From positions 26,087,019-26,151,018 of the forward strand of contig JASEVX010000012.1 of assembly GCA_031761405.1 (NCBI GenBank): a DNA stretch of 64,000 nucleotides. Reading direction: 5' to 3'. Below are positions 1-64,000 of the stretch, one piece after another. Each line of letters starts with the position of its first letter. Position 1 is the first letter of the stretch. Source of the stretch: Serripes groenlandicus. Lineage: Eukaryota; Mollusca; Bivalvia; Cardiida; Cardiidae. The position numbers and the translations under genes were made by a program. The notes under the pieces were generated by a model. It did no database searches, had not been told where the DNA came from, and was given only the letters and a program-made list of their open reading frames with translations.

Positions 1-51
1 AGAGCCGTCTGCTGCAGAGGCGTCAGAAAGCGTCTACATGAGGGAAATGGT
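1..51. repeat. End of a TTAA-type MITE (cut by window edge)
   Basis: The sequence runs from GTCTGCTGCAGAGGCGTC to GAGGGAAATGGTTAA, the terminal part of the MITE seen complete at 56,203-56,435. The rest lies outside the window. Confidence 0.7.
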
Positions 52-59
52 TAATTTCC

Positions 60-190
60 CAATTACTCATTTGATGTATAAATGACCCTGCAATTAAAGA
101 CTACCAGTGAGAACGACCAGAGTGTTCTCTTTCTATTGGTGGTCTTTAAACGCAGGTTGAACAGTACATTCAAACTTTTACACGTATTGC
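60..190. repeat. Short dispersed repeat with AAAGACCACC dyads
   Basis: A segment reading ATAAATGACCCTGCAATTAA, then AAAGACTACC and later GGTGGTCTTTA with ACAGGTTCAAC-like sequence, recurs at about 4,133-4,243. The two AAAGACCACC-like blocks are inverted to each other. No coding sense is visible. A small MITE is possible. Confidence 0.45.
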
Positions 191-323
191 TATCCCTGCA
201 ACCCTGAGTGCCAAGGGGGGAAGTCACTATTACCATAGCGAAAGTATTTTTTTGTATGGTGCGATCCACCATTTAATAGGCGTTTACCCCTTTCCCACAT
301 ACATTAAATCTGCAGCAGACGAC

Positions 324-360
<37 letters not shown>
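324..360. repeat. (ATA)n microsatellite
   Basis: About twelve uninterrupted ATA/TAA units follow a MITE-like end (CTGCAGCAGACGAC). Confidence 0.9.
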
Positions 361-362
<2 letters not shown>

Positions 363-797
363 AATAAAAATATCTTTATTTTTTGAAGGTAACATCTAAG
401 ACAGATACAGACAATTTAACAATGGCTATGCATATATTATTTTTATATGGCCTTCAATAATATAACACACACAAACAATACATTTAACAACATGCAAATT
501 TCAATGAAAAATTATGGCATTATGACTTTGAAGCTATCAAGTCCAAACTATAGGACGTCGTTATATGAGTATTGAATAGATTTGAACTAATTGTTGTAAA
601 TTGTTTTCATGAATCGTCTTCGGCAGGTGCGTCAGAAGGCGTCTATACATGGGAAATGGTTACGTAGGTAGTATTCGCGCCTCTTCTCTGGCGCTAAGGG
701 TTGCGGGTATACGCATTACGACTCATGTAATACTTTCAAGATAAGCTTACACTGGTAACTTACAAAGGAAATGCCGTGATTTGACTAAAATACTGTT

Positions 798-1006
798 TTA
801 ACCATTTTTCCTCATATAGACGCTTTTTGACGCCTCTGCAGCAGACGGCTTTTTGAAAACATAGTGACAAAAGAAAAAAAATGCTCAAAACGAGCAATTT
901 CTCCTTTTGCCACAATGTTTTCCACTTTTAGTCATAGGTTATCCATTCAATTATAGAGATTTTCTGTGCGTCTGCTGCATACTTGTCGTATGAGGGAAAG
1001 GGTTAA
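798..1006. mobile_element. TTAA-flanked piggyBac-type MITE, family 1
   Basis: The copy is bounded by TTAA on both sides. Its ends are inverted: CC-TTT-CCTCATATAGACGC on the left and CGTATGAGGGAAAGGG on the right. The body includes GACGCCTCTGCAGCAGACGG and an inner hairpin built on AAATTGCTC/GAGCAATTT. There is no ORF. TTAA duplication and CCC-starting ends are the signature of piggyBac-class elements. Assignment to that superfamily is inference from ends and target site only. Confidence 0.75.
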
Positions 1007-2286
1007 GCGGCCTAAACGCCATACAAATGCAAGCATACATACATGCATGTGTTATCTATTGCTTTTGATTTAGTGCAACATTACCTATGTAATTTGTATT
1101 TTCTTTTAATGTTTTTCAGTTATAACACGGTCTTTCCTGGTTAAGTTTCCAATACTACTGGTCAATTTATCCTGACACCAGCCAGACATAGACTATGGAG
1201 CGAGTTCTATGACGAAAACAATTCATTATGTTCTGATTTCTGTGCTATGCTATTAGGTTTACCTAGACACGCGCTCATCACTTAATGCTTGACACAATAG
1301 ATAACAAACTTATCAATGTGTTAAAAGTCGAATTGTACCCGTCGTTTCTGACTATCTGTGCCGATCTCCTGACAAAAGTATACGCTTAGAACTGTATTAA
1401 CAAGACGTTTAATAAGAGTTTATTGGTCACTTTACCAATCCCACTGTTGCTGTTTCTGTTTCGCTTTCGGAGAAAGTTCAACCTATCCACATGCTGATCC
1501 CACTGGGGAACAGTGTCCGTGTCACTTAAATATAGTATGCACTATCGAAGCCCTTTGGTTTAACTTATGAAAAAGCCTCGATTAGCACATACATATTGTA
1601 CTTACTGTTTAAAAGCTACTTTGTACATATCAGGGACACTTTATTAGTGTCCCTGGTACATATATAGCATTTGAATAGGTTGGGCCGGGTCACTCTAAAA
1701 CAGACTTCAGAAACTGCCGATCAGCGAAGATTACAGACAATCTACACTTCCGCATAAACTGACTGAGATCCCCTCTGATATTCACCTCGCGAAATATTTC
1801 ATCGTTAAATCTCATGGGGTCTGTTTTTGGGTGTGAAAAGACTCAATAAGAGAACATGCCATTTTCTCATAATTTCTTCTCCTTTTCTACTCTTTACTTT
1901 CTATTTGTTGTATATACATGTAACTTCAATTGTATTTGTAATCATTATGTAATGTGATATATGTAACTCTTCAGAAAATGGAGGCAAAAAAGATGTATAT
2001 ATATCACTGCAACCCTCAGCCATTACTACCATTTTTAAAGTTTTTTGGTATGACCTGGCAGGGGATCGAACCCGCTACCTCCCGCACCCGAGACGGACAC
2101 CTTTCGTTATGTGTGTTACCATTTAGAACTAGTTCGTATGTCCCGGTAAGGAGATATTCCAAGATCTTGAAATTACATATAAAACATCATCATTTTTTTC
2201 TAAACCATACGATGTTGTGCGTTTATTTATGGTTTCATTTTTATTATCAAAATGTTTATTTAATTTTTTATTTGAAATGACTGTTT
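1007..2286. other. Intergenic stretch without recognisable gene
   Basis: No coding region is supportable. A 10-bp perfect hairpin (CAGGGACACT, loop TTATT, AGTGTCCCTG) lies at 1,631-1,655. A tRNA-like segment is listed separately. Confidence 0.5.
2053..2110 (-). pseudogene. tRNA-like remnant (probably a SINE head)
   Basis: Read on the minus strand there is a B-box-like GGGTTCGATCCCCTGCCAG, preceded by GTCCGTCTCGGGTGCGGG. No closed acceptor stem is visible, so this is a tRNA-derived relic and not a functional tRNA. Confidence 0.35.
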
Positions 2287-2499
2287 TTAACTCTTTTACT
2301 GTTGAATTTCAAAAAGTTTAATAGTCCCTGTTGAAAATTGGACCAACCCATTTTCGTCCAACAGGAAATTTGGTAAAATTTAATGCCTTTGTGAAATACA
2401 ATGCAGATTTAAGGAAAGGCAGCACGTTATGAGCTGTCATACCCGAATCTACATTGTTTGCAAAAGCCTTTAAAGTGCCCTTGGCAGCGAAAGGGTTAA
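2287..2499. mobile_element. TTAA-flanked MITE, family 2
   Basis: It starts TTAACTCTTTTACTGTTGAA and ends GGCAGCGAAAGGGTTAA. Related copies lie at 8,608-8,824, about 19,013-19,219 and 23,639-23,850. All share an inner segment with GTTGAAAAT, CAACAGGAAATTTGGTAAAA and CAATGCAGAT. The family has TTAA ends like family 1 but a different body. There is no ORF. Confidence 0.65.
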
Positions 2500-2985
2500 A
2501 TACCTTTATACAGCTCTTCCGAAAATAAAAAATAAATAGAATCTAATTAATTTAGATGTCATCCCTGTCTTTGCTGTCGTCTAATTTAAATATATTCAAA
2601 TCAGACCTATTGAAATCTGTTAACTTGTTCAGAATGTTACCGACAGTGTAACAAAGCAAAACTAACAAACATGTTAGCGTGCCCATGGAAAGGTTATAGT
2701 TATCTTTTTGATAACATATGTTCACACACGATTTGCTTTATGATATAGCTAAGTTGCTTGCAGAAAGGGTTTTTATCAAATACAATTTAATACGAATAAA
2801 AAATCAATTGTGATTATCATTATTTGTTCGACTATCCGTGTTTGATTTCTTTCGGTGGTTTAATGCAAAACAAGTGTATATGGTGTTATGATACGTTCTC
2901 GTTACGCTCATTCTGCATTAAATCATCACCTTATTGAACCTAAGTACAAACCCTGATCTATAGAGACGTAATTAGAATCATTCTG

Positions 2986-3139
2986 CAGAGGACTAGGTAA
3001 GGTGTATTAAATAGGCCTTTCTTATATAATATCTCTCTTAGCACTCATTAAAACCTATGTTGTGGGTACCCACAACATAGGTTTTGGAGGTCAAATAAGG
3101 ATTTTAGAACATAATAAACGCTCCTTATCTAGAGCTCTG
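2986..3139. mobile_element. Palindromic MITE, family 3
   Basis: Inverted ends are CAGAGGACTAGGTAAGG and CCTTATCTAGAGCTCTG. The centre is a perfect 36-bp palindrome at 3,050-3,085 (half-site AAAACCTATGTTGTGGGT). A diverged copy at 23,148-23,343 has a readable empty site in the duplicated GPCR block, which confirms that this is a mobile unit. Confidence 0.75.
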
Positions 3140-3220
3140 TTGATGTAATTTATTGGGATATGTTAATATTCATGATCGACATCATTTATTTACAAGAGCC
3201 GTTTGAATGAATTGAACAGC

Positions 3221-3583
3221 GTCACATGAATAGGTGCCGTTTACATCACATGAATAGGTGCCGTTTACATCACATGAATAGGTGCCGTTTACATCACATA
3301 AATAGGTGCCGTTTACATCACATGAATAGGTGCCGTTTACATCACATGAAACTGTACCGTTTACATCACATTAATAGGTACCGTTTACATCACATGAATA
3401 GGTGCCGTTTACATCACATAAATAGGTGCCGTTTACATCACATAAATAGGTACCGTTTACATCACATAAATAGATGCCGTTTACATCACATGAATAAGTG
3501 CCGTTTACATCACATAAATAAGTGCCGTTTACATCACATGAATAGGTGCCGTTTTACATCACATAAATAGGTGCCGTTTACTT
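3221..3583. repeat. 24-bp minisatellite, about 15 units
   Basis: The unit is close to CATGAATAGGTGCCGTTTAC plus ATCA. Because 24 is divisible by three, one plus-strand frame stays open for 114 codons and reads as an octapeptide repeat (HMNRCRLH-like). Nothing around it suggests a gene, so this is treated as a non-coding array. Confidence 0.85.
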
Positions 3584-4772
3584 CAGCCAGTGAGTTTGCC
3601 TTTAACCACTTCATACTTGAAAACGCATTCTGATGCATTTGAAGCAGACGGCTTTTTAAATGATTGTGGTAAAAGGAGAAGTTGCTCGATGATTTTAAAC
3701 TTCATTCAATAAGCATACATCCATTTATAGACATTTTTTCAGATTGATACCTGAGCATTTAAAGGAAGTCTGTGCTGCCGATTTGTTGTTTGTCGAATAG
3801 GGTTTATATTCACATGATTTAATATCAAACAAACAAGACATATAGAGAAAATTGGATAGTGAATGACAGAAAAGAGGACCAATACGTCGTTACGGTATGA
3901 AGTACCTCCCTTTTAAGCTCTTAACAAGATCCGTTCAAATCAATTGAACCGCGTTACATAAAGAAGGCTCTCAAGTCATTTGATTACATGGTGAAGACTT
4001 ATGTGAGCATGTATAGGGTCTTTTCCATTGAAAAAGAGATATCTTAAACTTATTGAGAAACAGTCAAACCGGTGATAAAGACCTGCTTTGAATAGCAATT
4101 CCCTGTCTATAGCGACCGCACTTTTAGTTTCCAAATTACTCATTGTATGCATAAACGACCCTGTAATTAAAGACCACCCGTGATATAAGACCATGTTGTT
4201 GCCTTCTCATGGGTGGTCTTTATAAACAGGTTCCACTGTATGTCTAAGATAGAGAAATATGGGAAATATCTGTATTTCCTAGAGAATTATCTTTATAACT
4301 TTAAATATAGAAGTTCGTCTTTATGTTAGGCTTTGAATGTCCTGCCATAGGTTTCGCAGACCGCCTCAAGTGAAGGTATAGAGACATGGGGGAAGTAACG
4401 TGTCGACCATGTCCTGTGAAAACCAACCTAAACTTATCATAACTTGTGTGGGAAAAGCCCTCCCTGAAATAAGAGACAGCATCGCTCTTCGAAATAAAAC
4501 TGTAATACATTTTTGATCAGTGCATATTCAGACTAAACAAAATCTGCATATTAACCAATCAACACTTTATGATTTCTACAGCAGACCAAGCTTATATGTT
4601 TATCAGTGACCTCCTATGTGTGTGAGTAATCGTCTTTGAACATATAAGTGATTCAAATATTTTGACAGCATTTGTGTCGAAATACTGAAACAATTTGACA
4701 GACGTTAAGACAGACATTTAATAACATACCTGTAGTTACTTGCACATAACTAAAATATGAAATCAACAAATC
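3584..4772. other. Intergenic stretch with short repeat relics
   Basis: It contains a degenerate family-1 MITE fragment (about 3,632-3,690) and the second copy of the AAAGACCACC dyad repeat (about 4,133-4,243). No gene is supportable. Confidence 0.45.
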
Positions 4773-5050
4773 AGCCGAGCCAGGTGGTTCAGTCGATATC
4801 GACGCGATGCGAGGTGTCAAACCAGGGATTGTGAATTAGAACCCCAGCTTGGTTAACATTATTTGACAAAAGTCAATGCCAAACGCGGAATAATCTCACA
4901 CCAGTGGGTTATGTTGAAAAGCGGCCAGTTTCTTGAAAAGAATGTTGTGTGCTATATTTATGCAAGAAAGTCAGAAAACACACGCGTAGGTGAACTGGCC
5001 GCTGTGATATGACTTAAAAAGGGTTGAAAGCGTCGCTTAACCACACTTAA
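4773..5050 (+). mobile_element. tRNA-headed SINE, diverged copy
   Basis: The head resembles a tRNA promoter: GGTTCAGTCGATATCGACGC as box-A-like sequence, then TTGTGAATTAGAACCCC as box-B-like sequence. The body has GACAAAAGTCAATG, GCGGCCAGTTTCTTG, AGGTGAACTGGCCGC and the 3' motif GTTGAAAGCG...TTAACC. A CAAT-rich tail follows. The clearest copy in the window is at 14,946-15,236. Confidence 0.7.
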
Positions 5051-5262
5051 TCAATAAATCAAACAAACAATCAATCAATCAATCAATCAACCAACCAACC
5101 AACCAACCAATCAATCAATAACAATCAATCAATCAACCAAACAATCAACCAATCAATCAAGCAATCAATCAAGCAACCAGTCAGTCAAGCAATCAAGCAA
5201 TCAATCAACCAATCAATACATCAATAAAACTAAAGTAAATCAATAAAACGAAAGTAAATCAA
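5051..5262. repeat. (CAAT)n / (CAAC)n tail
   Basis: Imperfect CAAT, CAAC and AAGC tetranucleotide repeats follow directly after the SINE and probably expanded from its tail. Confidence 0.8.
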
Positions 5263-5708
5263 TACCTAAACGTGAGTACGAAAACACATTTTATCCCACC
5301 TGTGGTATTCCTTTAATCCACCCTCTCTCAGTACGAAATTGAATACAAATAAAGTTATACATCGTTATCAAAGAGATTTGGGATATTTGATAGAGATATT
5401 AAACGTTTTGAATTAATCTATTACGCCATTTCAGCTAGTCCACGATAAAAAGGTACTCGTTGACGAACTCACAACTATTCGATTGAGAGCCCGCGTCGCT
5501 ACCGACTGAGCCCCCGGGGCTCGGCTCTCATATTCGAGACTGGTAGTGTAATTTGAATATAAAATGGGGAGTAGTACCGTTGGTGATATATCATCTTTTC
5601 ACAATGTTTTAATAATCATCAGACGTTGAATGAAATATGTATCAGGGAAAGGCTTAACACATCTTCAATGAAAAAACAACTGATCAATAAAATGGACTAA
5701 TAGAAATA
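5263..5708. other. Unassigned stretch with tRNA-like box
   Basis: On the minus strand around 5,475-5,545, GGCTCAGTCGGTAGCGACGC resembles a tRNA A-box region, probably another SINE head. The rest shows nothing recognisable. Confidence 0.3.
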
Positions 5709-5938
5709 ATAACCCTTTCCCTCATATAGACGCTTTCTGACGCCTCTGCAGCAGACGGCTTTTTGAAAACATAGTGATAAAAGAAGAAATTGCACAAAAC
5801 GTGCAATTTCTCCTTTTGCCACAATGTTTTCCACTTTTTGTCATAAGTTAGCCATTTAATTATGGAGATTTTCTATTTGTTGACAAAATATGTTCAAAGT
5901 CGTCTGCTGCAGAATTGTCGTATGAGGGAAAGGGTTAA
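5709..5938. mobile_element. TTAA-type MITE, family 1
   Basis: A near-complete copy with ends AACCCTTTCCCTCATATAGA and CGTATGAGGGAAAGGGTTAA. The left target site has mutated to ATAA; the right one is TTAA. The inner hairpin AAATTGCAC/GTGCAATTT is conserved. Confidence 0.75.
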
Positions 5939-5984
5939 AGGTATCATTCAAGACATATTTCATAACAAAAAGATTAAACACTGT

Positions 5985-6312
5985 TTGAGACGCATTAGCT
6001 GAGTCGGTAACGAATTTGGGCTATCGATGCAAGGGTCTTGAGTTCGGACTTCGTCAGATTGGATAACCGTTCTTTCCGATGATTGGTCAATGGTATACAG
6101 ACCAGTGTGATTTGTAATTCACCATTGGACTTGAATACTCTTTGTGACAAGGAATCCAGTTACCCTGAAGAAATGTTGAGTGGATGACTTATGCGAGGAG
6201 GCAAGGTAACACACGTTAGATGATCTGGCCGCCGAGACATAACTGAAATACCGTTGAAAAACGAAGTTAAACTCCAATCCATCTCCAATCCAATCCAATC
6301 CAATCCATCAAT
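5985..6312 (+). mobile_element. Degenerate SINE with CAATC tail
   Basis: It starts with GCTGAGTCGGTAACG and GAGTTCGGACTTCG in tRNA-like spacing, then GACATAACTGAAATACCGTTG near the end, followed by a short CCAATC repeat. It is strongly diverged from the 14,946 copy. Confidence 0.5.
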
Positions 6313-6398
6313 CTGAAACCCCTGTTTGCGACAATGTTTTTAAATGTCTTCTGCTGCAATCTAGAAATCCTATAAGATAGTTGCAATGCCTGTGGTTT

Positions 6399-7328
6399 GA
6401 AACTTGAAAGTGTCATATCTTAAAATGAAAATATTTGGTCATTCAGAATTAAATGATTTTAATTTAACGTCATTTCTACAACATTCATGTATGCCTTTTT
6501 ACTTATTACATGATATAATAGGATATGATATCTTACATTCGATTGATATATTGTTGATTTCGGTTTAACGCCGATTTCAACAAGGAAACTTGAAAGTGTC
6601 ATATCTTAAAATGAAAATATTTGGTCATTCAGAATTAAATGATTTTAATTTAACGTCATTTCTACAACATTCATGTATGCCTTTTTACTTATTACATGAT
6701 ATAATATGATATGATATCTTACATTCGATTGATATATTGTTGATTTCGGTTTAACGCCGATTTCAACAAGGAAACTTGAAAGTGTCATATCTTAAAATGA
6801 AAATATTTGGTCATTCAGAATTAAATGATTTTAATTTAACGTCATTTCTACAACATTCATGTATGCCTTTTTACTTATTACATGATATAATATGATATGA
6901 TATCTTACATTCGATTGATATATTGTTGATTTCGGTTTAACGCCGATTTCAACAAGGAAACTTGAAAGTGTCATATCTTAAAATGAAAATATTTGGTCAT
7001 TCAGAATTAAATGATTTTAATTTAACGTCATTTCTACAACATTCATGTATGCCTTTTTACTTATTACATGATATAATATGATATGATATCTTACATTCGA
7101 TTGATATATTGTTGATTTCGGTTTAACGCCGATTTCAACAAGGAAACTTGAAAGTGTCATATCTTAAAATGAAAATATTTGGTCATTCAGAATTAAATGA
7201 TTTTAATTTAACGTCATTTCTACAACATTCATGTATGCCTTTTTACTTATTACATGAAATAATAGGATATGATATCTTACATTCGATTGATATATTGTTG
7301 ATTTCGGTTTAACGCCGATTTCAACAAT
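6399..7328. repeat. 186-bp tandem array, five units
   Basis: Units begin GAAACTTGAAAGTGTCATAT at 6,399, 6,585, 6,771, 6,957 and 7,143, a regular 186-bp step with almost no differences, so the expansion is recent. Each unit ends with GGTTTAACGCCGATTTCAAC, which matches the 3' end of the local SINE family. The array therefore seems to have captured a SINE terminus. Confidence 0.9.
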
Positions 7329-7430
7329 ATTTCAGTCATATCACGGTTACTGGCTTTCTCACCAAACAAGTTCTCCACACAACAGACGTTCTAAGCAGCT
7401 AGCTGCTTTTCCACATAGTCTGTACGCCCA
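7300..7430 (-). mobile_element. SINE fragment, reverse orientation
   Basis: Minus-strand homology to the 3' half of the SINE: TTTAACGCCGATTTCAACAA, then CAGTCATATCACGG and AGCTGCTTTTCCACATAG. It overlaps the last unit of the 186-bp array, which supports the SINE origin of the unit end. Confidence 0.65.
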
Positions 7431-7949
7431 ATTATTGCATACTTTCATATTGTCCCGTTTACTTTGCATTGAAGAAAGTGGTCATGATTTTTCGATCATG
7501 ACCGCTGTCAAGGAGTGATCATGACCGTAGATAAGGACGTGCGAAAATTCTGCATAATTAACATGCTAGGGACTACTTTTTTATGTAAACCAACAAAGCT
7601 GACCAAAATATCATTGTTAAACCTCACGTGACTTTGTAATGTTAGATTCTCATATACTGAGCATGGACAATTTCTTACTATCTCATGTTAAAAGTACGTT
7701 TTTGACCGGATAACAGTATACTGTTACATGGCACGCGCGTCTAAAATGTTGATCATGCACGAGCATGATGTCATTTAAAATAATAACGTCACCTTTATAA
7801 TTCAAACGGCATTTGCAAAAAAGAATACCACTTATGTTAACAAACAATTTGTTTCTAATTCGGAAGAAAATTTATCAATTCTAGATAATAAAAAAAAACC
7901 ACACACAACGTAAAGCAAATAGTTTACAATATGAAAGTATGCAATCAAA

Positions 7950-8079
7950 AGGTTATTGACCCTGTACTGTGAAATCATCGTTGGACCTCGTTCTTTGGCG
8001 AACGTACCCTCGCAAGCTCGGTAACATCAACCCAAGAACTCGGTCCAACGATGATTTCACAGTACAGGGTCAATAACCT
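7950..8079. repeat. Long perfect hairpin (38-bp arms)
   Basis: Positions 7,950-7,987 and 8,042-8,079 are exact reverse complements (arm starts AGGTTATTGACCCTGTACTG). The 54-nt loop contains GGCGAACGTACCCTCGCAAG. No TIR-type ends or target duplication were found outside the arms. Confidence 0.85.
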
Positions 8080-8281
8080 ATATGGTTGGAAACGAATGAC
8101 GCTAGTCGGAAGAAAGTTGTCATAAATGGTGTTCGAACGCACAACCCCTGGATTAACAGCCCACAAAGCTACAGAATGAGCCACATGTGCTAGGCCTTGA
8201 TTCATAGAGGAATGAACAATGCAACTGTTCCTTTTCTGGAAAAAACTTCTTGCAAGAACCGAGGATCTGAAATAAATGTGG

Positions 8282-8527
8282 TTAACCCTTTCCAACTTAC
8301 AACACATGTGCAGCAGTTGATTTTTAAAAACATACATGGACAAAATTAAAAACTCCCTTTAAATGAAAGTACAATAGTTCAATAGAGTTGAAATCATGGT
8401 GACCAAAGGAGAAATTGCTCGGTTTGAGGAATTTTTTTCTTTCGTCGCCATGTTTTCTAAAAGACGTTTTCTAAAAGACGTCTGCTGCAAAGGCGTCAGA
8501 AAGCGTCTATATGAGGGAAAGGGTTAA
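8282..8527. mobile_element. TTAA-flanked MITE, family 1
   Basis: Bounded by TTAA at 8,282-8,285 and 8,524-8,527, with ends CCCTTTCCAACTTAC and CTATATGAGGGAAAGGG. The inner ACGTTTTCTAAAAG is duplicated in tandem. Orientation is opposite to the 9,307 copy. Confidence 0.7.
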
Positions 8528-8607
8528 ATTAAACACGCTTATGTATATCCAAATATCCAGTGGTTTCCCCCGATGGGTGTACGACTAGTTTACAATCTGG
8601 CTCCGGT

Positions 8608-8824
8608 TTAAATATTTCACTGCCGAATTTCACACAAAGTCGACTCTTCGATGTTGAGAATTATTGGACCACTCCATTTTTGTTAAACAGGATATTTGGT
8701 AAAATTTAATCTTTAAGTGGCAAACAGTCCATAATTCAGGAGCGGCAGATCGTTACGAACTGTATCAGCTGAATCTGAATTGCTTGCCAACGCCTTTAAT
8801 TGCCTTTGACAATGAAAGGGTTAA
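8608..8824. mobile_element. TTAA-flanked MITE, family 2
   Basis: Runs from TTAAATATTTCACTGCCGAA to GACAATGAAAGGGTTAA and shares the body of the 2,287 copy. Confidence 0.6.
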
Positions 8825-9017
8825 CAAAACTACTTAAGTAGACACCTAACTCAAGTGTTACGAACTATTGCCTAGCATCTTAATATGTCTGATTTCAAAG
8901 TGTAAATTAATATAAAGTATCTTCATCAATTCAAAATGTTCTTAAATGTGCTGAACTCAGATATTTACTTTTCACTTTCTAGTTCATCGTTCATGCTTCA
9001 TTTTTACTAGGTAGTTT

Positions 9018-9165
9018 GATTGATTTAATTGGGGTTTAACGCCGTTTTTAACAATTTCTCAGTCATATCACGGCGGCCAGTTCACCTACTCACGTGTTTC
9101 CTGGTTTTCGCACACCAGTACTCCACACAACATACCAAGTAAGCCAAATTGTGTACATTTTCATG
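9018..9165 (-). mobile_element. SINE fragment, reverse orientation
   Basis: GGGGTTTAACGCCGTTTTTA, CAGTCATATCACGGCGGCCA and ACACCAGTACTCCACACAAC are the reverse complement of the 3' half of the SINE. The tRNA-like head is missing. Confidence 0.75.
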
Positions 9166-9306
9166 ACTTTCAATTGACAGTTTCTCAACATTTTCTGCCA
9201 AAATAGTTTTGAACTACTTATTAATTACTTTGTTGTTACTATTAGCAATATTAACAGAAGTTTCAACATTTCAAAATTGTGATCACCATCTGGAGTTCAG
9301 CACCTT
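9166..9306. repeat. Dispersed repeat ending GGAGTTCAGCAC
   Basis: The segment with TTTTGAACTACTTAT, TTGTTGTTACTATTAGCAAT and CATCTGGAGTTCAGCAC recurs at about 13,567-13,740 and, shortened, at 17,870-17,950. Its identity is unknown. Confidence 0.5.
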
Positions 9307-9492
9307 TTAACCCTTTCCCTCATATATACGCTTTCTGACGCCTCTGAAGCAAACGGCTTTTTGAAAACATAGTGACAAAAGAAGAAATTGCTCAAAACGA
9401 GCAATTTCTCCTTTTGCCACAATGTTTTCCACTTTTAGTCATAGGTTATCCATTCATTATAGAGCGAATTGTCGTATGAGGGAAAGGGTTAA
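9307..9492. mobile_element. TTAA-flanked MITE, family 1
   Basis: TTAA at 9,307-9,310 and 9,489-9,492. The copy is slightly shortened inside the right half but has the conserved AAATTGCTC/GAGCAATTT hairpin. Confidence 0.8.
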
Positions 9493-9602
9493 CAAGAGCG
9501 TGGTGACTTAGTTGTAACAATTTATTAGTATTTATCGTGTGCACGTTAATCAATGGGATCAGTTGCATTCCCTTCCTACGATGATTAACAAAAATGACAT
9601 TA

Positions 9603-9835
9603 TTAACCCTTTCTCTCATACAACAAATCTGCAGCAGACGACTTTAAAAACATGTGGACATAAAATATAAAAAAGTCCCTATAAATGAGGGTATATTTAC
9701 TGGAAAAAAAATGAAAACATTGTGGCAAAAGGAGAAATTGCTCGTTTTGAGCAGTTTCTTCTTTTGTCACACTGTTTTCAAACGTCGTCTGCTGCAGAGG
9801 CGTCATAAAGCGTCTATATGTGTGAAAGCCAAATT
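9603..9835. mobile_element. TTAA-type MITE, family 1, inverted
   Basis: Starts TTAACCCTTTCTCTCATACA and ends near CGTCTATATGTGTGAAAG. The right TTAA is lost. It lies only 110 bp from the previous copy. Confidence 0.65.
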
Positions 9836-9859
9836 AAAATAACCTATAAATTAAGGGCC

Positions 9860-10120
9860 GTGTGTTGGTACTGACACGGGCTGTTAGTCAAAGAGATCTG
9901 ACTTCGAACCCCAGTTCGGCCAACATGCTTTGCGACGTTTGACAAAAGTCATTGTGACGATCGTAATTCGTCTTCCACCAACAGTCTATGTGTAAAAGCA
10001 GCCAGTTACTTGGAAAAACCTTTTTTGTGGAGTATCTTAGGAAACACATGGGTATCGTGAATTTGCGGCCGTGACATGACTAAAAAACTGTTGAAAGCGG
10101 TGTTAGATCCAAATCTACAA
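9860..10120 (+). mobile_element. tRNA-headed SINE
   Basis: Head with ACACGGGCTGTTAGTC and CTTCGAACCCCAGTTCGGCC, body with GACGTTTGACAAAAGTCATT and GCAGCCAGTTACTTGG, 3' end with CATGACTAAAAAACTGTTGA. There is no open frame. The CAAT tail is lost. Confidence 0.7.
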
Positions 10121-10375
10121 TACATTGATAACATGATCATTGCAAACTTTAGTTCTTTCTTTGAAACGACAACAAGGGAACACTCTGACATCTGTATCAT
10201 TTAATGTTCTTTAACTGCACAAGGTCAGTATAGAGACTGGTAGGACTCCAATTATGATGACTGTGAACTCTTTGTTGATGCTATGTGTTCAAACATGTAA
10301 AGCGTTTGTTTATTAAAGTGTCAACCCTATTAAAAGGGACAGATCTTTCTGGTTTATGAGACACCTTAGCACATA

Positions 10376-10529
10376 TGAGCCGTCCCGCGAGAACACCAAC
10401 ATTGTGGACTCTATGCCTCTTTCCACTTGAAACGGAATGTTTCGGCCCGGATTACCCTGCGCGGACTGCGCAGGCTGATCTGGAACGATACATTACGCAG
10501 ATAATGTTGGATGCTCGCGGGATGGCTCA
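10376..10529. mobile_element. Palindromic MITE, family 4 (short form)
   Basis: Ends TGAGCCGTCCCGCGAGAACA and TGCTCGCGGGATGGCTCA are inverted. The inside has CCTGCGCGGACTGCGCAGG. Longer relatives lie at 10,828, 15,794, 16,813 and 58,930. Confidence 0.7.
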
Positions 10530-10827
10530 TATTTACTTCCCGTATCCTGTCCTTTTTGCCAGGCACCATGCAGGCCGACTTTCGGTACCATTCTTTAACT
10601 AGCTGTCGGTTCACCAACCGGCGATATCAGAACGGACCAAACTGTCGCCAATGCGATTAGAAACCTGGACCCCAGATCCAAAAGCGGATGCCTTAACCAC
10701 AAGGCTATCGGGATCGGATGTGTATTCACTGTTCGCAACCAGAAGCATACTTACTCTTTATCGCATCTTTGCTTCGCTATCAATGGGCTTCTTCGTGCAT
10801 AGGCTTTCCAGTGCGTATTTATATACA

Positions 10828-11088
10828 GGAGCCGTTACACGACCAATATTATGGACTATGCGTTTAGTATCGACCAAGATCAGCCTGCGTAGTCTGCCGC
10901 GCATGCTAATCGGGGCCGACACATTCCGTCTCAGGGCGATATATGTATGAAGTAATGGGTCCTGAAACAGTAAATCAACAGGAGGCGAAAAGTGTCTGTC
11001 CGGGTTAGCCTGCGTGACATGCTTAGGCTTATCCAGCTCGATACTTCACGCAAAATCCGCAATCATGGGTTTCTCGTGGAACGGCTCA
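10828..11088. mobile_element. Palindromic MITE, family 4 (long form)
   Basis: Inverted ends GGAGCCGTTACACGA... and TTTCTCGTGGAACGGCTC enclose GATCAGCCTGCGTAG and AGCCTGCGTGACATGCTTAG halves. No coding capacity. Confidence 0.65.
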
Positions 11089-11168
11089 AATGAAATGGAA
11101 ATATTTCCAATGTCTTGCGAAGTTGTGCCTGACGCGTCTCAAAAGGTTGTTTCTGCAATCATCGAGCT

Positions 11169-12765
11169 GGATGTCTGTAATCACGGTGCAATGTGAACTT
11201 GCACTTCTTTCTGTATATTAACTAGATGTCTATGATCACGGTGCAATGTGAACTTGCGCTTCTTTCTGTATATTAACTAGATGTCTATGATCACGGTGCA
11301 ATGTGAACTTGCACTTCTTTCTGTATATTAACTATATGTCTATGATCACTGTGCAATGTGAACTTGCACTTCTTTCTGTATATTAACTATATGTCTATGA
11401 TCACTGTGCAATGTGAACTTGCGCTTCTTTCTGTATATTAACTATATGTCTATGATCACTGTGCAATGTGAACTTGCGCTTCTTCTGTATATTAACTATA
11501 TGTCTATGATCACTGTGCAATGTGAACTTGCGCTTCTATCTGTATATTAACTAGATGTCTATGATCACGGTGCAATGTGAACTTGCACTTCTTTCTGTAT
11601 GTTAAATAGATGTCTATGATCACTGTGCGATGTGAACTTGCGTTTCTTTCTGTATATTAACTAGATGTCTATGATCACTGTGCAATGTGAACTTGCGCTT
11701 CTTTCTGTATATTAACTATATGTCTATGATCACGGTGCAATGTGAACTTGCACTTCTTTCTGTATATTAACTAGATGTATATGATCACGGTGCAATGTGA
11801 ACTTGCGCTTCTTTCTGTATATTAACTAGATGTCTATGCTCACGGTGCAATGTGAACTTGCACTTCTTTCTGTATATTAACTACAAATGTAGATGTCTAT
11901 GCTCAAGGTGCAATGTGAACTTGCACTTCTTGCTGTATATTAACTAGATGTCTGTGATCACTGTGCAATGTGAACTTGCACTTCTTTCTGTATATTAACT
12001 AGATGTCTATGATCACGGTGCAATGTGAACTTGCACTTCTTTCTGTATATTAACTAGATGTCTATGATCACGGTGCAATGTGAACTTGCGCTTCTTTCTG
12101 TATATTAACTAGATGTCTATGCTCACGGTGCAATGTGAACTTGCACGTCTTTCTGTATATTAACTAGATGTCTATGATCACGGTGCAATGTGAACTTGCG
12201 CGTCTTTCTGTATATTAACTAGATGTCTATGCTCACGGTGCAATGTGTACTTGCGCTTCTTTCTGTATATTCACTAGATGTCTGTGATCACGATACAATA
12301 TGAACTTGCGCTTCTTTCTGTATATTCACTAGATGTCTATGATCACTGTGCAATGTGAACTTGCACTTTTTCTGTTTATTCACTAGATGTCTATGATCAC
12401 GGTGCAATGTGAACTTGCGCTTCTTTCTGTATATTAACTAGATATCTGTGATAACGGTGCAATGTGAACTTGCACTTCTTCCTGTATATTCACTAGATGT
12501 CAGTAAACACGGTGCAATGTGAACTTGCGCTTCTTTCTGTATATTAACTAGATGTCTATGATCACGGTGCAATGTGAACTTGCGCTTCTTTCTGTATATT
12601 AACTTGATGTCTGGGATCACGGTGCAATGTGAACTTGCGCTTCTTTCTCTGTATGTACTAGATGTATATGATCACAGGGCAATGTGAACTTGGGCTTCTT
12701 TCTGTATATTCACTAGATGTCTATGATCACGGTGCAATGTGAACTTGCGTTTCCTTATCTGTGTG
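11169..12765. repeat. 55-56-bp tandem array, about 28 units
   Basis: The unit starts ATGTCTATGATCACGGTGCA, continues ATGTGAACTTGCGCTTCTTT and ends CTGTATATTAACTAG. Units vary mainly at CACGG/CACTG and GCAC/GCGC. The array starts 80 bp after a family-4 MITE. The few open frames across it are by-products of the repeat. Confidence 0.95.
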
Positions 12766-14340
12766 TATATGTTACGTAACCCTAAGCTGATATGTAAGGT
12801 TGTATGTAACTGAACTTAGTTGTGATGTGTGTGCGTGAGTGCGTAAAGTCATTACTTTCTTTGTTTTTCGAATGAAACCAGGGGCACCCAGAATGCCTTA
12901 ATACAACGAGCTCTCTGACATGTTGATTGGCAGGAAACAGTCAAATTACAGCGTTCGACTAGCCCTCGCCCTGCACTCTTTGTGATAGAACAATCCAAAT
13001 ACACCTCTGGATCAATAATAGTGTGCATCAATCCAGTACAGCCTTCGACATGCACACACTTTTCCTTATAAAATAGTTGTTTAAACGGCAATGTTATGAA
13101 GATATTATCTGTATTGACCTAACCGTGCTGCCTTGAGCATTACAAAGTTGTCTTACATATAATTTGCTCTTTTGTTGTCACATTGAAACTCCATACCCTA
13201 AATCATTTTTGTAGAGTACATTGGACATGTGTTTTGGATAAAGGAAGATCAGAAATTGTTATCAAATCTAATAAAAAAGCAGAATGTTAGAAGCAATGGA
13301 TAACTACTACCAATGCTTCTAATTATATACTTCCGATTTTCAACAACTAAGTTGAACTACTCTTAGAGAGACGATCTTAAAGGTCAAGAACTCCAGAAAA
13401 TAGATATTATAGTCAAAGTTTTAAAACGGTTCAAAGGTTGTCTTGAAATATTAGAATCATAATTCTGGTATGAAATTATAGTATTAATTTCACTTTTCAG
13501 TACCATAACCATCTAAATATTGATTGTTTATGCTTTATTTTTACTGGGTAGACATACCCAGTAAGCCATAGACATACCCAGTAAGCCACATTTTGTACAT
13601 GTTCATGACTTTCAATTATCAATTTTTCAACATTTCAAAATAGTTTTGAACTACTTATCACTTACGTTGTTGTCACTATTAGCAATATTTGCAGAAGTTT
13701 CAAAATTTCAAAATGTTGATCTCCATCTGGAGTTCAGCACATTTAGAACAACAGTAACGGAATCTTTGAATACTATGCCAACAGTGATAATGTTAGAGTA
13801 GATGTGACAGATATTTTAGTCTACACTCAAGTATCATGTGTCAGTGCCTTTGCAGTCGTCATATAACTATACTATTGTTGTAAACGGCGTAAAACACCAA
13901 TACTAGAAACCACGTGACAATCATTTATTTAAGCGGTGCTCCAGGTAAACAAAACTAATTGTGATTATTACACGTGTGGACAATTAATCTGCTTGCACAT
14001 CCACGCTAAGGATTCAACTGGATACTGCTAAACATAAGAATCATAAAACAATTCATGAATTATTGGGCGAACAATGCATATCCAGATCAGAATGCGCGGA
14101 TGACAGTCGTTTTCGCAGATCAGCGCTCACCTGAAGAAAAAAAAAAAGCGTGGCATTTTGTTTTGGAAAAAGGCACCATTTGACTGCCACGTCACTTGAT
14201 ACGAACTGTCCAAAGTCACTCGACGGCCACGTTATCAGACACCAACTATACTATATCCGGCACTTATTAATGAGTTACTTCCGAATTATCCGCCTTCGTA
14301 TGTATTGTGTGTAGCTAGATAAGATGTATAAACAGTCATA
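12766..14340. other. Intergenic stretch with one dispersed repeat
   Basis: About 13,567-13,740 repeats the GGAGTTCAGCAC segment of 9,166-9,306, and GACATACCCAGTAAGCCA is doubled just before it. Otherwise no gene or element is recognisable. Confidence 0.45.
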
Positions 14341-14588
14341 CCGAGGGCTTGGCGTGAAACGGTTGTAACTAAAATTGGTACTTTTTTACCAAGGTTAATC
14401 ACCTTGCCATAAAGTCTTTATAATCGTTAAATTATTTTTCTTGGTAAACAATGCAAATTTAGGTGCCATTGCTCGTTCTGAGCAATGGCACCTAAATTTG
14501 CATTGTTTACAAAGGGGTCAAAATTGCCCCTAAACCAGGGTTTTCAAAATAGGGTTTAAGTTACAACCGTTTCACGCCAAGCCCTCGA
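14341..14588. mobile_element. Palindromic MITE, family 5
   Basis: Ends CGAGGGCTTGGCGTGAAACG and CGTTTCACGCCAAGCCCTCG are perfect inverted repeats that extend to GGTTGTAACT. Inside, 14,444-14,474 and 14,480-14,510 are exact 31-bp reverse complements around a 5-nt loop. The second copy is at 16,292-16,540. Confidence 0.8.
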
Positions 14589-14945
14589 TACGTAAATCGA
14601 CCTTCGTACCATTTGATTTGGTTTGCTTGGGAAGTAATTTAGACGCTTTTAACAGTTACATCACGGCTTGTGCTGGTTAATTACTAGTTATATAGGGTCC
14701 AATTCCTCAATTTGTTTTAATAATTTGTAAAACATGAAGGGCGGAATGTATTTTAGTAAATGACTAAGCTGACATGATTTGTTTCTTTGCTGACTAACAA
14801 TGCATGACAAAAAGTGAAAAAAGATTTATGTTTTTTAATTAGGGAAACTAAAAAGATGATAAATGCTTTTAAGTATTTAAGTATTACTTAGCGCTAAGTA
14901 AAGTTTGTGGAATTGGACCCAGGTATTATTTATCCTTACATCGAG

Positions 14946-15236
14946 TCCCGGTAGCTCAGTCGGTAAAGACGAGGGCTGTCAATCCATGGGTTGTGAGTTT
15001 GAATCCCGGCTCGGCCAACTTTCTTCTCGACGTTTGACAAAAAGTCATTGCAAAAAGGCGTCATTCCTCTTCCACCAATGGGCTAAGTGTATGCGGAAAA
15101 GCAGCCAGTTGCTTGGGAAGATTGTTGTGTGGAGTACTGGTGTGAGAAAACCATGAAACACATGAGTAGGTGAACTGACCGCCGTGATATGACTGAGAAA
15201 TTGTTAAAAACGGCGTTAAACCCAAATCAATCAATG
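14946..15236 (+). mobile_element. tRNA-headed SINE, best copy
   Basis: The head reads GGTAGCTCAGTCGGTAAAGA (box A) and GAGTTTGAATCCCGGCTCGG (box B), as in a tRNA 5' region with T-arm. The body carries GACGTTTGACAAAAAGTCAT, CTTCCACCAATGGGCTAAGT, AGCAGCCAGTTGCTTGG, TGTGTGGAGTACTGG and AGTAGGTGAACTGACCGCCG. The 3' end is GTTAAAAACGGCGTTAAACC followed by AATCAATCAAT. About 290 bp, a typical SINE length with a RNA polymerase III promoter. Confidence 0.85.
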
Positions 15237-15357
15237 TATAGGGTCAATACGAGACGAGCTGTCATGCGGTGTCGTCAGCTCGAATATACCTTCAGCGTAG
15301 TATTTTGGTCTGATTTTCAGGGGCGTAGTTTGGCAATAGGCGTTCCCGGATATACAC

Positions 15358-15467
15358 TTTACTCTATCTATCCCTCCTTAGACGGAATGTGTCGGCCGGA
15401 TCAGTCTGCGCGGGCAGCGCAGGCTGATCTGGTCGATACATTACGCAGATGTCTATCGCCGCAACTA

Positions 15468-15513
<46 letters not shown>
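15358..15513. repeat. Family-4 MITE fragment plus (CAAT)n
   Basis: Positions 15,358-15,452 match the inner half of family 4 (TTAGACGGAATGTGTCGGCC, GCGCAGGCTGATCTGG). From 15,466 a CAAT run of about 12 units follows. Confidence 0.7.
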
Positions 15514-15515
<2 letters not shown>

Positions 15516-15606
15516 TGTATCCTTACACCGATGCATCCGATTTAACAACCCTAAGCACCAGGGATGGAAGGCGTTTCTACCCTTATTTTAACCAAAAATG
15601 GTTAGA

Positions 15607-15672
15607 CTGGACCGGGGATCGAACAGTGATCCCCCGTTCCTAACGCAGACGCTCTAATCCTGTGCAGTACGG
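15607..15672 (-). pseudogene. tRNA-like remnant
   Basis: The minus strand has a weak B-box-like element over GGGATCGAACAGTGATCCCC, with GCGTTAGGAACGG upstream. No acceptor stem is visible. Confidence 0.25.
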
Positions 15673-15793
15673 AGACGTTTTCGAGTCGGCTGAATATGCA
15701 TAATAAAAAAGATCTACTTGCATACTCGGAAAGACACCTTCTATCATAAATAAGTCTTACTTGGTTTCATGAAAGGTTAAGTTTAAACTTGTT

Positions 15794-16057
15794 TGAGCCG
15801 TTCCACGAGAAAACCAACATTATGGACTCAGCGTAATGTATCGATCCAGATCAGCCTGCGCAGTCCACGCAGGTTAATCCGGGCCGACACAATCAGTATC
15901 AGGGGGATAGAGGTATAGAGTAATGATTCCTGAAACAGAAAATCCACAGGAGGCGAAATGTGTCTTCCCGGATTAGCCTGCATGGCATGCTTAGTCTGAT
16001 CCTGATCGATACTTTACGCAGAGTCCACAATGTTCGTTTTCTTGCGAGGACGGCTCG
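15794..16057. mobile_element. Palindromic MITE, family 4 (long form)
   Basis: Ends TGAGCCGTTCCACGAGAAAA and TTTTCTTGCGAGGACGGCTC are inverted. The centre has GGGGGATAGAGGTATAGAGT and CCTGAAACAGAAAATCCAC. Confidence 0.75.
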
Positions 16058-16291
16058 TTCGGTTAACCTCGATTGCGAAACTAGCTTTCGGACTATATCT
16101 TTTAACCTCGCCCGATGTCTTCCATTTGACAAAACCACAACTCGTTCCGCTTTCAATGGGAAAAATCACACAGGCAAAAGCCACTCAACAAGGGATTCCA
16201 ACTCGTGGTCTTTGGAACGAGAGGGCCGAAAACCGATAACGGTAGCTACACGGGATGTTAATCCAAGGTTTATAAATATGTTAACAGTATA

Positions 16292-16540
16292 TCGAGGGCT
16301 TGGCGTGAAACGGTTGTAACTAAAATTGGTATTTTTTTTACCAAGGTTAATCACCTCGCCATAAAGTCTTTATAAGCGTTAAATCATTTTTCTTGGTAAA
16401 CAATGGAAATTTTGGTGCAATTGCTCGTTCTAAGCAATGGCACCTAAATTTGCATTGTTTATAAAGGGGTCGCAATTGCCCCTAAACCAGGGTTTTCAAA
16501 ATAGGTTTTTAGTTACAAACGTTTCACGCCGAGCCCTCGA
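16292..16540. mobile_element. Palindromic MITE, family 5
   Basis: Second copy of the element at 14,341. Both ends read TCGAGGGCTTGGCGTGAAAC on their own strand, with a few changes in the inner hairpin. Flanking AT is present on both sides. Confidence 0.8.
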
Positions 16541-16812
16541 TATCTACCTCGATTAATCAGCATGTTAGACCGTCCAAGGGATAAGTTATTTCTGAACAGT
16601 CGTCTATGTTCATATCAATCTGTATATCTGCATCGTCTTATCAGTAGAATCTAAACAAGTGTTTTGGGAAGTAAATTGTGAACAGATTAGATATTGTTCT
16701 ACACTGTTCACAAAAACAACCTTACATAATTAGCGGGTTCATGTGATATGATATTACTATGTAACATAATGAAAACCTCTAGAGAATAGAGGTAGAGAAC
16801 GTAGACAATATG

Positions 16813-17070
16813 TGAGCCGTCCCACGAGAAAACAAACATTGTGGACTCTGCGTAATGTATCGACCTGGATCAGCTTGAGCATGCCGCGCAGGCTAACCCG
16901 GACAGACACTTTTCGACTACCGTGGATTTTCCGTTTCAGGAGTAATTACTCTATACCTCTATCCCCCTTAGACGGAATGTATTGGCCCGGATTAGCCTGC
17001 GCGGACGGCCTAGGCTGATCTGGGTCGATACATTACGCAGAGTCCATAATGTTGGTTTTCTCGTGACGTC
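16813..17070. mobile_element. Palindromic MITE, family 4 (long form)
   Basis: Runs from TGAGCCGTCCCACGAGAAAA to GTTGGTTTTCTCGTGACGTC. The halves are inverted copies of one another around CTCTATACCTCTATCCCC. Confidence 0.75.
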
Positions 17071-18254
17071 CTAAACACGATTTAAAACATGGCGAGAAAA
17101 GGAGGAAAATTGCTTGAAACAAGCTCCTTCTTGGAAACTTCTTTCAAAATAAAATCAAAGTATCATTAATTTTTGTGATTTCCGAGATAGTTATACTCAG
17201 TCAGATGTTTGGACACCAGAGATAACATGTCAATAGCGGTTAACATTTTCTAACATTCATCAAATCTAGAAAATATATAAGCAAAATTATGGAAAATCAA
17301 TAACAATGTTTATTATGCGCAATTTCCCCATTTACCACTATGTTTTCAAACATTGTCAGCTGCAAATGCGCTTAAAGGCGTGTACAATTGAGAAAAGGTC
17401 AAACCAAAGGCAAAGATAAATGTAAAACGCTTAAACAAAGCGTGTACTTGACATTTTTATATCATTTCCTTTAAAGTTCATTCACATCAATTTCACAGAA
17501 AAAAAGACAGTGTACGATCATCAATAACAAAATACAGATTTTAAACCTTAAAGCTAGTCTTTTAATTTCGTGAGCTTTAATTGAGATTCATTCTGCTTTG
17601 TACGTGTTAAACCCTTTTCCCAAAATACAACATTCTTATCTGCAGTGGACAACTTTTAAAAAGATCATATGGATTAAACATTTCCATATATCAAGTTGAA
17701 AGTAGTGGAGAAAGTTAAAAACATTGTTATAAAAGGATATTTGATCACAACGTTTGCAAATTATGCTCATTCTTTATTTTTCGATCAGTATGTTGTCATT
17801 TCTATGGGCTATTATGATAAATATAGACACCTGCGATTCAATCAATGGAAATCGAAGAACTTGCTTTTTACTTACTTTGTTGTCACTATTAGCAATATTT
17901 GCATAAGTTTTAACATTACAAAATGTTGATCTCAATCTGGAGTTCAGCACGTTTGAGGATACAACTTGATACATAAGTTTCTTGCAGCATTCAATGACCA
18001 AGTGGCAACCATTGTAGAGCAAGATCAGACTGTGCGGATGCGCAGGCTGGTCTGCTCCTACAATGTTCGCAAGTGCTCTTAGGTTTATAATCGCAGAGCG
18101 CTGTTGGTATAAGCAACATAGGTGTTCAGCCAAACTAAACTAGACTTGATCACAAAATTATACAATTACATTACAGACTCCAATCATCTTTTATTACAAA
18201 CGTGTCTTCATTGTGTAAAAAGGTGTAATATTGAAAATAAATTAAGGTTTTATA
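17071..18254. other. Intergenic stretch with degenerate MITE relics
   Basis: About 17,330-17,400 and 17,606-17,760 show decayed family-1 motifs (TTTGCCACTATGTTTTC-like, CTGCAGTGGACAACTTT). About 17,870-17,950 is the GGAGTTCAGCAC repeat. No gene is supportable. Confidence 0.4.
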
Positions 18255-18455
18255 TGAAAGATATACACGCTGGGCTTTTCGGACATTTATATTGTCTTTT
18301 GTTATGATTTTTGTTTGTTTTAAATTGCTTTAAAACTTGTAGTTAGTTTTAATGCAATAAAGTATACAGTATTGTTGTGCACATGTCTATGCAATTACAT
18401 CTTCAATTTCCCATTGACTGAATCAGCATTGATTTCAGTACTAGTACCAAGGTAT
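18255..18455 (+). repeat. Dispersed segment shared with 63,800-64,000
   Basis: The segment with TTGTCTTTTGTTATGATTTT, TTTAATGCAATAAAGTATAC and later GACTGAATCAGCATTGATTT is repeated, diverged, at the right end of the window. AATAAAG near a short TATTG-like run suggests an old retroelement 3' end with common flanks. Confidence 0.5.
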
Positions 18456-19012
18456 TGTAAATCGATATCAAAAATAAGTCAGGTTATTATCTGGAATGTC
18501 GGTAATACGAGAGTAAAAACCGAGAACGCACGAATGGTTACGAGCGGCAATTACCGATTGCCTCCGTAAAGACCCGAATTCACCCGAACATAAATATGCC
18601 GAGATGCGTGTTAAAAATCCCCATGTGACGAGAAAATCAAAATATCGAAGGAAACGGTAGGCTATTGTTTTGTTTAACGTATTTATAACATACACAATTG
18701 AGTCCATTATATAATGACAATTCGAAGATAGTTACATTATCAAAAACGTCATCTTACGTAGCAAACGCATACAATGTCACGTCCTCGAAATATTTACAAA
18801 ATTGACATGACAAACATGATATCTGAAACAAAGCACGCTGATGAATTAACACATATCATTGCCCTGTAATTGTAAAAACAAGCAATTTCTAATGAGAACA
18901 TGATATAACTATATGCTATGATGTTACGTCATCCAATATGTGGCAGTGTGACGTCATTCACCAGCCTCTCATAGAATTTAATTAGTGTGTAATCTAATTG
19001 TTTATTTATTTC

Positions 19013-19219
19013 TGATTCTTTCACTGCTGAATTTCAAAAATAGAAAATTTCCTTGTTGAAAATGGATCACTCCAATTCGCGTTCAACAGGAAATTTGGTA
19101 AAAATGAATGTCTGAGTGGCAAACAATGCAGATTTCAGGAGAACAGCTCATTACGAGCTGTCTCACCTAAAGCTTCATTGTTTCGAAAAGCCCTTTCTTG
19201 CCTTTGACAGTGAAACGGA
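19013..19219. mobile_element. Family-2 MITE in duplication copy A
   Basis: TTCTTTCACTGCTGAATTTC to TTTGACAGTGAAACGGAT. TTAA ends are eroded. The same insertion is present in copy B at 23,639, so it predates the duplication. Confidence 0.55.
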
Positions 19220-19950
19220 TAGAAGTAATAATAGAAATATACGAAAATAAAAACAACATTGCTTCAGCGTTACGCTTCTCTGATTGTGGAAAAGGGAAGC
19301 CTATCTCGACCATCGTTCTCGCGAGATATCAAATTTTCCACGCGCCTCGTAGTACAATATAAAGCAACGTATCATTGTTTGAATCAGAGCCAGTCGGTGC
19401 CTTTCTGATCTAAATTTGTATGGACTACTTTACTACGAAATGAATGACGACGATTGGTTGGAGTTTAATCCCGTGTTCAACAATTTTTTAACGGCGGAGG
19501 TATCGAAAACAAAACATGGTATTTCCTGGCCTTCTAGCACGAAAGACAAGAAAGTCTTCAAAAGCAATTTGCTACCACCCTTGTCACAATATATGTTAAG
19601 CATATTGTAAAATGAGCCAGGACGCTAGTAATAATTACATTAGCCAAACATCTGAGATAATTACCCAACCCAGATCCGAACTAACGAGTCTGAAGCACAT
19701 ACACACAAGCGAAAGCGCATTGGAGCGCTAGTCCAGGCAATTCAACGTTAGCGAAGTCATTGGACGCGTTGAAAAAATAACTGTCTGCGAGCGTATCAAT
19801 ACTTATGATCAAAATTGATACCGTCTAACAGACGTAGTTTAGCATATTACGCGGACGCGCTGCTTGATCTGGCTAAACACTGCTCGCAAATGCAGTTCCA
19901 GAAGGCCAAGCACTTATAAAAGCGACTGATAAGGTATTTAGGCCTTATGC

Positions 19951-21042
19951 TCATCTTTTTTGAATCGTTGAGCTTCCGGCTTTATCAGCGTCATCTGGTG
20001 AGTAATCATCCATAGAGCCACAAACACGATTTCTTAGATCGCGTAGAAATTTAGAAAACTGATGGTCCAAGCAGCCATATATGATAGGGTTTATGCAATA
20101 ATTCACCATATATGTCGTGTAGAGAAAGGTGTAAACTGCCCACTCGGCCTTGGACAAGTCCGTCAGGTTTTGAGAGGCCAATAGGAATAAAAACACTGAA
20201 TGCAATGTTACTGTTACTATAAATACCACTGTCAGAGTGATTGCGATTATAGATTTACGTCGTGCGGGTGCTATATTGGCTTTGAAAAAAGTAGACTGAG
20301 GTTTGTCGGTTTTCGTATTCGAATCGAAGGCTGCCTTGGTGTTGTATAATTGCCTGGCAACGAGGATATACAAAATAATCATGACCAACAAGATTCCGAC
20401 TATGATTGTGAATTCGACGATGACGGAAATAGCAGATACCGGAGAGTCCTTGTATTTCTGGTCCGAGCCGCACTGTCTTACCATGATGTTCATGTTACGA
20501 TACGTTACTTCCTCAGTATGACTTCCGGTAACGATCCCAGTCACGAGACCCGCAGTAATGATCGCAATTACGAACGCCAACATAATCATACGTAACGCCG
20601 TCCTATTACTGATCTGCCATGACAATGGATGACATATCTTTCTGTATCTGTCAATACATATAACAAGTAACAAAAACGTCTCGGCTAACAAGATAGACAG
20701 CAAAGAGAAAAACTTAATCTTGCAGAAAATACGCCCTGGTACGTCGAAATAGTAATATCTCAGTGCGATATCCAAGGGCATGGATGTGATGCAGCCAGCA
20801 AGGTCCGTTGCACAAAGAAACAGGGCAAAATATTTAAAGTTACATTTCTTATATCGACGTCTAAACACATAAAACACCAAAGAGTTTCCAATAATTCCGA
20901 TCACCGATTCGATTCCCGTAATCACCATCAACGGGATGAATGCCTCTCGCATTTCGGCATTATATTCCGCCCGATACATGCTGTTGTCATCACGGGCGCT
21001 GCTCGCGTTAAATCCATCAGATGAGTCAGTTTCGGATGTCAT
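19951..21042 (-). CDS. Class A (rhodopsin-family) GPCR, copy A
   Basis: A single-exon seven-transmembrane receptor of 363 residues. The first ATG (21,040-21,042) is chosen; the frame is open 11 codons further but only from a TTG. Visible class A features: GN at 52-53 in TM1, D80 in TM2 (ATDLAG), C107 before TM3, DRY at 131-133 (ICIDRYRKICHP), C191 in loop 2, and NPxxY at 318-322 (CINPIIYG) in TM7, followed by a basic helix 8. N12 in FNAS may be glycosylated. Two usual marks are absent: TM6 has no CWxP, and no Trp is evident in TM4. The receptor should sit in the plasma membrane and couple to G proteins. The ligand cannot be told from sequence; overall it looks like a lineage-expanded peptide/amine-like receptor. 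The tandem paralogue is at 25,801-26,883. Confidence 0.9.
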   Translation of the reverse strand: MTSETDSSDGFNASSARDDNSMYRAEYNAEMREAFIPLMVITGIESVIGIIGNSLVFYVFRRRYKKCNFKYFALFLCATDLAGCITSMPLDIALRYYYFDVPGRIFCKIKFFSLLSILLAETFLLLVICIDRYRKICHPLSWQISNRTALRMIMLAFVIAIITAGLVTGIVTGSHTEEVTYRNMNIMVRQCGSDQKYKDSPVSAISVIVEFTIIVGILLVMIILYILVARQLYNTKAAFDSNTKTDKPQSTFFKANIAPARRKSIIAITLTVVFIVTVTLHSVFLFLLASQNLTDLSKAEWAVYTFLYTTYMVNYCINPIIYGCLDHQFSKFLRDLRNRVCGSMDDYSPDDADKAGSSTIQKR

Positions 21043-21857
21043 TTTGTGACTTATTATTGTTCGGATTTTCCACAATATTTTTCACACTAGTTCAGTGTTG
21101 GACTTCCAAATCTTTTCACAAATCATATGTATATATTCAATGCAATTTTCTTATTCATTTTTTACAAACAAGGTACGTATCATCATTTAGGTATGAGATA
21201 TCAAAAAAGAATTCACATAAGTCACAATGTCTTTCACATAAGTTACATATGATATATCCAAAAAAGATCACATAAGTTTGGTATAAAATATCCAAAATAG
21301 TGTTTAATATAAGCTATGTACACGACATCTAAAACAGTTTTTTTTTTTAAATACTTTAGGTATTAGACATCCAAACGTTTTCTCACAAGTTACTTAGACA
21401 CTATGTAAAACTGTTTTCAAGTAAATTAACTACCATAACAACTAAATATTGCAATATTTTTTAAAATGCATGGGATGCTTCTCACAAAATTCGTGTTGTA
21501 GGTATAGCCGTTCACGTTAAATACCGACTGCGTATAAAGAAAAGGTAACTTCAACTTCCCGCCCAAGCCAAGTGTATACACAAGTACATTAGTGTTCCCT
21601 TTATCCGCTTTTAAAGAATTGTAAAAGTGTATGTACATCACCCTTTCCCACATACAGCAAATTTGAATCAGACGACTTTGAAAAATTCTAAGCAAAAATA
21701 TGGAAAACTCTCTAAATGTAGGTATACTTACTGAAATAGGTTGAAAACATTGTGGCAATTGCTTGCTTGGTAACATTATAAGAATTGTAGTACTCAAACC
21801 AACAAGGTACATGAGTGTTATAACAATAGTCATATAATAACAATTAACAATATAGAT

Positions 21858-22996
21858 GTCCATGTATATCTGTAATCCGCGTACAGCTGTGACTCACAAC
21901 ATATCAATTCTGGATTCAAATTTCCAAAAATCGTATAACCTTACAGGACGGTTATAGGAAATCACGTTTCACATTGGATCGCTTTTACAGAAAAAGGGTA
22001 ACATTGCATCAGTTACATTTTAAATCCGGGTTCTCTGTAACCTTTGTCGAAAAGGCACATGATATTTACAGGTTCTTTGAATACATCAAAAATGTTTTTG
22101 ACTGTTTTTAACGTATTTACCGTTCAGATATAATTTGTTAAATATTGTATGTATATATAAATTTAAAATTACTATGTGGCTGTTCATATATATATCTATA
22201 TCGTATCCACTTTTTCATGAGGGTTGTCATAAACGAAAACAGTCGTTGAGAGATGGCGAAAATGCCATTTTGGTTGAATTGTGATAGCAAGGCTACCACA
22301 ATTTCAGATGAAGTTTTGAAATCACGTGATGTAAATTACCGAGAACACTATTTCTACCAAATTCATACTCCAAAAAATAGTGCAAAAAACTATTGACTGA
22401 ATTACGAATGCAAACATAAGCAAAAGTCAAATAAGTAAAAGAAAGTCCACTTATTCTAGGTAACTAAATAAAATTATACATGTGTAAATATCATATGTAT
22501 GTGTAATAAAGGATAAGGATATCACTACCCATCCTCCCCTTGTAGTGTCAACTGTTGAAAGCATTGTGGCAAAAAGAGACATAAAGAAAATATGTCCTTT
22601 TGCCACAATGTTTTCTATGCGATTCTGAAATATTCAGAAAAATAAACCTGAGATATCAACCCTTACCAGCATACAGACCGTTTGTGACGCCTCTGCATCA
22701 GACGATGTTTGGAAAAAATGTGGCAAATGAAGAAAGTGCACGGTATATTTATTTTCTACGAGAACTTGCTGCGGCATCAGAAAGGGTTAAAATTGCCTAA
22801 TTTTTAAAAAATATTCTCCTCTGAATAAGCTTGTCTGATACCAATAAAATGTGGCATAGTGTTAGTATTGGATATCAAACACGGCAATCACGCGGCATAA
22901 GAAAAGAGGAAAATGACAAAATGTTAAAACTACATTCTTATGAAAGTGCTTGTCTGATTTCAAGATAATTCAGCAGAACTGTTCATATACCACACG
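21858..22996. repeat. Dispersed duplicated segment (partner at 58.1-63.1 kb)
   Basis: Blocks such as AATCCGCGTACAGCTGTGAC, AACGAAAACAGTCGTTGAGA, AAGGATAAGGATATCACTAC and CACGGCAATCACGCGGCATA recur in the same order at 58,140, 59,150, 60,320 and 63,005, separated there by insertions. Positions 22,555-22,795 carry a decayed family-1 MITE. No gene is recognised. Confidence 0.65.
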
Positions 22997-23147
22997 AACA
23001 TAGATATGCAGAGATGCTTGCTAAGAATCACCCTGTCGTGACAAAATCAAAATATCGAAGAAAACGGTAGATTATTGTTCTGTTTAATGTATTTACAAAA
23101 TAAACAATTGAGTTCATTATATAAAGACAATTCGAAAATGGTTACAT

Positions 23148-23343
23148 CCGAGCTCTAGTTAAGGAGCATTTGTCATGTTCCAAAATTCGTATTTGACATC
23201 TAAACCCTACGTTGTGGGTACTCAAAATAATCGTCTCAGTGAGACGATTCGTTTGAATACCCACACCATAGATATTTGTTGAGTTATAATAGAAATATTG
23301 TGGGGAAAATACCTGTTCACTCCCTCTTATCTAGTCCTCTGTA
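23148..23343. mobile_element. Palindromic MITE, family 3, with 5-bp duplication
   Basis: Present in copy B and absent at the matching point of copy A (18,731-18,740, GTTACATTATC). The flanks both carry TACAT (23,143-23,147 and 23,344-23,348), a 5-bp target-site duplication. Ends CGAGCTCTAGTTAAGGAG and CTCTTATCTAGTCCTCTG are inverted. Inside are AACCCTACGTTGTGGGTA and the perfect dyad AATCGTCTCAGTGAGACGATT. Confidence 0.85.
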
Positions 23344-23638
23344 TACATTATCGAAAGCTTTACCTTACGTAGCAAACGCATACAATATCACGTCATCGAA
23401 ATAATTTAAAAAATTGACATGACACACATAATATCTGAAACAAAGCATGCTGATGAATTAACACATATCATTGCCTTGCAATAGTAAACTAACACACAAT
23501 TTCTATTGAAAACATGATATAAATATATGCTATGATGCTACGTCATCCAATATGTGGTAGTGTGACGACGTTCACACGCTTCTCATGTTATTTAATTCTT
23601 GTGTAATTTTGTTATCCCATTATCAATTTATTTCTGAC

Positions 23639-23850
23639 TTAACTCGTTCACTGCCGCATTTCACAAATGAGACACCTACATGTTGAAAAATAGACCACTC
23701 CATTTCTTGTTCAACAGACAGTTTGGTAAAAATGAATGTCTGAGTGGCAAACAATGCAGATATCAGGAGAAACAACTCGTTATGAGCTGTCTCACCTAAA
23801 TTTTCTTTGTTTCTAAAAGACTTTTATTGTCTTTGAAAGTGAAAAGGAAA
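23639..23850. mobile_element. Family-2 MITE in duplication copy B
   Basis: Begins TTAACTCGTTCACTGCCGC and ends near TTTGAAAGTGAAAAGG. Orthologous by position to the 19,013 copy. Confidence 0.55.
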
Positions 23851-24293
23851 GAAGTTATAATAGATATATATGAAAATTAAAACAACATGTTGCAGCAGCG
23901 TTACACGGCTTTGTAGTGTGCGCTACTCTGATTGTGGAAAAGGTGAAGCCTATCTCGACCTTCTGTCTCGCGAGATATCAAATTTTCCACACGCTTCGTA
24001 GAACAATATAAAGCAACGTATCGTCTGCTTGAATCAGAGTCGGTGCTTTTCTGATCTTAAATTGTATGGCTACTTTCCTACGAAAAAAAAAGAACGACGA
24101 TTGGTTGGAGTTTAATGTCGTGTTCAACAGTTTTTTAACGGGTGCAGTATCGAACACAAAAGAGTGTGTTTCCTGGCCTTCCAGCACGAAAGTCACGAAA
24201 CACTTCAAAAGCAACTTGCTACCATCCTTGTCACACACAATTATATTTCTATCCCATTATTAAACAAGACGAATTTTGATGCTAAGCATCAAA

Positions 24294-25400
24294 GACGCCG
24301 CGCATGATTTTAAGGCATGACTTAAAGGGAAGCAGATGCAGTTCAATACATTTAAATAACCTGTGCAAACGGACAGGATGTAAAGAAGGCCAAATGTACC
24401 TTTATCTTAAACAAGAAGGCCAAGATGTTCCTTATTGCTCACCTGGATACCATAGTCTATAATAAAACGTTATCAATAGCAAAAAGGGTCCATTTTGACG
24501 TAGGGAGTATACACTTTATATGCTACGATCTATATGCTATTCAACATGTACAGTTTAGTCGTGAAATGACGAGTTAAGTCTTCAAACCATTTGTTTTACC
24601 GTTTGCTTAACATTGACTGCAACAATAAAGTGTCATACAAGCTGAAGTTTCTTAATTTTAAATCTGCTCTAACTAGATCAATTAGATAAACCAAAAAATA
24701 TAGATACTGAAATATTAACAGATATTAACTTAAGTGTTAATGCCTCTAGTTATAAGTTAAATGTGACACAAGCTTTGGAAGGAGAGAGGGAAGTATATTC
24801 TCCTTCCAGTTGAGCAGAAGTATGATAACAAAAAAACGAGAGTATATAAACAAAAAATACAAATAATATTTAATATCGAAATTAAGCATTTATGAAATTA
24901 AAAGAAAAAGTTTTCATGTAAAGTCAACATATAGCAAGAATACAATGGTCTGAATGAAAAACTGTATGGGGAGGAACGTTTTAAGTTTAGTAATACAACA
25001 GAAATAAATAGGAAAAAACATCACCCGAATCTTTTTTCTGAGCTTTGATGAATCGAGTCGTCAGAGCAGTAAACCAAACAATTAAAAAAGCGTAGCCTAG
25101 TGAACTCCGTTAATCAACTCATAAAGAAAGCTTAGCCTAGTTAGTTGGGGAACAGTTATTAAAAACAATTTAAATGTGTCTAAAGTTTTGTAACAACTGT
25201 AAAAGATGTACATATTTTGTATCTTGTTGTTTCTTAAATCAGTTAATACAATTTATTCAATCATAAAGGCTGTTTTTTCAAACATATTACAGATTTTTCT
25301 TTACAATAATATTTGTTGGTTTCTCCCTTTTCGATTACGTCACCCCATGGTACAAAATTAAAACCTATCCCATACTGACGCCGCGCTTCCATGCGGCGTC
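24294..25400. mobile_element. Insertion of about 1.1 kb unique to copy B
   Basis: Copy A passes from TTGTCACAAT to GACGCTAGTAATAATTAC in about 30 bp, whereas copy B has about 1.1 kb more. The extra DNA begins near GACGCCGCGCATG and ends near CATGCGGCGTC, a short inverted pair that could be its ends. No transposase ORF is visible. Exact limits are uncertain. Confidence 0.5.
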
Positions 25401-25800
25401 AATGACGGAGGGCGCTAGTAATAATTACATAAGCCAAACATCTGAAATAATTACCGAACCCAGATCCGAGCTCGTGAGTCTGAAGCACATACAAACAAGC
25501 GAAATCGCATTTTAGCGCTGGTCAAGGCAATCAAACGTTAGCATAATCATTGGACGTGTTGAAAAAATACTTGTCTGCGTGCGTATCAATAGTTATGATC
25601 GGAATTGATACTGACTTACAGAAGTAGTTTAGCTTTGAAACCTTCTATCGCGTTTTGGCTAGCCCTGCAAAGCCAGGTCAGATTACGCGGACACGCTACT
25701 TGATCCGGATATACACTGGTCGCAAATGCACTTCCAGAGCGCCACCGACTTATCAAAGTTACTGATAACGTATTTAGGTTTTATGTTCATCAAAACCATT

Positions 25801-26883
25801 CTAAATAGTTGAGCTTCCGGTTTTATCAGCGTCATCTGGCGAGAAATTATCGATAGAGCCACAAACACGATTTCTAAGATCGCGTAGAAATTTAGAAAAC
25901 TGATGATCCAAACAGCCATAGATGATAGGGTTTATGAAATAATTCACCGTATAGGCCGTGTAGAGAAGAGTGTACACTGCCCACTCGTCTTTGGACAAGT
26001 CTTTCAGGTTGTGAGATGCCAAAAGGAATAAAAACACTGAATGCAATGTTACTGTTACTATAAATACCACTGTCAAAGTGATTGCGATTATAGATTTACG
26101 TCGAGCGGGTGCTATATTGGCTTTGAAAAACTTTGACTGAGATTTGTCGGTTTTCGTATTCGAATCGATGGCTGCCTTGGTGTTGTAGAGTTGCCTAGCA
26201 ACGAGGATATACAAAGCAATCATGACCAACAAGATTCCGACTATGATTGTGAATTCGACGATGACGCTTATACCAGACACCGGAGTGTCCTTGTATTTCT
26301 GGTCCGAGCCGCACTGTATTACTATGATGTTCATGTTCCGATACGTCACTTCCTCAGTATGACTTCCGGTAACGATCCCAGTCACGAGACCCGCCGAAAT
26401 GATGGCAATTATGAACGCCAACATAATCAAACGTAACGCTGTCCTATTACTGATCTGCCATGACAATGGATGACATATCTTTCTGTATCTGTCAATACAT
26501 ATAACAAGCAACAAAAACGTCTCGGCTAACAAGATAGACAGCAAAAAGAAAAACTTAATCTTGCAGAAAATGCGCCCTGGTACGTCGAAATAGTAATATC
26601 TCATTGCGATATCCAAGGGCATGGATGTGATGCAGCCGGCGAGGTCCGTTGCACATAGAAACAGGGCAAAATATTTAAAGTTACATTTCTTATATCGACG
26701 GCTAAACACATAAAACACCAAAGAGTTTCCGATAATTCCGATCACCGATTCGATTCCCGTGATGACCATCAACGGAATGAATGCCTCCCGCATTTCTTCA
26801 TTATATTCCGCCCGATACATACTGTTGTAATCATGGGCGCTGCTCGCGTTAAATCCATCAGAGAAGTTTGTGTCAGATGTCAT
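25801..26883 (-). CDS. Class A (rhodopsin-family) GPCR, copy B
   Basis: A single-exon paralogue of the receptor at 19,951-21,042, 360 residues from an ATG at 26,881-26,883. It keeps the same seven hydrophobic segments, the DRY motif and NPIIY, and likewise lacks the TM6 CWxP. Differences are scattered conservative changes, for example VIQCG for VRQCG in loop 2 and AYTVNYFINP for TYMVNYCINP in TM7. An earlier stop removes the QKR tail of copy A. Both reading frames are intact, which suggests that both copies were kept under selection or that the duplication is young. Upstream DNA is also duplicated, so both probably share promoter elements. Confidence 0.9.
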   Translation of the reverse strand: MTSDTNFSDGFNASSAHDYNSMYRAEYNEEMREAFIPLMVITGIESVIGIIGNSLVFYVFSRRYKKCNFKYFALFLCATDLAGCITSMPLDIAMRYYYFDVPGRIFCKIKFFFLLSILLAETFLLLVICIDRYRKICHPLSWQISNRTALRLIMLAFIIAIISAGLVTGIVTGSHTEEVTYRNMNIIVIQCGSDQKYKDTPVSGISVIVEFTIIVGILLVMIALYILVARQLYNTKAAIDSNTKTDKSQSKFFKANIAPARRKSIIAITLTVVFIVTVTLHSVFLFLLASHNLKDLSKDEWAVYTLLYTAYTVNYFINPIIYGCLDHQFSKFLRDLRNRVCGSIDNFSPDDADKTGSSTI

Positions 26884-27468
26884 TTTATGACCTATGTTTG
26901 TTCGAATTATACACAGTATGTTTCACACTAGTTCAGTGTGGGACTTCTCAAATCTTTTCAAAAATCAAATGTGATATATTGAAGGTAATTCCGTTCTTGT
27001 TGTGTCAAATAAGGTCGCTATCATATGTCCAAAACCTTTTTAACATAATTTAAATTCAAAGAATGATTTCACATAAGTCAGATATGATACATTCAAAATA
27101 TCCTCCATTAGTAATCATCACAGAAGTTTGGTATAATATATCCAAAATAGTGTTTAACATAAGCTAGGTACAAGACATCAAAAATTGTTTTAAATAAGTA
27201 TATTGGATATCCAAAACGTTTTCTCACAAGTTATCTAGACAATATGTAAATAAGAACTTCACGTAAATTAACCACCATAACAAATAAATATTGCAATATA
27301 TGTTAAAATGCACCGAAGGCATATAACAATATTCGTTTTGTAAGTATGGTAAAAATCCGATTGCGTATTGAGAAACAGTTACTTTCACTTCCTGCTCAAC
27401 CCAATTGTATACACAAGTACATTATTGTTCCCTATATCTAAGTTTAAAGAATTGTAACAGTGTACTTG

Positions 27469-27664
27469 ACCTTTTTCCCACATACAGTAAATTTGGATTT
27501 ATCTAAGCCAAAATATGGAAAATTCTCTAAATGTAGGTATACTTACTAATAAATGTTGAAAACATTGTGGCTCCCTTTGAGCAATTTCTCCTTTTGCCAC
27601 GATGTTTTCAAACGTCGTCTGCTGCGAATGCGTCAGAAAGCGTATACATGTGAGAAAGGGTTAA
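27469..27664. mobile_element. TTAA-type MITE, family 1
   Basis: From CCTTTTTCCCACATACAGTA to GTGAGAAAGGGTTAA. The right TTAA is at 27,661-27,664. The left half is shared with copy A (from 21,643), so it was part of the duplicated block. Confidence 0.6.
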
Positions 27665-27774
27665 TTGCATAGATACCGACCGGATATCAATAGAACAGAC
27701 TGAAGATTGTTCTCTTAATCAAATACAGGAAATCTAAGAAGACGAGCAATCAGGATTGCTGCTGCGCTAGTTCT

Positions 27775-30700
27775 TTTAATGCCCCCGGAATCTCCGATTC
27801 GGTGGGCATCTAGTTTTTGGCCTGTCTGCACGTCTGTCTGTCTGCACGTCTGTCTGTCTGTCTGCGCACAAAAACCTTTAACCTTGACCATTACTTTTGA
27901 ACCATAACAGGTACGGCTACCATATTTCACATGTGTATTCCTTGTGACATGACCTTTCAGTCAGTACCAACATTTTTGACACTGCGACCTTGACCTTCGA
28001 CCTAGATGTTGCCATTCTCGAAAAAAACTTTAACCTTGCCCATTACTTTTTAACCATAACAGGTACGGCTACCATATTACACATGTGTATTCCTTGTGAC
28101 ATGACCTTTCTGTCAGTACCAACATTTTTGACCTTGCGACCTTGACCTTTGACCTAGATGTTGCCATTCTCGAAAAAAACTTTAACCTTGGCCATTACTT
28201 TTGAACCATAACAGGAACGGCTACCATATTTCACATGTGTATTCCTTGTGACATGACCTTTCTGTCAGTACCAACATTTTTTACCTTGCGACCTTGACCT
28301 TTGACCTAGATGTTGCCATTCTCGATTTTTTTTTTAGCATTGGCCATTACTTTTGAACCATAACAGGTACGGCTACCATATTTCACATGTGTATTCCTTG
28401 TGACATGACCTTTCTGTCAGTACCAACATTTTTGACTTTGCGACCTCGACCTTTGACCTAGATGTTGGCATTCTCGAAAAAAACTTTAACCTTGGCCATT
28501 ACTTTTGAACCATAACAGGAACGGCTACCATATTTCACATGTGTATTCCTTGTGACATGACCTTTCTGTCAGTACCAACATTTTCGACCTTGCGACCTTG
28601 ACCTTTGACCTAGATGTTGCCATTCTCGATTTTGTTTTTAACCTTGGCCATTACTTTTGAACCATATCAGGTACGGCTACCATATTTCACATGTGTATTC
28701 CTTGTGACATGACCTTTCTGTCAGTACCAACATTTTTGACCTTGCGACCTTGACCTTTGACATAGATGTTGCCATTCTCGAAAAAAACTTTAACCTTGGC
28801 CATTAATTTTGAACCATAACAGGTACGGCTACCATATTTCACATGTGTATTCCTTGTGACATGACCTTTCTGTCAGTATCAACATTTTTGACCTTGCGAC
28901 CTTGACCTTTGACGTAGATGTTGCCATTCTCGAAAAAAACTTTAACCTTGGCCATTACTTTTGAACCATAACAGGTACGGCTACCATATTTCACATGTGT
29001 ATTCCTTGTGACATGACCTTTCAGTCAGTACCAACATTTTTGAGCCTGCGACCTTGACCTTCGACCTAGATGTTGCCATTCTCGAAAAAAACTTTAACCT
29101 TGGCCATTACTTTTTAACCATAACAGGTACGGCTACCATATTACACATGTGTATTCCTTGTGACATGACCTTTCTGTCAGTACCAACATTTTTGACCTTG
29201 CGACCTTGACCTTTGACCTAGATGTTGCCATTCTCGAAAAAAACTTTAACCTTGGCCATTACTTTTGAACCATAACAGGTACGGCTACCATATTTCACAT
29301 GTGTATTCCTTGTGACATAACCTTTCTGTCAGTACCAACATTTTTGACCTTGCGACCTTGACCGTTGACCTAGATGTTGCCATTCTCGATTTTGTTTTTT
29401 TAGCATTGGCCATTACTTTTGAACCATAACAGGTACGGCTACCATATTTCACATGTGTATTCCTTGTGACATGACCTTTCTGTCAGTACCAACATTTTTG
29501 ACCTTGCGACCTCGACCTTTGACCTAGATGTTGGCATTCTCGAAAAAAACTTTAACCTTGGCCATTACTTTTGAACCATAACAGGAACGGCTACCATATT
29601 TCACATGTGTATTCCTTGTGACATGACCTTTCTGTCAGTACCAACATTTTTGACCTTGCGACCTTGACCTTTGACCTAGATGTTGCCATTCTCGATTTTG
29701 TTTTTAACCTTGGCCATTACTTTTGAACCATAACAGGTACGGCTACCATATTTCACATGTGTATTCCTTGTGACATGACCTTTCTGTCAGTACCAACATT
29801 TTTGACCTTGCGACCTTGACCTTTGACCTAGATGTTGCCATTCTCGAAAAAAACTTTAACCTTGGCCATTACTTTTGAACCATAACAGGTACGGCTACCA
29901 TATTTCACATGTGTATTCCTTGTGACATGACCTTGCTGTCAGTACCAACATTTTTGACCTTGCGACCTTGACATTTGACCTAGATGTTGCCATTCTAAAA
30001 AAAAAAATAACCTTCACCACTACTTTTGAACCATAACAGGTAAGGCTACCATATTTCACATGTGTATACCTTGTGACATGACCTTTCTGTCAGTACCAAC
30101 ATTTTTCACCTTGCGACCTTGACCTTTGACCTAGATGTTTCCATTCTCGATAAAGACTTTAACCTTGACGACTTCTTTTGAACCATAACAGGTACGGCTA
30201 CCATATTTCACATGTGTATTCCTTGTGACATGACCTTTCTGTCAGTACCAACATTTTTGACCTTGCGACCTTGACCTTTGACCTAGATGTTGCCATTCTC
30301 GAAAAAAACTTTAACCTTGGCCATTACTTTTGAACCATAACAGGTACGGCTACCATATTTCACATGTGTATTCCTTGTGACATGACCTTGCTGTCAGTAC
30401 CAACATTTTTGACCTTGCGACCTTGACATTTGACCTAGATGTTGCCATTCTCGAAAAAAAAATAACCTTCACCACTACTTTTGAACCATAACAGGTAAGG
30501 CTACCATATTTCACATGTGTATACCTTGTGACATGACCTTTCTGTCAGTACCAACATTTTTCACCTTGCGACCTTGACCTTTGACCTAGATGTTTCCATT
30601 CTCGATAAAGACTTTAACCTTGACGACTTCTTTTGAACCATAACAGGTACGGCTACCATATTTCAAATGTGTATTCCTTGTGACATGACCTTTCTGTCAG

Positions 30701-30786
30701 TACCAACATTTTTGACCTGGCGACCTTGACCTTTGACCTAGATGATGCCATTCGGGGGCATCAGTGTTTCACAAACACATCTTGTT
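27775..30786. repeat. Element filled with a 152-bp satellite, about 19 units
   Basis: It opens with ATGCCCCCGGAATCTCCGAT and closes with CGGGGGCATCAGTGTTTC, so the edges are inverted. The interior from about 27,885 is a tandem array of about 152-bp units: GAACCATAACAGGTACGGCT, CACATGTGTATTCCTTGTGA, CATGACCTTTCTGTCAGTAC, then CTTGACCTTTGACCTAGATG. Units alternate between GAAAAAAACTTTAACCTTGG and GATTTTGTTTTTAACC linkers, so a higher-order pattern exists. No protein-coding frame. Confidence 0.9.
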
Positions 30787-32705
30787 TGATATGATTTAGT
30801 CACTGGCTTGCTATTGATTATGAACACCTAAGTATAAATGAATTACGAAGTTGATAAACGTTATTGATTTATGCATAAATCCAGCATTCATTCGAACACG
30901 TCAATAACTCGAATTTTGTTATGAATCCTTTTCGACATCGAGTTGTAGCTGTATTTTGTTGTGGGATACGCTTCGTTAGATATCCCATATTGTCAGGCTT
31001 TTCCGGCTGTTTGTCTGTCTGTTTGTTTGTAAAGCGACGCTCCATAGCCCAAACCGACGGGCCTATTCCGATGAAACTTGGTGAACAGGTGCCATACGGG
31101 CTCAGGGTGTGCGCGTTTGAGTTTCGTTGCTAAGGACCCACAACCAAGGCGAATCCCACGTCGCCTACCGGCTTGTCAACTGTATTTCTTTCTATTTCCA
31201 TCACTCTCATTCAAAGTTTTATCAACGGTCGATGTTCGGAAGGAAATTATATTGTTACTTTATTTCCTACGTTTATCTGCAATTCAAATATATCAGGTGC
31301 ACATGACATATATATATGATTCGCATATTACTTCCTAGTAAACAATTGATTCAGATTTCCAGAACTTGTATCTTGAAACACAATAAAAGGAAATCAAGAC
31401 TCACAATGGACCGCTACATTAGAAAAAGGGTGTCACTGTATCGGTAACATTTTGAATCCGGATTCTTCGCATCCTTTGTCGGAAAGGCACCTGATATACA
31501 GTAGATTCACGGTTCGAAATATCATTGGTCTCTTTTCTTACGACTTCTAGTTATCGCAAGTCCACTATATTTCCATAATATGGTATGGACTCATGATACC
31601 TCGAACATGGGATAACTCGAATGTATCCTTGATCCCTTTTGATTTCGAGTTATCGCAAGTCCACTATATTTTATTTGTTTACATTGACGTTAAAAGTTTA
31701 AACCCCGGTCGATGTTCCGAATGAAAATATCATTTGTATTTCATTCTCTTTACACCTTTGCTCTTATAGACGTCCGCGTGTAGCTATAATCCGCGTATAC
31801 TCGTAACGCACATATCTATTCATGATTCAAACAGTTGTCATCATTCACGTTTAAAGTTTAAACCACGGTCAATGTTCCAAATGTTTTTCATGTTTTCATT
31901 CTCTTAACACCTTTGCTTTAACCTTATATAATAAACCCACGTGTGTCTCTAATCCGCGTATAGATGTGACCCGCATGTAAATTCTGGATTAAAATCGAAT
32001 ACATCTATGTTTCGACTTCGAGATATCGCGTTTTCATTTTGTCATCATCTACGTTTAAAGATTAAACAACGGTCGATGTTCAAAATGAAAATATATTTGT
32101 AAATTTGTCTCTAACCAACTCTGCTTTAATCTCGCAACTTAACATAACATGACATACACTTTATTACTCAAACCAACAAGGTACATGAGTGTTATTACAA
32201 TATTTATTTATTAACCATGAAGGTATGTGAAGTTGGCACGAAGTTCGATATTCGGTAATCGATATTCAATATCGATATGAATTTCGAGCTGAAACGAATA
32301 TAGAGCCAGCACCAGATTCGTGAACTCCGTAACGCATTGAAATATACGTTACCTTCATTGTTTAGTAGGACGAATACCGATAAGAATATAGATGTGAATG
32401 TCGAGCCAGATCGATATTCGGGATAATGCTGATATTGTCATTCTGATCATGCAGCAGTGCGAATACCGATTTGAAAATGCTGCCATGCGCACTGAGTATT
32501 TTTTTCGGCTTAACGATTAGCTAACAAGAGTTTAGTTGAGTTTAAGTTTAAACTTCTATTTTTTACATCGATTGTAAAACAAGCTTATAGCTTATATTAG
32601 TAAAACAAGCTTATAGCTTATATTAATCACGCTCGATATCTGCTTCCTGCAGATCTAACCATTATACGCGCCGTTCGCCTGAATGGAAAAATATCAAAGA
32701 CAGAA
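30787..32705. other. Repeat-derived intergenic stretch
   Basis: About 30,950-31,130 looks like a dispersed repeat (GGATACGCTTCGTTAGATAT, GATGAAACTTGGTGAACAGG). From about 31,207 to 32,150 a diverged unit of about 180-190 bp recurs, each with a GTTTAAAC..CGGTCGATGTTC-like core. About 31,350-31,510 repeats part of 21,900-22,080. About 32,223-32,480 holds inverted pieces of the GAATATCGACC array. No gene. Confidence 0.5.
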
Positions 32706-32780
32706 CCCGCTCATCACGGGATTCGAACCCGGGACCTTTGGTTCGAGAGATGGACGCTCTACCTATGCACCACTGTCTCG
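32706..32780 (-). pseudogene. tRNA-like pseudogene
   Basis: The minus strand reads GTGGTGCATAGGTAGAGCGT (A-box-like) and CCGGGTTCGAATCCCG (perfect T-arm with B box). The anticodon stem does not pair and the acceptor strands are misplaced, so it is probably a tRNA-derived repeat and not a working tRNA. Confidence 0.5.
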
Positions 32781-32845
32781 CATCAAACAAATTGTCATAA
32801 AGCTTAAAACGGAAATATTTTCTTAAAATCAACAGCAGATGAAAC

Positions 32846-34200
32846 AAGAGGGCCATGAGGCCCTGGAATCGCTCACCTGAGAATGGGCTATTTAAGATAT
32901 AACTCTCTCATGCTCAAGCCAAACATGTGGCTTCCAGAGTGTTAACAAGATTTCCCTTAAATTTGGTCTAGTGACCTACCTTTTGACATGACATGACCCA
33001 TATACGAACTTGGCCTAAATATCATCAGGACAAACTTTCTGATAAAGTTTCAACAGGCTCAAGTTTAAAATGCGGCTTAAAGAGTGTCAAACGAGATTTT
33101 CCTTAAATTTGGCCTAGTGACCTTTTGACCTGACATGACTCATATTCGAACTTGGCCTAGCTATTACCTAGACAAATATTCTGACAAAGTTTCAACATGC
33201 TCAAGCCAAAAATGTGGCTTCCAGAGTGTTAACAAGATTTTCCTTAAATTTGGCATTGTGACCTAGGTTTTGACCCGACATGACCCATATTCAAACTTGA
33301 CCTAGATATCACTGAGTCAAATTTTTCGACATAGTTTCATCATGTTCAAGCAGAAATGTGGCTTCTAGAGTGTAAACAAGATTTTCCTTAAATTTGGCCT
33401 AGTGACCTATTTTTTGACCGGACATGACCCATATTCAAACTTGGCCTAGATATCACAAAGACAAACTTTCTGATAAAGTTTCAACATGCTCAAGTTTTAA
33501 ATGTGGCTTCCAGAGTGTTAACAAGATTTTCCTTCAATTTGGCCTAGTTACCTAGTTTTTGACCGGACATGACCCATATTCGAACTTGGGCTAGATATCA
33601 TCAAGACAAACTTTCTGACAATGTGGCTTCCAGAGTGTTAACAAGATTTTCCTTCAATTTGGCCTAGTGACCTAGTTTTTGACCGGACATGACCCATTTT
33701 CGAACTTGGCCCAGATATCATCAAGACAAACTTTCTGACAAAGTTTCAAAATGCTCAAGTTAAAATGTGGCTTCCAGAGTGTTAACAAGATTTTCCTTCA
33801 ATTTGGCCTAGAGACCTAGTTTTTAATTCGACATGACCTATATTCAAACTTCGCCTAGATATCACTAAGACAAACATTCTGACAAAGTTTCAACATGCTC
33901 AAGTCAAAAATGCGGCTTCAGGAGTGTTGACAGGATTTTCCTTAAATTTGACCTAGTGACCTAGCTTTTGACCCCACATGACTCAGTTTCGAACTTGGCC
34001 TAGAGTTGATAGAGATATATGTTCTGATAAACTTTCATTAAGATTGGATGCAAAATGTTGCCTCTAGAGTAGTAACAAGCAAATGTTGACGACGGACGAC
34101 GAACGGCGAACGACGAACGACGAACGACGAACGACGGACGACGGACAAAAGGCGATCACAATACCTCACCTTGAGCACTACGTGCTCTGGTGAGCTAAAA
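32846..34200. repeat. Internally repetitive element, about 150-bp units
   Basis: It opens with GGCCATGAGGCCCTGGAATC then GCTCACCTGA, and closes with GAGCACTACGTGCTCTGGTGAGC, so its ends are inverted. The inside is about eight units with GTGGCTTCCAGAGTGTTAAC, AAGATTTTCCTTAAATTTGG and CGACATGACCCATATTC. A GACGAAC microsatellite lies at about 34,088-34,145. A diverged antisense relative is at 55,905-56,880. Confidence 0.8.
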
Positions 34201-34309
34201 ATAGAAAGAAACGCGCAGTAACTGGTACAACGTAATTTCACGCTAGTTTTAAAAGGCGGACAACAACACCACATGTTCGCCCGTCAACGGGTTAGGAATT
34301 TCGGGAAGA

Positions 34310-35754
34310 TTTAAGGTGAGCCATCTTTAAGACAATAGGTCCATTTTCCCGAATATCGACCATGCTCGACATTTTGATCTATATTTAAATCGTAAATAAC
34401 ACTTTTCCATGATCAGAGAGACAAAATCCCCATGTTCCCGAATATCGACCTGGCTCTACATTCAGCCTATTTTCAAAACGGTATTCGTGCTTCTACATGT
34501 TCAGAAAGACGATGGCACAATTTTCCCGAATATCGACCTGGCTCGATATTAAGATCGATATCAAAATGGGAATCCGCACTTTTTCATGATTAGAAAGTCG
34601 AAATCAGCATATTTCCGAATATCGAAATCAGATCGATATTCAAATCGGTATTCGCGCTCCCACATGACCAGAAAGACGAAATCAGTAGTTTTCCGAATAT
34701 CGACCTGGCTCGATATTCAGATCGATATTCAATTCGATATTCAAATCGGTATTCAGCCCTAGATTCAAATTGGTATTCGCTCTAATATATGATCAGGAAG
34801 ACAAAATCACTATTTTCTCGAATATCGACTTGGCTCGATATTCAGATCGATATTCGCATTTCTACATGATCAGAAAGACATAATCACACTTTTAACGAAT
34901 ACAGAGCTGTTCAGATCGATATTCATATTGGTATTCGGACTTCTACATGATCAGAAAGACAAAATCAGCATTTACTCGAATATCGACCTAGCTCTATATA
35001 AATATCTGTATTCCAATATATGATCGCTCTCATACATGTCTCAGAGAGACTTAATCAGCATTTTCCCGAATATCGACCTGCTTCGATATTCAGATCGATA
35101 TTCAAATCTGTATTTGCAGTCTTACATCATCAGAAAGACGAAATTCCCATTTTCAAGAATATCGATCTGTATTCAGCACTAAATTCAAATCGGTATTCGC
35201 TCTTATACATAATCAGAAAGACAAAAATCACCATTTTCCCGAATATCGATCTGACTCGATATTCAAATCGGTATTCGCGCTTCTACATGATCAGAAAAAC
35301 AAAATCCGCATTTTCCCGAATATCGACTTGGCGCGATGTTCACATCAATATTTAAATCGGTATTCGTACTTCTACATGATCAGAAAGACGTAATCAGCAT
35401 TCTCCCGAATATCGACCTGGCTCGATATTCAGATTGATATTCGAATCGGTATTCGCACGTGTACATGGTCAGAAAGACGAAATCCCCATGTTCCCATATA
35501 TCGACCTTGCTCGATATTCAGATCGATATTCAAATCGGTATTCGCACTTCTACATGATCAGAAAGACGCAATCCTCAGTTTTCCGAATATCGACCTGGCT
35601 CAATATTCAGCCCTGGATTCAAATCGGTAACACGAAATCACAATTTTCCCGAATACAGAACTGTTCAGATCGATATTCATATTGATATTCGGCCTTCTAC
35701 AAGATCAGAAAGATAAAATCAGCATTTTCTCGAGTATAGACCTGTCTTTATATA
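34310..35754. repeat. About 90-bp tandem array, left part
   Basis: About 16 units built on CGAATATCGACCTGGCTCGA, TATTCAGATCGATATTC and CTACATGATCAGAAAGACG. The array is interrupted by the Polinton and resumes at 49,993. Related single units lie at 57,805-58,060. ORFs that read RISTWLDIQ-like peptides are products of the repeat. Confidence 0.9.
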
Positions 35755-35760
35755 CATAGC
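35755..35760. repeat. Target-site duplication, left (CATAGC)
   Basis: CATAGC stands directly before the left AGT end of the Polinton and is repeated exactly at 49,987-49,992. Six base pairs is the known Polinton duplication length. Confidence 0.97.
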
Positions 35761-36432
35761 AGTAGTAAGGGAGGGTAGACCGGGTCATTTTGCAAATGAC
35801 CCGGTCTACCCTCCTTTGGAGGGTATTTCGTCTCCAAAGGAGGGTAGACCGGGTCATGACCCGGTCTACCCTCCTTTTAAAAGGGATTTAAAGAGTAAAG
35901 GTATGAAGGGGAACTGGGTCATTTAAATAACTCTGTTATTTTGCGGCTGACCCGGTCTACCCTCCTTTGGAAGGAAATTCGTCTCCAAAGGAGGGTAGAC
36001 CGGGTCAGCGGGGAAAAAGGTAAGGGAGGGTAGACCGGGTCAGCCGCAAAAGTTGGACTTAGTCGTTTTTTCAATCTGGAGGGTAGACCGGTCCGGTCTA
36101 CCCTCCTTCGGAAGGTAAATCATCTCCTAAGGAGAGGTAGACTGGGGGATGTCCAAGGAGGGTAGACCGACAGGTCGGTCTAGCTGACCAGTGCATTCCC
36201 CAGTCTACCCCTCCTTAGGAGATGATTTACCTTCCGAAGGAGGGTAGACCGGGCCGGTCTACCCTCCTTGATAGGATAGACCGTGGACTTAGTCGTTTTT
36301 AGGTCTTTTCTGATGTTGGACTTAGTCGTTTTTCAATGACAAATTTGAAAAAGTTGAACTTTCTAAGTATGTGGTATGGCCCTAAAAAGGGCCTTTTTTT
36401 GTTTTTCGGGGTGTTAAAGTCGAGTGGCATTG
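35761..36432. repeat. Left terminal inverted repeat of the Polinton (672 bp)
   Basis: Inverted match to the right end, reaching from AGTAGTAAGG to GGTGTTAAAGTCGAGTGGCA. It contains about 12 copies of GGAGGGTAGACC in both orientations that pair into hairpins, including one right at the tip: GGAGGGTAGACCGGGTCA, then ATTTTGCAAA, then TGACCCGGTCTACCCTCC. Confidence 0.93.
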
Positions 36433-36598
36433 ACATATGTTTTTTCTGGTAAGCTATGTCATATTATGGATTGTTTTTAGGAATATCAAAAAAACCAAAC
36501 ACAAAGATTTATGATTAAATGAACTTTTTATTGAACTATGAACTATGAACTATGAACAGTGAACAACATATTTACAATACAGTTTTTACAATAAATTT
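36433..36598. other. 3' flank of the gene cluster inside the left TIR
   Basis: Short AT-rich stretch with three GAACTAT repeats. It holds the polyadenylation signal listed separately. Confidence 0.5.
36527..36532 (-). terminator. AATAAA polyadenylation signal after the gene cluster
   Basis: AATAAA on the minus strand, about 66 bp past the protease stop codon and the first good signal after the last ORF. It could end a transcript that covers the whole cluster. Confidence 0.6.
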
Positions 36599-37093
36599 TT
36601 ACAATAAAGTTTTTAAAGTCTTTTCATGTATTGTTTTTCCATAAATCTGTTTGAACCAAATGGTTACATTTCGATCGTTTCTGTGATGTTCGGTTGTCCT
36701 AAATGTTTGTTGTAGACATTTCTGTAGATTGTTTCCTCTCGCTACTGCATTCAGTACAAATATACAGTAATATCCACACACTACACCCAACAAACTTTGA
36801 ATAACTTGTTTGTTGTATGTCCATGATGATGAGTTATTGTGGATAAAGCTCATAATTTCTGTGTCGAGTGGTGGTAATCCATATGAATCGAAGTATGTTG
36901 ATTCTCCATTTCTGTTAAAGATCACTGCTATCCAATGTTCACCAGATCTGTCAGATGAGTCTGTATTGACAATGTAAGCTTGTACACTGACTGGTTTTTG
37001 TTTTGGTAATTGATCTTTAGCACAAACTTGTGCATGAAGGTTTTTTATCCAAGTTCCATGATCCAGTATGTATTGTATTTCATGAGTATGCAT
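36599..37093 (-). CDS. PRO: Adenain-like cysteine protease
   Basis: 164 residues, the C48/Ulp1-related adenovirus-type maturation protease found in Polintons. The triad is visible in order: H53 in GEHWIAV, D69 in YFDSYG, and C106 in VVCGYYC, with the oxyanion glutamine Q99 seven residues before the cysteine as in adenain (Q-x6-C). In related viruses this enzyme cuts capsid and core precursors during virion maturation. Candidate cleavage sites in the pVI-like and pX-like proteins of this element fit that role. The ATG overlaps the stop of the preceding ORF by one base (TAATG). It is the last gene of the cluster. The catalytic residues are all present, so it should be active. Confidence 0.92.
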   Translation of the reverse strand: MHTHEIQYILDHGTWIKNLHAQVCAKDQLPKQKPVSVQAYIVNTDSSDRSGEHWIAVIFNRNGESTYFDSYGLPPLDTEIMSFIHNNSSSWTYNKQVIQSLLGVVCGYYCIFVLNAVARGNNLQKCLQQTFRTTEHHRNDRNVTIWFKQIYGKTIHEKTLKTLL

Positions 37094-37548
37094 TACTTTC
37101 CCCAGGCCTGTTTGACTTTCTCACCCCAATGTTCAAACCATGAATCAGGAAACCCATTGATAACATTCTGTTTAATATTCAACCACATTTTGTAGGCTAC
37201 TACAATTTCTGAGTCTTTCAGTACCATTTCTTCTATTACAGGGTACCATTTCTCCATGATCTTGTTTGGATTAATCCTATGCATTGCTGTGGCAACGAAC
37301 ATATCTGTATGATCATGTCTGTCCATGAAGAGGCAAAGTTGATGTTGCATTTGACTTGGATGATCTATGAGACACCCATGACAATTGTTATGTACTTCTT
37401 CAGCGATAAGTGTCTGTAATTCATCTATTATGATTTTTTCAAGAGAATTGTAAATGTCCTTTCTCCTTTTTTCACTGACAGCGGCTGAAGAATATTTCAC
37501 TTTGAAAGCTTCATCTCTAAGTAGAATCGCCAATTCATGACCGGCCAT
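37093..37548 (-). CDS. Conserved Polinton protein with Cys/His motif
   Basis: 151 residues, ATG at 37,546-37,548. The distinctive part is C56-x2-C59 (NNCHGCL), followed by H63, H69 and C72 in a HPSQMQHQLC stretch, which could bind zinc. Around it are two helical, charged regions; the C-terminal one is rich in Trp and Lys. I know similar Cys-His small proteins from metazoan Polinton-type elements, but no function is established. It sits between the major capsid protein and protease and overlaps the protease start by one base, so a late structural or assembly role is a guess from context. Confidence 0.8.
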   Translation of the reverse strand: MAGHELAILLRDEAFKVKYSSAAVSEKRRKDIYNSLEKIIIDELQTLIAEEVHNNCHGCLIDHPSQMQHQLCLFMDRHDHTDMFVATAMHRINPNKIMEKWYPVIEEMVLKDSEIVVAYKMWLNIKQNVINGFPDSWFEHWGEKVKQAWGK

Positions 37549-37586
37549 GATTTCCTTTTTCAGTAATCTGTGATGATTTCTTTTTT

Positions 37587-38894
37587 TCAGTAATCTGTGA
37601 TGATTTCTCTTAAGGCGTTGATTTCTATCTGATTATCGAATTCAGCAAAGACAATAACGTTGATGACTGTAGGAAGTACCACACCAAACTGAAGTTCAAT
37701 TCTGAGGTTCCCTGTTTTTATAGGATGTAGCTGACCTTCTTCACTGCCTTGATCTGCTGTCAGATCGTATCCCCACAATGCAAAGCCATTCTCGAACTCA
37801 TTTTTAGTTATGCCAAATGATTTATTAGCGCCAATAGCCGAGACAGCCTGGTGTAGCGACAGGTATGACTTAAGAAAAAGGCCATGTTCGAAATCAGGTT
37901 CAAATGGTCTGTTATGAATACTATGACCGTTACATGAAACATTTAGTTTACACAGATTAAAGTGTAAAAATCGGAATGGATTTTGTGCATAAGCCCCATT
38001 AAAAGCATCATTTCGTACCATACCAATGAAAATACGTTTTGGTAATTGTCCTCGAAACAAATGATCTTCAACTTTAGACTGAAGACCAGTTCCGACTGTA
38101 AACGTTTTAACTTCAACTCTACGAATTGGTATTTTCATGTTTTGCTGTGCAATGACTTGATTTAAATCATTTGCAATGACTGGTAATATTTCGACATTTC
38201 TTACATTGAAACTAACTGTTTCAAACACAACTTTTGCTGCCGGTGCCCCGGCAGCACCTGTAAGACAAAAAGTTGTTGAAGATCTATTTAGTCTTAATCG
38301 CATTTCAATACCATTTGGTAAATATTTTTCTTGATGAAACATATCAAGATGAATTCGTCCACACAACTCTGTGGATTTGCTTTCTGTTATTTCAGCTATT
38401 CTTTTTACTAATCCTTCGTTGGCACCATCATGAGTTAATACATTGAGTGATCCAGCAGTGTCTTTAATCCAAAGATCACTCGAAGCTAGATGCGTGACTT
38501 TACTATCAGTATTGTATGACAGAAGATTTTCAATATATGCTCTGTACGGGTATGTGTCCATATTACTGCTAACCAATTTATTGTTTAAATACAGGTCAAT
38601 ACTGCTAAACATACTGTGAAGAAAATTGTTTGTTGGGGCGACGTTACTATCTGCTTCTAAGTTAGTACCATCTGCTTGTGTAATTTTGAATTTAACATAC
38701 AAATAAGACTGTGACAAATCTGTCCAACACTCTGTCTGAGATGGAATAATGAATTCTATCGGTGAATTGTTTCCTAAAGATGCTACAGGAAAATGCTCAA
38801 CCCATTGACTTTCTTGCATTGTTGTCATCGTTGGTGGTACAGACAGAACATCAAGTTCTGATTTACTACATTCACAAGATCCACTTTGCATCAT
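37587..38894 (-). CDS. MCP: Major capsid protein (double jelly-roll, F54H12.2-like)
   Basis: 435 residues, starting at the first of two ATGs (MMQSG). It matches the family often labelled F54H12.2-like in animal genomes, which is the Polinton major capsid protein. Typical stretches are TNNFLHSMFSSIDLYLNN (about 85-105), TYPYRAYIENLLSY (about 112-126), PIRRVEVKTFTVGTG and GQLPKRIFIG in the middle, NDAFNGAYAQNPF, and VINVIVFAEFDNQIEIN near the C terminus. The protein should form trimeric capsomers of an icosahedral shell. A 27-bp direct repeat (37,561-37,581 and 37,588-37,608) duplicates the last codons and the stop just after the real stop, in frame. Intact and full length for this subgroup. 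Confidence 0.9.
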   Translation of the reverse strand: MMQSGSCECSKSELDVLSVPPTMTTMQESQWVEHFPVASLGNNSPIEFIIPSQTECWTDLSQSYLYVKFKITQADGTNLEADSNVAPTNNFLHSMFSSIDLYLNNKLVSSNMDTYPYRAYIENLLSYNTDSKVTHLASSDLWIKDTAGSLNVLTHDGANEGLVKRIAEITESKSTELCGRIHLDMFHQEKYLPNGIEMRLRLNRSSTTFCLTGAAGAPAAKVVFETVSFNVRNVEILPVIANDLNQVIAQQNMKIPIRRVEVKTFTVGTGLQSKVEDHLFRGQLPKRIFIGMVRNDAFNGAYAQNPFRFLHFNLCKLNVSCNGHSIHNRPFEPDFEHGLFLKSYLSLHQAVSAIGANKSFGITKNEFENGFALWGYDLTADQGSEEGQLHPIKTGNLRIELQFGVVLPTVINVIVFAEFDNQIEINALREIITDY

Positions 38895-38911
38895 TTTTAA
38901 TACTGGTTTCT

Positions 38912-39292
38912 TTAATCAAACACGTCTAAAGTTCTAGGTTTACTGTAATGTTTCTTATGTCTCTTTGAAACGATCTTACCCCTATGAGTTCGAGACTTTA
39001 AATGACGAGACTGTCTCGTTTTAGGCTTATTTATTCCACCTATAAGATTCTGTGCCAGATCTTTTACTGATTCTTTTCCACGCGATATCAATACAGCTTT
39101 TGGATTTTTTCCATGTAAGAAAATATCTTGAGCTGCACCTATTCCTTGTTTAATACCCTCCTTCTTTAAAGCATTCAATCCAGATTTGACTAAAGGTTTT
39201 AGTAGTGGTGTAACAGTTCTGAGTGCTGATTTAAATAATGAACCTAGTCCATACCCATACTGGTGTTTTACACCTCTATATACAGGCATCAT
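38912..39292 (-). CDS. pVI-like minor virion protein
   Basis: 126 residues. The N-terminal part is glycine-rich (YGYGLGSLF, 12-20) and followed by a long amphipathic segment (about 18-60), then GKNPKAVLISRGKES. The last third is very basic (KTRQSRHLKSRTHRG). This arrangement resembles the membrane-active/DNA-binding protein VI of adenoviruses and its counterparts in Polinton-type elements. L83-I-G-G86 followed by I87 fits the adenain-type consensus (M/I/L)xGG-x and may be a maturation site. It lies 17 bp before the MCP start. Assignment is by pattern and position, not by a search. Confidence 0.7.
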   Translation of the reverse strand: MMPVYRGVKHQYGYGLGSLFKSALRTVTPLLKPLVKSGLNALKKEGIKQGIGAAQDIFLHGKNPKAVLISRGKESVKDLAQNLIGGINKPKTRQSRHLKSRTHRGKIVSKRHKKHYSKPRTLDVFD

Positions 39293-39318
39293 TTTTTTGG
39301 TATTGGTTAACCCACACT

Positions 39319-40206
39319 TTAGCGAACCTGTCTGAAATGTAACTTTGCGATTGTCTTGCCAATAACAAAATGAACAGGATAACCAGAATCACCAGTTATA
39401 TTGATATGAATTGTATCGAATTCCGATTTTGAGACAGGGACATAATGTAAATTCATTATCTCATGATTGATATGTTGACTATCATTATTTTCATCAGAAT
39501 TGGATGTTTTGAATGGAACGACACGAAGTATAGGGGCTAATGTATCACCAACGATAGAGTATTCAACAATATCTGAATAGATAAACAAATGATTATATCC
39601 TGCATCAATGTTTGCACTGTACTTGAACATTTGTAAACTATTTTTCCCCGGATAGATTGTATTGCCCTTGAATTCTGGTGAACCACCGAATTTTAAAAAC
39701 AATGATGGATGAAGTTTTATCCCTGTTTTAATAATTTTAGTAAATCCAAGTTTTGGACGTTTTGTTCTTTTTGAATATTCGATAATCAAAGCAGATTGAT
39801 TTTTTGATAGTATGTCACCTATCATGTTTTGTATTATTTCATTTATAACATTCAACACATGTGATGGTGATGTGTAAGACCCCGCAGCAAAAGTGAATTT
39901 CATTGACCACTTGTTTGGTACTTTTGAACTGTCATAGTCTATTGGTAATACTGGTGGCAATTTCTTAGTAGATTTAACAAGTAGTTTTTGAAATGCTACA
40001 TCACGTGTGATTATTTCAAATTCTGCTTCTTTCTCAGATATGTTTAAAAATTGTGACGGTGTAATTAGTTGAACTAATGCAACTTCCCATTGTTCTTTTC
40101 CAATATGAATTGTTTTCGGTAACTTGACTTTAAAACAACATTGTGTATTACTTGGAAAGTAATCCATAGAACTGTCACTCGGTAATGTAAGATAAAATGA
40201 ATTCAT
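39319..40206 (-). CDS. mCP: Minor capsid protein (penton-like, jelly-roll)
   Basis: 295 residues. The start, MNSFYLTLPSDSSMDYFPSN, followed by a region with KLPKTIHIGKEQWEVALVQ, is the characteristic opening of the Polinton penton/minor capsid protein. The rest is beta-rich, ending in GDSGYPVHFVIGKTIAKLHF. In relatives it forms the pentameric vertices of the capsid. The ATG overlaps the stop of the upstream membrane protein by 4 bp (ATGA). No stop or frameshift. Confidence 0.82.
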   Translation of the reverse strand: MNSFYLTLPSDSSMDYFPSNTQCCFKVKLPKTIHIGKEQWEVALVQLITPSQFLNISEKEAEFEIITRDVAFQKLLVKSTKKLPPVLPIDYDSSKVPNKWSMKFTFAAGSYTSPSHVLNVINEIIQNMIGDILSKNQSALIIEYSKRTKRPKLGFTKIIKTGIKLHPSLFLKFGGSPEFKGNTIYPGKNSLQMFKYSANIDAGYNHLFIYSDIVEYSIVGDTLAPILRVVPFKTSNSDENNDSQHINHEIMNLHYVPVSKSEFDTIHINITGDSGYPVHFVIGKTIAKLHFRQVR

Positions 40207-40511
40207 CTTTTACCATCAATAAGATCAAACGTCTGTTTACCCTGTTTTGTATATTTCAAACCTGGTGATGGTAGAATATAACCTAATGAACTACTTAAAA
40301 GAATTAACCACAATTCGTGATTTTCTGTTCTAAGACTGAGATGTATTATGGACGTTACAATGATTGTATAAATAACAATGATTTGTGAAATGTACGTGAA
40401 CTGATTTTTAGGAACACGATTTCCACAGCAATTATACGGTGTTGATCGACTATCGTCGATACTTTCTGTTCCAACTTCAATGTTAGACTGTGAACGCTTG
40501 TCTAGCGTCAT
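40203..40511 (-). CDS. Conserved two-TM Polinton protein
   Basis: 102 residues. A polar N-terminal part with CC at 28-29 (YNCCGNRVPKNQ) precedes two hydrophobic segments (about 39-60 and 67-81), and the second ends in LGYILPSPGLK. Small proteins with this CCG...VPK...LLSS.LGYILP.P pattern recur in animal Polinton-type elements. The function is unknown; membrane insertion is likely. It overlaps both neighbours by 4 bp (integrase stop and penton start). Confidence 0.78.
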   Translation of the reverse strand: MTLDKRSQSNIEVGTESIDDSRSTPYNCCGNRVPKNQFTYISQIIVIYTIIVTSIIHLSLRTENHELWLILLSSSLGYILPSPGLKYTKQGKQTFDLIDGKR

Positions 40512-41632
40512 GACTTTTTATTAACAAGATATGATTCTGGAATCCAACTTTGAAATTTGGTAGGATATCCTTTCCAATTAACCTTTATCTCTCTGACTAT
40601 TTTTTTACCTTTACGTCTTGTTCGCTTTGCAAGAACTGAATCAATTTCATAGATTTCATCATCTTTTATGAATTGTAATTCAGGTTCATAAAAAGTGCCC
40701 AAGATTTGCTCACCGTCTAAATCTTTAACGACATATGTTACTGGAGAAGTTGATTTATTTACATGTACAATTTCAAATAATTCCTGTGTCCAGTTAGGAA
40801 GATAACCTTTTTCAAATGTTCGTTTTGTTTTGTTAATTCGTACACGGTTTCCTATCTTGAATTTTGCTTTTTTATTTGAAACGGGGTTCTGAGGGTACAG
40901 ATTCTCTGAAATTTCAGCTTCATTAGTTTGATTAACAGATGCAGGATTTGATTTGATACTTCTGTGAAAAGTATTATTGTAATTGTTTACTAATTTTTCC
41001 AGAATATCAATGTAACGCTTTGTTTTCATGTGAGTGAAATATTTCCACATACGTGTTTTCAAAGTTCTTTGAAATCTTTCAACAATACTCGCTTTTGTTT
41101 CAGGGTTTTCAGTGGTAAAAAAATGAATACGATTTCGTTTTAACCATTGTTGAAATTCTTTGTTTTTGAATTCCGTACCTTTATCCGTTTGCAAAGAAAT
41201 CGGGGTTCTTTTTGATTTCTGAAGTATGGATTGAAATGCAACAATTAACGTTTTACCAGTTTTATTTGGAATAGGAACAACCCAGGAAAACTTAGAAAAT
41301 ACATCAATAACACAAAGTAAATACTTTTTGTTGTCATTTTGTTTAGCTAAATGTTGCATGTCTGCTAAATCAGCTTGCCATTGTTGATCAATACCAGACA
41401 CAATAGTTCTACGTCTTTTGAAACGTCTTCGTATAGGTTTATGTAAAGTAAATGTTGTTTCTCCTTGTAACCATTCCCTTACATCCTGATATTTCACACC
41501 CTTCAAAACGTACTTAGCAGCATGATACAGCTGCTTAATACTAGAATAGGCTACAGAACTATTTATGTTGTAATACAATTTTCTTAAAACGAAATCAAGT
41601 TTTTGATGCTTCTTCTTTAGTATGATTCCCAT
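40508..41632 (-). CDS. INT: Retrovirus-type integrase with C-terminal chromodomain
   Basis: 374 residues. The DDE core is complete: D88 in WQADLADM, D150 in QTDKGTEF and E185 in SIVERFQRTLK, with 34 residues between the second and third. After the core comes an SH3/Tudor-like basic region (about 256-322, KFKIGNRVRINK) and a chromodomain (about 328-372, with VNWKGYP and W363). The enzyme joins the AGT/ACT ends to target DNA and makes the 6-bp duplication; the chromodomain could steer insertion to marked chromatin such as heterochromatic repeats. No zinc-binding HHCC head is evident. Its start overlaps the previous ORF by 16 bp. All catalytic residues are intact. Confidence 0.95.
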   Translation of the reverse strand: MGIILKKKHQKLDFVLRKLYYNINSSVAYSSIKQLYHAAKYVLKGVKYQDVREWLQGETTFTLHKPIRRRFKRRRTIVSGIDQQWQADLADMQHLAKQNDNKKYLLCVIDVFSKFSWVVPIPNKTGKTLIVAFQSILQKSKRTPISLQTDKGTEFKNKEFQQWLKRNRIHFFTTENPETKASIVERFQRTLKTRMWKYFTHMKTKRYIDILEKLVNNYNNTFHRSIKSNPASVNQTNEAEISENLYPQNPVSNKKAKFKIGNRVRINKTKRTFEKGYLPNWTQELFEIVHVNKSTSPVTYVVKDLDGEQILGTFYEPELQFIKDDEIYEIDSVLAKRTRRKGKKIVREIKVNWKGYPTKFQSWIPESYLVNKKS

Positions 41633-42483
41633 GTCTGACGTTTTGAAGTACTTGCTTCTTGTTTTATAGGGGTAGTTAATTCTTTTCTGTAGAATTCCCT
41701 AAGACGATCTCTTTCACCAGCTTGTGTGTAGGGTGTCATTGCTCGAACTTGTTTTTTCATTTTTGCAGATGATGGCAATTTCTTAGGGGTACTGTAATCA
41801 TCAGCAAAATGAACTTCGTTTTTCATTTTTGCAGATGGTGGTGATTTTTTAGAGGTACTGTAATCATCAGATTCACTTTCGTCGGCTTTATCATCATGTA
41901 TGTTTTGTTTGTGCATCCATTTCCATCTTGCTTGATTACCAATAACTTCTTGTGGTACGTTACTTTCATGTAAAGCCTTTGAAAAAGTTTCCCAGCCTCT
42001 TGGTTCAATACCTTTTCTAAGTCTTAATGAATCATTGATTAAATCAATGATATTTGAGCCAGGAAGTCGTTTACCTTTGTATGAAACAACACCGTGATTG
42101 TCCCAAACAAGATTTTCATTATCTTTGACCATGTTTAAAAGTAATTCAGCTTTCCTTTGCATGGTTTTAGGAACGCTTTGTAATATTCGGTCATGCATTG
42201 AACTAGATTCAGGATTTGATGGGGTAGTTGTATGTTGTTGTGATGGTTGTGACCATGATTGAGCCTTTTTCAATGAGTTCTGTAACTTGAATAAAGTTTC
42301 ACCGTACTTTTGCGCCTTTTCTGTTTCTGACATATCTGACGTTTCCAATATACCCGACATCTTATTTTGTAGATGTACTACATCTGCTACTTGTGGATTT
42401 GGTGGTAATCGAGGTCTTTGTTTTTGACGTTTCATATCCTCTAAGATTTGATAAGGTACAATAACCATTTTTCTGACTGACAT
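41617..42483 (-). CDS. Conserved Polinton protein of unknown function
   Basis: 288 residues. It has the pattern of a widespread metazoan Polinton protein: VIVPYQILEDM at the N terminus, SETEKAQKYGETL (about 52-64), and a central domain VPKTMQRKAELLLNMV ... VVSYKGKRLPGSNIIDLIND (about 104-151) with GWETF after it. The C terminus is low complexity and holds a tandem 20-residue repeat (DDYSTSKKSPPSAKM / DDYSTPKKLPSSAKM). No enzymatic motif is seen. Position among capsid genes suggests a virion component; this is inference. Confidence 0.8.
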   Translation of the reverse strand: MSVRKMVIVPYQILEDMKRQKQRPRLPPNPQVADVVHLQNKMSGILETSDMSETEKAQKYGETLFKLQNSLKKAQSWSQPSQQHTTTPSNPESSSMHDRILQSVPKTMQRKAELLLNMVKDNENLVWDNHGVVSYKGKRLPGSNIIDLINDSLRLRKGIEPRGWETFSKALHESNVPQEVIGNQARWKWMHKQNIHDDKADESESDDYSTSKKSPPSAKMKNEVHFADDYSTPKKLPSSAKMKKQVRAMTPYTQAGERDRLREFYRKELTTPIKQEASTSKRQTWESY

Positions 42484-42488
42484 TGTTC

Positions 42489-42854
42489 TTACAGTGATTT
42501 CAGCATACCACCAAGTCCCCCGATAACAGCTTTTCCTAACAATGGTAATAAGGCTCCTGCAAGCAACGGTAGAAATCCTCCTTTTTGGTTAAGAATTCGT
42601 TTCTTTTTCTTAATGGAAACCGATTTCGATGCAATTTGTCTGAGTTGTTGACGGATTGGATGTAACTTAGTCTTATGAGCCTTGGTCAGATGAACATTGC
42701 CTTTTAAAACGTTGTGACAACATTCCGAAACACAATCAATGACAGGACGATTAGCTGCGTTTATTAGCTTTTTTCTCACGTTGTGTGGTGACTGTATCAT
42801 GGCCATTACCATTGATCCATGTTTTCTAATGAGTGGTGATTTCTGTTTACCCAT
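42489..42854 (-). CDS. pX-like basic core protein
   Basis: 121 residues. A basic centre (SIKKKKRILNQ, 80-90) runs into KGGFLPLLAGALLPLLGKAV (91-110) and a glycine/hydrophobic end. The KGGFLP-type motif after a Lys-rich run is the hallmark of the small core protein that adintovirus/Polinton studies compare with adenovirus protein X. C41, C45 and C46 form a small cysteine cluster. I111-G-G-L114 followed by G115 fits the adenain consensus (M/I/L)xGx-G. Likely DNA-condensing in the virion. Confidence 0.72.
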   Translation of the reverse strand: MGKQKSPLIRKHGSMVMAMIQSPHNVRKKLINAANRPVIDCVSECCHNVLKGNVHLTKAHKTKLHPIRQQLRQIASKSVSIKKKKRILNQKGGFLPLLAGALLPLLGKAVIGGLGGMLKSL

Positions 42855-42889
42855 GTTGACACTATCTCTGTCTAAAGTGAAATGATCTA

Positions 42890-42895
42890 TTTATT
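42890..42895 (-). terminator. Possible AATAAA signal between ORFs
   Basis: AATAAA on the minus strand, 16 bp after the stop of the 236-residue ORF. If used it would split the cluster into separate transcripts. It may also serve as an AT-rich upstream element for the pX-like ORF. Confidence 0.3.
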
Positions 42896-42910
42896 TTCAT
42901 TGCAATACTT

Positions 42911-43621
42911 TTATGCAAATCGTGAATACAAAGCACCTAAAGCTGTTCTTGCGGATGATGAAAGTGGTACAGTTGTCAGTGGTGAAAATGGTGCAATATC
43001 GTACAAGTCTGAAGCACGGGATGCTGTGTATGGAGGCGAACCAAGTCCACTTGAAGAAGGAATAGATTGAAACTGTATTTGTTTACGTGGTGTCACATTT
43101 TTATTGTCTTTTAGTCTGTTTTGACTTCTGGGTGTTTTTTTCTTCAAATCTTTTTTCTTGGTTTTGTTTTTTGTTTTATTTCTGGGGGGTTTTCTCATTG
43201 TAATAAATCTTTCATCGATGACAAATCGGTCATTTCTTTTTTTGGACGGCTTTTTCCTTTGTTTGTCAACACCAAATTTACGAGCTGTCTTTTCTCCGTC
43301 CCATCGTAACAAACTTCTGATTATAACACCACCAAGAAACCCTCCTCCACCAGGTTTAAGAATGATTTTTCGCTTGACTTCTTCATCAATCTCAGGGTTG
43401 GCTAACTTATGTATGTCATCTTTATGTTTCGTCATGTATGTAACCGTCTGTTTCGGTAATTTGATTTTATAACCAACAATGTTTTTAGCAGCCAAAGTAA
43501 ACCATTTTAATATTTCTTTTAACCCTGCTTTGAGTAAAGCTTCTCTGGCATGTTTGTTGGTTTCATGACTTAGGTTTTGTAAGGCCTGAATCACTGACTT
43601 TGAAGTGTGTGGTATAGCCAT
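42911..43621 (-). CDS. Basic Polinton protein with GGGGFLGG motif
   Basis: 236 residues. The N-terminal domain (about 1-105) has NKHAREALLKAGLKEILKW, LPKQTVTYMTKHKDDIHKLA and ends in IILKPGGGGFLGGVIIRSLL. A long Lys/Arg-rich stretch (about 113-185) and a Ser/Pro tail follow. The KPGGGGFLGG element echoes the KGGFLP motif of the neighbouring pX-like protein, so the two may be related virion/core proteins. Function is inferred from base richness and context only. Confidence 0.75.
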   Translation of the reverse strand: MAIPHTSKSVIQALQNLSHETNKHAREALLKAGLKEILKWFTLAAKNIVGYKIKLPKQTVTYMTKHKDDIHKLANPEIDEEVKRKIILKPGGGGFLGGVIIRSLLRWDGEKTARKFGVDKQRKKPSKKRNDRFVIDERFITMRKPPRNKTKNKTKKKDLKKKTPRSQNRLKDNKNVTPRKQIQFQSIPSSSGLGSPPYTASRASDLYDIAPFSPLTTVPLSSSARTALGALYSRFA

Positions 43622-43678
43622 GTTAACACAAAGACCTGATCAAGATAAATGAATGTTGATCTTCTCATCATAAGTGTT

Positions 43679-44344
43679 TTATAGTGGAGAATAAACAATA
43701 GGTCCACGATCTTCATTTTGTGTAAACCATCTGTGAAATATATCCGTTCTTAGTTTCATCTCCTTTTGAGTACGAGAATGAAAATCAATCACCAAATACC
43801 CATGATCTTTAGATGTAGCATCTTGGTAGGCCATTATCAAATGAGGTGCTTGCATTTGATTTGCCAAAGTCTTTATTTGATTCTTATCACGTACATTTTG
43901 AAACAAGATCATGTATTTTGAATTCAAACTAATGGTTCGACTCGACTTGGACTGCTGAAACATGTTTTGTGTGATATAAATCACACTTGCATTCCTATGA
44001 TGACCTTTTCTTGTAAACCATAACTTGATTTTATCTTCATCTTTTTCCCCTAACATGTCATCAAAGACAACTAAATGTGGAATGTCAACATCACTTACAA
44101 TTTCATTTTCATCGTCGGGGATACCTTCAATGAATTTCATGATTTCGAATTTCTCTTGCATAACATTGTAAGCATGTTGCCATTCTTTGTAACACCATAC
44201 CACTTTTTCTGGTACAATGTTGAACAGATCATTTCTATATTCAATCAGTTTATGAACGAATTCTGTTTTTCCACATCCACTAGGTCCTGTGATATACATA
44301 TTACAGGGATGTTGAAATAATATGGACTGAATATCGGCATCCAT
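43679..44344 (-). CDS. ATP: A32/FtsK-like DNA-packaging ATPase
   Basis: 221 residues. Walker A is GPSGCGKT at 20-27 and Walker B is HLVVFDDML with D95-D96, followed by a YITQN motif (about 118-126) as in FtsK-HerA/A32 packaging ATPases. The protein should pump genome DNA into the capsid. It is the first ORF of the cluster, 68 bp downstream of a TATA box. Length is normal for a Polinton ATPase and all motifs are intact. Confidence 0.94.
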   Translation of the reverse strand: MDADIQSILFQHPCNMYITGPSGCGKTEFVHKLIEYRNDLFNIVPEKVVWCYKEWQHAYNVMQEKFEIMKFIEGIPDDENEIVSDVDIPHLVVFDDMLGEKDEDKIKLWFTRKGHHRNASVIYITQNMFQQSKSSRTISLNSKYMILFQNVRDKNQIKTLANQMQAPHLIMAYQDATSKDHGYLVIDFHSRTQKEMKLRTDIFHRWFTQNEDRGPIVYSPL

Positions 44345-44400
44345 GTTAACTCTTTAAAGGCCTGAGAAGAAATAACAACACAAGAATCAAGTTATCTTAT

Positions 44401-44406
44401 TTTATT
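44401..44406 (-). terminator. AATAAA signal of the vanished PolB gene
   Basis: AATAAA on the minus strand 39 bp past the PolB relic stop. It overlaps the promoter area of the cluster downstream. Confidence 0.5.
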
Positions 44407-44411
44407 CACAT

Positions 44412-44419
44412 CTTTTATA
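44412..44419 (-). promoter_or_regulatory. TATA box of the capsid/integrase cluster
   Basis: TATAAAAG on the minus strand, 68 bp before the ATPase ATG. A start site 25-30 bp downstream would give a leader of about 40 nt. No equally good TATA box is seen before the inner ORFs. Confidence 0.6.
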
Positions 44420-44444
44420 CAATTCATATTATTGACGCAGAGAT

Positions 44445-44669
44445 TTATACCCATATAACAGTGTCCGTATCATTGACAATTACTCTTTGTGTATACACCG
44501 ATTTTACGTTTTTTGTTTGAGCTTCACTTGTCACGGATCTGTCGGCATATCTTTTAATTCTACACGCATAGGTCACTTTTATTTCTGTGTCACGATCTTC
44601 AGCACATTGTGTAAATGTTTCAAAGTTGATTAAATGACAGGTATTGTAATCCAATGTGATTCCTTTCAC
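44445..44669 (-). pseudogene. POLB: C-terminal relic of protein-primed DNA polymerase B
   Basis: An open frame of 75 codons with no ATG (first codon GTG, stop just upstream in the repeat array). It begins KGITLDYNTCHLINFET and continues with a basic RIKRYADRS stretch, then a KNVKSVYTQRVI motif and an aromatic end. This matches how Polinton PolB proteins end: a KG-T-LNY-N--L-NF motif, a basic linker and a Y-V-YTKR-like segment. The polymerase and exonuclease domains, more than 1,000 residues in a normal element, are absent. The break falls at about 44,675, exactly where the 53-bp tandem array begins. Assignment rests on pattern memory of the family and on the expected gene order. Confidence 0.78.
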
Positions 44670-44675
44670 AACAAC

Positions 44676-45710
44676 AGAACGTTAAAATTCACAAGTCATT
44701 TGTCATGTTTTTAAAGAAAAACACAACAGAACGTTACAATTCACAAGTCATTTGACATGTTTTTTAAAGAAAAACACAACAGAACGTTAAAATTCACAAG
44801 TCATTTGTCATGTTTTTAAAGAAAAACACAACAGAGCGTTACAATTCACAAGTCATTTGTCATGTTTTTTAAAGAAAAACACAACAGAACGTTACAATTC
44901 ACAAGTCATTTGACATGTTTTTTAAAGAAAAACACAACAGAACGTTAAAATTCACAAGTCATTTGTCATGTTTTTCAAGAAAAACACAACAGAACGTTAA
45001 AATTCACAAGTCATTTGACATGTTTTTTTAAAGAAAAACACAACAGAACGTTACAATTCACAAGTCATTTGTCATGTTTTTAAAGAAAAACACAACAGAG
45101 CGTTACAATTCACAAGTCATTTGTCATGTTTTTCAAGAAAAACACAACAGAACGTTACAATTCACAAGTCATTTGACATGTTTTTTAAAGAAAAAACACA
45201 ACAGAACGTTAAAATTCACAAGTCATTTGTCATGTTTTTCAAGAAAAACACAACAGAACGTTACAATTCACAAGTCATTTGACATGTTTTTAAAGAAAAA
45301 CACAACAGAACGTTACAATTCACAAGTAATTTAGCATGTTTTTAAAGAAAAACACAACAGAACGTTACAATTCACAAGTCATTTGACATGTTTTTTTAAA
45401 GAAAAACACTACAGAACGTTACAATTCGCAAGTCATTTGACATGTTTTTTTTAAAGAAAAAACACAACAGAACGTTACAATTCACAAGTCATTTGACATG
45501 TTTTTTAATGAAAAAACACAACAGAACGTTAAAATTCACATGCCATTTGTCATGTTTTTTAAAGAAAAACACTACAGAACGTTACAATTCGCAAGTCATT
45601 TGACATGTTTTTAAAGAAAAAACACAACAGAACGTTACAATTCACAAGTCATTTGTCATGTTTTTAAAGAAAAAACACAACAGAACGTTACAATTCGCAA
45701 GTCATTTGTC
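44676..45710. repeat. 53-bp tandem array inside the Polinton, about 19 units
   Basis: The unit is close to AAAGAAAAACACAACAGAAC, GTTACAATTCACAAGTCATT, TGACATGTTTTTT. Length varies by the poly-T/A run. It takes the place of the missing PolB gene. Confidence 0.93.
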
Positions 45711-47489
45711 ATGTTTTAAAAACAAAACAAAAGAACAGTACAATTCGCAAGTCAATGTTCATGTTTTTTACAGATTGCAACAGCAAATTCCATTTGTATA
45801 GTTCTGAAACTTCATAAATGGCTTAACGATAACGTGGTCTCTGAATCACATGTTAGAAATCAGAGAAAACCATCTATCATTTGAAAATATTTCATGATTT
45901 GTGAGATTGATAAAACACAATAGCGTCCCTGTATAGTAAAAAAAATAACATAGAGAAAGATGTGTGTTTTCACGATAACTTTAACACGTTTAAACAACCA
46001 TGTTATCTCCGCATCAATGTATGAATTCATTGTCTCTGACTTAAAATACCTTATTAATGAACTTGTGATATAAAAAAACCGAGTTAACAAATGAAAAAGT
46101 GTTATGTTTTAAAAACAAACAAAAGAACAGTACAATTCGCAAGTCAATATTCATGTTTTTTACAAATTGCAACAGCAAATTCCATTTGTACAGTTCTGAA
46201 ACTTCATAAATGGCTTAACGATAACGTGGTCTCTGAATCACATGTTAGAAATCAGAGAAAACCATCTGTCATTTGAAAATATTTCATGATTTGTGAGATT
46301 GATAAAACACAATAGCGTCCCTGTATAGTAAAAAAAATAATATAGAGAAAGATGTGTGTTTTCACGATAACTTTAACACGTTTAAACAACCATGTTATCT
46401 CCGCATCAATGTATGAATTCATTGTCTCTGACTTAAAATACCTTATTAATGAACTTGTGATATAAAAAAACCGAGTTAACAAATGAAAAAGTGTTATGTT
46501 TTAAAAACAAAACAAAAGAACAGTACAATTCGCAAGTCAATATTCATGTTTTTTACAAATTGCAACAGCAAATTCCATTTGTACAGTTCTGAAACTTCAT
46601 AAATGGCTTAACGATAACGTGGTCTCTGAATCACATGTTAGAAATCAGAGAAAACCATCTGTCATTTGAAAATATTTCATGATTTGTGAGATTGATAAAA
46701 CACAATAGCGTCCCTGTATAGTAAAAAAAATAACATAGAGAAAGATGTGTGTTTTCACGATAACTTTAACACGTTTAAACAACCATGTTATCTCCGCATC
46801 AATGTATGAATTCATTGTCTCTGACTTAAAATACCTTATTAATGAACTTGTGATATAAAAAACCGAGTTAACAAATGAAAAAGTGTTATGTTTTAAAAAC
46901 AAAACAAAAGAACAGTACAATTCGCAAGTCAATATTCATGTTTTTTACAAATTGCAACAGCAAATTCCATTTGTACAGTTCTGAAACTTCATAAATGGCT
47001 TAACGATAACGTGGTCTCTGAATCACATGTTAGAAATCAGAGAAAACCATCTGTCATTTGAAAATATTTCACGATTTGTGAGATTGATAAAACACAATAG
47101 CGTTCCTGTATAGTAAAAAAATAACATAGAGAAAGATGTGTGTTTTCACGATAACTTTAACACGTTTAAACAACCATGTTATCTCCGCATTCAATGTATG
47201 AATTCATTGTCTCTGACTTAAAATACCTTATTAATGAACTAATGATATAAAAAACCGAGTTAACAAATGAAAAAGTGTTATGTTTTAAAAACAAAACAAA
47301 AGAACAGTACAATTCGCAAGTCAATGTTTATGTTTTTTACAGATTGCAACAGCAAATTCCATTTGTATAGTTCTGAAACTTCATAAAAGGCTAAACGATA
47401 ACGTGGTCTATGTATCACATGTTAGAAATCAGATAAAACCATCTGTTATTTGAAAATATTTCATGATTTGTGAGATTGATAAAACACAA
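45711..47489. repeat. 392-bp tandem array inside the Polinton, about 4.5 units
   Basis: Units start ATGTTTTAAAAACAAAAC at 45,711, 46,104, 46,496, 46,888 and 47,280 and are nearly identical. The first 50 bp of each unit (AGAACAGTACAATTCGCAAG) is a diverged copy of the 53-bp unit, so this array grew from the first. A minus-strand frame repeats in three units but opens only from TTG. Confidence 0.93.
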
Positions 47490-48818
47490 AATTGACATAT
47501 TTAGCCAAAATACTGTAAAACTTGCTTTAAGTGACGTCATGCAGTTTTAAACGTCATAATAATCCAGTTTTTACGTCACATAGTCTCAATATTTCATTCC
47601 TTTGAGAGCTCTTGGAGGGTAAAGACGTACCTTGCAAAGCTAAAAACGGAATTCATTTTGTAGAATTATTTGGTACAACCAAATAAATAATGGTAATCTT
47701 TTAGCATAAGCTTCTGAATGGACATACTTATCAACCTGTACAACACGTATGAACACAGCCTATCAATGATTTCAGAGTGGATGTTAACAGAACTGCATAA
47801 AGTAAACAGTCGTCAATATTCAATGTTGGAAAAGCTTTTAACGGAATTGAGAAAAGTCAACAGCAGTCCGACGAATTAAAAGACTTTGAACAGATATATC
47901 TACAAAACATTTACGGATCGGAGATATACACCTACCTTTATGAAAGTACCAGTATGTTTTGAAGTTGAAAGGTAAAGTCTGAGTGACTTTATACTAACTC
48001 TACTAGATCAACGCGGATGACAGTAAGCTGTCAGCGACAAAACCATGCAGTACAATCTTCAACATTTCAACTGGTGTTGCGGAGGAAAATTTTAACTCTC
48101 CGTATCACCTCGCAAAAGGAAATCAACAAATGATACTCCAAAACAGACACGTAAAAAGACATGTGAGGAGTCATACAGAATTTCAACAGTTACTGGGAAA
48201 GGCGAACATTCCGATCACATTGACAAGTTCAAGATCCAGAAAGAGAAAACCCCAAAACAATCACGTAAAAGGGCATGTGAGGAGTAAGGGCTAACCAAAT
48301 GTCTCGAAAAGTTTCAACTTTTCAAATTGTCATTGTGTATATTTTATCTTAAGATAAAATAAAAGTTCAAAAATACATTTTTGTTTTTTAAATCCCTTAC
48401 CAGAAAAAACATTTGAAAACATGTATTTACACTAGGTTGTGCCCCACAACTTTTCATAGAATAACGTTCAGTTATTTCATTGGTCAAGCTTAATTCTGAG
48501 TCAAAATGTAGTTCAATCCGACCTAACGGTATAAATAGCAGAACGTCATTTTCAATCCACACATTCTTTTTAACTCATCGATATCAACATGTAATTATTC
48601 AGAGGTGTGTTAAAAGTCTTCATTGATTTAATTGACGTTGGCCGTAGACTGTATAATATATTTACTGAATTATACGTTAATCGGAGACTACCTCGGGAAA
48701 TTGATACAATTCGTTATCCAGATGGGGTGTATTTAGTCAGAGTGATGATAGCAAAAGCTACTTATGAGTTCTGTCTCCTTGCAGTTCTCATAGGTACTTC
48801 ACTGGGTAATTGGTATGC
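47490..48818. other. Right-hand region of the Polinton, no clear gene
   Basis: Single-copy sequence between the arrays and right TIR. Small frames: a plus-strand ATG frame of 53 codons at 47,718-47,879 (helical, MDILINLYNTYEHS start), and a plus-strand frame at about 48,043-48,287 with a repeated basic motif (TPKQTRKKTCEE / TPKQSRKRACEE) broken by one in-frame stop. They could be remnants of accessory or early genes. Evidence is weak. Confidence 0.4.
48531..48539 (+). promoter_or_regulatory. TATA box near the right TIR
   Basis: TATAAATAG on the plus strand, followed 25-30 bp later by a pyrimidine-rich stretch. It points toward the small ORF that runs into the right TIR. Confidence 0.35.
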
Positions 48819-48837
48819 CAATGCCATTCGACTTTAA
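48589..48837 (+). CDS. Possible small ORF reaching into the right TIR
   Basis: An open frame of about 82 codons without an early ATG (the nearest ATG is followed at once by TAA; the first internal one is in VRVMIAK). It encodes an amphipathic part (VFIDLIDVGRRLYNIF) and a hydrophobic end (FCLLAVLIGTSLGNWYANAI). The last codons and the stop lie within the TIR. It could be a real accessory protein that uses a non-AUG start or a spliced leader exon, or chance. Confidence 0.25.
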
Positions 48838-49986
48838 CACCCCAACAAAACAAAACGGTCCTTTTTAGGGCCACACCACATACTTAAAAAGTTCAACTTT
48901 TTCAAATTTGTCATTGAAAAACGGCTAAGTCCACGGTCTATCCTATCAAGGAGGGTAGACCGGCCCGGTCTACCCTCCTTCGGAAGGTAAATCATCTCCT
49001 AAGGAGGGGTAGACTGGGGAATGCACTGGTCAGCTAGACCGACCTGTCGGTCTACCCTCCTTGGACATCCCCCAGTCTACCCCTCCTTAGGAGATGATTT
49101 ACCTTCCGAAGGAGGGTAGACCGGACCGGTCTACCCTCCAGATTGAAAAAACGACTAAGTCCAACTTTTGCGGCTGACCCGGTCTACCCTCCCTTACCTT
49201 TTTCCCCGCTGACCCGGTCTACCCTCCTTTGGAGACGAATTTCCTTCCAAAGGAGGGTAGACCGGGTCAGCCGCAAAATAACAGAGTTATTTAAATGACC
49301 CAGTTCCCCTTCATACCTTTTTCCCCGCTGACCCGGTCTACCCTCCTTTGGAGACGAATTTCCTTCCAAAGGAGGGTAGACCGGGTCAGCCGCAAAATAA
49401 CAGAGTTATTTAAATGACCCAGTTCCCCTTCATACCTTTACTCCCTAAAAACGACTAAGTCCACGGTCTATCCTATCAAGGAGGGTAGACCGGCCCGGTC
49501 TACCCTCCTTCGGAAGGTAAATCATCTCCTAAGGAGGGGTAGACTGGGGAATGCACTGGTCAGCTAGACCGACCTGTCGGTCTACCCTCCTTGGACATCC
49601 CCCAGTCTACCCCTCCTTAGGAGATGATTTACCTTCCGAAGGAGGGTAGACCGGGCCGGTCTACCCTCCAGATTGAAAAAACGACTAAGTCCAACTTTTG
49701 CGGCTGACCCGGTCTACCCTCCCTTACCTTTTTCCCCGCTGACCCGGTCTACCCTCCTTTGGAGACGAATTTTCTTCCAAAGGAGGGTAGACCGGGTCAG
49801 CCGCAAAATAACAGAGTTATTTAAATGACCCAGTTCCCCTTCATACCTTTACTCTTTAAATCCCTTTTAAAAGGAGGGTAGACCGGGTCATGACCCGGTC
49901 TACCCTCCTTTGGAGACGAAATACCCTCCAAAGGAGGGTAGACCGGGTCATTTGCAAAATGACCCGGTCTACCCTCCCTTACTACT
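48819..49986. repeat. Right terminal inverted repeat of the Polinton (1,168 bp)
   Basis: Inverted match to the left TIR but about 500 bp longer. The extra length comes from an internal duplication with a 530-bp step (CCACGGTCTATCCTATCAAG at 48,931 and 49,461) and, nested in it, a step of about 120 bp (CCTTTTTCCCCGCTG at 49,197 and 49,316). It ends GTCTACCCTCCCTTACTACT. Confidence 0.92.
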
Positions 49987-49992
49987 CATAGC
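49987..49992. repeat. Target-site duplication, right (CATAGC)
   Basis: Exact copy of 35,755-35,760, directly after the terminal ACT. Confidence 0.97.
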
Positions 49993-50930
49993 TTTATTCA
50001 AATCTGTAATCGCTCTTATACATGATCAGAGAGACGTAATCAGCATTTTTCCGAATATCGATCAGGCTCGATATTCAGCCCTGTATTCAATACGGTATTT
50101 GCTCTTATACATGAGCAGAAAGACAAAATCACCATCTTCTCGAATATCAACATGGCTCGATATTCAGATCGATATTCAATCTGCGGTATATGATAAAAAA
50201 CGACAAAATCACCATTTTCCCGAATATCGACTTGGCTCGATATTCAGATCGATATTCAACTCTGTAATCGCATTTCTACATGATCAGAAAGACGAAACAA
50301 GAATTTTCCCGTATACAGAGCTGTTTAAATCGATATTCAAATCGGTATTCGGCCTTCTACATGATCAAAACGACAAAATCACCATTTTCCCGAATATCGA
50401 CCTGGCTCGATATTCAGACCGATATTCAACTCTGTAATCGCATTTCTACATGATCAGAAAGACGAAATCACAATTTTCCCGTATACTGAGATGTTCAGAT
50501 CGATAATCAAATCAGTATTCGGCCTTCTACATGATCAGAAGGACAAAGTATTTTCCCGAATATCGACCTGTCTTCATATTCATATCTTATATTCAAATCA
50601 GCATTCGCTCTTATTCATGATCAGAGAGACGAAATCAGCATTTTCCCGAATATCAACCTGGCTCGATATTTAGATCGATATTCTAATCGGTATTCGCAAT
50701 TCTACATTATCAGAAAAACGAAAACACCATTTGCCCGAATTTCGAGCTGGTTCGATACTCAAATCGATATTCAAATCGGTATTCGGTCTTCTACATGATT
50801 TAGAAAGATAAAATCATCATTTTCCCGAATTCAGATATGTATTCAAATCGTTAATCGATCAAATACATGGTCGGAAAGACGAAATAACCATTTTCTCGAA
50901 TATCAATCTGACTAAAGTACACGATCTTAC
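49993..50930. repeat. About 90-bp tandem array, right part
   Basis: About ten more units of the CGAATATCGACCTGGCTCGA array, continuing in the same orientation and phase as the left part. Confidence 0.9.
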
Positions 50931-53577
50931 CAAATGTAAGATCTGAGGGCGATCCATTCAAATTCATCTTCTTGTTTTATCGGATTTCCAATATCTCTAT
51001 TTTTAGATCCACCAAGCTATTTTTGGACGGTACCCCTAAGGGAACTGTCTATAGCCATGTGCATTTTGAGAAATCGTACAACAATTGGCTCCCTGATTAT
51101 AAACAGTATGACAGATTAAAGCTGGGTACCAAAAACCGAGAGGGATTTTTTTATACCCACAACAAAAAAGTATTGCCAATTATCAGGCAATATAACTGCT
51201 TTTCGAAAACATTGGTGAATCAAGATATCTGAATTTTGAAAAAGGACTGTAAAAAGGCAGCACTAGTGGTTGAAGTATTACGTTTACAATTTTGCGTTGA
51301 AGTTTGAATTAATATATTCATAAACAATGTATGAATATATAACAATTTTTTACATGTTTCAATCAGAAAGAATTTAATTTTTAGAAACGAAATAATATTG
51401 TCACTATTACAATTCATACGATATTATGTTTCTTAAAATTTCGTTTAATATAAAATCGTAGTACGGCAATTTTGATGATATCACGTGATATTTTGATTTT
51501 CTTGTAGATCAGAAGTGATTTTGGGATGTTTGGTAGTATTAACAATAATGCCAAACGCTTCGATGAAAAACTATCTGTAGTATATTAACAATAATGCCAA
51601 ACGCTTCGATGAAAGACTATCTCCCAACTAATTATCTAGCCAATCGATTCATTTTACAGAAATATATGGTAAGGAACGACAACTCTGCGAAGGAGAACTT
51701 GCAACTTCCGTTCAAAATGAAAGTAGAAATCTGACAAGCTGCCTTGACGATAGATTGTTATTGTGGAGAAAAGACACATGAAGTTTTATAGTGAGGAAGA
51801 CTGACAGGAAAGAAATGTGTGCACGCCTAAAATGTTCATTTTGTCATCAATCCGTAAAACGTTCGAGGTAGGTCTGTCAATTAAACTGTATTTGGAGTGG
51901 ATTTTTTTGTCGCCCTGTGCTGTATCGTAACCGAATATGAAAATAAGCTCACATGTATTTCATGTACACGTATGTCTGAAAATAGCCCAATTCCTGTAGA
52001 CATTTGCTTGTTCGTTTTATCATCTGACATCTGTTAATTATTTAAAAGGGTGGCATATGAAGGAAAATAAAAAATAATAAATGAAGGACTTCGGAGACTT
52101 CGTACATATATTGTACAAGTATATCATCGTTACTGTATGTATACACTATTTAGGCTCATTTGAGGACTTAGGAGACAAAAGTGGTTAAGTGATGTGAAAA
52201 TACTTAGGAGACAAAAGTGGTTAAGTGATGTGAAAATACTTAGGAGACAAAAGTGGTTAAGTGATGTGAAAACTGCTTTCAAACTTAAGTGTGTACAATT
52301 ATTTGTATTGATGATATTATGTATACAAGTTTATTATTGAAAAGAATGAAGAAATACAATGTATATTGATAAATGAATTTTCCAGATTTTGTCTATACTT
52401 AGATGGAGCATATGCATGATGCTTTGCCAAAAATGTTATTCAATTAACGCACAAAAACATATGTATATTTGTGTACGTTATGATATAAATTGTCTAGTGA
52501 ATCCATGTCTAACTGACACTTTGCCTTGACGTCATTTATAAAGTTATAATGACATAAAAGTAGTGAGGCTACGCCGTTTCTAGGTCTAAATTACATGTAA
52601 ATGGTCAGTTAAGACTGCATAATATGATACATAGGATCCTCTGAGTCTTCACTGGATACATATGCATTATAACCCCAAATAACTTAATGCAGATCAATAA
52701 TTGCAAAGTTTCTATTATAAACGGACTATTTTATTATTCAAATCATAGCATACATGTATATTGATAAAGAATGGTTTTGTGCAGACATGTATACACATCT
52801 TGATTTTATTTTTATTGTGCAATCAGTAACTGTATGTATTTTTGTATCGTTTCAGATCATGGAAATGTTGACGAATTATATTGCACAATACGCAACATTA
52901 GTTGTGAAGAAGATTCATAATGTCAGTGTATGGGACATTTTTACAACCAACCTTTATGTATTGGAAATGTTGGGGTATATTTACTGTTATTTCCGGTTTC
53001 GTTTTTAGTTGAATCAGAGAAATAAAAGACAAATGGCAAGTCCTGGACGCAACAAAACGGGTAGAAAACGAAAAAAAAAACGACGTTAATGACATTCTTC
53101 AAAGCTGGTAACAGCAGCAAGTCGTTGTGACAAGTATTCTGAATGAAAGTGTTTATTCTGTAAAGGTAACTCGAAAAACAATAACGGAATGGAAGGACAA
53201 GTATCTAGGAGATGTAAACGACACAAATACGAATCAAGGATGCACAATGTGATCTGTCTTTGTTTACTATAATACAGGAAGATAACTGTGTAATTAACTA
53301 ATTACTATGAACAAGACATTCAAGTAAATCATGTTGAGCTATAACACAGCCTTCCAGGAAGACACTTGTACATGATAACTAACATTAAGTAGATCATTTT
53401 GAACTACATATTGTGTCACACAGGGTGAACCTGTTGATCATTTTGATCAGGCAAGATCATTTGTTTTGTTAAATGACCCAAGATGTAAAAGGTTTGTTAA
53501 ATGACCCAAGATGTAAAATTTAAAAGTAAAACTGTAAGTTTACTAGCATTTGTCAACAGTAAGAGGCATGAGTAAAA
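50931..53577. other. Intergenic stretch with short tandem duplications
   Basis: A 36-bp unit (ACTTAGGAGACAAAAGTGGT...) is present three times at 52,166-52,272. AATAATGCCAAACGCTTCGA is doubled around 51,545 and 51,592. Plus-strand frames at 50,972-51,232 and 52,754-53,008 have no recognisable domain and are not called as genes. Confidence 0.45.
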
Positions 53578-53695
53578 TGCATTGTGACAAAAGGAGAAAT
53601 TGCTCGTATGGAGCAATTTCTTCCTCTGCTTACATGTTTTCAAAAAGCCGTCTGCTGCAGAGGCGTCAAAAAGTGTCTATTTGAGAGAAAGGGTG
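53578..53695. mobile_element. Truncated family-1 MITE
   Basis: ACAAAAGGAGAAATTGCTCG through GCCGTCTGCTGCAGAGGCGT to GAGAGAAAGGGTGA. The left end is missing and the right TTAA is eroded. Confidence 0.6.
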
Positions 53696-53699
53696 ATTG

Positions 53700-54815
53700 A
53701 AATATTATAATTAGCTCCTCTGGCTGAAAGCTAGTCGAGCTTATGTCATGGCGAATTGTCCGTCGTGCATGCGTGCATGCGTTAACTTTTTGCTTCAAAC
53801 GACTTCTCCTACTTAACCACTTGGCTAATTAAGATGAAACTTCCTAGGAAGCATCCTCTTAATGTCCTCTTCTAAATTCATTCAAATTGTTTGGATCCAT
53901 GCACAATTCTGGTTTCCATGGCAACCAAATTTAAAAAATAGGGAAAACTTAAAAAAGCTTCTCCTCCGAAAGTGTCAGGCCGATTTTCAAATAATTTTGT
54001 AGAAATGTTCCTTGGGTGACCCTCTATCAGATTCCTTCAAGCCAAGTTGATTGGTTGAAAAACATGGTCGCCAGGGGGGCGGGGCTATTTTGCATTATAT
54101 GGCTATAGTGAAAACTTAAAATATCTTTACCTCAAAAAGTGTTTGGCAAATTTTCAAATTATTTTGTAGAAATGTTTCTAGGGTGACCCTCTATCAGATT
54201 TCTTCAATCCATGTTGATTGGTCGAAAACTATGTCTGCCAGGGGGCGGGGCTATTTTGCCTTATATGGCTATATCGAAAACTTAAAAAATCTTCTCTTCC
54301 GAAAGTTTCAGACAAATTTTCAAAAAAAAATGTAGAAATGTTCCTTGGGAGACCCTCTATCAGATCCTTCAAGCCATGTTGATTAGTCGAAAAACATGGC
54401 AGTCAGAGGTTGGGGCTATTTTGCCGTATATGTTTATAGTGAAAACTTAAAAAATCTTCTCCTCAGAAAGTGTCCGGCTGATTTTCAAATCATTTTGTAG
54501 AAATGTTCCTTGGGAGACCCTCTATCAGATCCTTCAAGCCATGTGGATTAGTCGAAAAACATGGCAGTCAGAGGGTGGGGCTATTTTGCCTTATATGGCT
54601 ATAGTGAAAACTTAAAAAATCTTCTCCTCCGAAAGTGTTTGGCTGATTTTCAAATAATTTTGTAGATATGTTCCTTGGATGGTCCTCTATCAGATTCCTT
54701 CAACAATGTTGATTGGTCAAAAACATGGCCATCAGCGGGCGGGGCTGTTTGAAGATTTAATTTTTGCCTAAAGGCCGTGGAGCGATACTGGCCCTCTTGG
54801 GCCTCTTGTTTTTTA
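53700..54815. repeat. Element with about 170-bp internal repeats, five units
   Basis: From about 53,940 the unit repeats: CTTCTCCTCCGAAAGTGT, TTTCAAATAATTTTGTAGAA, ATGTTCCTTGGGTGACCCTC, TATCAGATTCCTTCAAGCCA and GGGGCGGGGCTATTTTGCC. The left edge has GTCATGGCGAATTGTCCGTC and the right edge CTGGCCCTCTTGGGCCTCTT. No ORF. Confidence 0.8.
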
Positions 54816-55329
54816 AATCTGATCAAAGCTTTCTCTGTTTAGATTCCAGAGAGTACTGGTACATGTTCATACGAAGAATTAATTTCACAATGAAATTATT
54901 GATCACAAAAGGAAAAAGCACATTATGAGATTTAACTTCTGACATAAAGTTTAAAGATTTTCTATTGCATCATTATTGTCTACAGCCTATATACATTCAA
55001 AGGTCAGTTTACTATTTTTTTCTATGTATATTCAAGTTGATATGTACTCATCATGCAACAGAATTTACATGTACAAAATATGTCCCCAATTTTTCAATTG
55101 TTGAACATAGTAATGGGAAGAAAGGTTTGAAATTTTTAACACAACTGTACATTTTGACCTGTTGATTTTTTTGCAAACTTCAAGGATTGGAAGAAATATT
55201 TGAACGGAAACAATATCACAGGCTTTTTTTTAAAAACTTTACCCAAATTTAACCAATCTACAGCAGACAACTTTGAAAATATCTTTGCAAGCTCACTTTC
55301 GTACAGCATGTTTCCTATTTTATTACTCA

Positions 55330-55605
55330 GTTTACCGTAGCTCAGTCAGTAGAGACACGGGCTGTTAATCCAGGGGTTATGAGTTCGAACACCAGCTTGG
55401 CCTACATTCCTTCCGACATTTGACATGACTACCACCAATGGGCTTTCAGACTATGTGGAAAAGCAGCCAGTTGCTTGGAAAGAATGTTGTGTGAAGTACT
55501 GGTATGAGAAAGCCAAGAAACATATGAGTAGTTGAACTGGCTGCCGTGATATGACTGAAAGATTGATGAAAATGGTGTTAAACCCCAATTAATCAATCAA
55601 ACTAT
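55330..55605 (+). mobile_element. tRNA-headed SINE with CAAT tail
   Basis: Head CCGTAGCTCAGTCAGTAGAG and ATGAGTTCGAACACCAGC, body with AGCAGCCAGTTGCTTGGAAA and TGAACTGGCTGCCGTGATAT, tail AATTAATCAATCAA. Well preserved. Confidence 0.8.
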
Positions 55606-55779
55606 TTTATTACCTAATACTTTGAGACTTGGAAAACTTGTTCATCTAATACCCTTCTTTTCATTGTATACTCAAAAGGCTGAGTGTAGCCTATTTTTGG
55701 GGGTAAAAAGTATCAATTTTGATGTATTTTGGTTGTATTAGAGAATTGGACATTGTTGGTTAAGTTACAGGTCAATTTG

Positions 55780-55898
55780 ACAGAAAATCCACAGGTGAAA
55801 TTTGTCTATCCTTGTAAGCCTGTGTGGCATGCTTAGGCTGATCCGGATCGATACTTTACGCAGAGTCCACAATGTTGGTTTGCTCGCAGGACTGCTCA
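55780..55898. mobile_element. Family-4 MITE fragment
   Basis: One half only: ACAGAAAATCCACAGG, GGCATGCTTAGGCTGATCCG and GTTGGTTTGCTCGCAGGACT. Confidence 0.6.
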
Positions 55899-55904
55899 AA
55901 TTAT

Positions 55905-56880
55905 AGGAAAATCTAGTTAACACTCTGGAAGCCGCATGTTTTACTTGAGCATGTTGAAACTTTCTCAGAATATTTGCTTGTATGATATCTAGCCTAAGTT
56001 CGAATATGTGTCAGATCCAGTAAAGAACTAGGTCACTTAGCCATACACTAGAAAAATATTGTTAACACTATAGACACTGCATTTTTGTATTGAGCATTTT
56101 GAAACCTTGTCAGAGTGTTTGTCTTGATGATAGGCCAATTTCAAATATTGGTTCTTTTAGATAAAACATTAGGGCATTAAGCCAAGTTGGAGGAAAATCT
56201 TGTTAACCCTTTCCCTCATATTATAGAGGCGTTCTGACGCCTCTGCAGCAGATGGCTTTTTGAAAACATAGAGAAAAAAGAAGAAATTGCTCAAAACGAG
56301 CAATTTTTCCTTTTGCCACAATGTTTTCCACTTTTAGTCATAGGTTATCCATTCAATTATAAAGGTTTTGTATCATTTGACAAAATATGTTCAAAGTCGT
56401 CTGCTGCAGAATTGTCGTATGAGGGAAAGGGTTAAGACTCTGGAAGCGGCACTTTTAGCTTGAGCATGCTGAAATTTTATCAGAATGATGGTTTTTATCA
56501 TATTTATTTTGAATATGGGTAATGTTTGTTAAAAAATTAGGTCACTATGCCAAGTTGTAGGACAATCTTGATTTAACACTTAAGAGACCACAATTTTGAC
56601 TTTAGCGGCTTGAAACTTTGTCAGACAGTTTTTCTTGATGATATACAGGCCAATTTAGACATTGGTCATGTTGAGTCAAAAATAAGGTCCCTTGATCAAA
56701 TTTAAGAAAAATCTGTTAATGCTCTGGAAGCCATGTTTTTAACTCTAGCATGATGAAACTTTACCAGAATGTTTATCTTGATGATATTTAGGCTAACTTC
56801 GAATATGGTCTGGCTAAAAACTAGGTCACTAGGCCAATATTGAGAACTATTTTTTGTAAACCCTCTAGTCACCACATTTC
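55905..56880. repeat. Diverged antisense relative of the 32.8-kb element
   Basis: Units with GTTAACACTCTGGAAGCCGC, TTGAGCATGTTGAAACTTT and TCTTGATGATATxTAG-like spacing are the same family as 32,846-34,200 but older. A family-1 MITE interrupts it. Confidence 0.65.
56203..56435. mobile_element. Family-1 MITE, complete, with clean empty site
   Basis: TTAA at 56,203-56,206 and 56,432-56,435. Removing the element and one TTAA restores AATCTTGTTAAGACTCTGGA, which agrees with the consensus of the surrounding repeat (CTTGTTAACACTCTGGAAG). This proves the TTAA duplication and element limits. Length is 233 bp counting both TTAA copies. Confidence 0.92.
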
Positions 56881-57447
56881 TCTCAAATGTTCCTTGCGTG
56901 ACTCTTTACTAAGAGTGTTAATTTTAAGTTGATTCTTTAGATACTATAGATAATAAATATCTTTGCTACAGATACTATTTTACCCTTTCTACACTACAGA
57001 GAGATGTTGTCTAATCTTCAACAGTGGATGGTATGAGAAATTTTGACAGTTTTCTCAATGTTCACTTTTAGTTTCATCAATACAGATTTACCAATATCTT
57101 TAGTTAAACATTTTCAAATCATCTGCTGTAGAGTTTATCCATGTGATAAATTACCTATCACAAATGTGTTTGTTTATCTAACTGTATCTATTGTCTACAG
57201 TTCAAGAGTTTAATTATAGATCTCTGGAAATAAGGTTAACCCTGTCTTAAATAAATGTTTGAACTGTATGCATTTCTGCTTTTTTGTTTACATTGTTTTA
57301 AATTATGTGACTTGTGTTGTAACTTTCCAGTTGACCATCCTTTTTCCCCTCATACAATGGGTACCGTCCCACAGCACTTTCAGTGCTTTGATTTATTTAA
57401 ACCAATCAAAGGACTCGTTCCAACAAACGTTTGGCTTAACCTTCAAA

Positions 57448-57595
57448 ATGGCGTCAATTGACGAAGTTGAGCAAATTTAAAATAGACCATTCAAAACCAG
57501 AGCAAAGAACACTTTTCGATGCTGTATGGTCAGGGAAGACTGTATCGGTGTTTTGCCTCATTTCCGCATTTGTAGCCATGATGCGGTCGTCATAA
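57448..57595 (+). pseudogene. Relic resembling the N terminus of a RecQ-like helicase
   Basis: A frame from an ATG reads MASIDEVEQI and stops. In the next frame it goes on KIDHSKPEQRTLFDAVWSGK, then hydrophobic residues to a stop at 57,593-57,595. KPEQ...A.-.GK-V resembles motif 0 of RecQ-family helicases, where a PTG-GKS Walker A should follow, but that is missing. So it is at best a broken, frameshifted fragment. Recognition is tentative. Confidence 0.3.
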
Positions 57596-57804
57596 GAACT
57601 ATACACACGTGTAAATCACTATGTGAAAATTGGGATCCCATGGTAAATATAGATTTTTTTTGGTAAATATAGACTTTTACTTTCACTTTCAAAAACGTGA
57701 AAGCAAGGTTCTGATTGACTGGTTGAAAGGTCGTCTGAACGTGACCCTCTATCGGTTGTCCTCAGATCCTATGCGTAGCGTTAATAGGATATGATTTTAA
57801 TGAG

Positions 57805-58060
57805 ATTGCTCGAATATCGACCTGGCTCGATATTCAGATCTATATTCAGAGCGGTATTCGCTATAATACATGTTCAGAAAGACGAAATCACCATTTTTTT
57901 CGAATATCGACCTGGCTCGATATTCAGATCTATATTCAAATCGATATTCGCGCTTCCTTTTGATCTGGTTCGACATCCAGATCTCTATTCCCATCCATAT
58001 TCGTCCTACTAATCAATGGAGGTAATTAGCTGGTCCTGGCTCTGTATTCGTTTCAGCTCA
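57805..58060. repeat. Two to three units of the GAATATCGACC array
   Basis: Isolated units identical in type to 34,310-35,754. The following part (about 58,030-58,120) is an inverted match to 32,223-32,315. Confidence 0.75.
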
Positions 58061-58307
58061 GATTCATATCGGTATTGAATATCGATTACTGAATATTGAA
58101 CTTCGTGCTAACTTCACATACCCAAACTATTCACAATATAGAATCCGCGTACAGCTGTGACTCACATACATATTAATTCTGGATTCAAATTTCAAAAAAT
58201 AATCGTATATCCTTACAGAACGGTAATAGGAAATCACGATTTACATTGGATCGCCATTACAGGAAAAGAGTCACATTTTAAATCCGGATTCTCTGTAGCC
58301 TTATTGT

Positions 58308-58803
58308 CGTCACATATTGCCAAATGTTGATTTCCTAGTTATTGTTTTAAATGTAGAAAAGGGTAGACGACACCAAAATACTGATTATTTGCTTTAGATT
58401 GTGTAATATTTGTCTTGATAGAAACTGCAATGTTGTTGAGGATGAACTTGACTTTTTGAAAGTATGTCCAGTTTACAATGAACTTAGGCTTTTTTATTTG
58501 CAAAAAGACTGGACAAATTCATACCCTAGGACAAGGATGTTTTATGACATAATGAGTGAGTGTAGACCCATATATGTAAAATCACTGATAAAATATATAA
58601 TTGAAACAATTAAAACCAGAAAATTACTTTGAGATGAACAGGTCTTTAATTAAATCATAAAGTTTGTGTCGTATACTAATTATGTCTATATTTGAATATC
58701 TTCAAAACGTTTATGATGTCATTCCAATGAATTTAATATGTACACGTGAATTATCTATAATGGGCCGGAGGTCTTACCTTACAGAATAAAATATTTGTAT
58801 TTG
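58308..58803 (+). mobile_element. LINE 3' fragment (end of reverse transcriptase ORF)
   Basis: The open frame ending at 58,632 reads RLCNIC, then VEDELDFLKVCPVYNELR, the Cys/His-containing tail seen at the C terminus of many non-LTR retrotransposon ORF2 proteins (C-x2-C ... EDE-HFL--CP-Y--LR). About 170 bp of 3' untranslated sequence follows and ends near GAATAAAATATTTGTATTTG. The insertion is absent at the matching point near 22,045, which sets the limits. It is 5' truncated, as usual for LINEs. Confidence 0.7.
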
Positions 58804-58929
58804 TAGTTGTCAAAAAGGCACATGACATCCAGGTACTTTGAATATTACAAATGGTCGTCGAATGTTTAAAGCGTATTTACCGTTCAGATATGATGCGCAA
58901 AATATTTTATGTTTACATAAATTTAAAAT

Positions 58930-59127
58930 TAGTCCGCACATGCTGATTCGGGCCGACTCATTTCCGTCTCAGGGTGATAGAGGTATAGAATAATCATTCC
59001 TGAAACAGAAAATCCACATGAGGAGACCAGTGTCTGTCCGGGTTAGCCTGCGCGGCATGCTTAGGCTGAACAGGATCGATGCTTTACGCAGTCAACAATG
59101 TTGGTTTTCTCGTGGAACGTCTCATAT
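58930..59127. mobile_element. Family-4 MITE, end-truncated
   Basis: TGCTGATTCGGGCCGACTCA through GGCATGCTTAGGCTGAACAG to TTGGTTTTCTCGTGGAACGT. Absent from the matching point near 22,170. Confidence 0.7.
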
Positions 59128-60850
59128 ATCATATCCACTGTTTCTTGAGGGTTGCCATAAACGAAAACTGTCGTTGAGAGATGGCTAGAATCCCATTGTT
59201 GGTAGAATTGCGATACCATAGTGTCAGATGAAGTTTAGAAGTCACATGTTGTACATGATGTAAATGACTGAGAACAACATTTCTACCAAATTAAAACGCC
59301 AAGAAATAGTGCAACAAAGATCTTGACTGAATAACGAACGCAAACATAAGCAAAATTCAAATAATTAAAAGAAAGTCTACTCATTCTAGGTAACCAAATA
59401 CAATTGCAAGTCTCTGATTGTGTATATACCATATTTAAGGATGTACTGAACTGAAAAGTGGATTTTTCATAATATTTAACTTTTGTTGAAACATTGTTTT
59501 TTTGAAAGTTGAATGTATGTTTAATAAAAAAAAAACAGGTATGTTAGTGGGCTTTATTTTTTGCTAGATCCATTCATGAAAGCCTTATGATATGCATTTT
59601 TTTTGCTATTTCAGCACATGAAAAATTACAAGTTTTCACGCAAATTGCCAATATTTGAAAGATGATATGCTAATTGTTTGTCTTCTTGTGGTTTAAATCT
59701 CATTCTGAAGTTATTTTATCCATATCTTTGGAAGTTCACGTGATACGTTGTAATTGAATCTAAAAAATAGACGCTATTTTTCCCTAATGAGAACCCATAC
59801 TTGTCAGGTGTAAGAATAGAAAAGTTCAAAACTTTGAAATAAGGAAAAAACATATTTATAATATTTAAATTTTTCTAAAACTTCTTTAGGTTATTGCAAT
59901 AAATATCATTCATCAAAATTTAAAAAGAAAAGTATACGTCATTGAGCAAAATTTTTCAGTTTTTCTTGTCTGAATGGCTTAAAGATGTTAAAATATGAAT
60001 ATGAATATGTTTTTATTCTTTTTATAAACATATCTTCAATTGTCATAAAAGTTTTACAATATATTCTACTTATTTTCAAAACAATATGATACTGTACAAG
60101 TTCTAGATTAAAATTTATATACATGGACTTTAATATGTTCTTTTTATCCAGTTATATTACATAATCAAACTGGACAGCGCTTACATTTTGAAGCATTATA
60201 AAAAGGTATAATGACTTAACAGGTTTTAATTGATTGACAACATAATCAAAAGATTTAATAACAATGAAACATTTATTTTTTATTTTAATATCCACTTCTC
60301 AGTTCAGTACATCCTTAAGTGTAATACAGGATAAGGATATCACTACATCCCCAAGTTTGTACGACCGCCTGGACACATTACCCGTTCTAAATAGTAACCC
60401 TTTGTTTCCTATACCAACAGAAACAGTTGAGAAATATATATTCCTTCTGAGAAAGTAGATTTGTTTGTGATATTTGAAAAGCATTTGTTTCCACTTGCAG
60501 CACTCAACTTTTTAAATCATTGTAGCAACAGGAGACATTGCTCATAAAGAAAATATGTCCTTTTGCCACAATGTTTTCTATGCGATTCTGAAATATTCAG
60601 AAAAATAAACCTGAGATATCAACCCTTACCCACAAACAGACCTTTTGTGACGCCTCTGCATCAGACGATGTTTGGAAAAAATGTGGCAAATGAAGAAATT
60701 GCAAGGTATATTTATTTTCTACTGAGAACTTACCGCGGCATAAGAAAGGTTCAAAATTGCCTAATTTTTTAAAAATATTCTCCTCTGAATAAGCTTGTCT
60801 GATACCAATATAATGTGGTATACTGTTATCATTGGATGATGTTTGGGATA

Positions 60851-62147
60851 GGGGGGGTTCGCCACTATCTCATACTCAGGCTGCTTTCGAAAAGTCGGAT
60901 TACGGCTGCAACCACAGTCCACTTAAATTTAATTCCTACGCCAAAATCGAGTTTTAATCTGCCTTTTCAACGATTTCATTGGTTCGACAGAATCACGAAA
61001 AACCCTCCGCTTGCATTATTTAATGAGACAAAATAGTTCCAACGCGTGAAACACACTCTGAACTATGATTGACCTCAATGTCAGTGGTGTTAGGTAACGT
61101 CGATCGTGCTGTGACCCCATTAGTTTACAACAGTCGACTTATATAGAGAAATGTGCAAATCACTGTAAATCAAATTATTGAAAGGAGTTGAAATCATTGT
61201 GGCAAAAGTAGAAATTGCCTACGATAAGAAATTTCTACTTTTGTCAAAATGTTTTCGATTGTCGTCTGCTGCACATCTGTAAGCGGAAAATGGTTACATC
61301 CCCCTCATGGAAGCGGAATCCTTTACATGATACTATAACAGTTCGAATATTGAAACTATTGTTGAAAATGGAGCTATTGCTGACAATGAGCAATTCCTCC
61401 TTTTCACACAATGCTTTTAAACACGTTTCAAATTAATTATTTTCATATTTGAACGTTTTACTATGGACATTCTTTTACTCGACACATTTTGATTAACATG
61501 CTAGAGATGAATGATAACGAGCAATGTTGCCTTACATCAAGGGGAAAATATATAGTTGAAACCTTTGTGGAAAGAGGAAATGAGTCACGATAAACAATCT
61601 TGCAGCCATCTGCTGCACATGCGTCAATAAGCGACTGTAAGCGGGAAAGGGTTGAACCGTTTCCGTTATAGCTACTTAGTTACATACGAATGTTGAAAGT
61701 GTATTTGCAAACGGAGCAATTGCTGACAATGAGCAATTCCTCTTTCCAAACAATGCTTTGAAACATGAATCAATTTGTTTCTAGAGATGAATGATAACGA
61801 GCAATTTTGCCTTACATCAAGGGGAAAAATATATAGTTGAAAGCTTTGTAGAAAAAGAGGAAATGGGTCACGATAAACAATTCTGCAGCCGTCTGCTGCA
61901 CATGCGTCAACAAGCGACTGTAAGCGGCAAAGGGTTGAACCGTTTCCGTTAAAGCTACTTGTGACAATGAGCAATTCCTCCTTTCCAAACAATGTTTTGA
62001 AACATGAATCAATTTTGTTCTATAACCTAGATAACAAACACATTTGTCTACAGTTATTATCTTAACCTAAGCCCCTTTTAGACACATTTGACTTACCTTA
62101 ACAGATGAATGATAATCAGCAAATTAGAGATAAGTTAATTTCAATAT
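60851..62147. other. Intergenic stretch with local tandem duplication
   Basis: A unit of about 281 bp starting CTAGAGATGAATGATAACGA is present at about 61,500 and 61,781. It carries family-1-like motifs (CTGCTGCACATGCGTCAA, GCGACTGTAAGCGG...AAAGGGTT), so it looks like a rearranged MITE pair. A further degenerate copy lies at 61,190-61,300. No gene. Confidence 0.5.
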
Positions 62148-62375
62148 TGATTGATTGGGGTTAACGCCTTTTTTAACATTTCCTCAGTAATACCACGGCG
62201 GCCAGTTCACCTACAAATGTATTTCCTTGTTTTCTCACACCAGTACTCCACACAACAATCTTTCTAAGCAACTGGCTGCTTTTCCACATAGACTTAGCCC
62301 ATTGGTGAAAGACGAATGACGCATGTCGCATTGACTTTTGTCAAACGTCGGAGAGAGATTTGGCCGAAAGTGTCA
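62148..62375 (-). mobile_element. tRNA-headed SINE, reverse, head eroded
   Basis: GATTGATTGGGGTTAACGCC, CCACGGCGGCCAGTTCACCT, GCAACTGGCTGCTTTTCCAC and GACTTTTGTCAAACGTCGG are the reverse complement of the SINE body and 3' end. Confidence 0.78.
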
Positions 62376-63799
62376 ACATACACACTAGTTACAACTAATT
62401 AATGGGTCAAAACTTTGTTTCTGTTTCGCGGATCCATTTCAAAGTCGTCACACGTATACATTGGGATTAGGAGATCGATACAATATTTTGAACACAAATC
62501 TGATCTGGTTTTTTTAGGTGTAAACTCATTTTTTTCATTTCTATTGTCTCAATAGATGTCCAATGTATCAGTTTAAGACTAAGTGTATAGGGAACTGAGC
62601 TACAGATGTGCAGTGCAAAAAGAAACATAACTCTAGCATGCTTTCGATTGTCTTTCATTTGTCTGCATGATTACAATATACATTGTGGATCTTGAGTGAT
62701 TTCTGAACTGGAAATATTTTAATTAAGGGTCGCTGCTCGTTTTTTTGTCAATCTTTTGTCCTTCCTGATTTATTGTTTTATACAAGGAAAGGGTCAAACT
62801 TTGATAAATAAGGTATATGTTATTGGCAGGCAGTATATGTTGCTTCACACATTTCTGGTTTAGTTTGTTTTAAAGGTCATTGTTTATTGTTTCAACAATG
62901 TTTGTCCATATTATCTCTGCCATATATTTTCAACTTACATATGCCCCTATACAATTAGCTCTTTTAGCGCTTTGATTTACAAATATTATCATATTGATTG
63001 GTTGTCAAACACGGCAATCACGCGGCATAAGAAAAGGGGCAAAATGACAAAATGTTAAAACTACATTCTTATGAAAGTGCTTGTCTGATTTCAAGATACA
63101 GCAGAACTGTTTACTCAGTGACCCTCTACATGTTTTAGGTCTTATTGATTGATTGAAAGTCGTAGAATTTAAATTTAACGTTTAACATCGAATAACATCT
63201 CATCCTTATCAACTTGACAAAATAATCAAGGAATGTTGTTTTAGTAGTACTTTTCTTAATTATGTTCTAAGTTATATGTGGAACTCTTGTTTGTGCGGTA
63301 TCTGAGAAAAGGAGTAAAATACACAATATTAAAAGTCTTGTCTAATTCCAAGGTTATTTAGTAGAAATGTTTTTTCAGAGTCTCTCATTAACAATTGCTG
63401 GTCTTATTTGTTCCCTCAGTGACCTTCTTAATAATTATTTAAGCCATATTGATTTGTTGAAAGACATAATTACCTCAGAAAATGGGTAAATTAAACTTTT
63501 AGCTTCAAATGACACATCATCCTAATCAACACGGCAAATCTCCACAAAACTTCGCAGTAATGTTCCTTTGGTGGTCGTCTTTCAAATTTGTTCAAAGACA
63601 CTATATGTCTATATACAAAACTTTTGTTGATTCGGCAGAAGGAAGTGAGTAAAATGCATAAACTGCAAAAATATTTCTCATTTTGAAGGCGTTTCTCAGA
63701 TTCCAAGAAAATTAAGTACAATTGTACAGCTCATCCGGTAATAAAAATGCCTCCTCGTTGTGTATGTAGGTGTACGGTTAGAAGTCTAGGTTATATATG
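62376..63799. other. Intergenic stretch
   Basis: About 62,998-63,115 repeats 22,876-23,000 (CACGGCAATCACGCGGCATA). Otherwise nothing recognisable. Confidence 0.45.
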
Positions 63800-64000
63800 C
63801 AAGGTTATACATTGGGCTCTTCGGAATTGCATTGTCTTTTCTCATGATTTTTGTTTGTTTTAAATTGATGTAAAACTTGTAGTTTTAATGCAATAAAGTA
63901 TACTGTATTGTATTGTATTGTATTGTACATGTTTATGAAATTACAACTTCTTTTCCGAATTGACTGAATCAACATTGATTTTAGTTTTAGTACCAAGGCA
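63800..64000 (+). repeat. Dispersed segment shared with 18,255-18,455
   Basis: TTTAATGCAATAAAGTATAC is followed by a short TATTG run (about 63,903-63,925) and then GACTGAATCAACATTGATTT. It continues past the window edge. Confidence 0.5.

What the first reader, a model, noticed from the sequence alone, without database searches (positions are those of the whole stretch)
44445..47489. DNA polymerase B lost and replaced by tandem arrays, leaving only a C-terminal stub
The element lacks any replicase, helicase or primase ORF. The only trace is an ATG-less frame with the typical ending of Polinton PolB, cut exactly at the edge of a 53-bp array that is followed by a 392-bp array. So a capsid-competent, integration-competent element has exchanged its polymerase gene for about 2.8 kb of repeats. 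If other copies share this structure, it would be a lineage that borrows PolB from relatives, a satellite-like Polinton that keeps its own capsid instead of borrowing one. Typical non-autonomous elements lose the structural genes first.
Basis: partly seen in the sequence, partly recalled or inferred. Interest (0 to 1): 0.92.

Follow-up and report, generated by a model that had tools for sequence, protein, structure and literature searches.

The report
Polinton lineage without its DNA polymerase
A virus-like mobile element in an animal genome has lost its DNA polymerase gene but kept its capsid genes, and it still spread to dozens of sites, probably by using the polymerase of close relatives that live in the same genome.

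Summary
The element (35761-49986, 14,226 bp, duplication CATAGC) is a Polinton with integrase, protease, packaging ATPase and a double-jelly-roll capsid protein. Of PolB only a frame-shifted C-terminal remnant is left. Of 40 scored stub hits, 32 share the exact stub/array junction, five have a longer stub plus the 53-bp array, three run into PolB. I tried 24 other PolB-less copies for ends; in the 12 where both were found, all show 6-bp duplications, all different: the lineage transposed after losing PolB. A PolB-bearing sister (one copy measured: 17.6 kb) has 40 of 40 scored places 99-100% alike beside the junction and lacks the arrays; there the deleted stretch is 7.1 kb. Some PolB-less copies carry tracts of PolB+ alleles, so the lineages recombine. 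Best explanation: a capsid-bearing, helper-dependent satellite of its PolB+ sister. PolB in trans is inferred, not shown. Side find: histone-type 3' stem-loops. Novelty: new variant of a known kind.

The parts
35755..35760 (.). left target-site duplication CATAGC
   Evidence: sequence read directly; matches 49987-49992
35761..36303 (+). left terminal inverted repeat, begins AGTAGTAAGGGAGGGTAGA, rich in palindromic hairpins
   Evidence: inverted-repeat search; first 130 bases fold as single-stranded DNA, z -12.8; stem covaries across copies
36352..36398 (-). histone-type 3' UTR stem-loop (RF00032), 3' of the protease gene
   Evidence: 36.5 bits against a cut-off of 34
36599..37093 (-). adenain-like cysteine protease, 164 aa
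   Evidence: PF00770, 24 bits against cut-off 21.3
37093..37548 (-). ORF, 151 aa, unassigned
37587..38894 (-). major capsid protein, 435 aa, double jelly roll
   Evidence: predicted fold (pLDDT 86); top structural match Sputnik capsid protein, also PBCV-1 and mavirus MCP
38912..39292 (-). ORF, 126 aa, unassigned
39319..40206 (-). ORF, 295 aa, in the place of a minor capsid (penton) gene; not tested
   Evidence: position next to the MCP; no Pfam hit
40203..40511 (-). small ORF, 102 aa, not scanned
40508..41632 (-). retroviral-type integrase with chromodomain, 374 aa
   Evidence: PF00665 and PF00385
41617..42483 (-). ORF, 288 aa, unassigned
42489..42854 (-). ORF, 121 aa, unassigned
42911..43621 (-). 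ORF, 236 aa, unassigned; carries PolB+ alleles in some copies
43679..44344 (-). A32/FtsK-like packaging ATPase, 221 aa
   Evidence: PF04665, 33 bits; intact in 20 of 20 copies L009-L028, window included
44445..44669 (-). remnant of the PolB C terminus, no ATG, end frame-shifted
   Evidence: alignment to L035-L037
44671..45768 (+). 53-bp tandem array, about 21 units
   Evidence: unit number varies among copies
45707..47489 (+). 392-bp tandem array, 4.5 units; part of its unit resembles the 53-bp unit
   Evidence: of 40 places taken from the cut listing, 36 lie within 15 kb of a stub hit and 0 within 12 kb of a PolB hit
48100..48290 (+). remnant of the 250-codon frame that lies to the right of PolB in the PolB+ sister
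   Evidence: 90% match to L038 3494-3675
48595..48837 (+). stop-to-stop frame of 80 codons, counterpart of a 95-codon frame of the sister
48852..48898 (+). second histone-type stem-loop, 3' of that frame
   Evidence: 31.6 bits, E 3.8e-5, below the family's cut-off of 34
48917..49986 (-). right terminal inverted repeat, partly duplicated
49987..49992 (.). right target-site duplication CATAGC

Best explanation
This is a non-autonomous Polinton lineage that lost PolB and the frames beside it, has tandem arrays in the gap, and kept its terminal repeats, integrase, protease, ATPase and capsid genes. It multiplies as a helper-dependent satellite: extrachromosomal copies are replicated by PolB made by the near-identical PolB+ sister lineage (or by another Polinton of the genome), which recognises the shared terminal repeats; the element's own integrase or the sister's inserts them with 6-bp duplications. 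Shown: the loss, its inheritance by many copies, independent insertions, abundant PolB+ sisters, and sequence exchange between the two lineages. Inferred: PolB supplied in trans, assembly of virions, and any role of the arrays (filler that keeps the genome at a packageable length, or neutral).
For: Exact junction in 32 of 40 scored stub hits, window included. Different 6-bp duplications in the 10 exact-junction copies (of 20 tried) and 2 older copies (of 4 tried) in which both ends were found, plus the window; in L027 and L032 the right end carries three extra bases before the duplication. PolB+ sister: DNA 97.4-97.5% identical over the 4.1 kb up to the junction in L036 and L037, PolB frame open over at least 1327 aa in L037 with PF03175 at 163.7 bits, one copy of 17,618 bp with duplication GACGCA, and 40 of 40 scored places at 99-100% over 740 bp beside the junction. 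Terminal repeats share the outer AGTAGTAA and the hairpin design. Mosaics: L031 carries 18/18 and 6/6 PolB+ alleles in orf236 and ATPase and 10/13 in the stub stretch, but 0/64 in MCP. Tree of 29 rows: PolB-less copies form one clade (0.99, midpoint root) except mosaic L031. The array units have no match beyond 11-13-base words in L035-L038 and three other PolB loci.
Against: No expression, extrachromosomal DNA or virion data. The recent copies are so alike that intact genes may reflect youth rather than selection: on variants not shared with L036/L037 pN/pS is 0.51 (p 0.0015), but some of these may have come in by recombination, and with divergent rows excluded the ratio is 2.2 for MCP, 1.5 for protease and 1.15 for orf236 on few sites. 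The terminal repeat of the sampled PolB+ copy differs from the window's in the hairpin stems (84-85% over the outer 240 bp). Four of 10 other PolB-less copies have one or two broken ORFs among seven left-arm genes. Both ends were not found in 12 of the 24 other PolB-less copies tried.
Confidence: 0.78

Rival explanations
1. In-place gene conversion: the deletion with its array spread by recombination among already inserted PolB+ copies, without transposition of PolB-less elements.
For: Conversion-like tracts between the lineages exist (L031, L013, L026, L027, L016).
Against: Six of the ten copies typed over both arms (L010, L012, L017, L021, L023, L028) carry 0 of 64 PolB+ alleles in MCP and at most one diagnostic site in any gene, so nearly the whole element would have to be converted at each site.
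Confidence: 0.07
2. The element moves without any Polinton PolB, for example by cut-and-paste with its own integrase or with replication by a host polymerase.
For: It encodes an rve integrase with chromodomain.
Against: PolB+ sisters with a matching gene set and related terminal repeats are abundant in the same genome and recombine with it, so a helper needs no new mechanism.
Confidence: 0.1
3. Assembly artefact: collapsed or mis-joined repeats hide a real PolB gene.
For: Arrays are hard to assemble, and no reads could be inspected.
Against: The same junction recurs at 32 places on many contigs, flanks of 17 copies compared are unrelated apart from one weak pair, array lengths differ, an older variant with a longer stub exists, and 0 of 40 array places lie within 12 kb of any of 40 PolB hits.
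Confidence: 0.02
4. The arrays have a function of their own (promoter or enhancer, replication start, or size filler that keeps the genome near a packaging length), and this helped the lineage to spread.
For: The 53-bp array starts in 37 of 37 PolB-less stub hits (in the 11 read only the first units were seen); the 392-bp unit is nearly private to the family; 11 PolB-less copies with both ends measured are 13.2-14.6 kb long.
Against: Unit numbers vary widely (3 to at least 29 of the 53-bp unit), the 392-bp marker was not found in L032, and no length homeostasis was shown.
Confidence: 0.25

Closest known systems
Polinton/Maverick elements (polintoviruses)
   Same: Terminal inverted repeats, 6-bp duplications, rve integrase, adenain-like protease, A32/FtsK-like ATPase, double-jelly-roll capsid protein.
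   Different: PolB is reduced to a remnant in the whole lineage. In PMC4028283 (passages read) nine elements without a capsid gene had also lost protease and ATPase, which is the opposite direction of loss.
TR-GAG retrotransposons of plants
   Same: Non-autonomous elements that keep the capsid-type gene (GAG) and lack the rest; movement of one was seen in Arabidopsis, with a possibly autonomous relative in the genome (PMC8704663, passages read).
   Different: RNA-based LTR elements, not DNA elements with a protein-primed polymerase.
Polinton-like viruses and virophages
   Same: Own capsid, integrated copies; a large fraction of the polinton-like viruses of cryptophytes uses non-PolB replicases (PMC12220804, passages read). 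Virophages need a helper virus (abstract start of PMC11172284 in the listing).
   Different: Those without PolB carry another replicase; none was recognised here. The presumed helper is a sister Polinton, not a giant virus.
Defective interfering genomes of viruses (recalled, no call)
   Same: Internal deletion, kept ends, co-existence with a full-length relative.
   Different: Inherited as a germ-line lineage with two subclades and many independent insertions.

Membership tests
Polinton/Maverick | Terminal inverted repeats | tested here: met
   I1 arms of 554 nt as reported (they run about 11 bases past the ends), 99% complementary
Polinton/Maverick | 6-bp target-site duplication | tested here: met
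   CATAGC on both sides; also in all 12 other PolB-less copies with both ends found, of 24 tried
Polinton/Maverick | Retroviral-type integrase | tested here: met
   PF00665 58.2 bits, PF00385 26.7 bits
Polinton/Maverick | Protein-primed PolB | tested here: not met
   Only a C-terminal remnant in the window and in 36 of the other 39 stub hits; the PolB+ sister lineage has it. Filed therefore as a non-autonomous derivative, not as a full Polinton
Polinton/Maverick | Packaging ATPase and adenain-like protease | tested here: met
   PF04665 33 bits; PF00770 24 bits
Polinton/Maverick | Double-jelly-roll major capsid protein | tested here: met
   fold match to Sputnik, PBCV-1 and mavirus MCP, best E 1.9e-17
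Polinton/Maverick | Minor capsid (penton) protein | not tested
   295-aa ORF beside the MCP, no Pfam hit
Helper-dependent satellite | No recognised replicase of its own, yet new copies are made | tested here: met
   exact junction shared by copies with different duplications
Helper-dependent satellite | Replication depends on a helper | not testable with these tools
   only genome sequence available
Polinton-like virus with another replicase | Alternative primase, helicase or polymerase gene | tested here: not met
   none among ten of eleven leftward ORFs with Pfam nor in the 80-codon right frame; highly diverged ones could be missed

The most novel reading that the evidence does not exclude
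A long-lived satellite Polinton that packages itself: a clade that lost PolB before its two subclades split, still builds its own and partly diverged capsid, and is replicated in trans by a sister Polinton that is expanding in the same genome, with both tied to dividing cells through histone-type mRNA 3' ends. It would be a parasite that depends on a transposon-virus for copying but not for coats.
Probability: 0.4. Interest if true: 0.86.

Novelty: new variant of a known kind. Interest (0 to 1): 0.72.

Why it matters
Whether Polintons pass through a particle stage, and whether PolB can act in trans, are to my knowledge open questions (recalled, no call). Here is a natural comparison inside one genome: two sister lineages, one with and one without the polymerase, both with many near-identical copies and exchanging sequence. 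A lineage that keeps capsid genes after losing its polymerase suggests that the capsid serves the element itself, or that the copies are too young to have decayed; the older subclade may let these be told apart.

Tried and rejected
Assembly artefact: rejected (many loci, unrelated flanks where compared, varying unit number). Loss after insertion: rejected (shared junction, different duplications). Array as a host satellite: not supported. From the listing (166 matches, not all listed; 40 of 87 candidates scored) I took 40 places by hand, one per locus; two pairs of them lie at the same stub hit, so 38 loci. Of the 40 places, 36 lie within 15 kb of a stub hit, 4 elsewhere, 0 within 12 kb of a PolB hit. 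Conversely 34 of 40 stub hits have a 392-bp place nearby; the other six are the three PolB+ hits, L032, L033 and the exact-junction hit on C1396. Of 40 right-end hits, 26 lie near an array place, 9 near a PolB hit, 5 near neither. Array derived from PolB+ sequence: no match of the units beyond 11-13-base words in L035-L038 and three other PolB loci. Selection on capsid genes: inconclusive. Viral contigs: three stretches matched a pattern, none confirmed as a relative. Rfam hits other than Histone3 are far below their cut-offs and taken as chance. Histone3 was matched in 5 of the 13 sources (the others are mostly right-end pieces that may start beyond the stem-loop) and in 0 of 8 further PolB or capsid-side loci.

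Papers: search listings (no paper); passages only of PMC4028283, PMC6431247, PMC12220804, PMC9683012, PMC8704663. The 2006 Polinton paper PMC1450207 is not held, so a PolB-less Polinton described there or in subscription journals could be missed.

Full report
What is there. The window lies in a 1.76-Gb genome; among named relatives of its capsid protein are proteins of the bivalves Mercenaria and Crassostrea. The element spans 35761-49986 (14,226 bp) between CATAGC duplications, inside a minisatellite. Its leftward genes include protease, capsid protein, integrase with chromodomain and packaging ATPase. The 435-aa protein is a double-jelly-roll major capsid protein: the model (pLDDT 86) matches Sputnik, PBCV-1 and mavirus capsid proteins.

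The stub. DNA of the window and of three loci (L035-L037) aligns across the PolB 3' end up to window 44669; there the three loci run on into PolB and the window into the 53-bp array. In L037 the PolB frame is open over at least 1327 aa (cut by the end of the piece), with PF03175 at 163.7 bits. The window stub has no ATG, its end is frame-shifted, and Pfam does not recognise it alone. Of the 31 best stub hits, 17 (window included) span 321 bases and 14 span 323; in aligned PolB+ and older copies the window lacks two bases near the end of the frame.

How many copies. The stub query gave 40 scored hits of 151 candidates, so all counts are lower bounds. The junction was read in 20 hits (L009-L028, the window being L018), in 11 more (L091-L101) and in L031: 32 of 40 are exact. 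Five (L029, L030, L032, L033, L034) keep about 90 bp more of PolB and then, about 300 bp past the 44669 position, the 53-bp array; a marker of the 392-bp unit was found in four of the five, not in L032; in L029, L030 and L032 the stretch before the array resembles the 392-bp unit. Three are PolB+ (L035, with broken frames, L036, L037). The stub query favours array copies, so this is no census: a query from the PolB side gave 40 of 40 scored places at 99-100% identity over 740 bp, from 120 candidates; 2 of these 40 coincide with stub hits.

Transposition after the loss. I fetched right and left ends of 20 copies (19 of L009-L028, leaving out the window's own L018, and L031). Both ends were found in 10 of 20, and all 10 have different 6-bp duplications (in L027 after three extra bases at the right end); in the other 10 one or both ends fell outside the fetched pieces or were not recognised. 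Of four older copies tried, both ends were found in two, L030 (GACAAT) and L032 (GATACT, also after three extra bases); L029 and L034 gave only right ends. Flanks of 17 of these copies were compared: different copies are unrelated, apart from a weak repeat match between L012 and L016. So this is neither one locus nor a set of segmental duplicates.

What was lost. In the PolB+ copy at C1:104519223-104536840 (17,618 bp, duplication GACGCA) the interval that corresponds to window 44670-48104 is 7.1 kb long and holds PolB, stop-to-stop frames of 301, 109 and 109 codons and about two thirds of a 250-codon frame. Eleven PolB-less copies with both ends measured (window included) are 13.2-14.6 kb. Nine right-end hits pair with PolB hits at a near-constant 7.2-7.5 kb.

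Relations and exchange. A tree of ATPase plus stub (29 rows) puts the PolB-less copies other than L031 in one clade of 25 (support 0.99, midpoint root), with an older and a younger subclade; L031 sits with the PolB+ copies. Site by site, L031 is window-type from protease to integrase (0/64 in MCP) but PolB+-type in orf236 (18/18), ATPase (6/6) and most of the stub stretch (10/13), and its array stretch is 99.5% like the window's; L013 has 17/18 in orf236; L026 and L027 have 52/64 and 51/64 in MCP; L016 has 5/5 in orf151. PolB+ and PolB-less elements therefore recombine.

Condition of the genes. Among L009-L028 (window included) the ATPase is intact in 20 of 20 and orf236 in 18 of 20; in 13 of the 19 other copies the ATPase is identical to the window's. 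In ten other PolB-less copies, all seven left-arm ORFs examined are intact in six, and four have one or two broken ORFs; both PolB+ copies examined are intact there. Older copies are decayed: ATPase intact in 1 of 5. Between window and PolB+ copies dN/dS is 0.03-0.04 for ATPase, 0.06-0.11 for integrase and 0.45-0.51 for MCP. Within PolB-less copies, variants not shared with L036/L037 give 38 silent, 74 changing and 3 stop (pN/pS 0.51, p 0.0015); variants brought in from unsampled lineages were not removed (L026 and L027 carry 20 and 28 such MCP sites). With rows more than 2% divergent left out gene by gene, the total is again 0.51 (p 0.0008), but single genes scatter: 0.12 for ATPase, 0.25 for integrase, 2.2 for MCP, 1.5 for protease. 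Purifying selection after PolB loss is thus suggested for ATPase and integrase, and not shown for the capsid protein.

Arrays. The 392-bp unit and the 53-bp unit share a related stretch. The number of 53-bp units runs from 3 to at least 29 (some runs were cut by the end of the fetched piece). In the cut listing the 392-bp unit occurs almost only in this family. A filler role for packaging is possible but untested.

Terminal repeats. The first 130 bases fold into strong hairpins. Across ten ends (nine distinct rows), one of them from the PolB+ copy, the first 21-bp stem keeps 98.9% of pairs, with changes on both sides in 7 of 21 pairs. Palindromes can also be kept perfect by copying mechanisms, so this does not prove a binding site.

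Mechanism and verdict. Shown: inherited loss of PolB, repeated integration after it, abundant PolB+ sisters, recombination between the two. Inferred: PolB in trans and packaging. No title or abstract start in the listings (one search found no paper) describes a Polinton lineage that keeps its capsid genes without a polymerase; these cover open-licence papers only, and I read passages of five papers. On checking this report against the calls I mended counts and wording (tree rows, length of the longer stub, arrays of the older copies); the odds did not need changing.

Noticed in passing
window 36352-36398 (-), 48852-48898 (+); L038 4372, 3783, 2267 (+) and 1343 (-): Histone-type 3' UTR stem-loops (RF00032) lie just 3' of the outermost genes; they are the only two matches to that family in the 64-kb window at E <= 0.1, the second below the family's cut-off. 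Four more, all below the cut-off, follow frames of the PolB+ right arm. These genes may end in non-polyadenylated, S-phase-type mRNA. A search for Polinton with histone and stem-loop listed three papers, none about this by title or abstract start.
   Followed up: partly
window 34585-35629 and 49995-50835; flanks of L017, L023, L026: The window copy sits inside a minisatellite, and in three of the ten other copies with both flanks the left and right flanks repeat each other, which may mean a preference for tandem repeats as targets.
   Followed up: partly
terminal repeats (window 35761-35890): The hairpin stems differ between copies by changes on both sides of the pair; in 10 of 11 copies with both ends seen the first hairpin has the same type at both ends (L017's right end lacks it).
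   Followed up: partly
window 48917-49997: The right terminal repeat is partly duplicated (arms I1 and I2).
   Followed up: no
window 37587-38894 against L036/L037: MCP differs at 64 diagnostic sites between the lineages while the integrase differs at 7, so the capsid gene was either swapped in from a third lineage or evolves faster.
   Followed up: partly
L038 254-1156 (+): A 301-codon frame to the right of PolB, lost in the PolB-less lineage, holds weak CCHC zinc-knuckle matches below cut-off.
   Followed up: no
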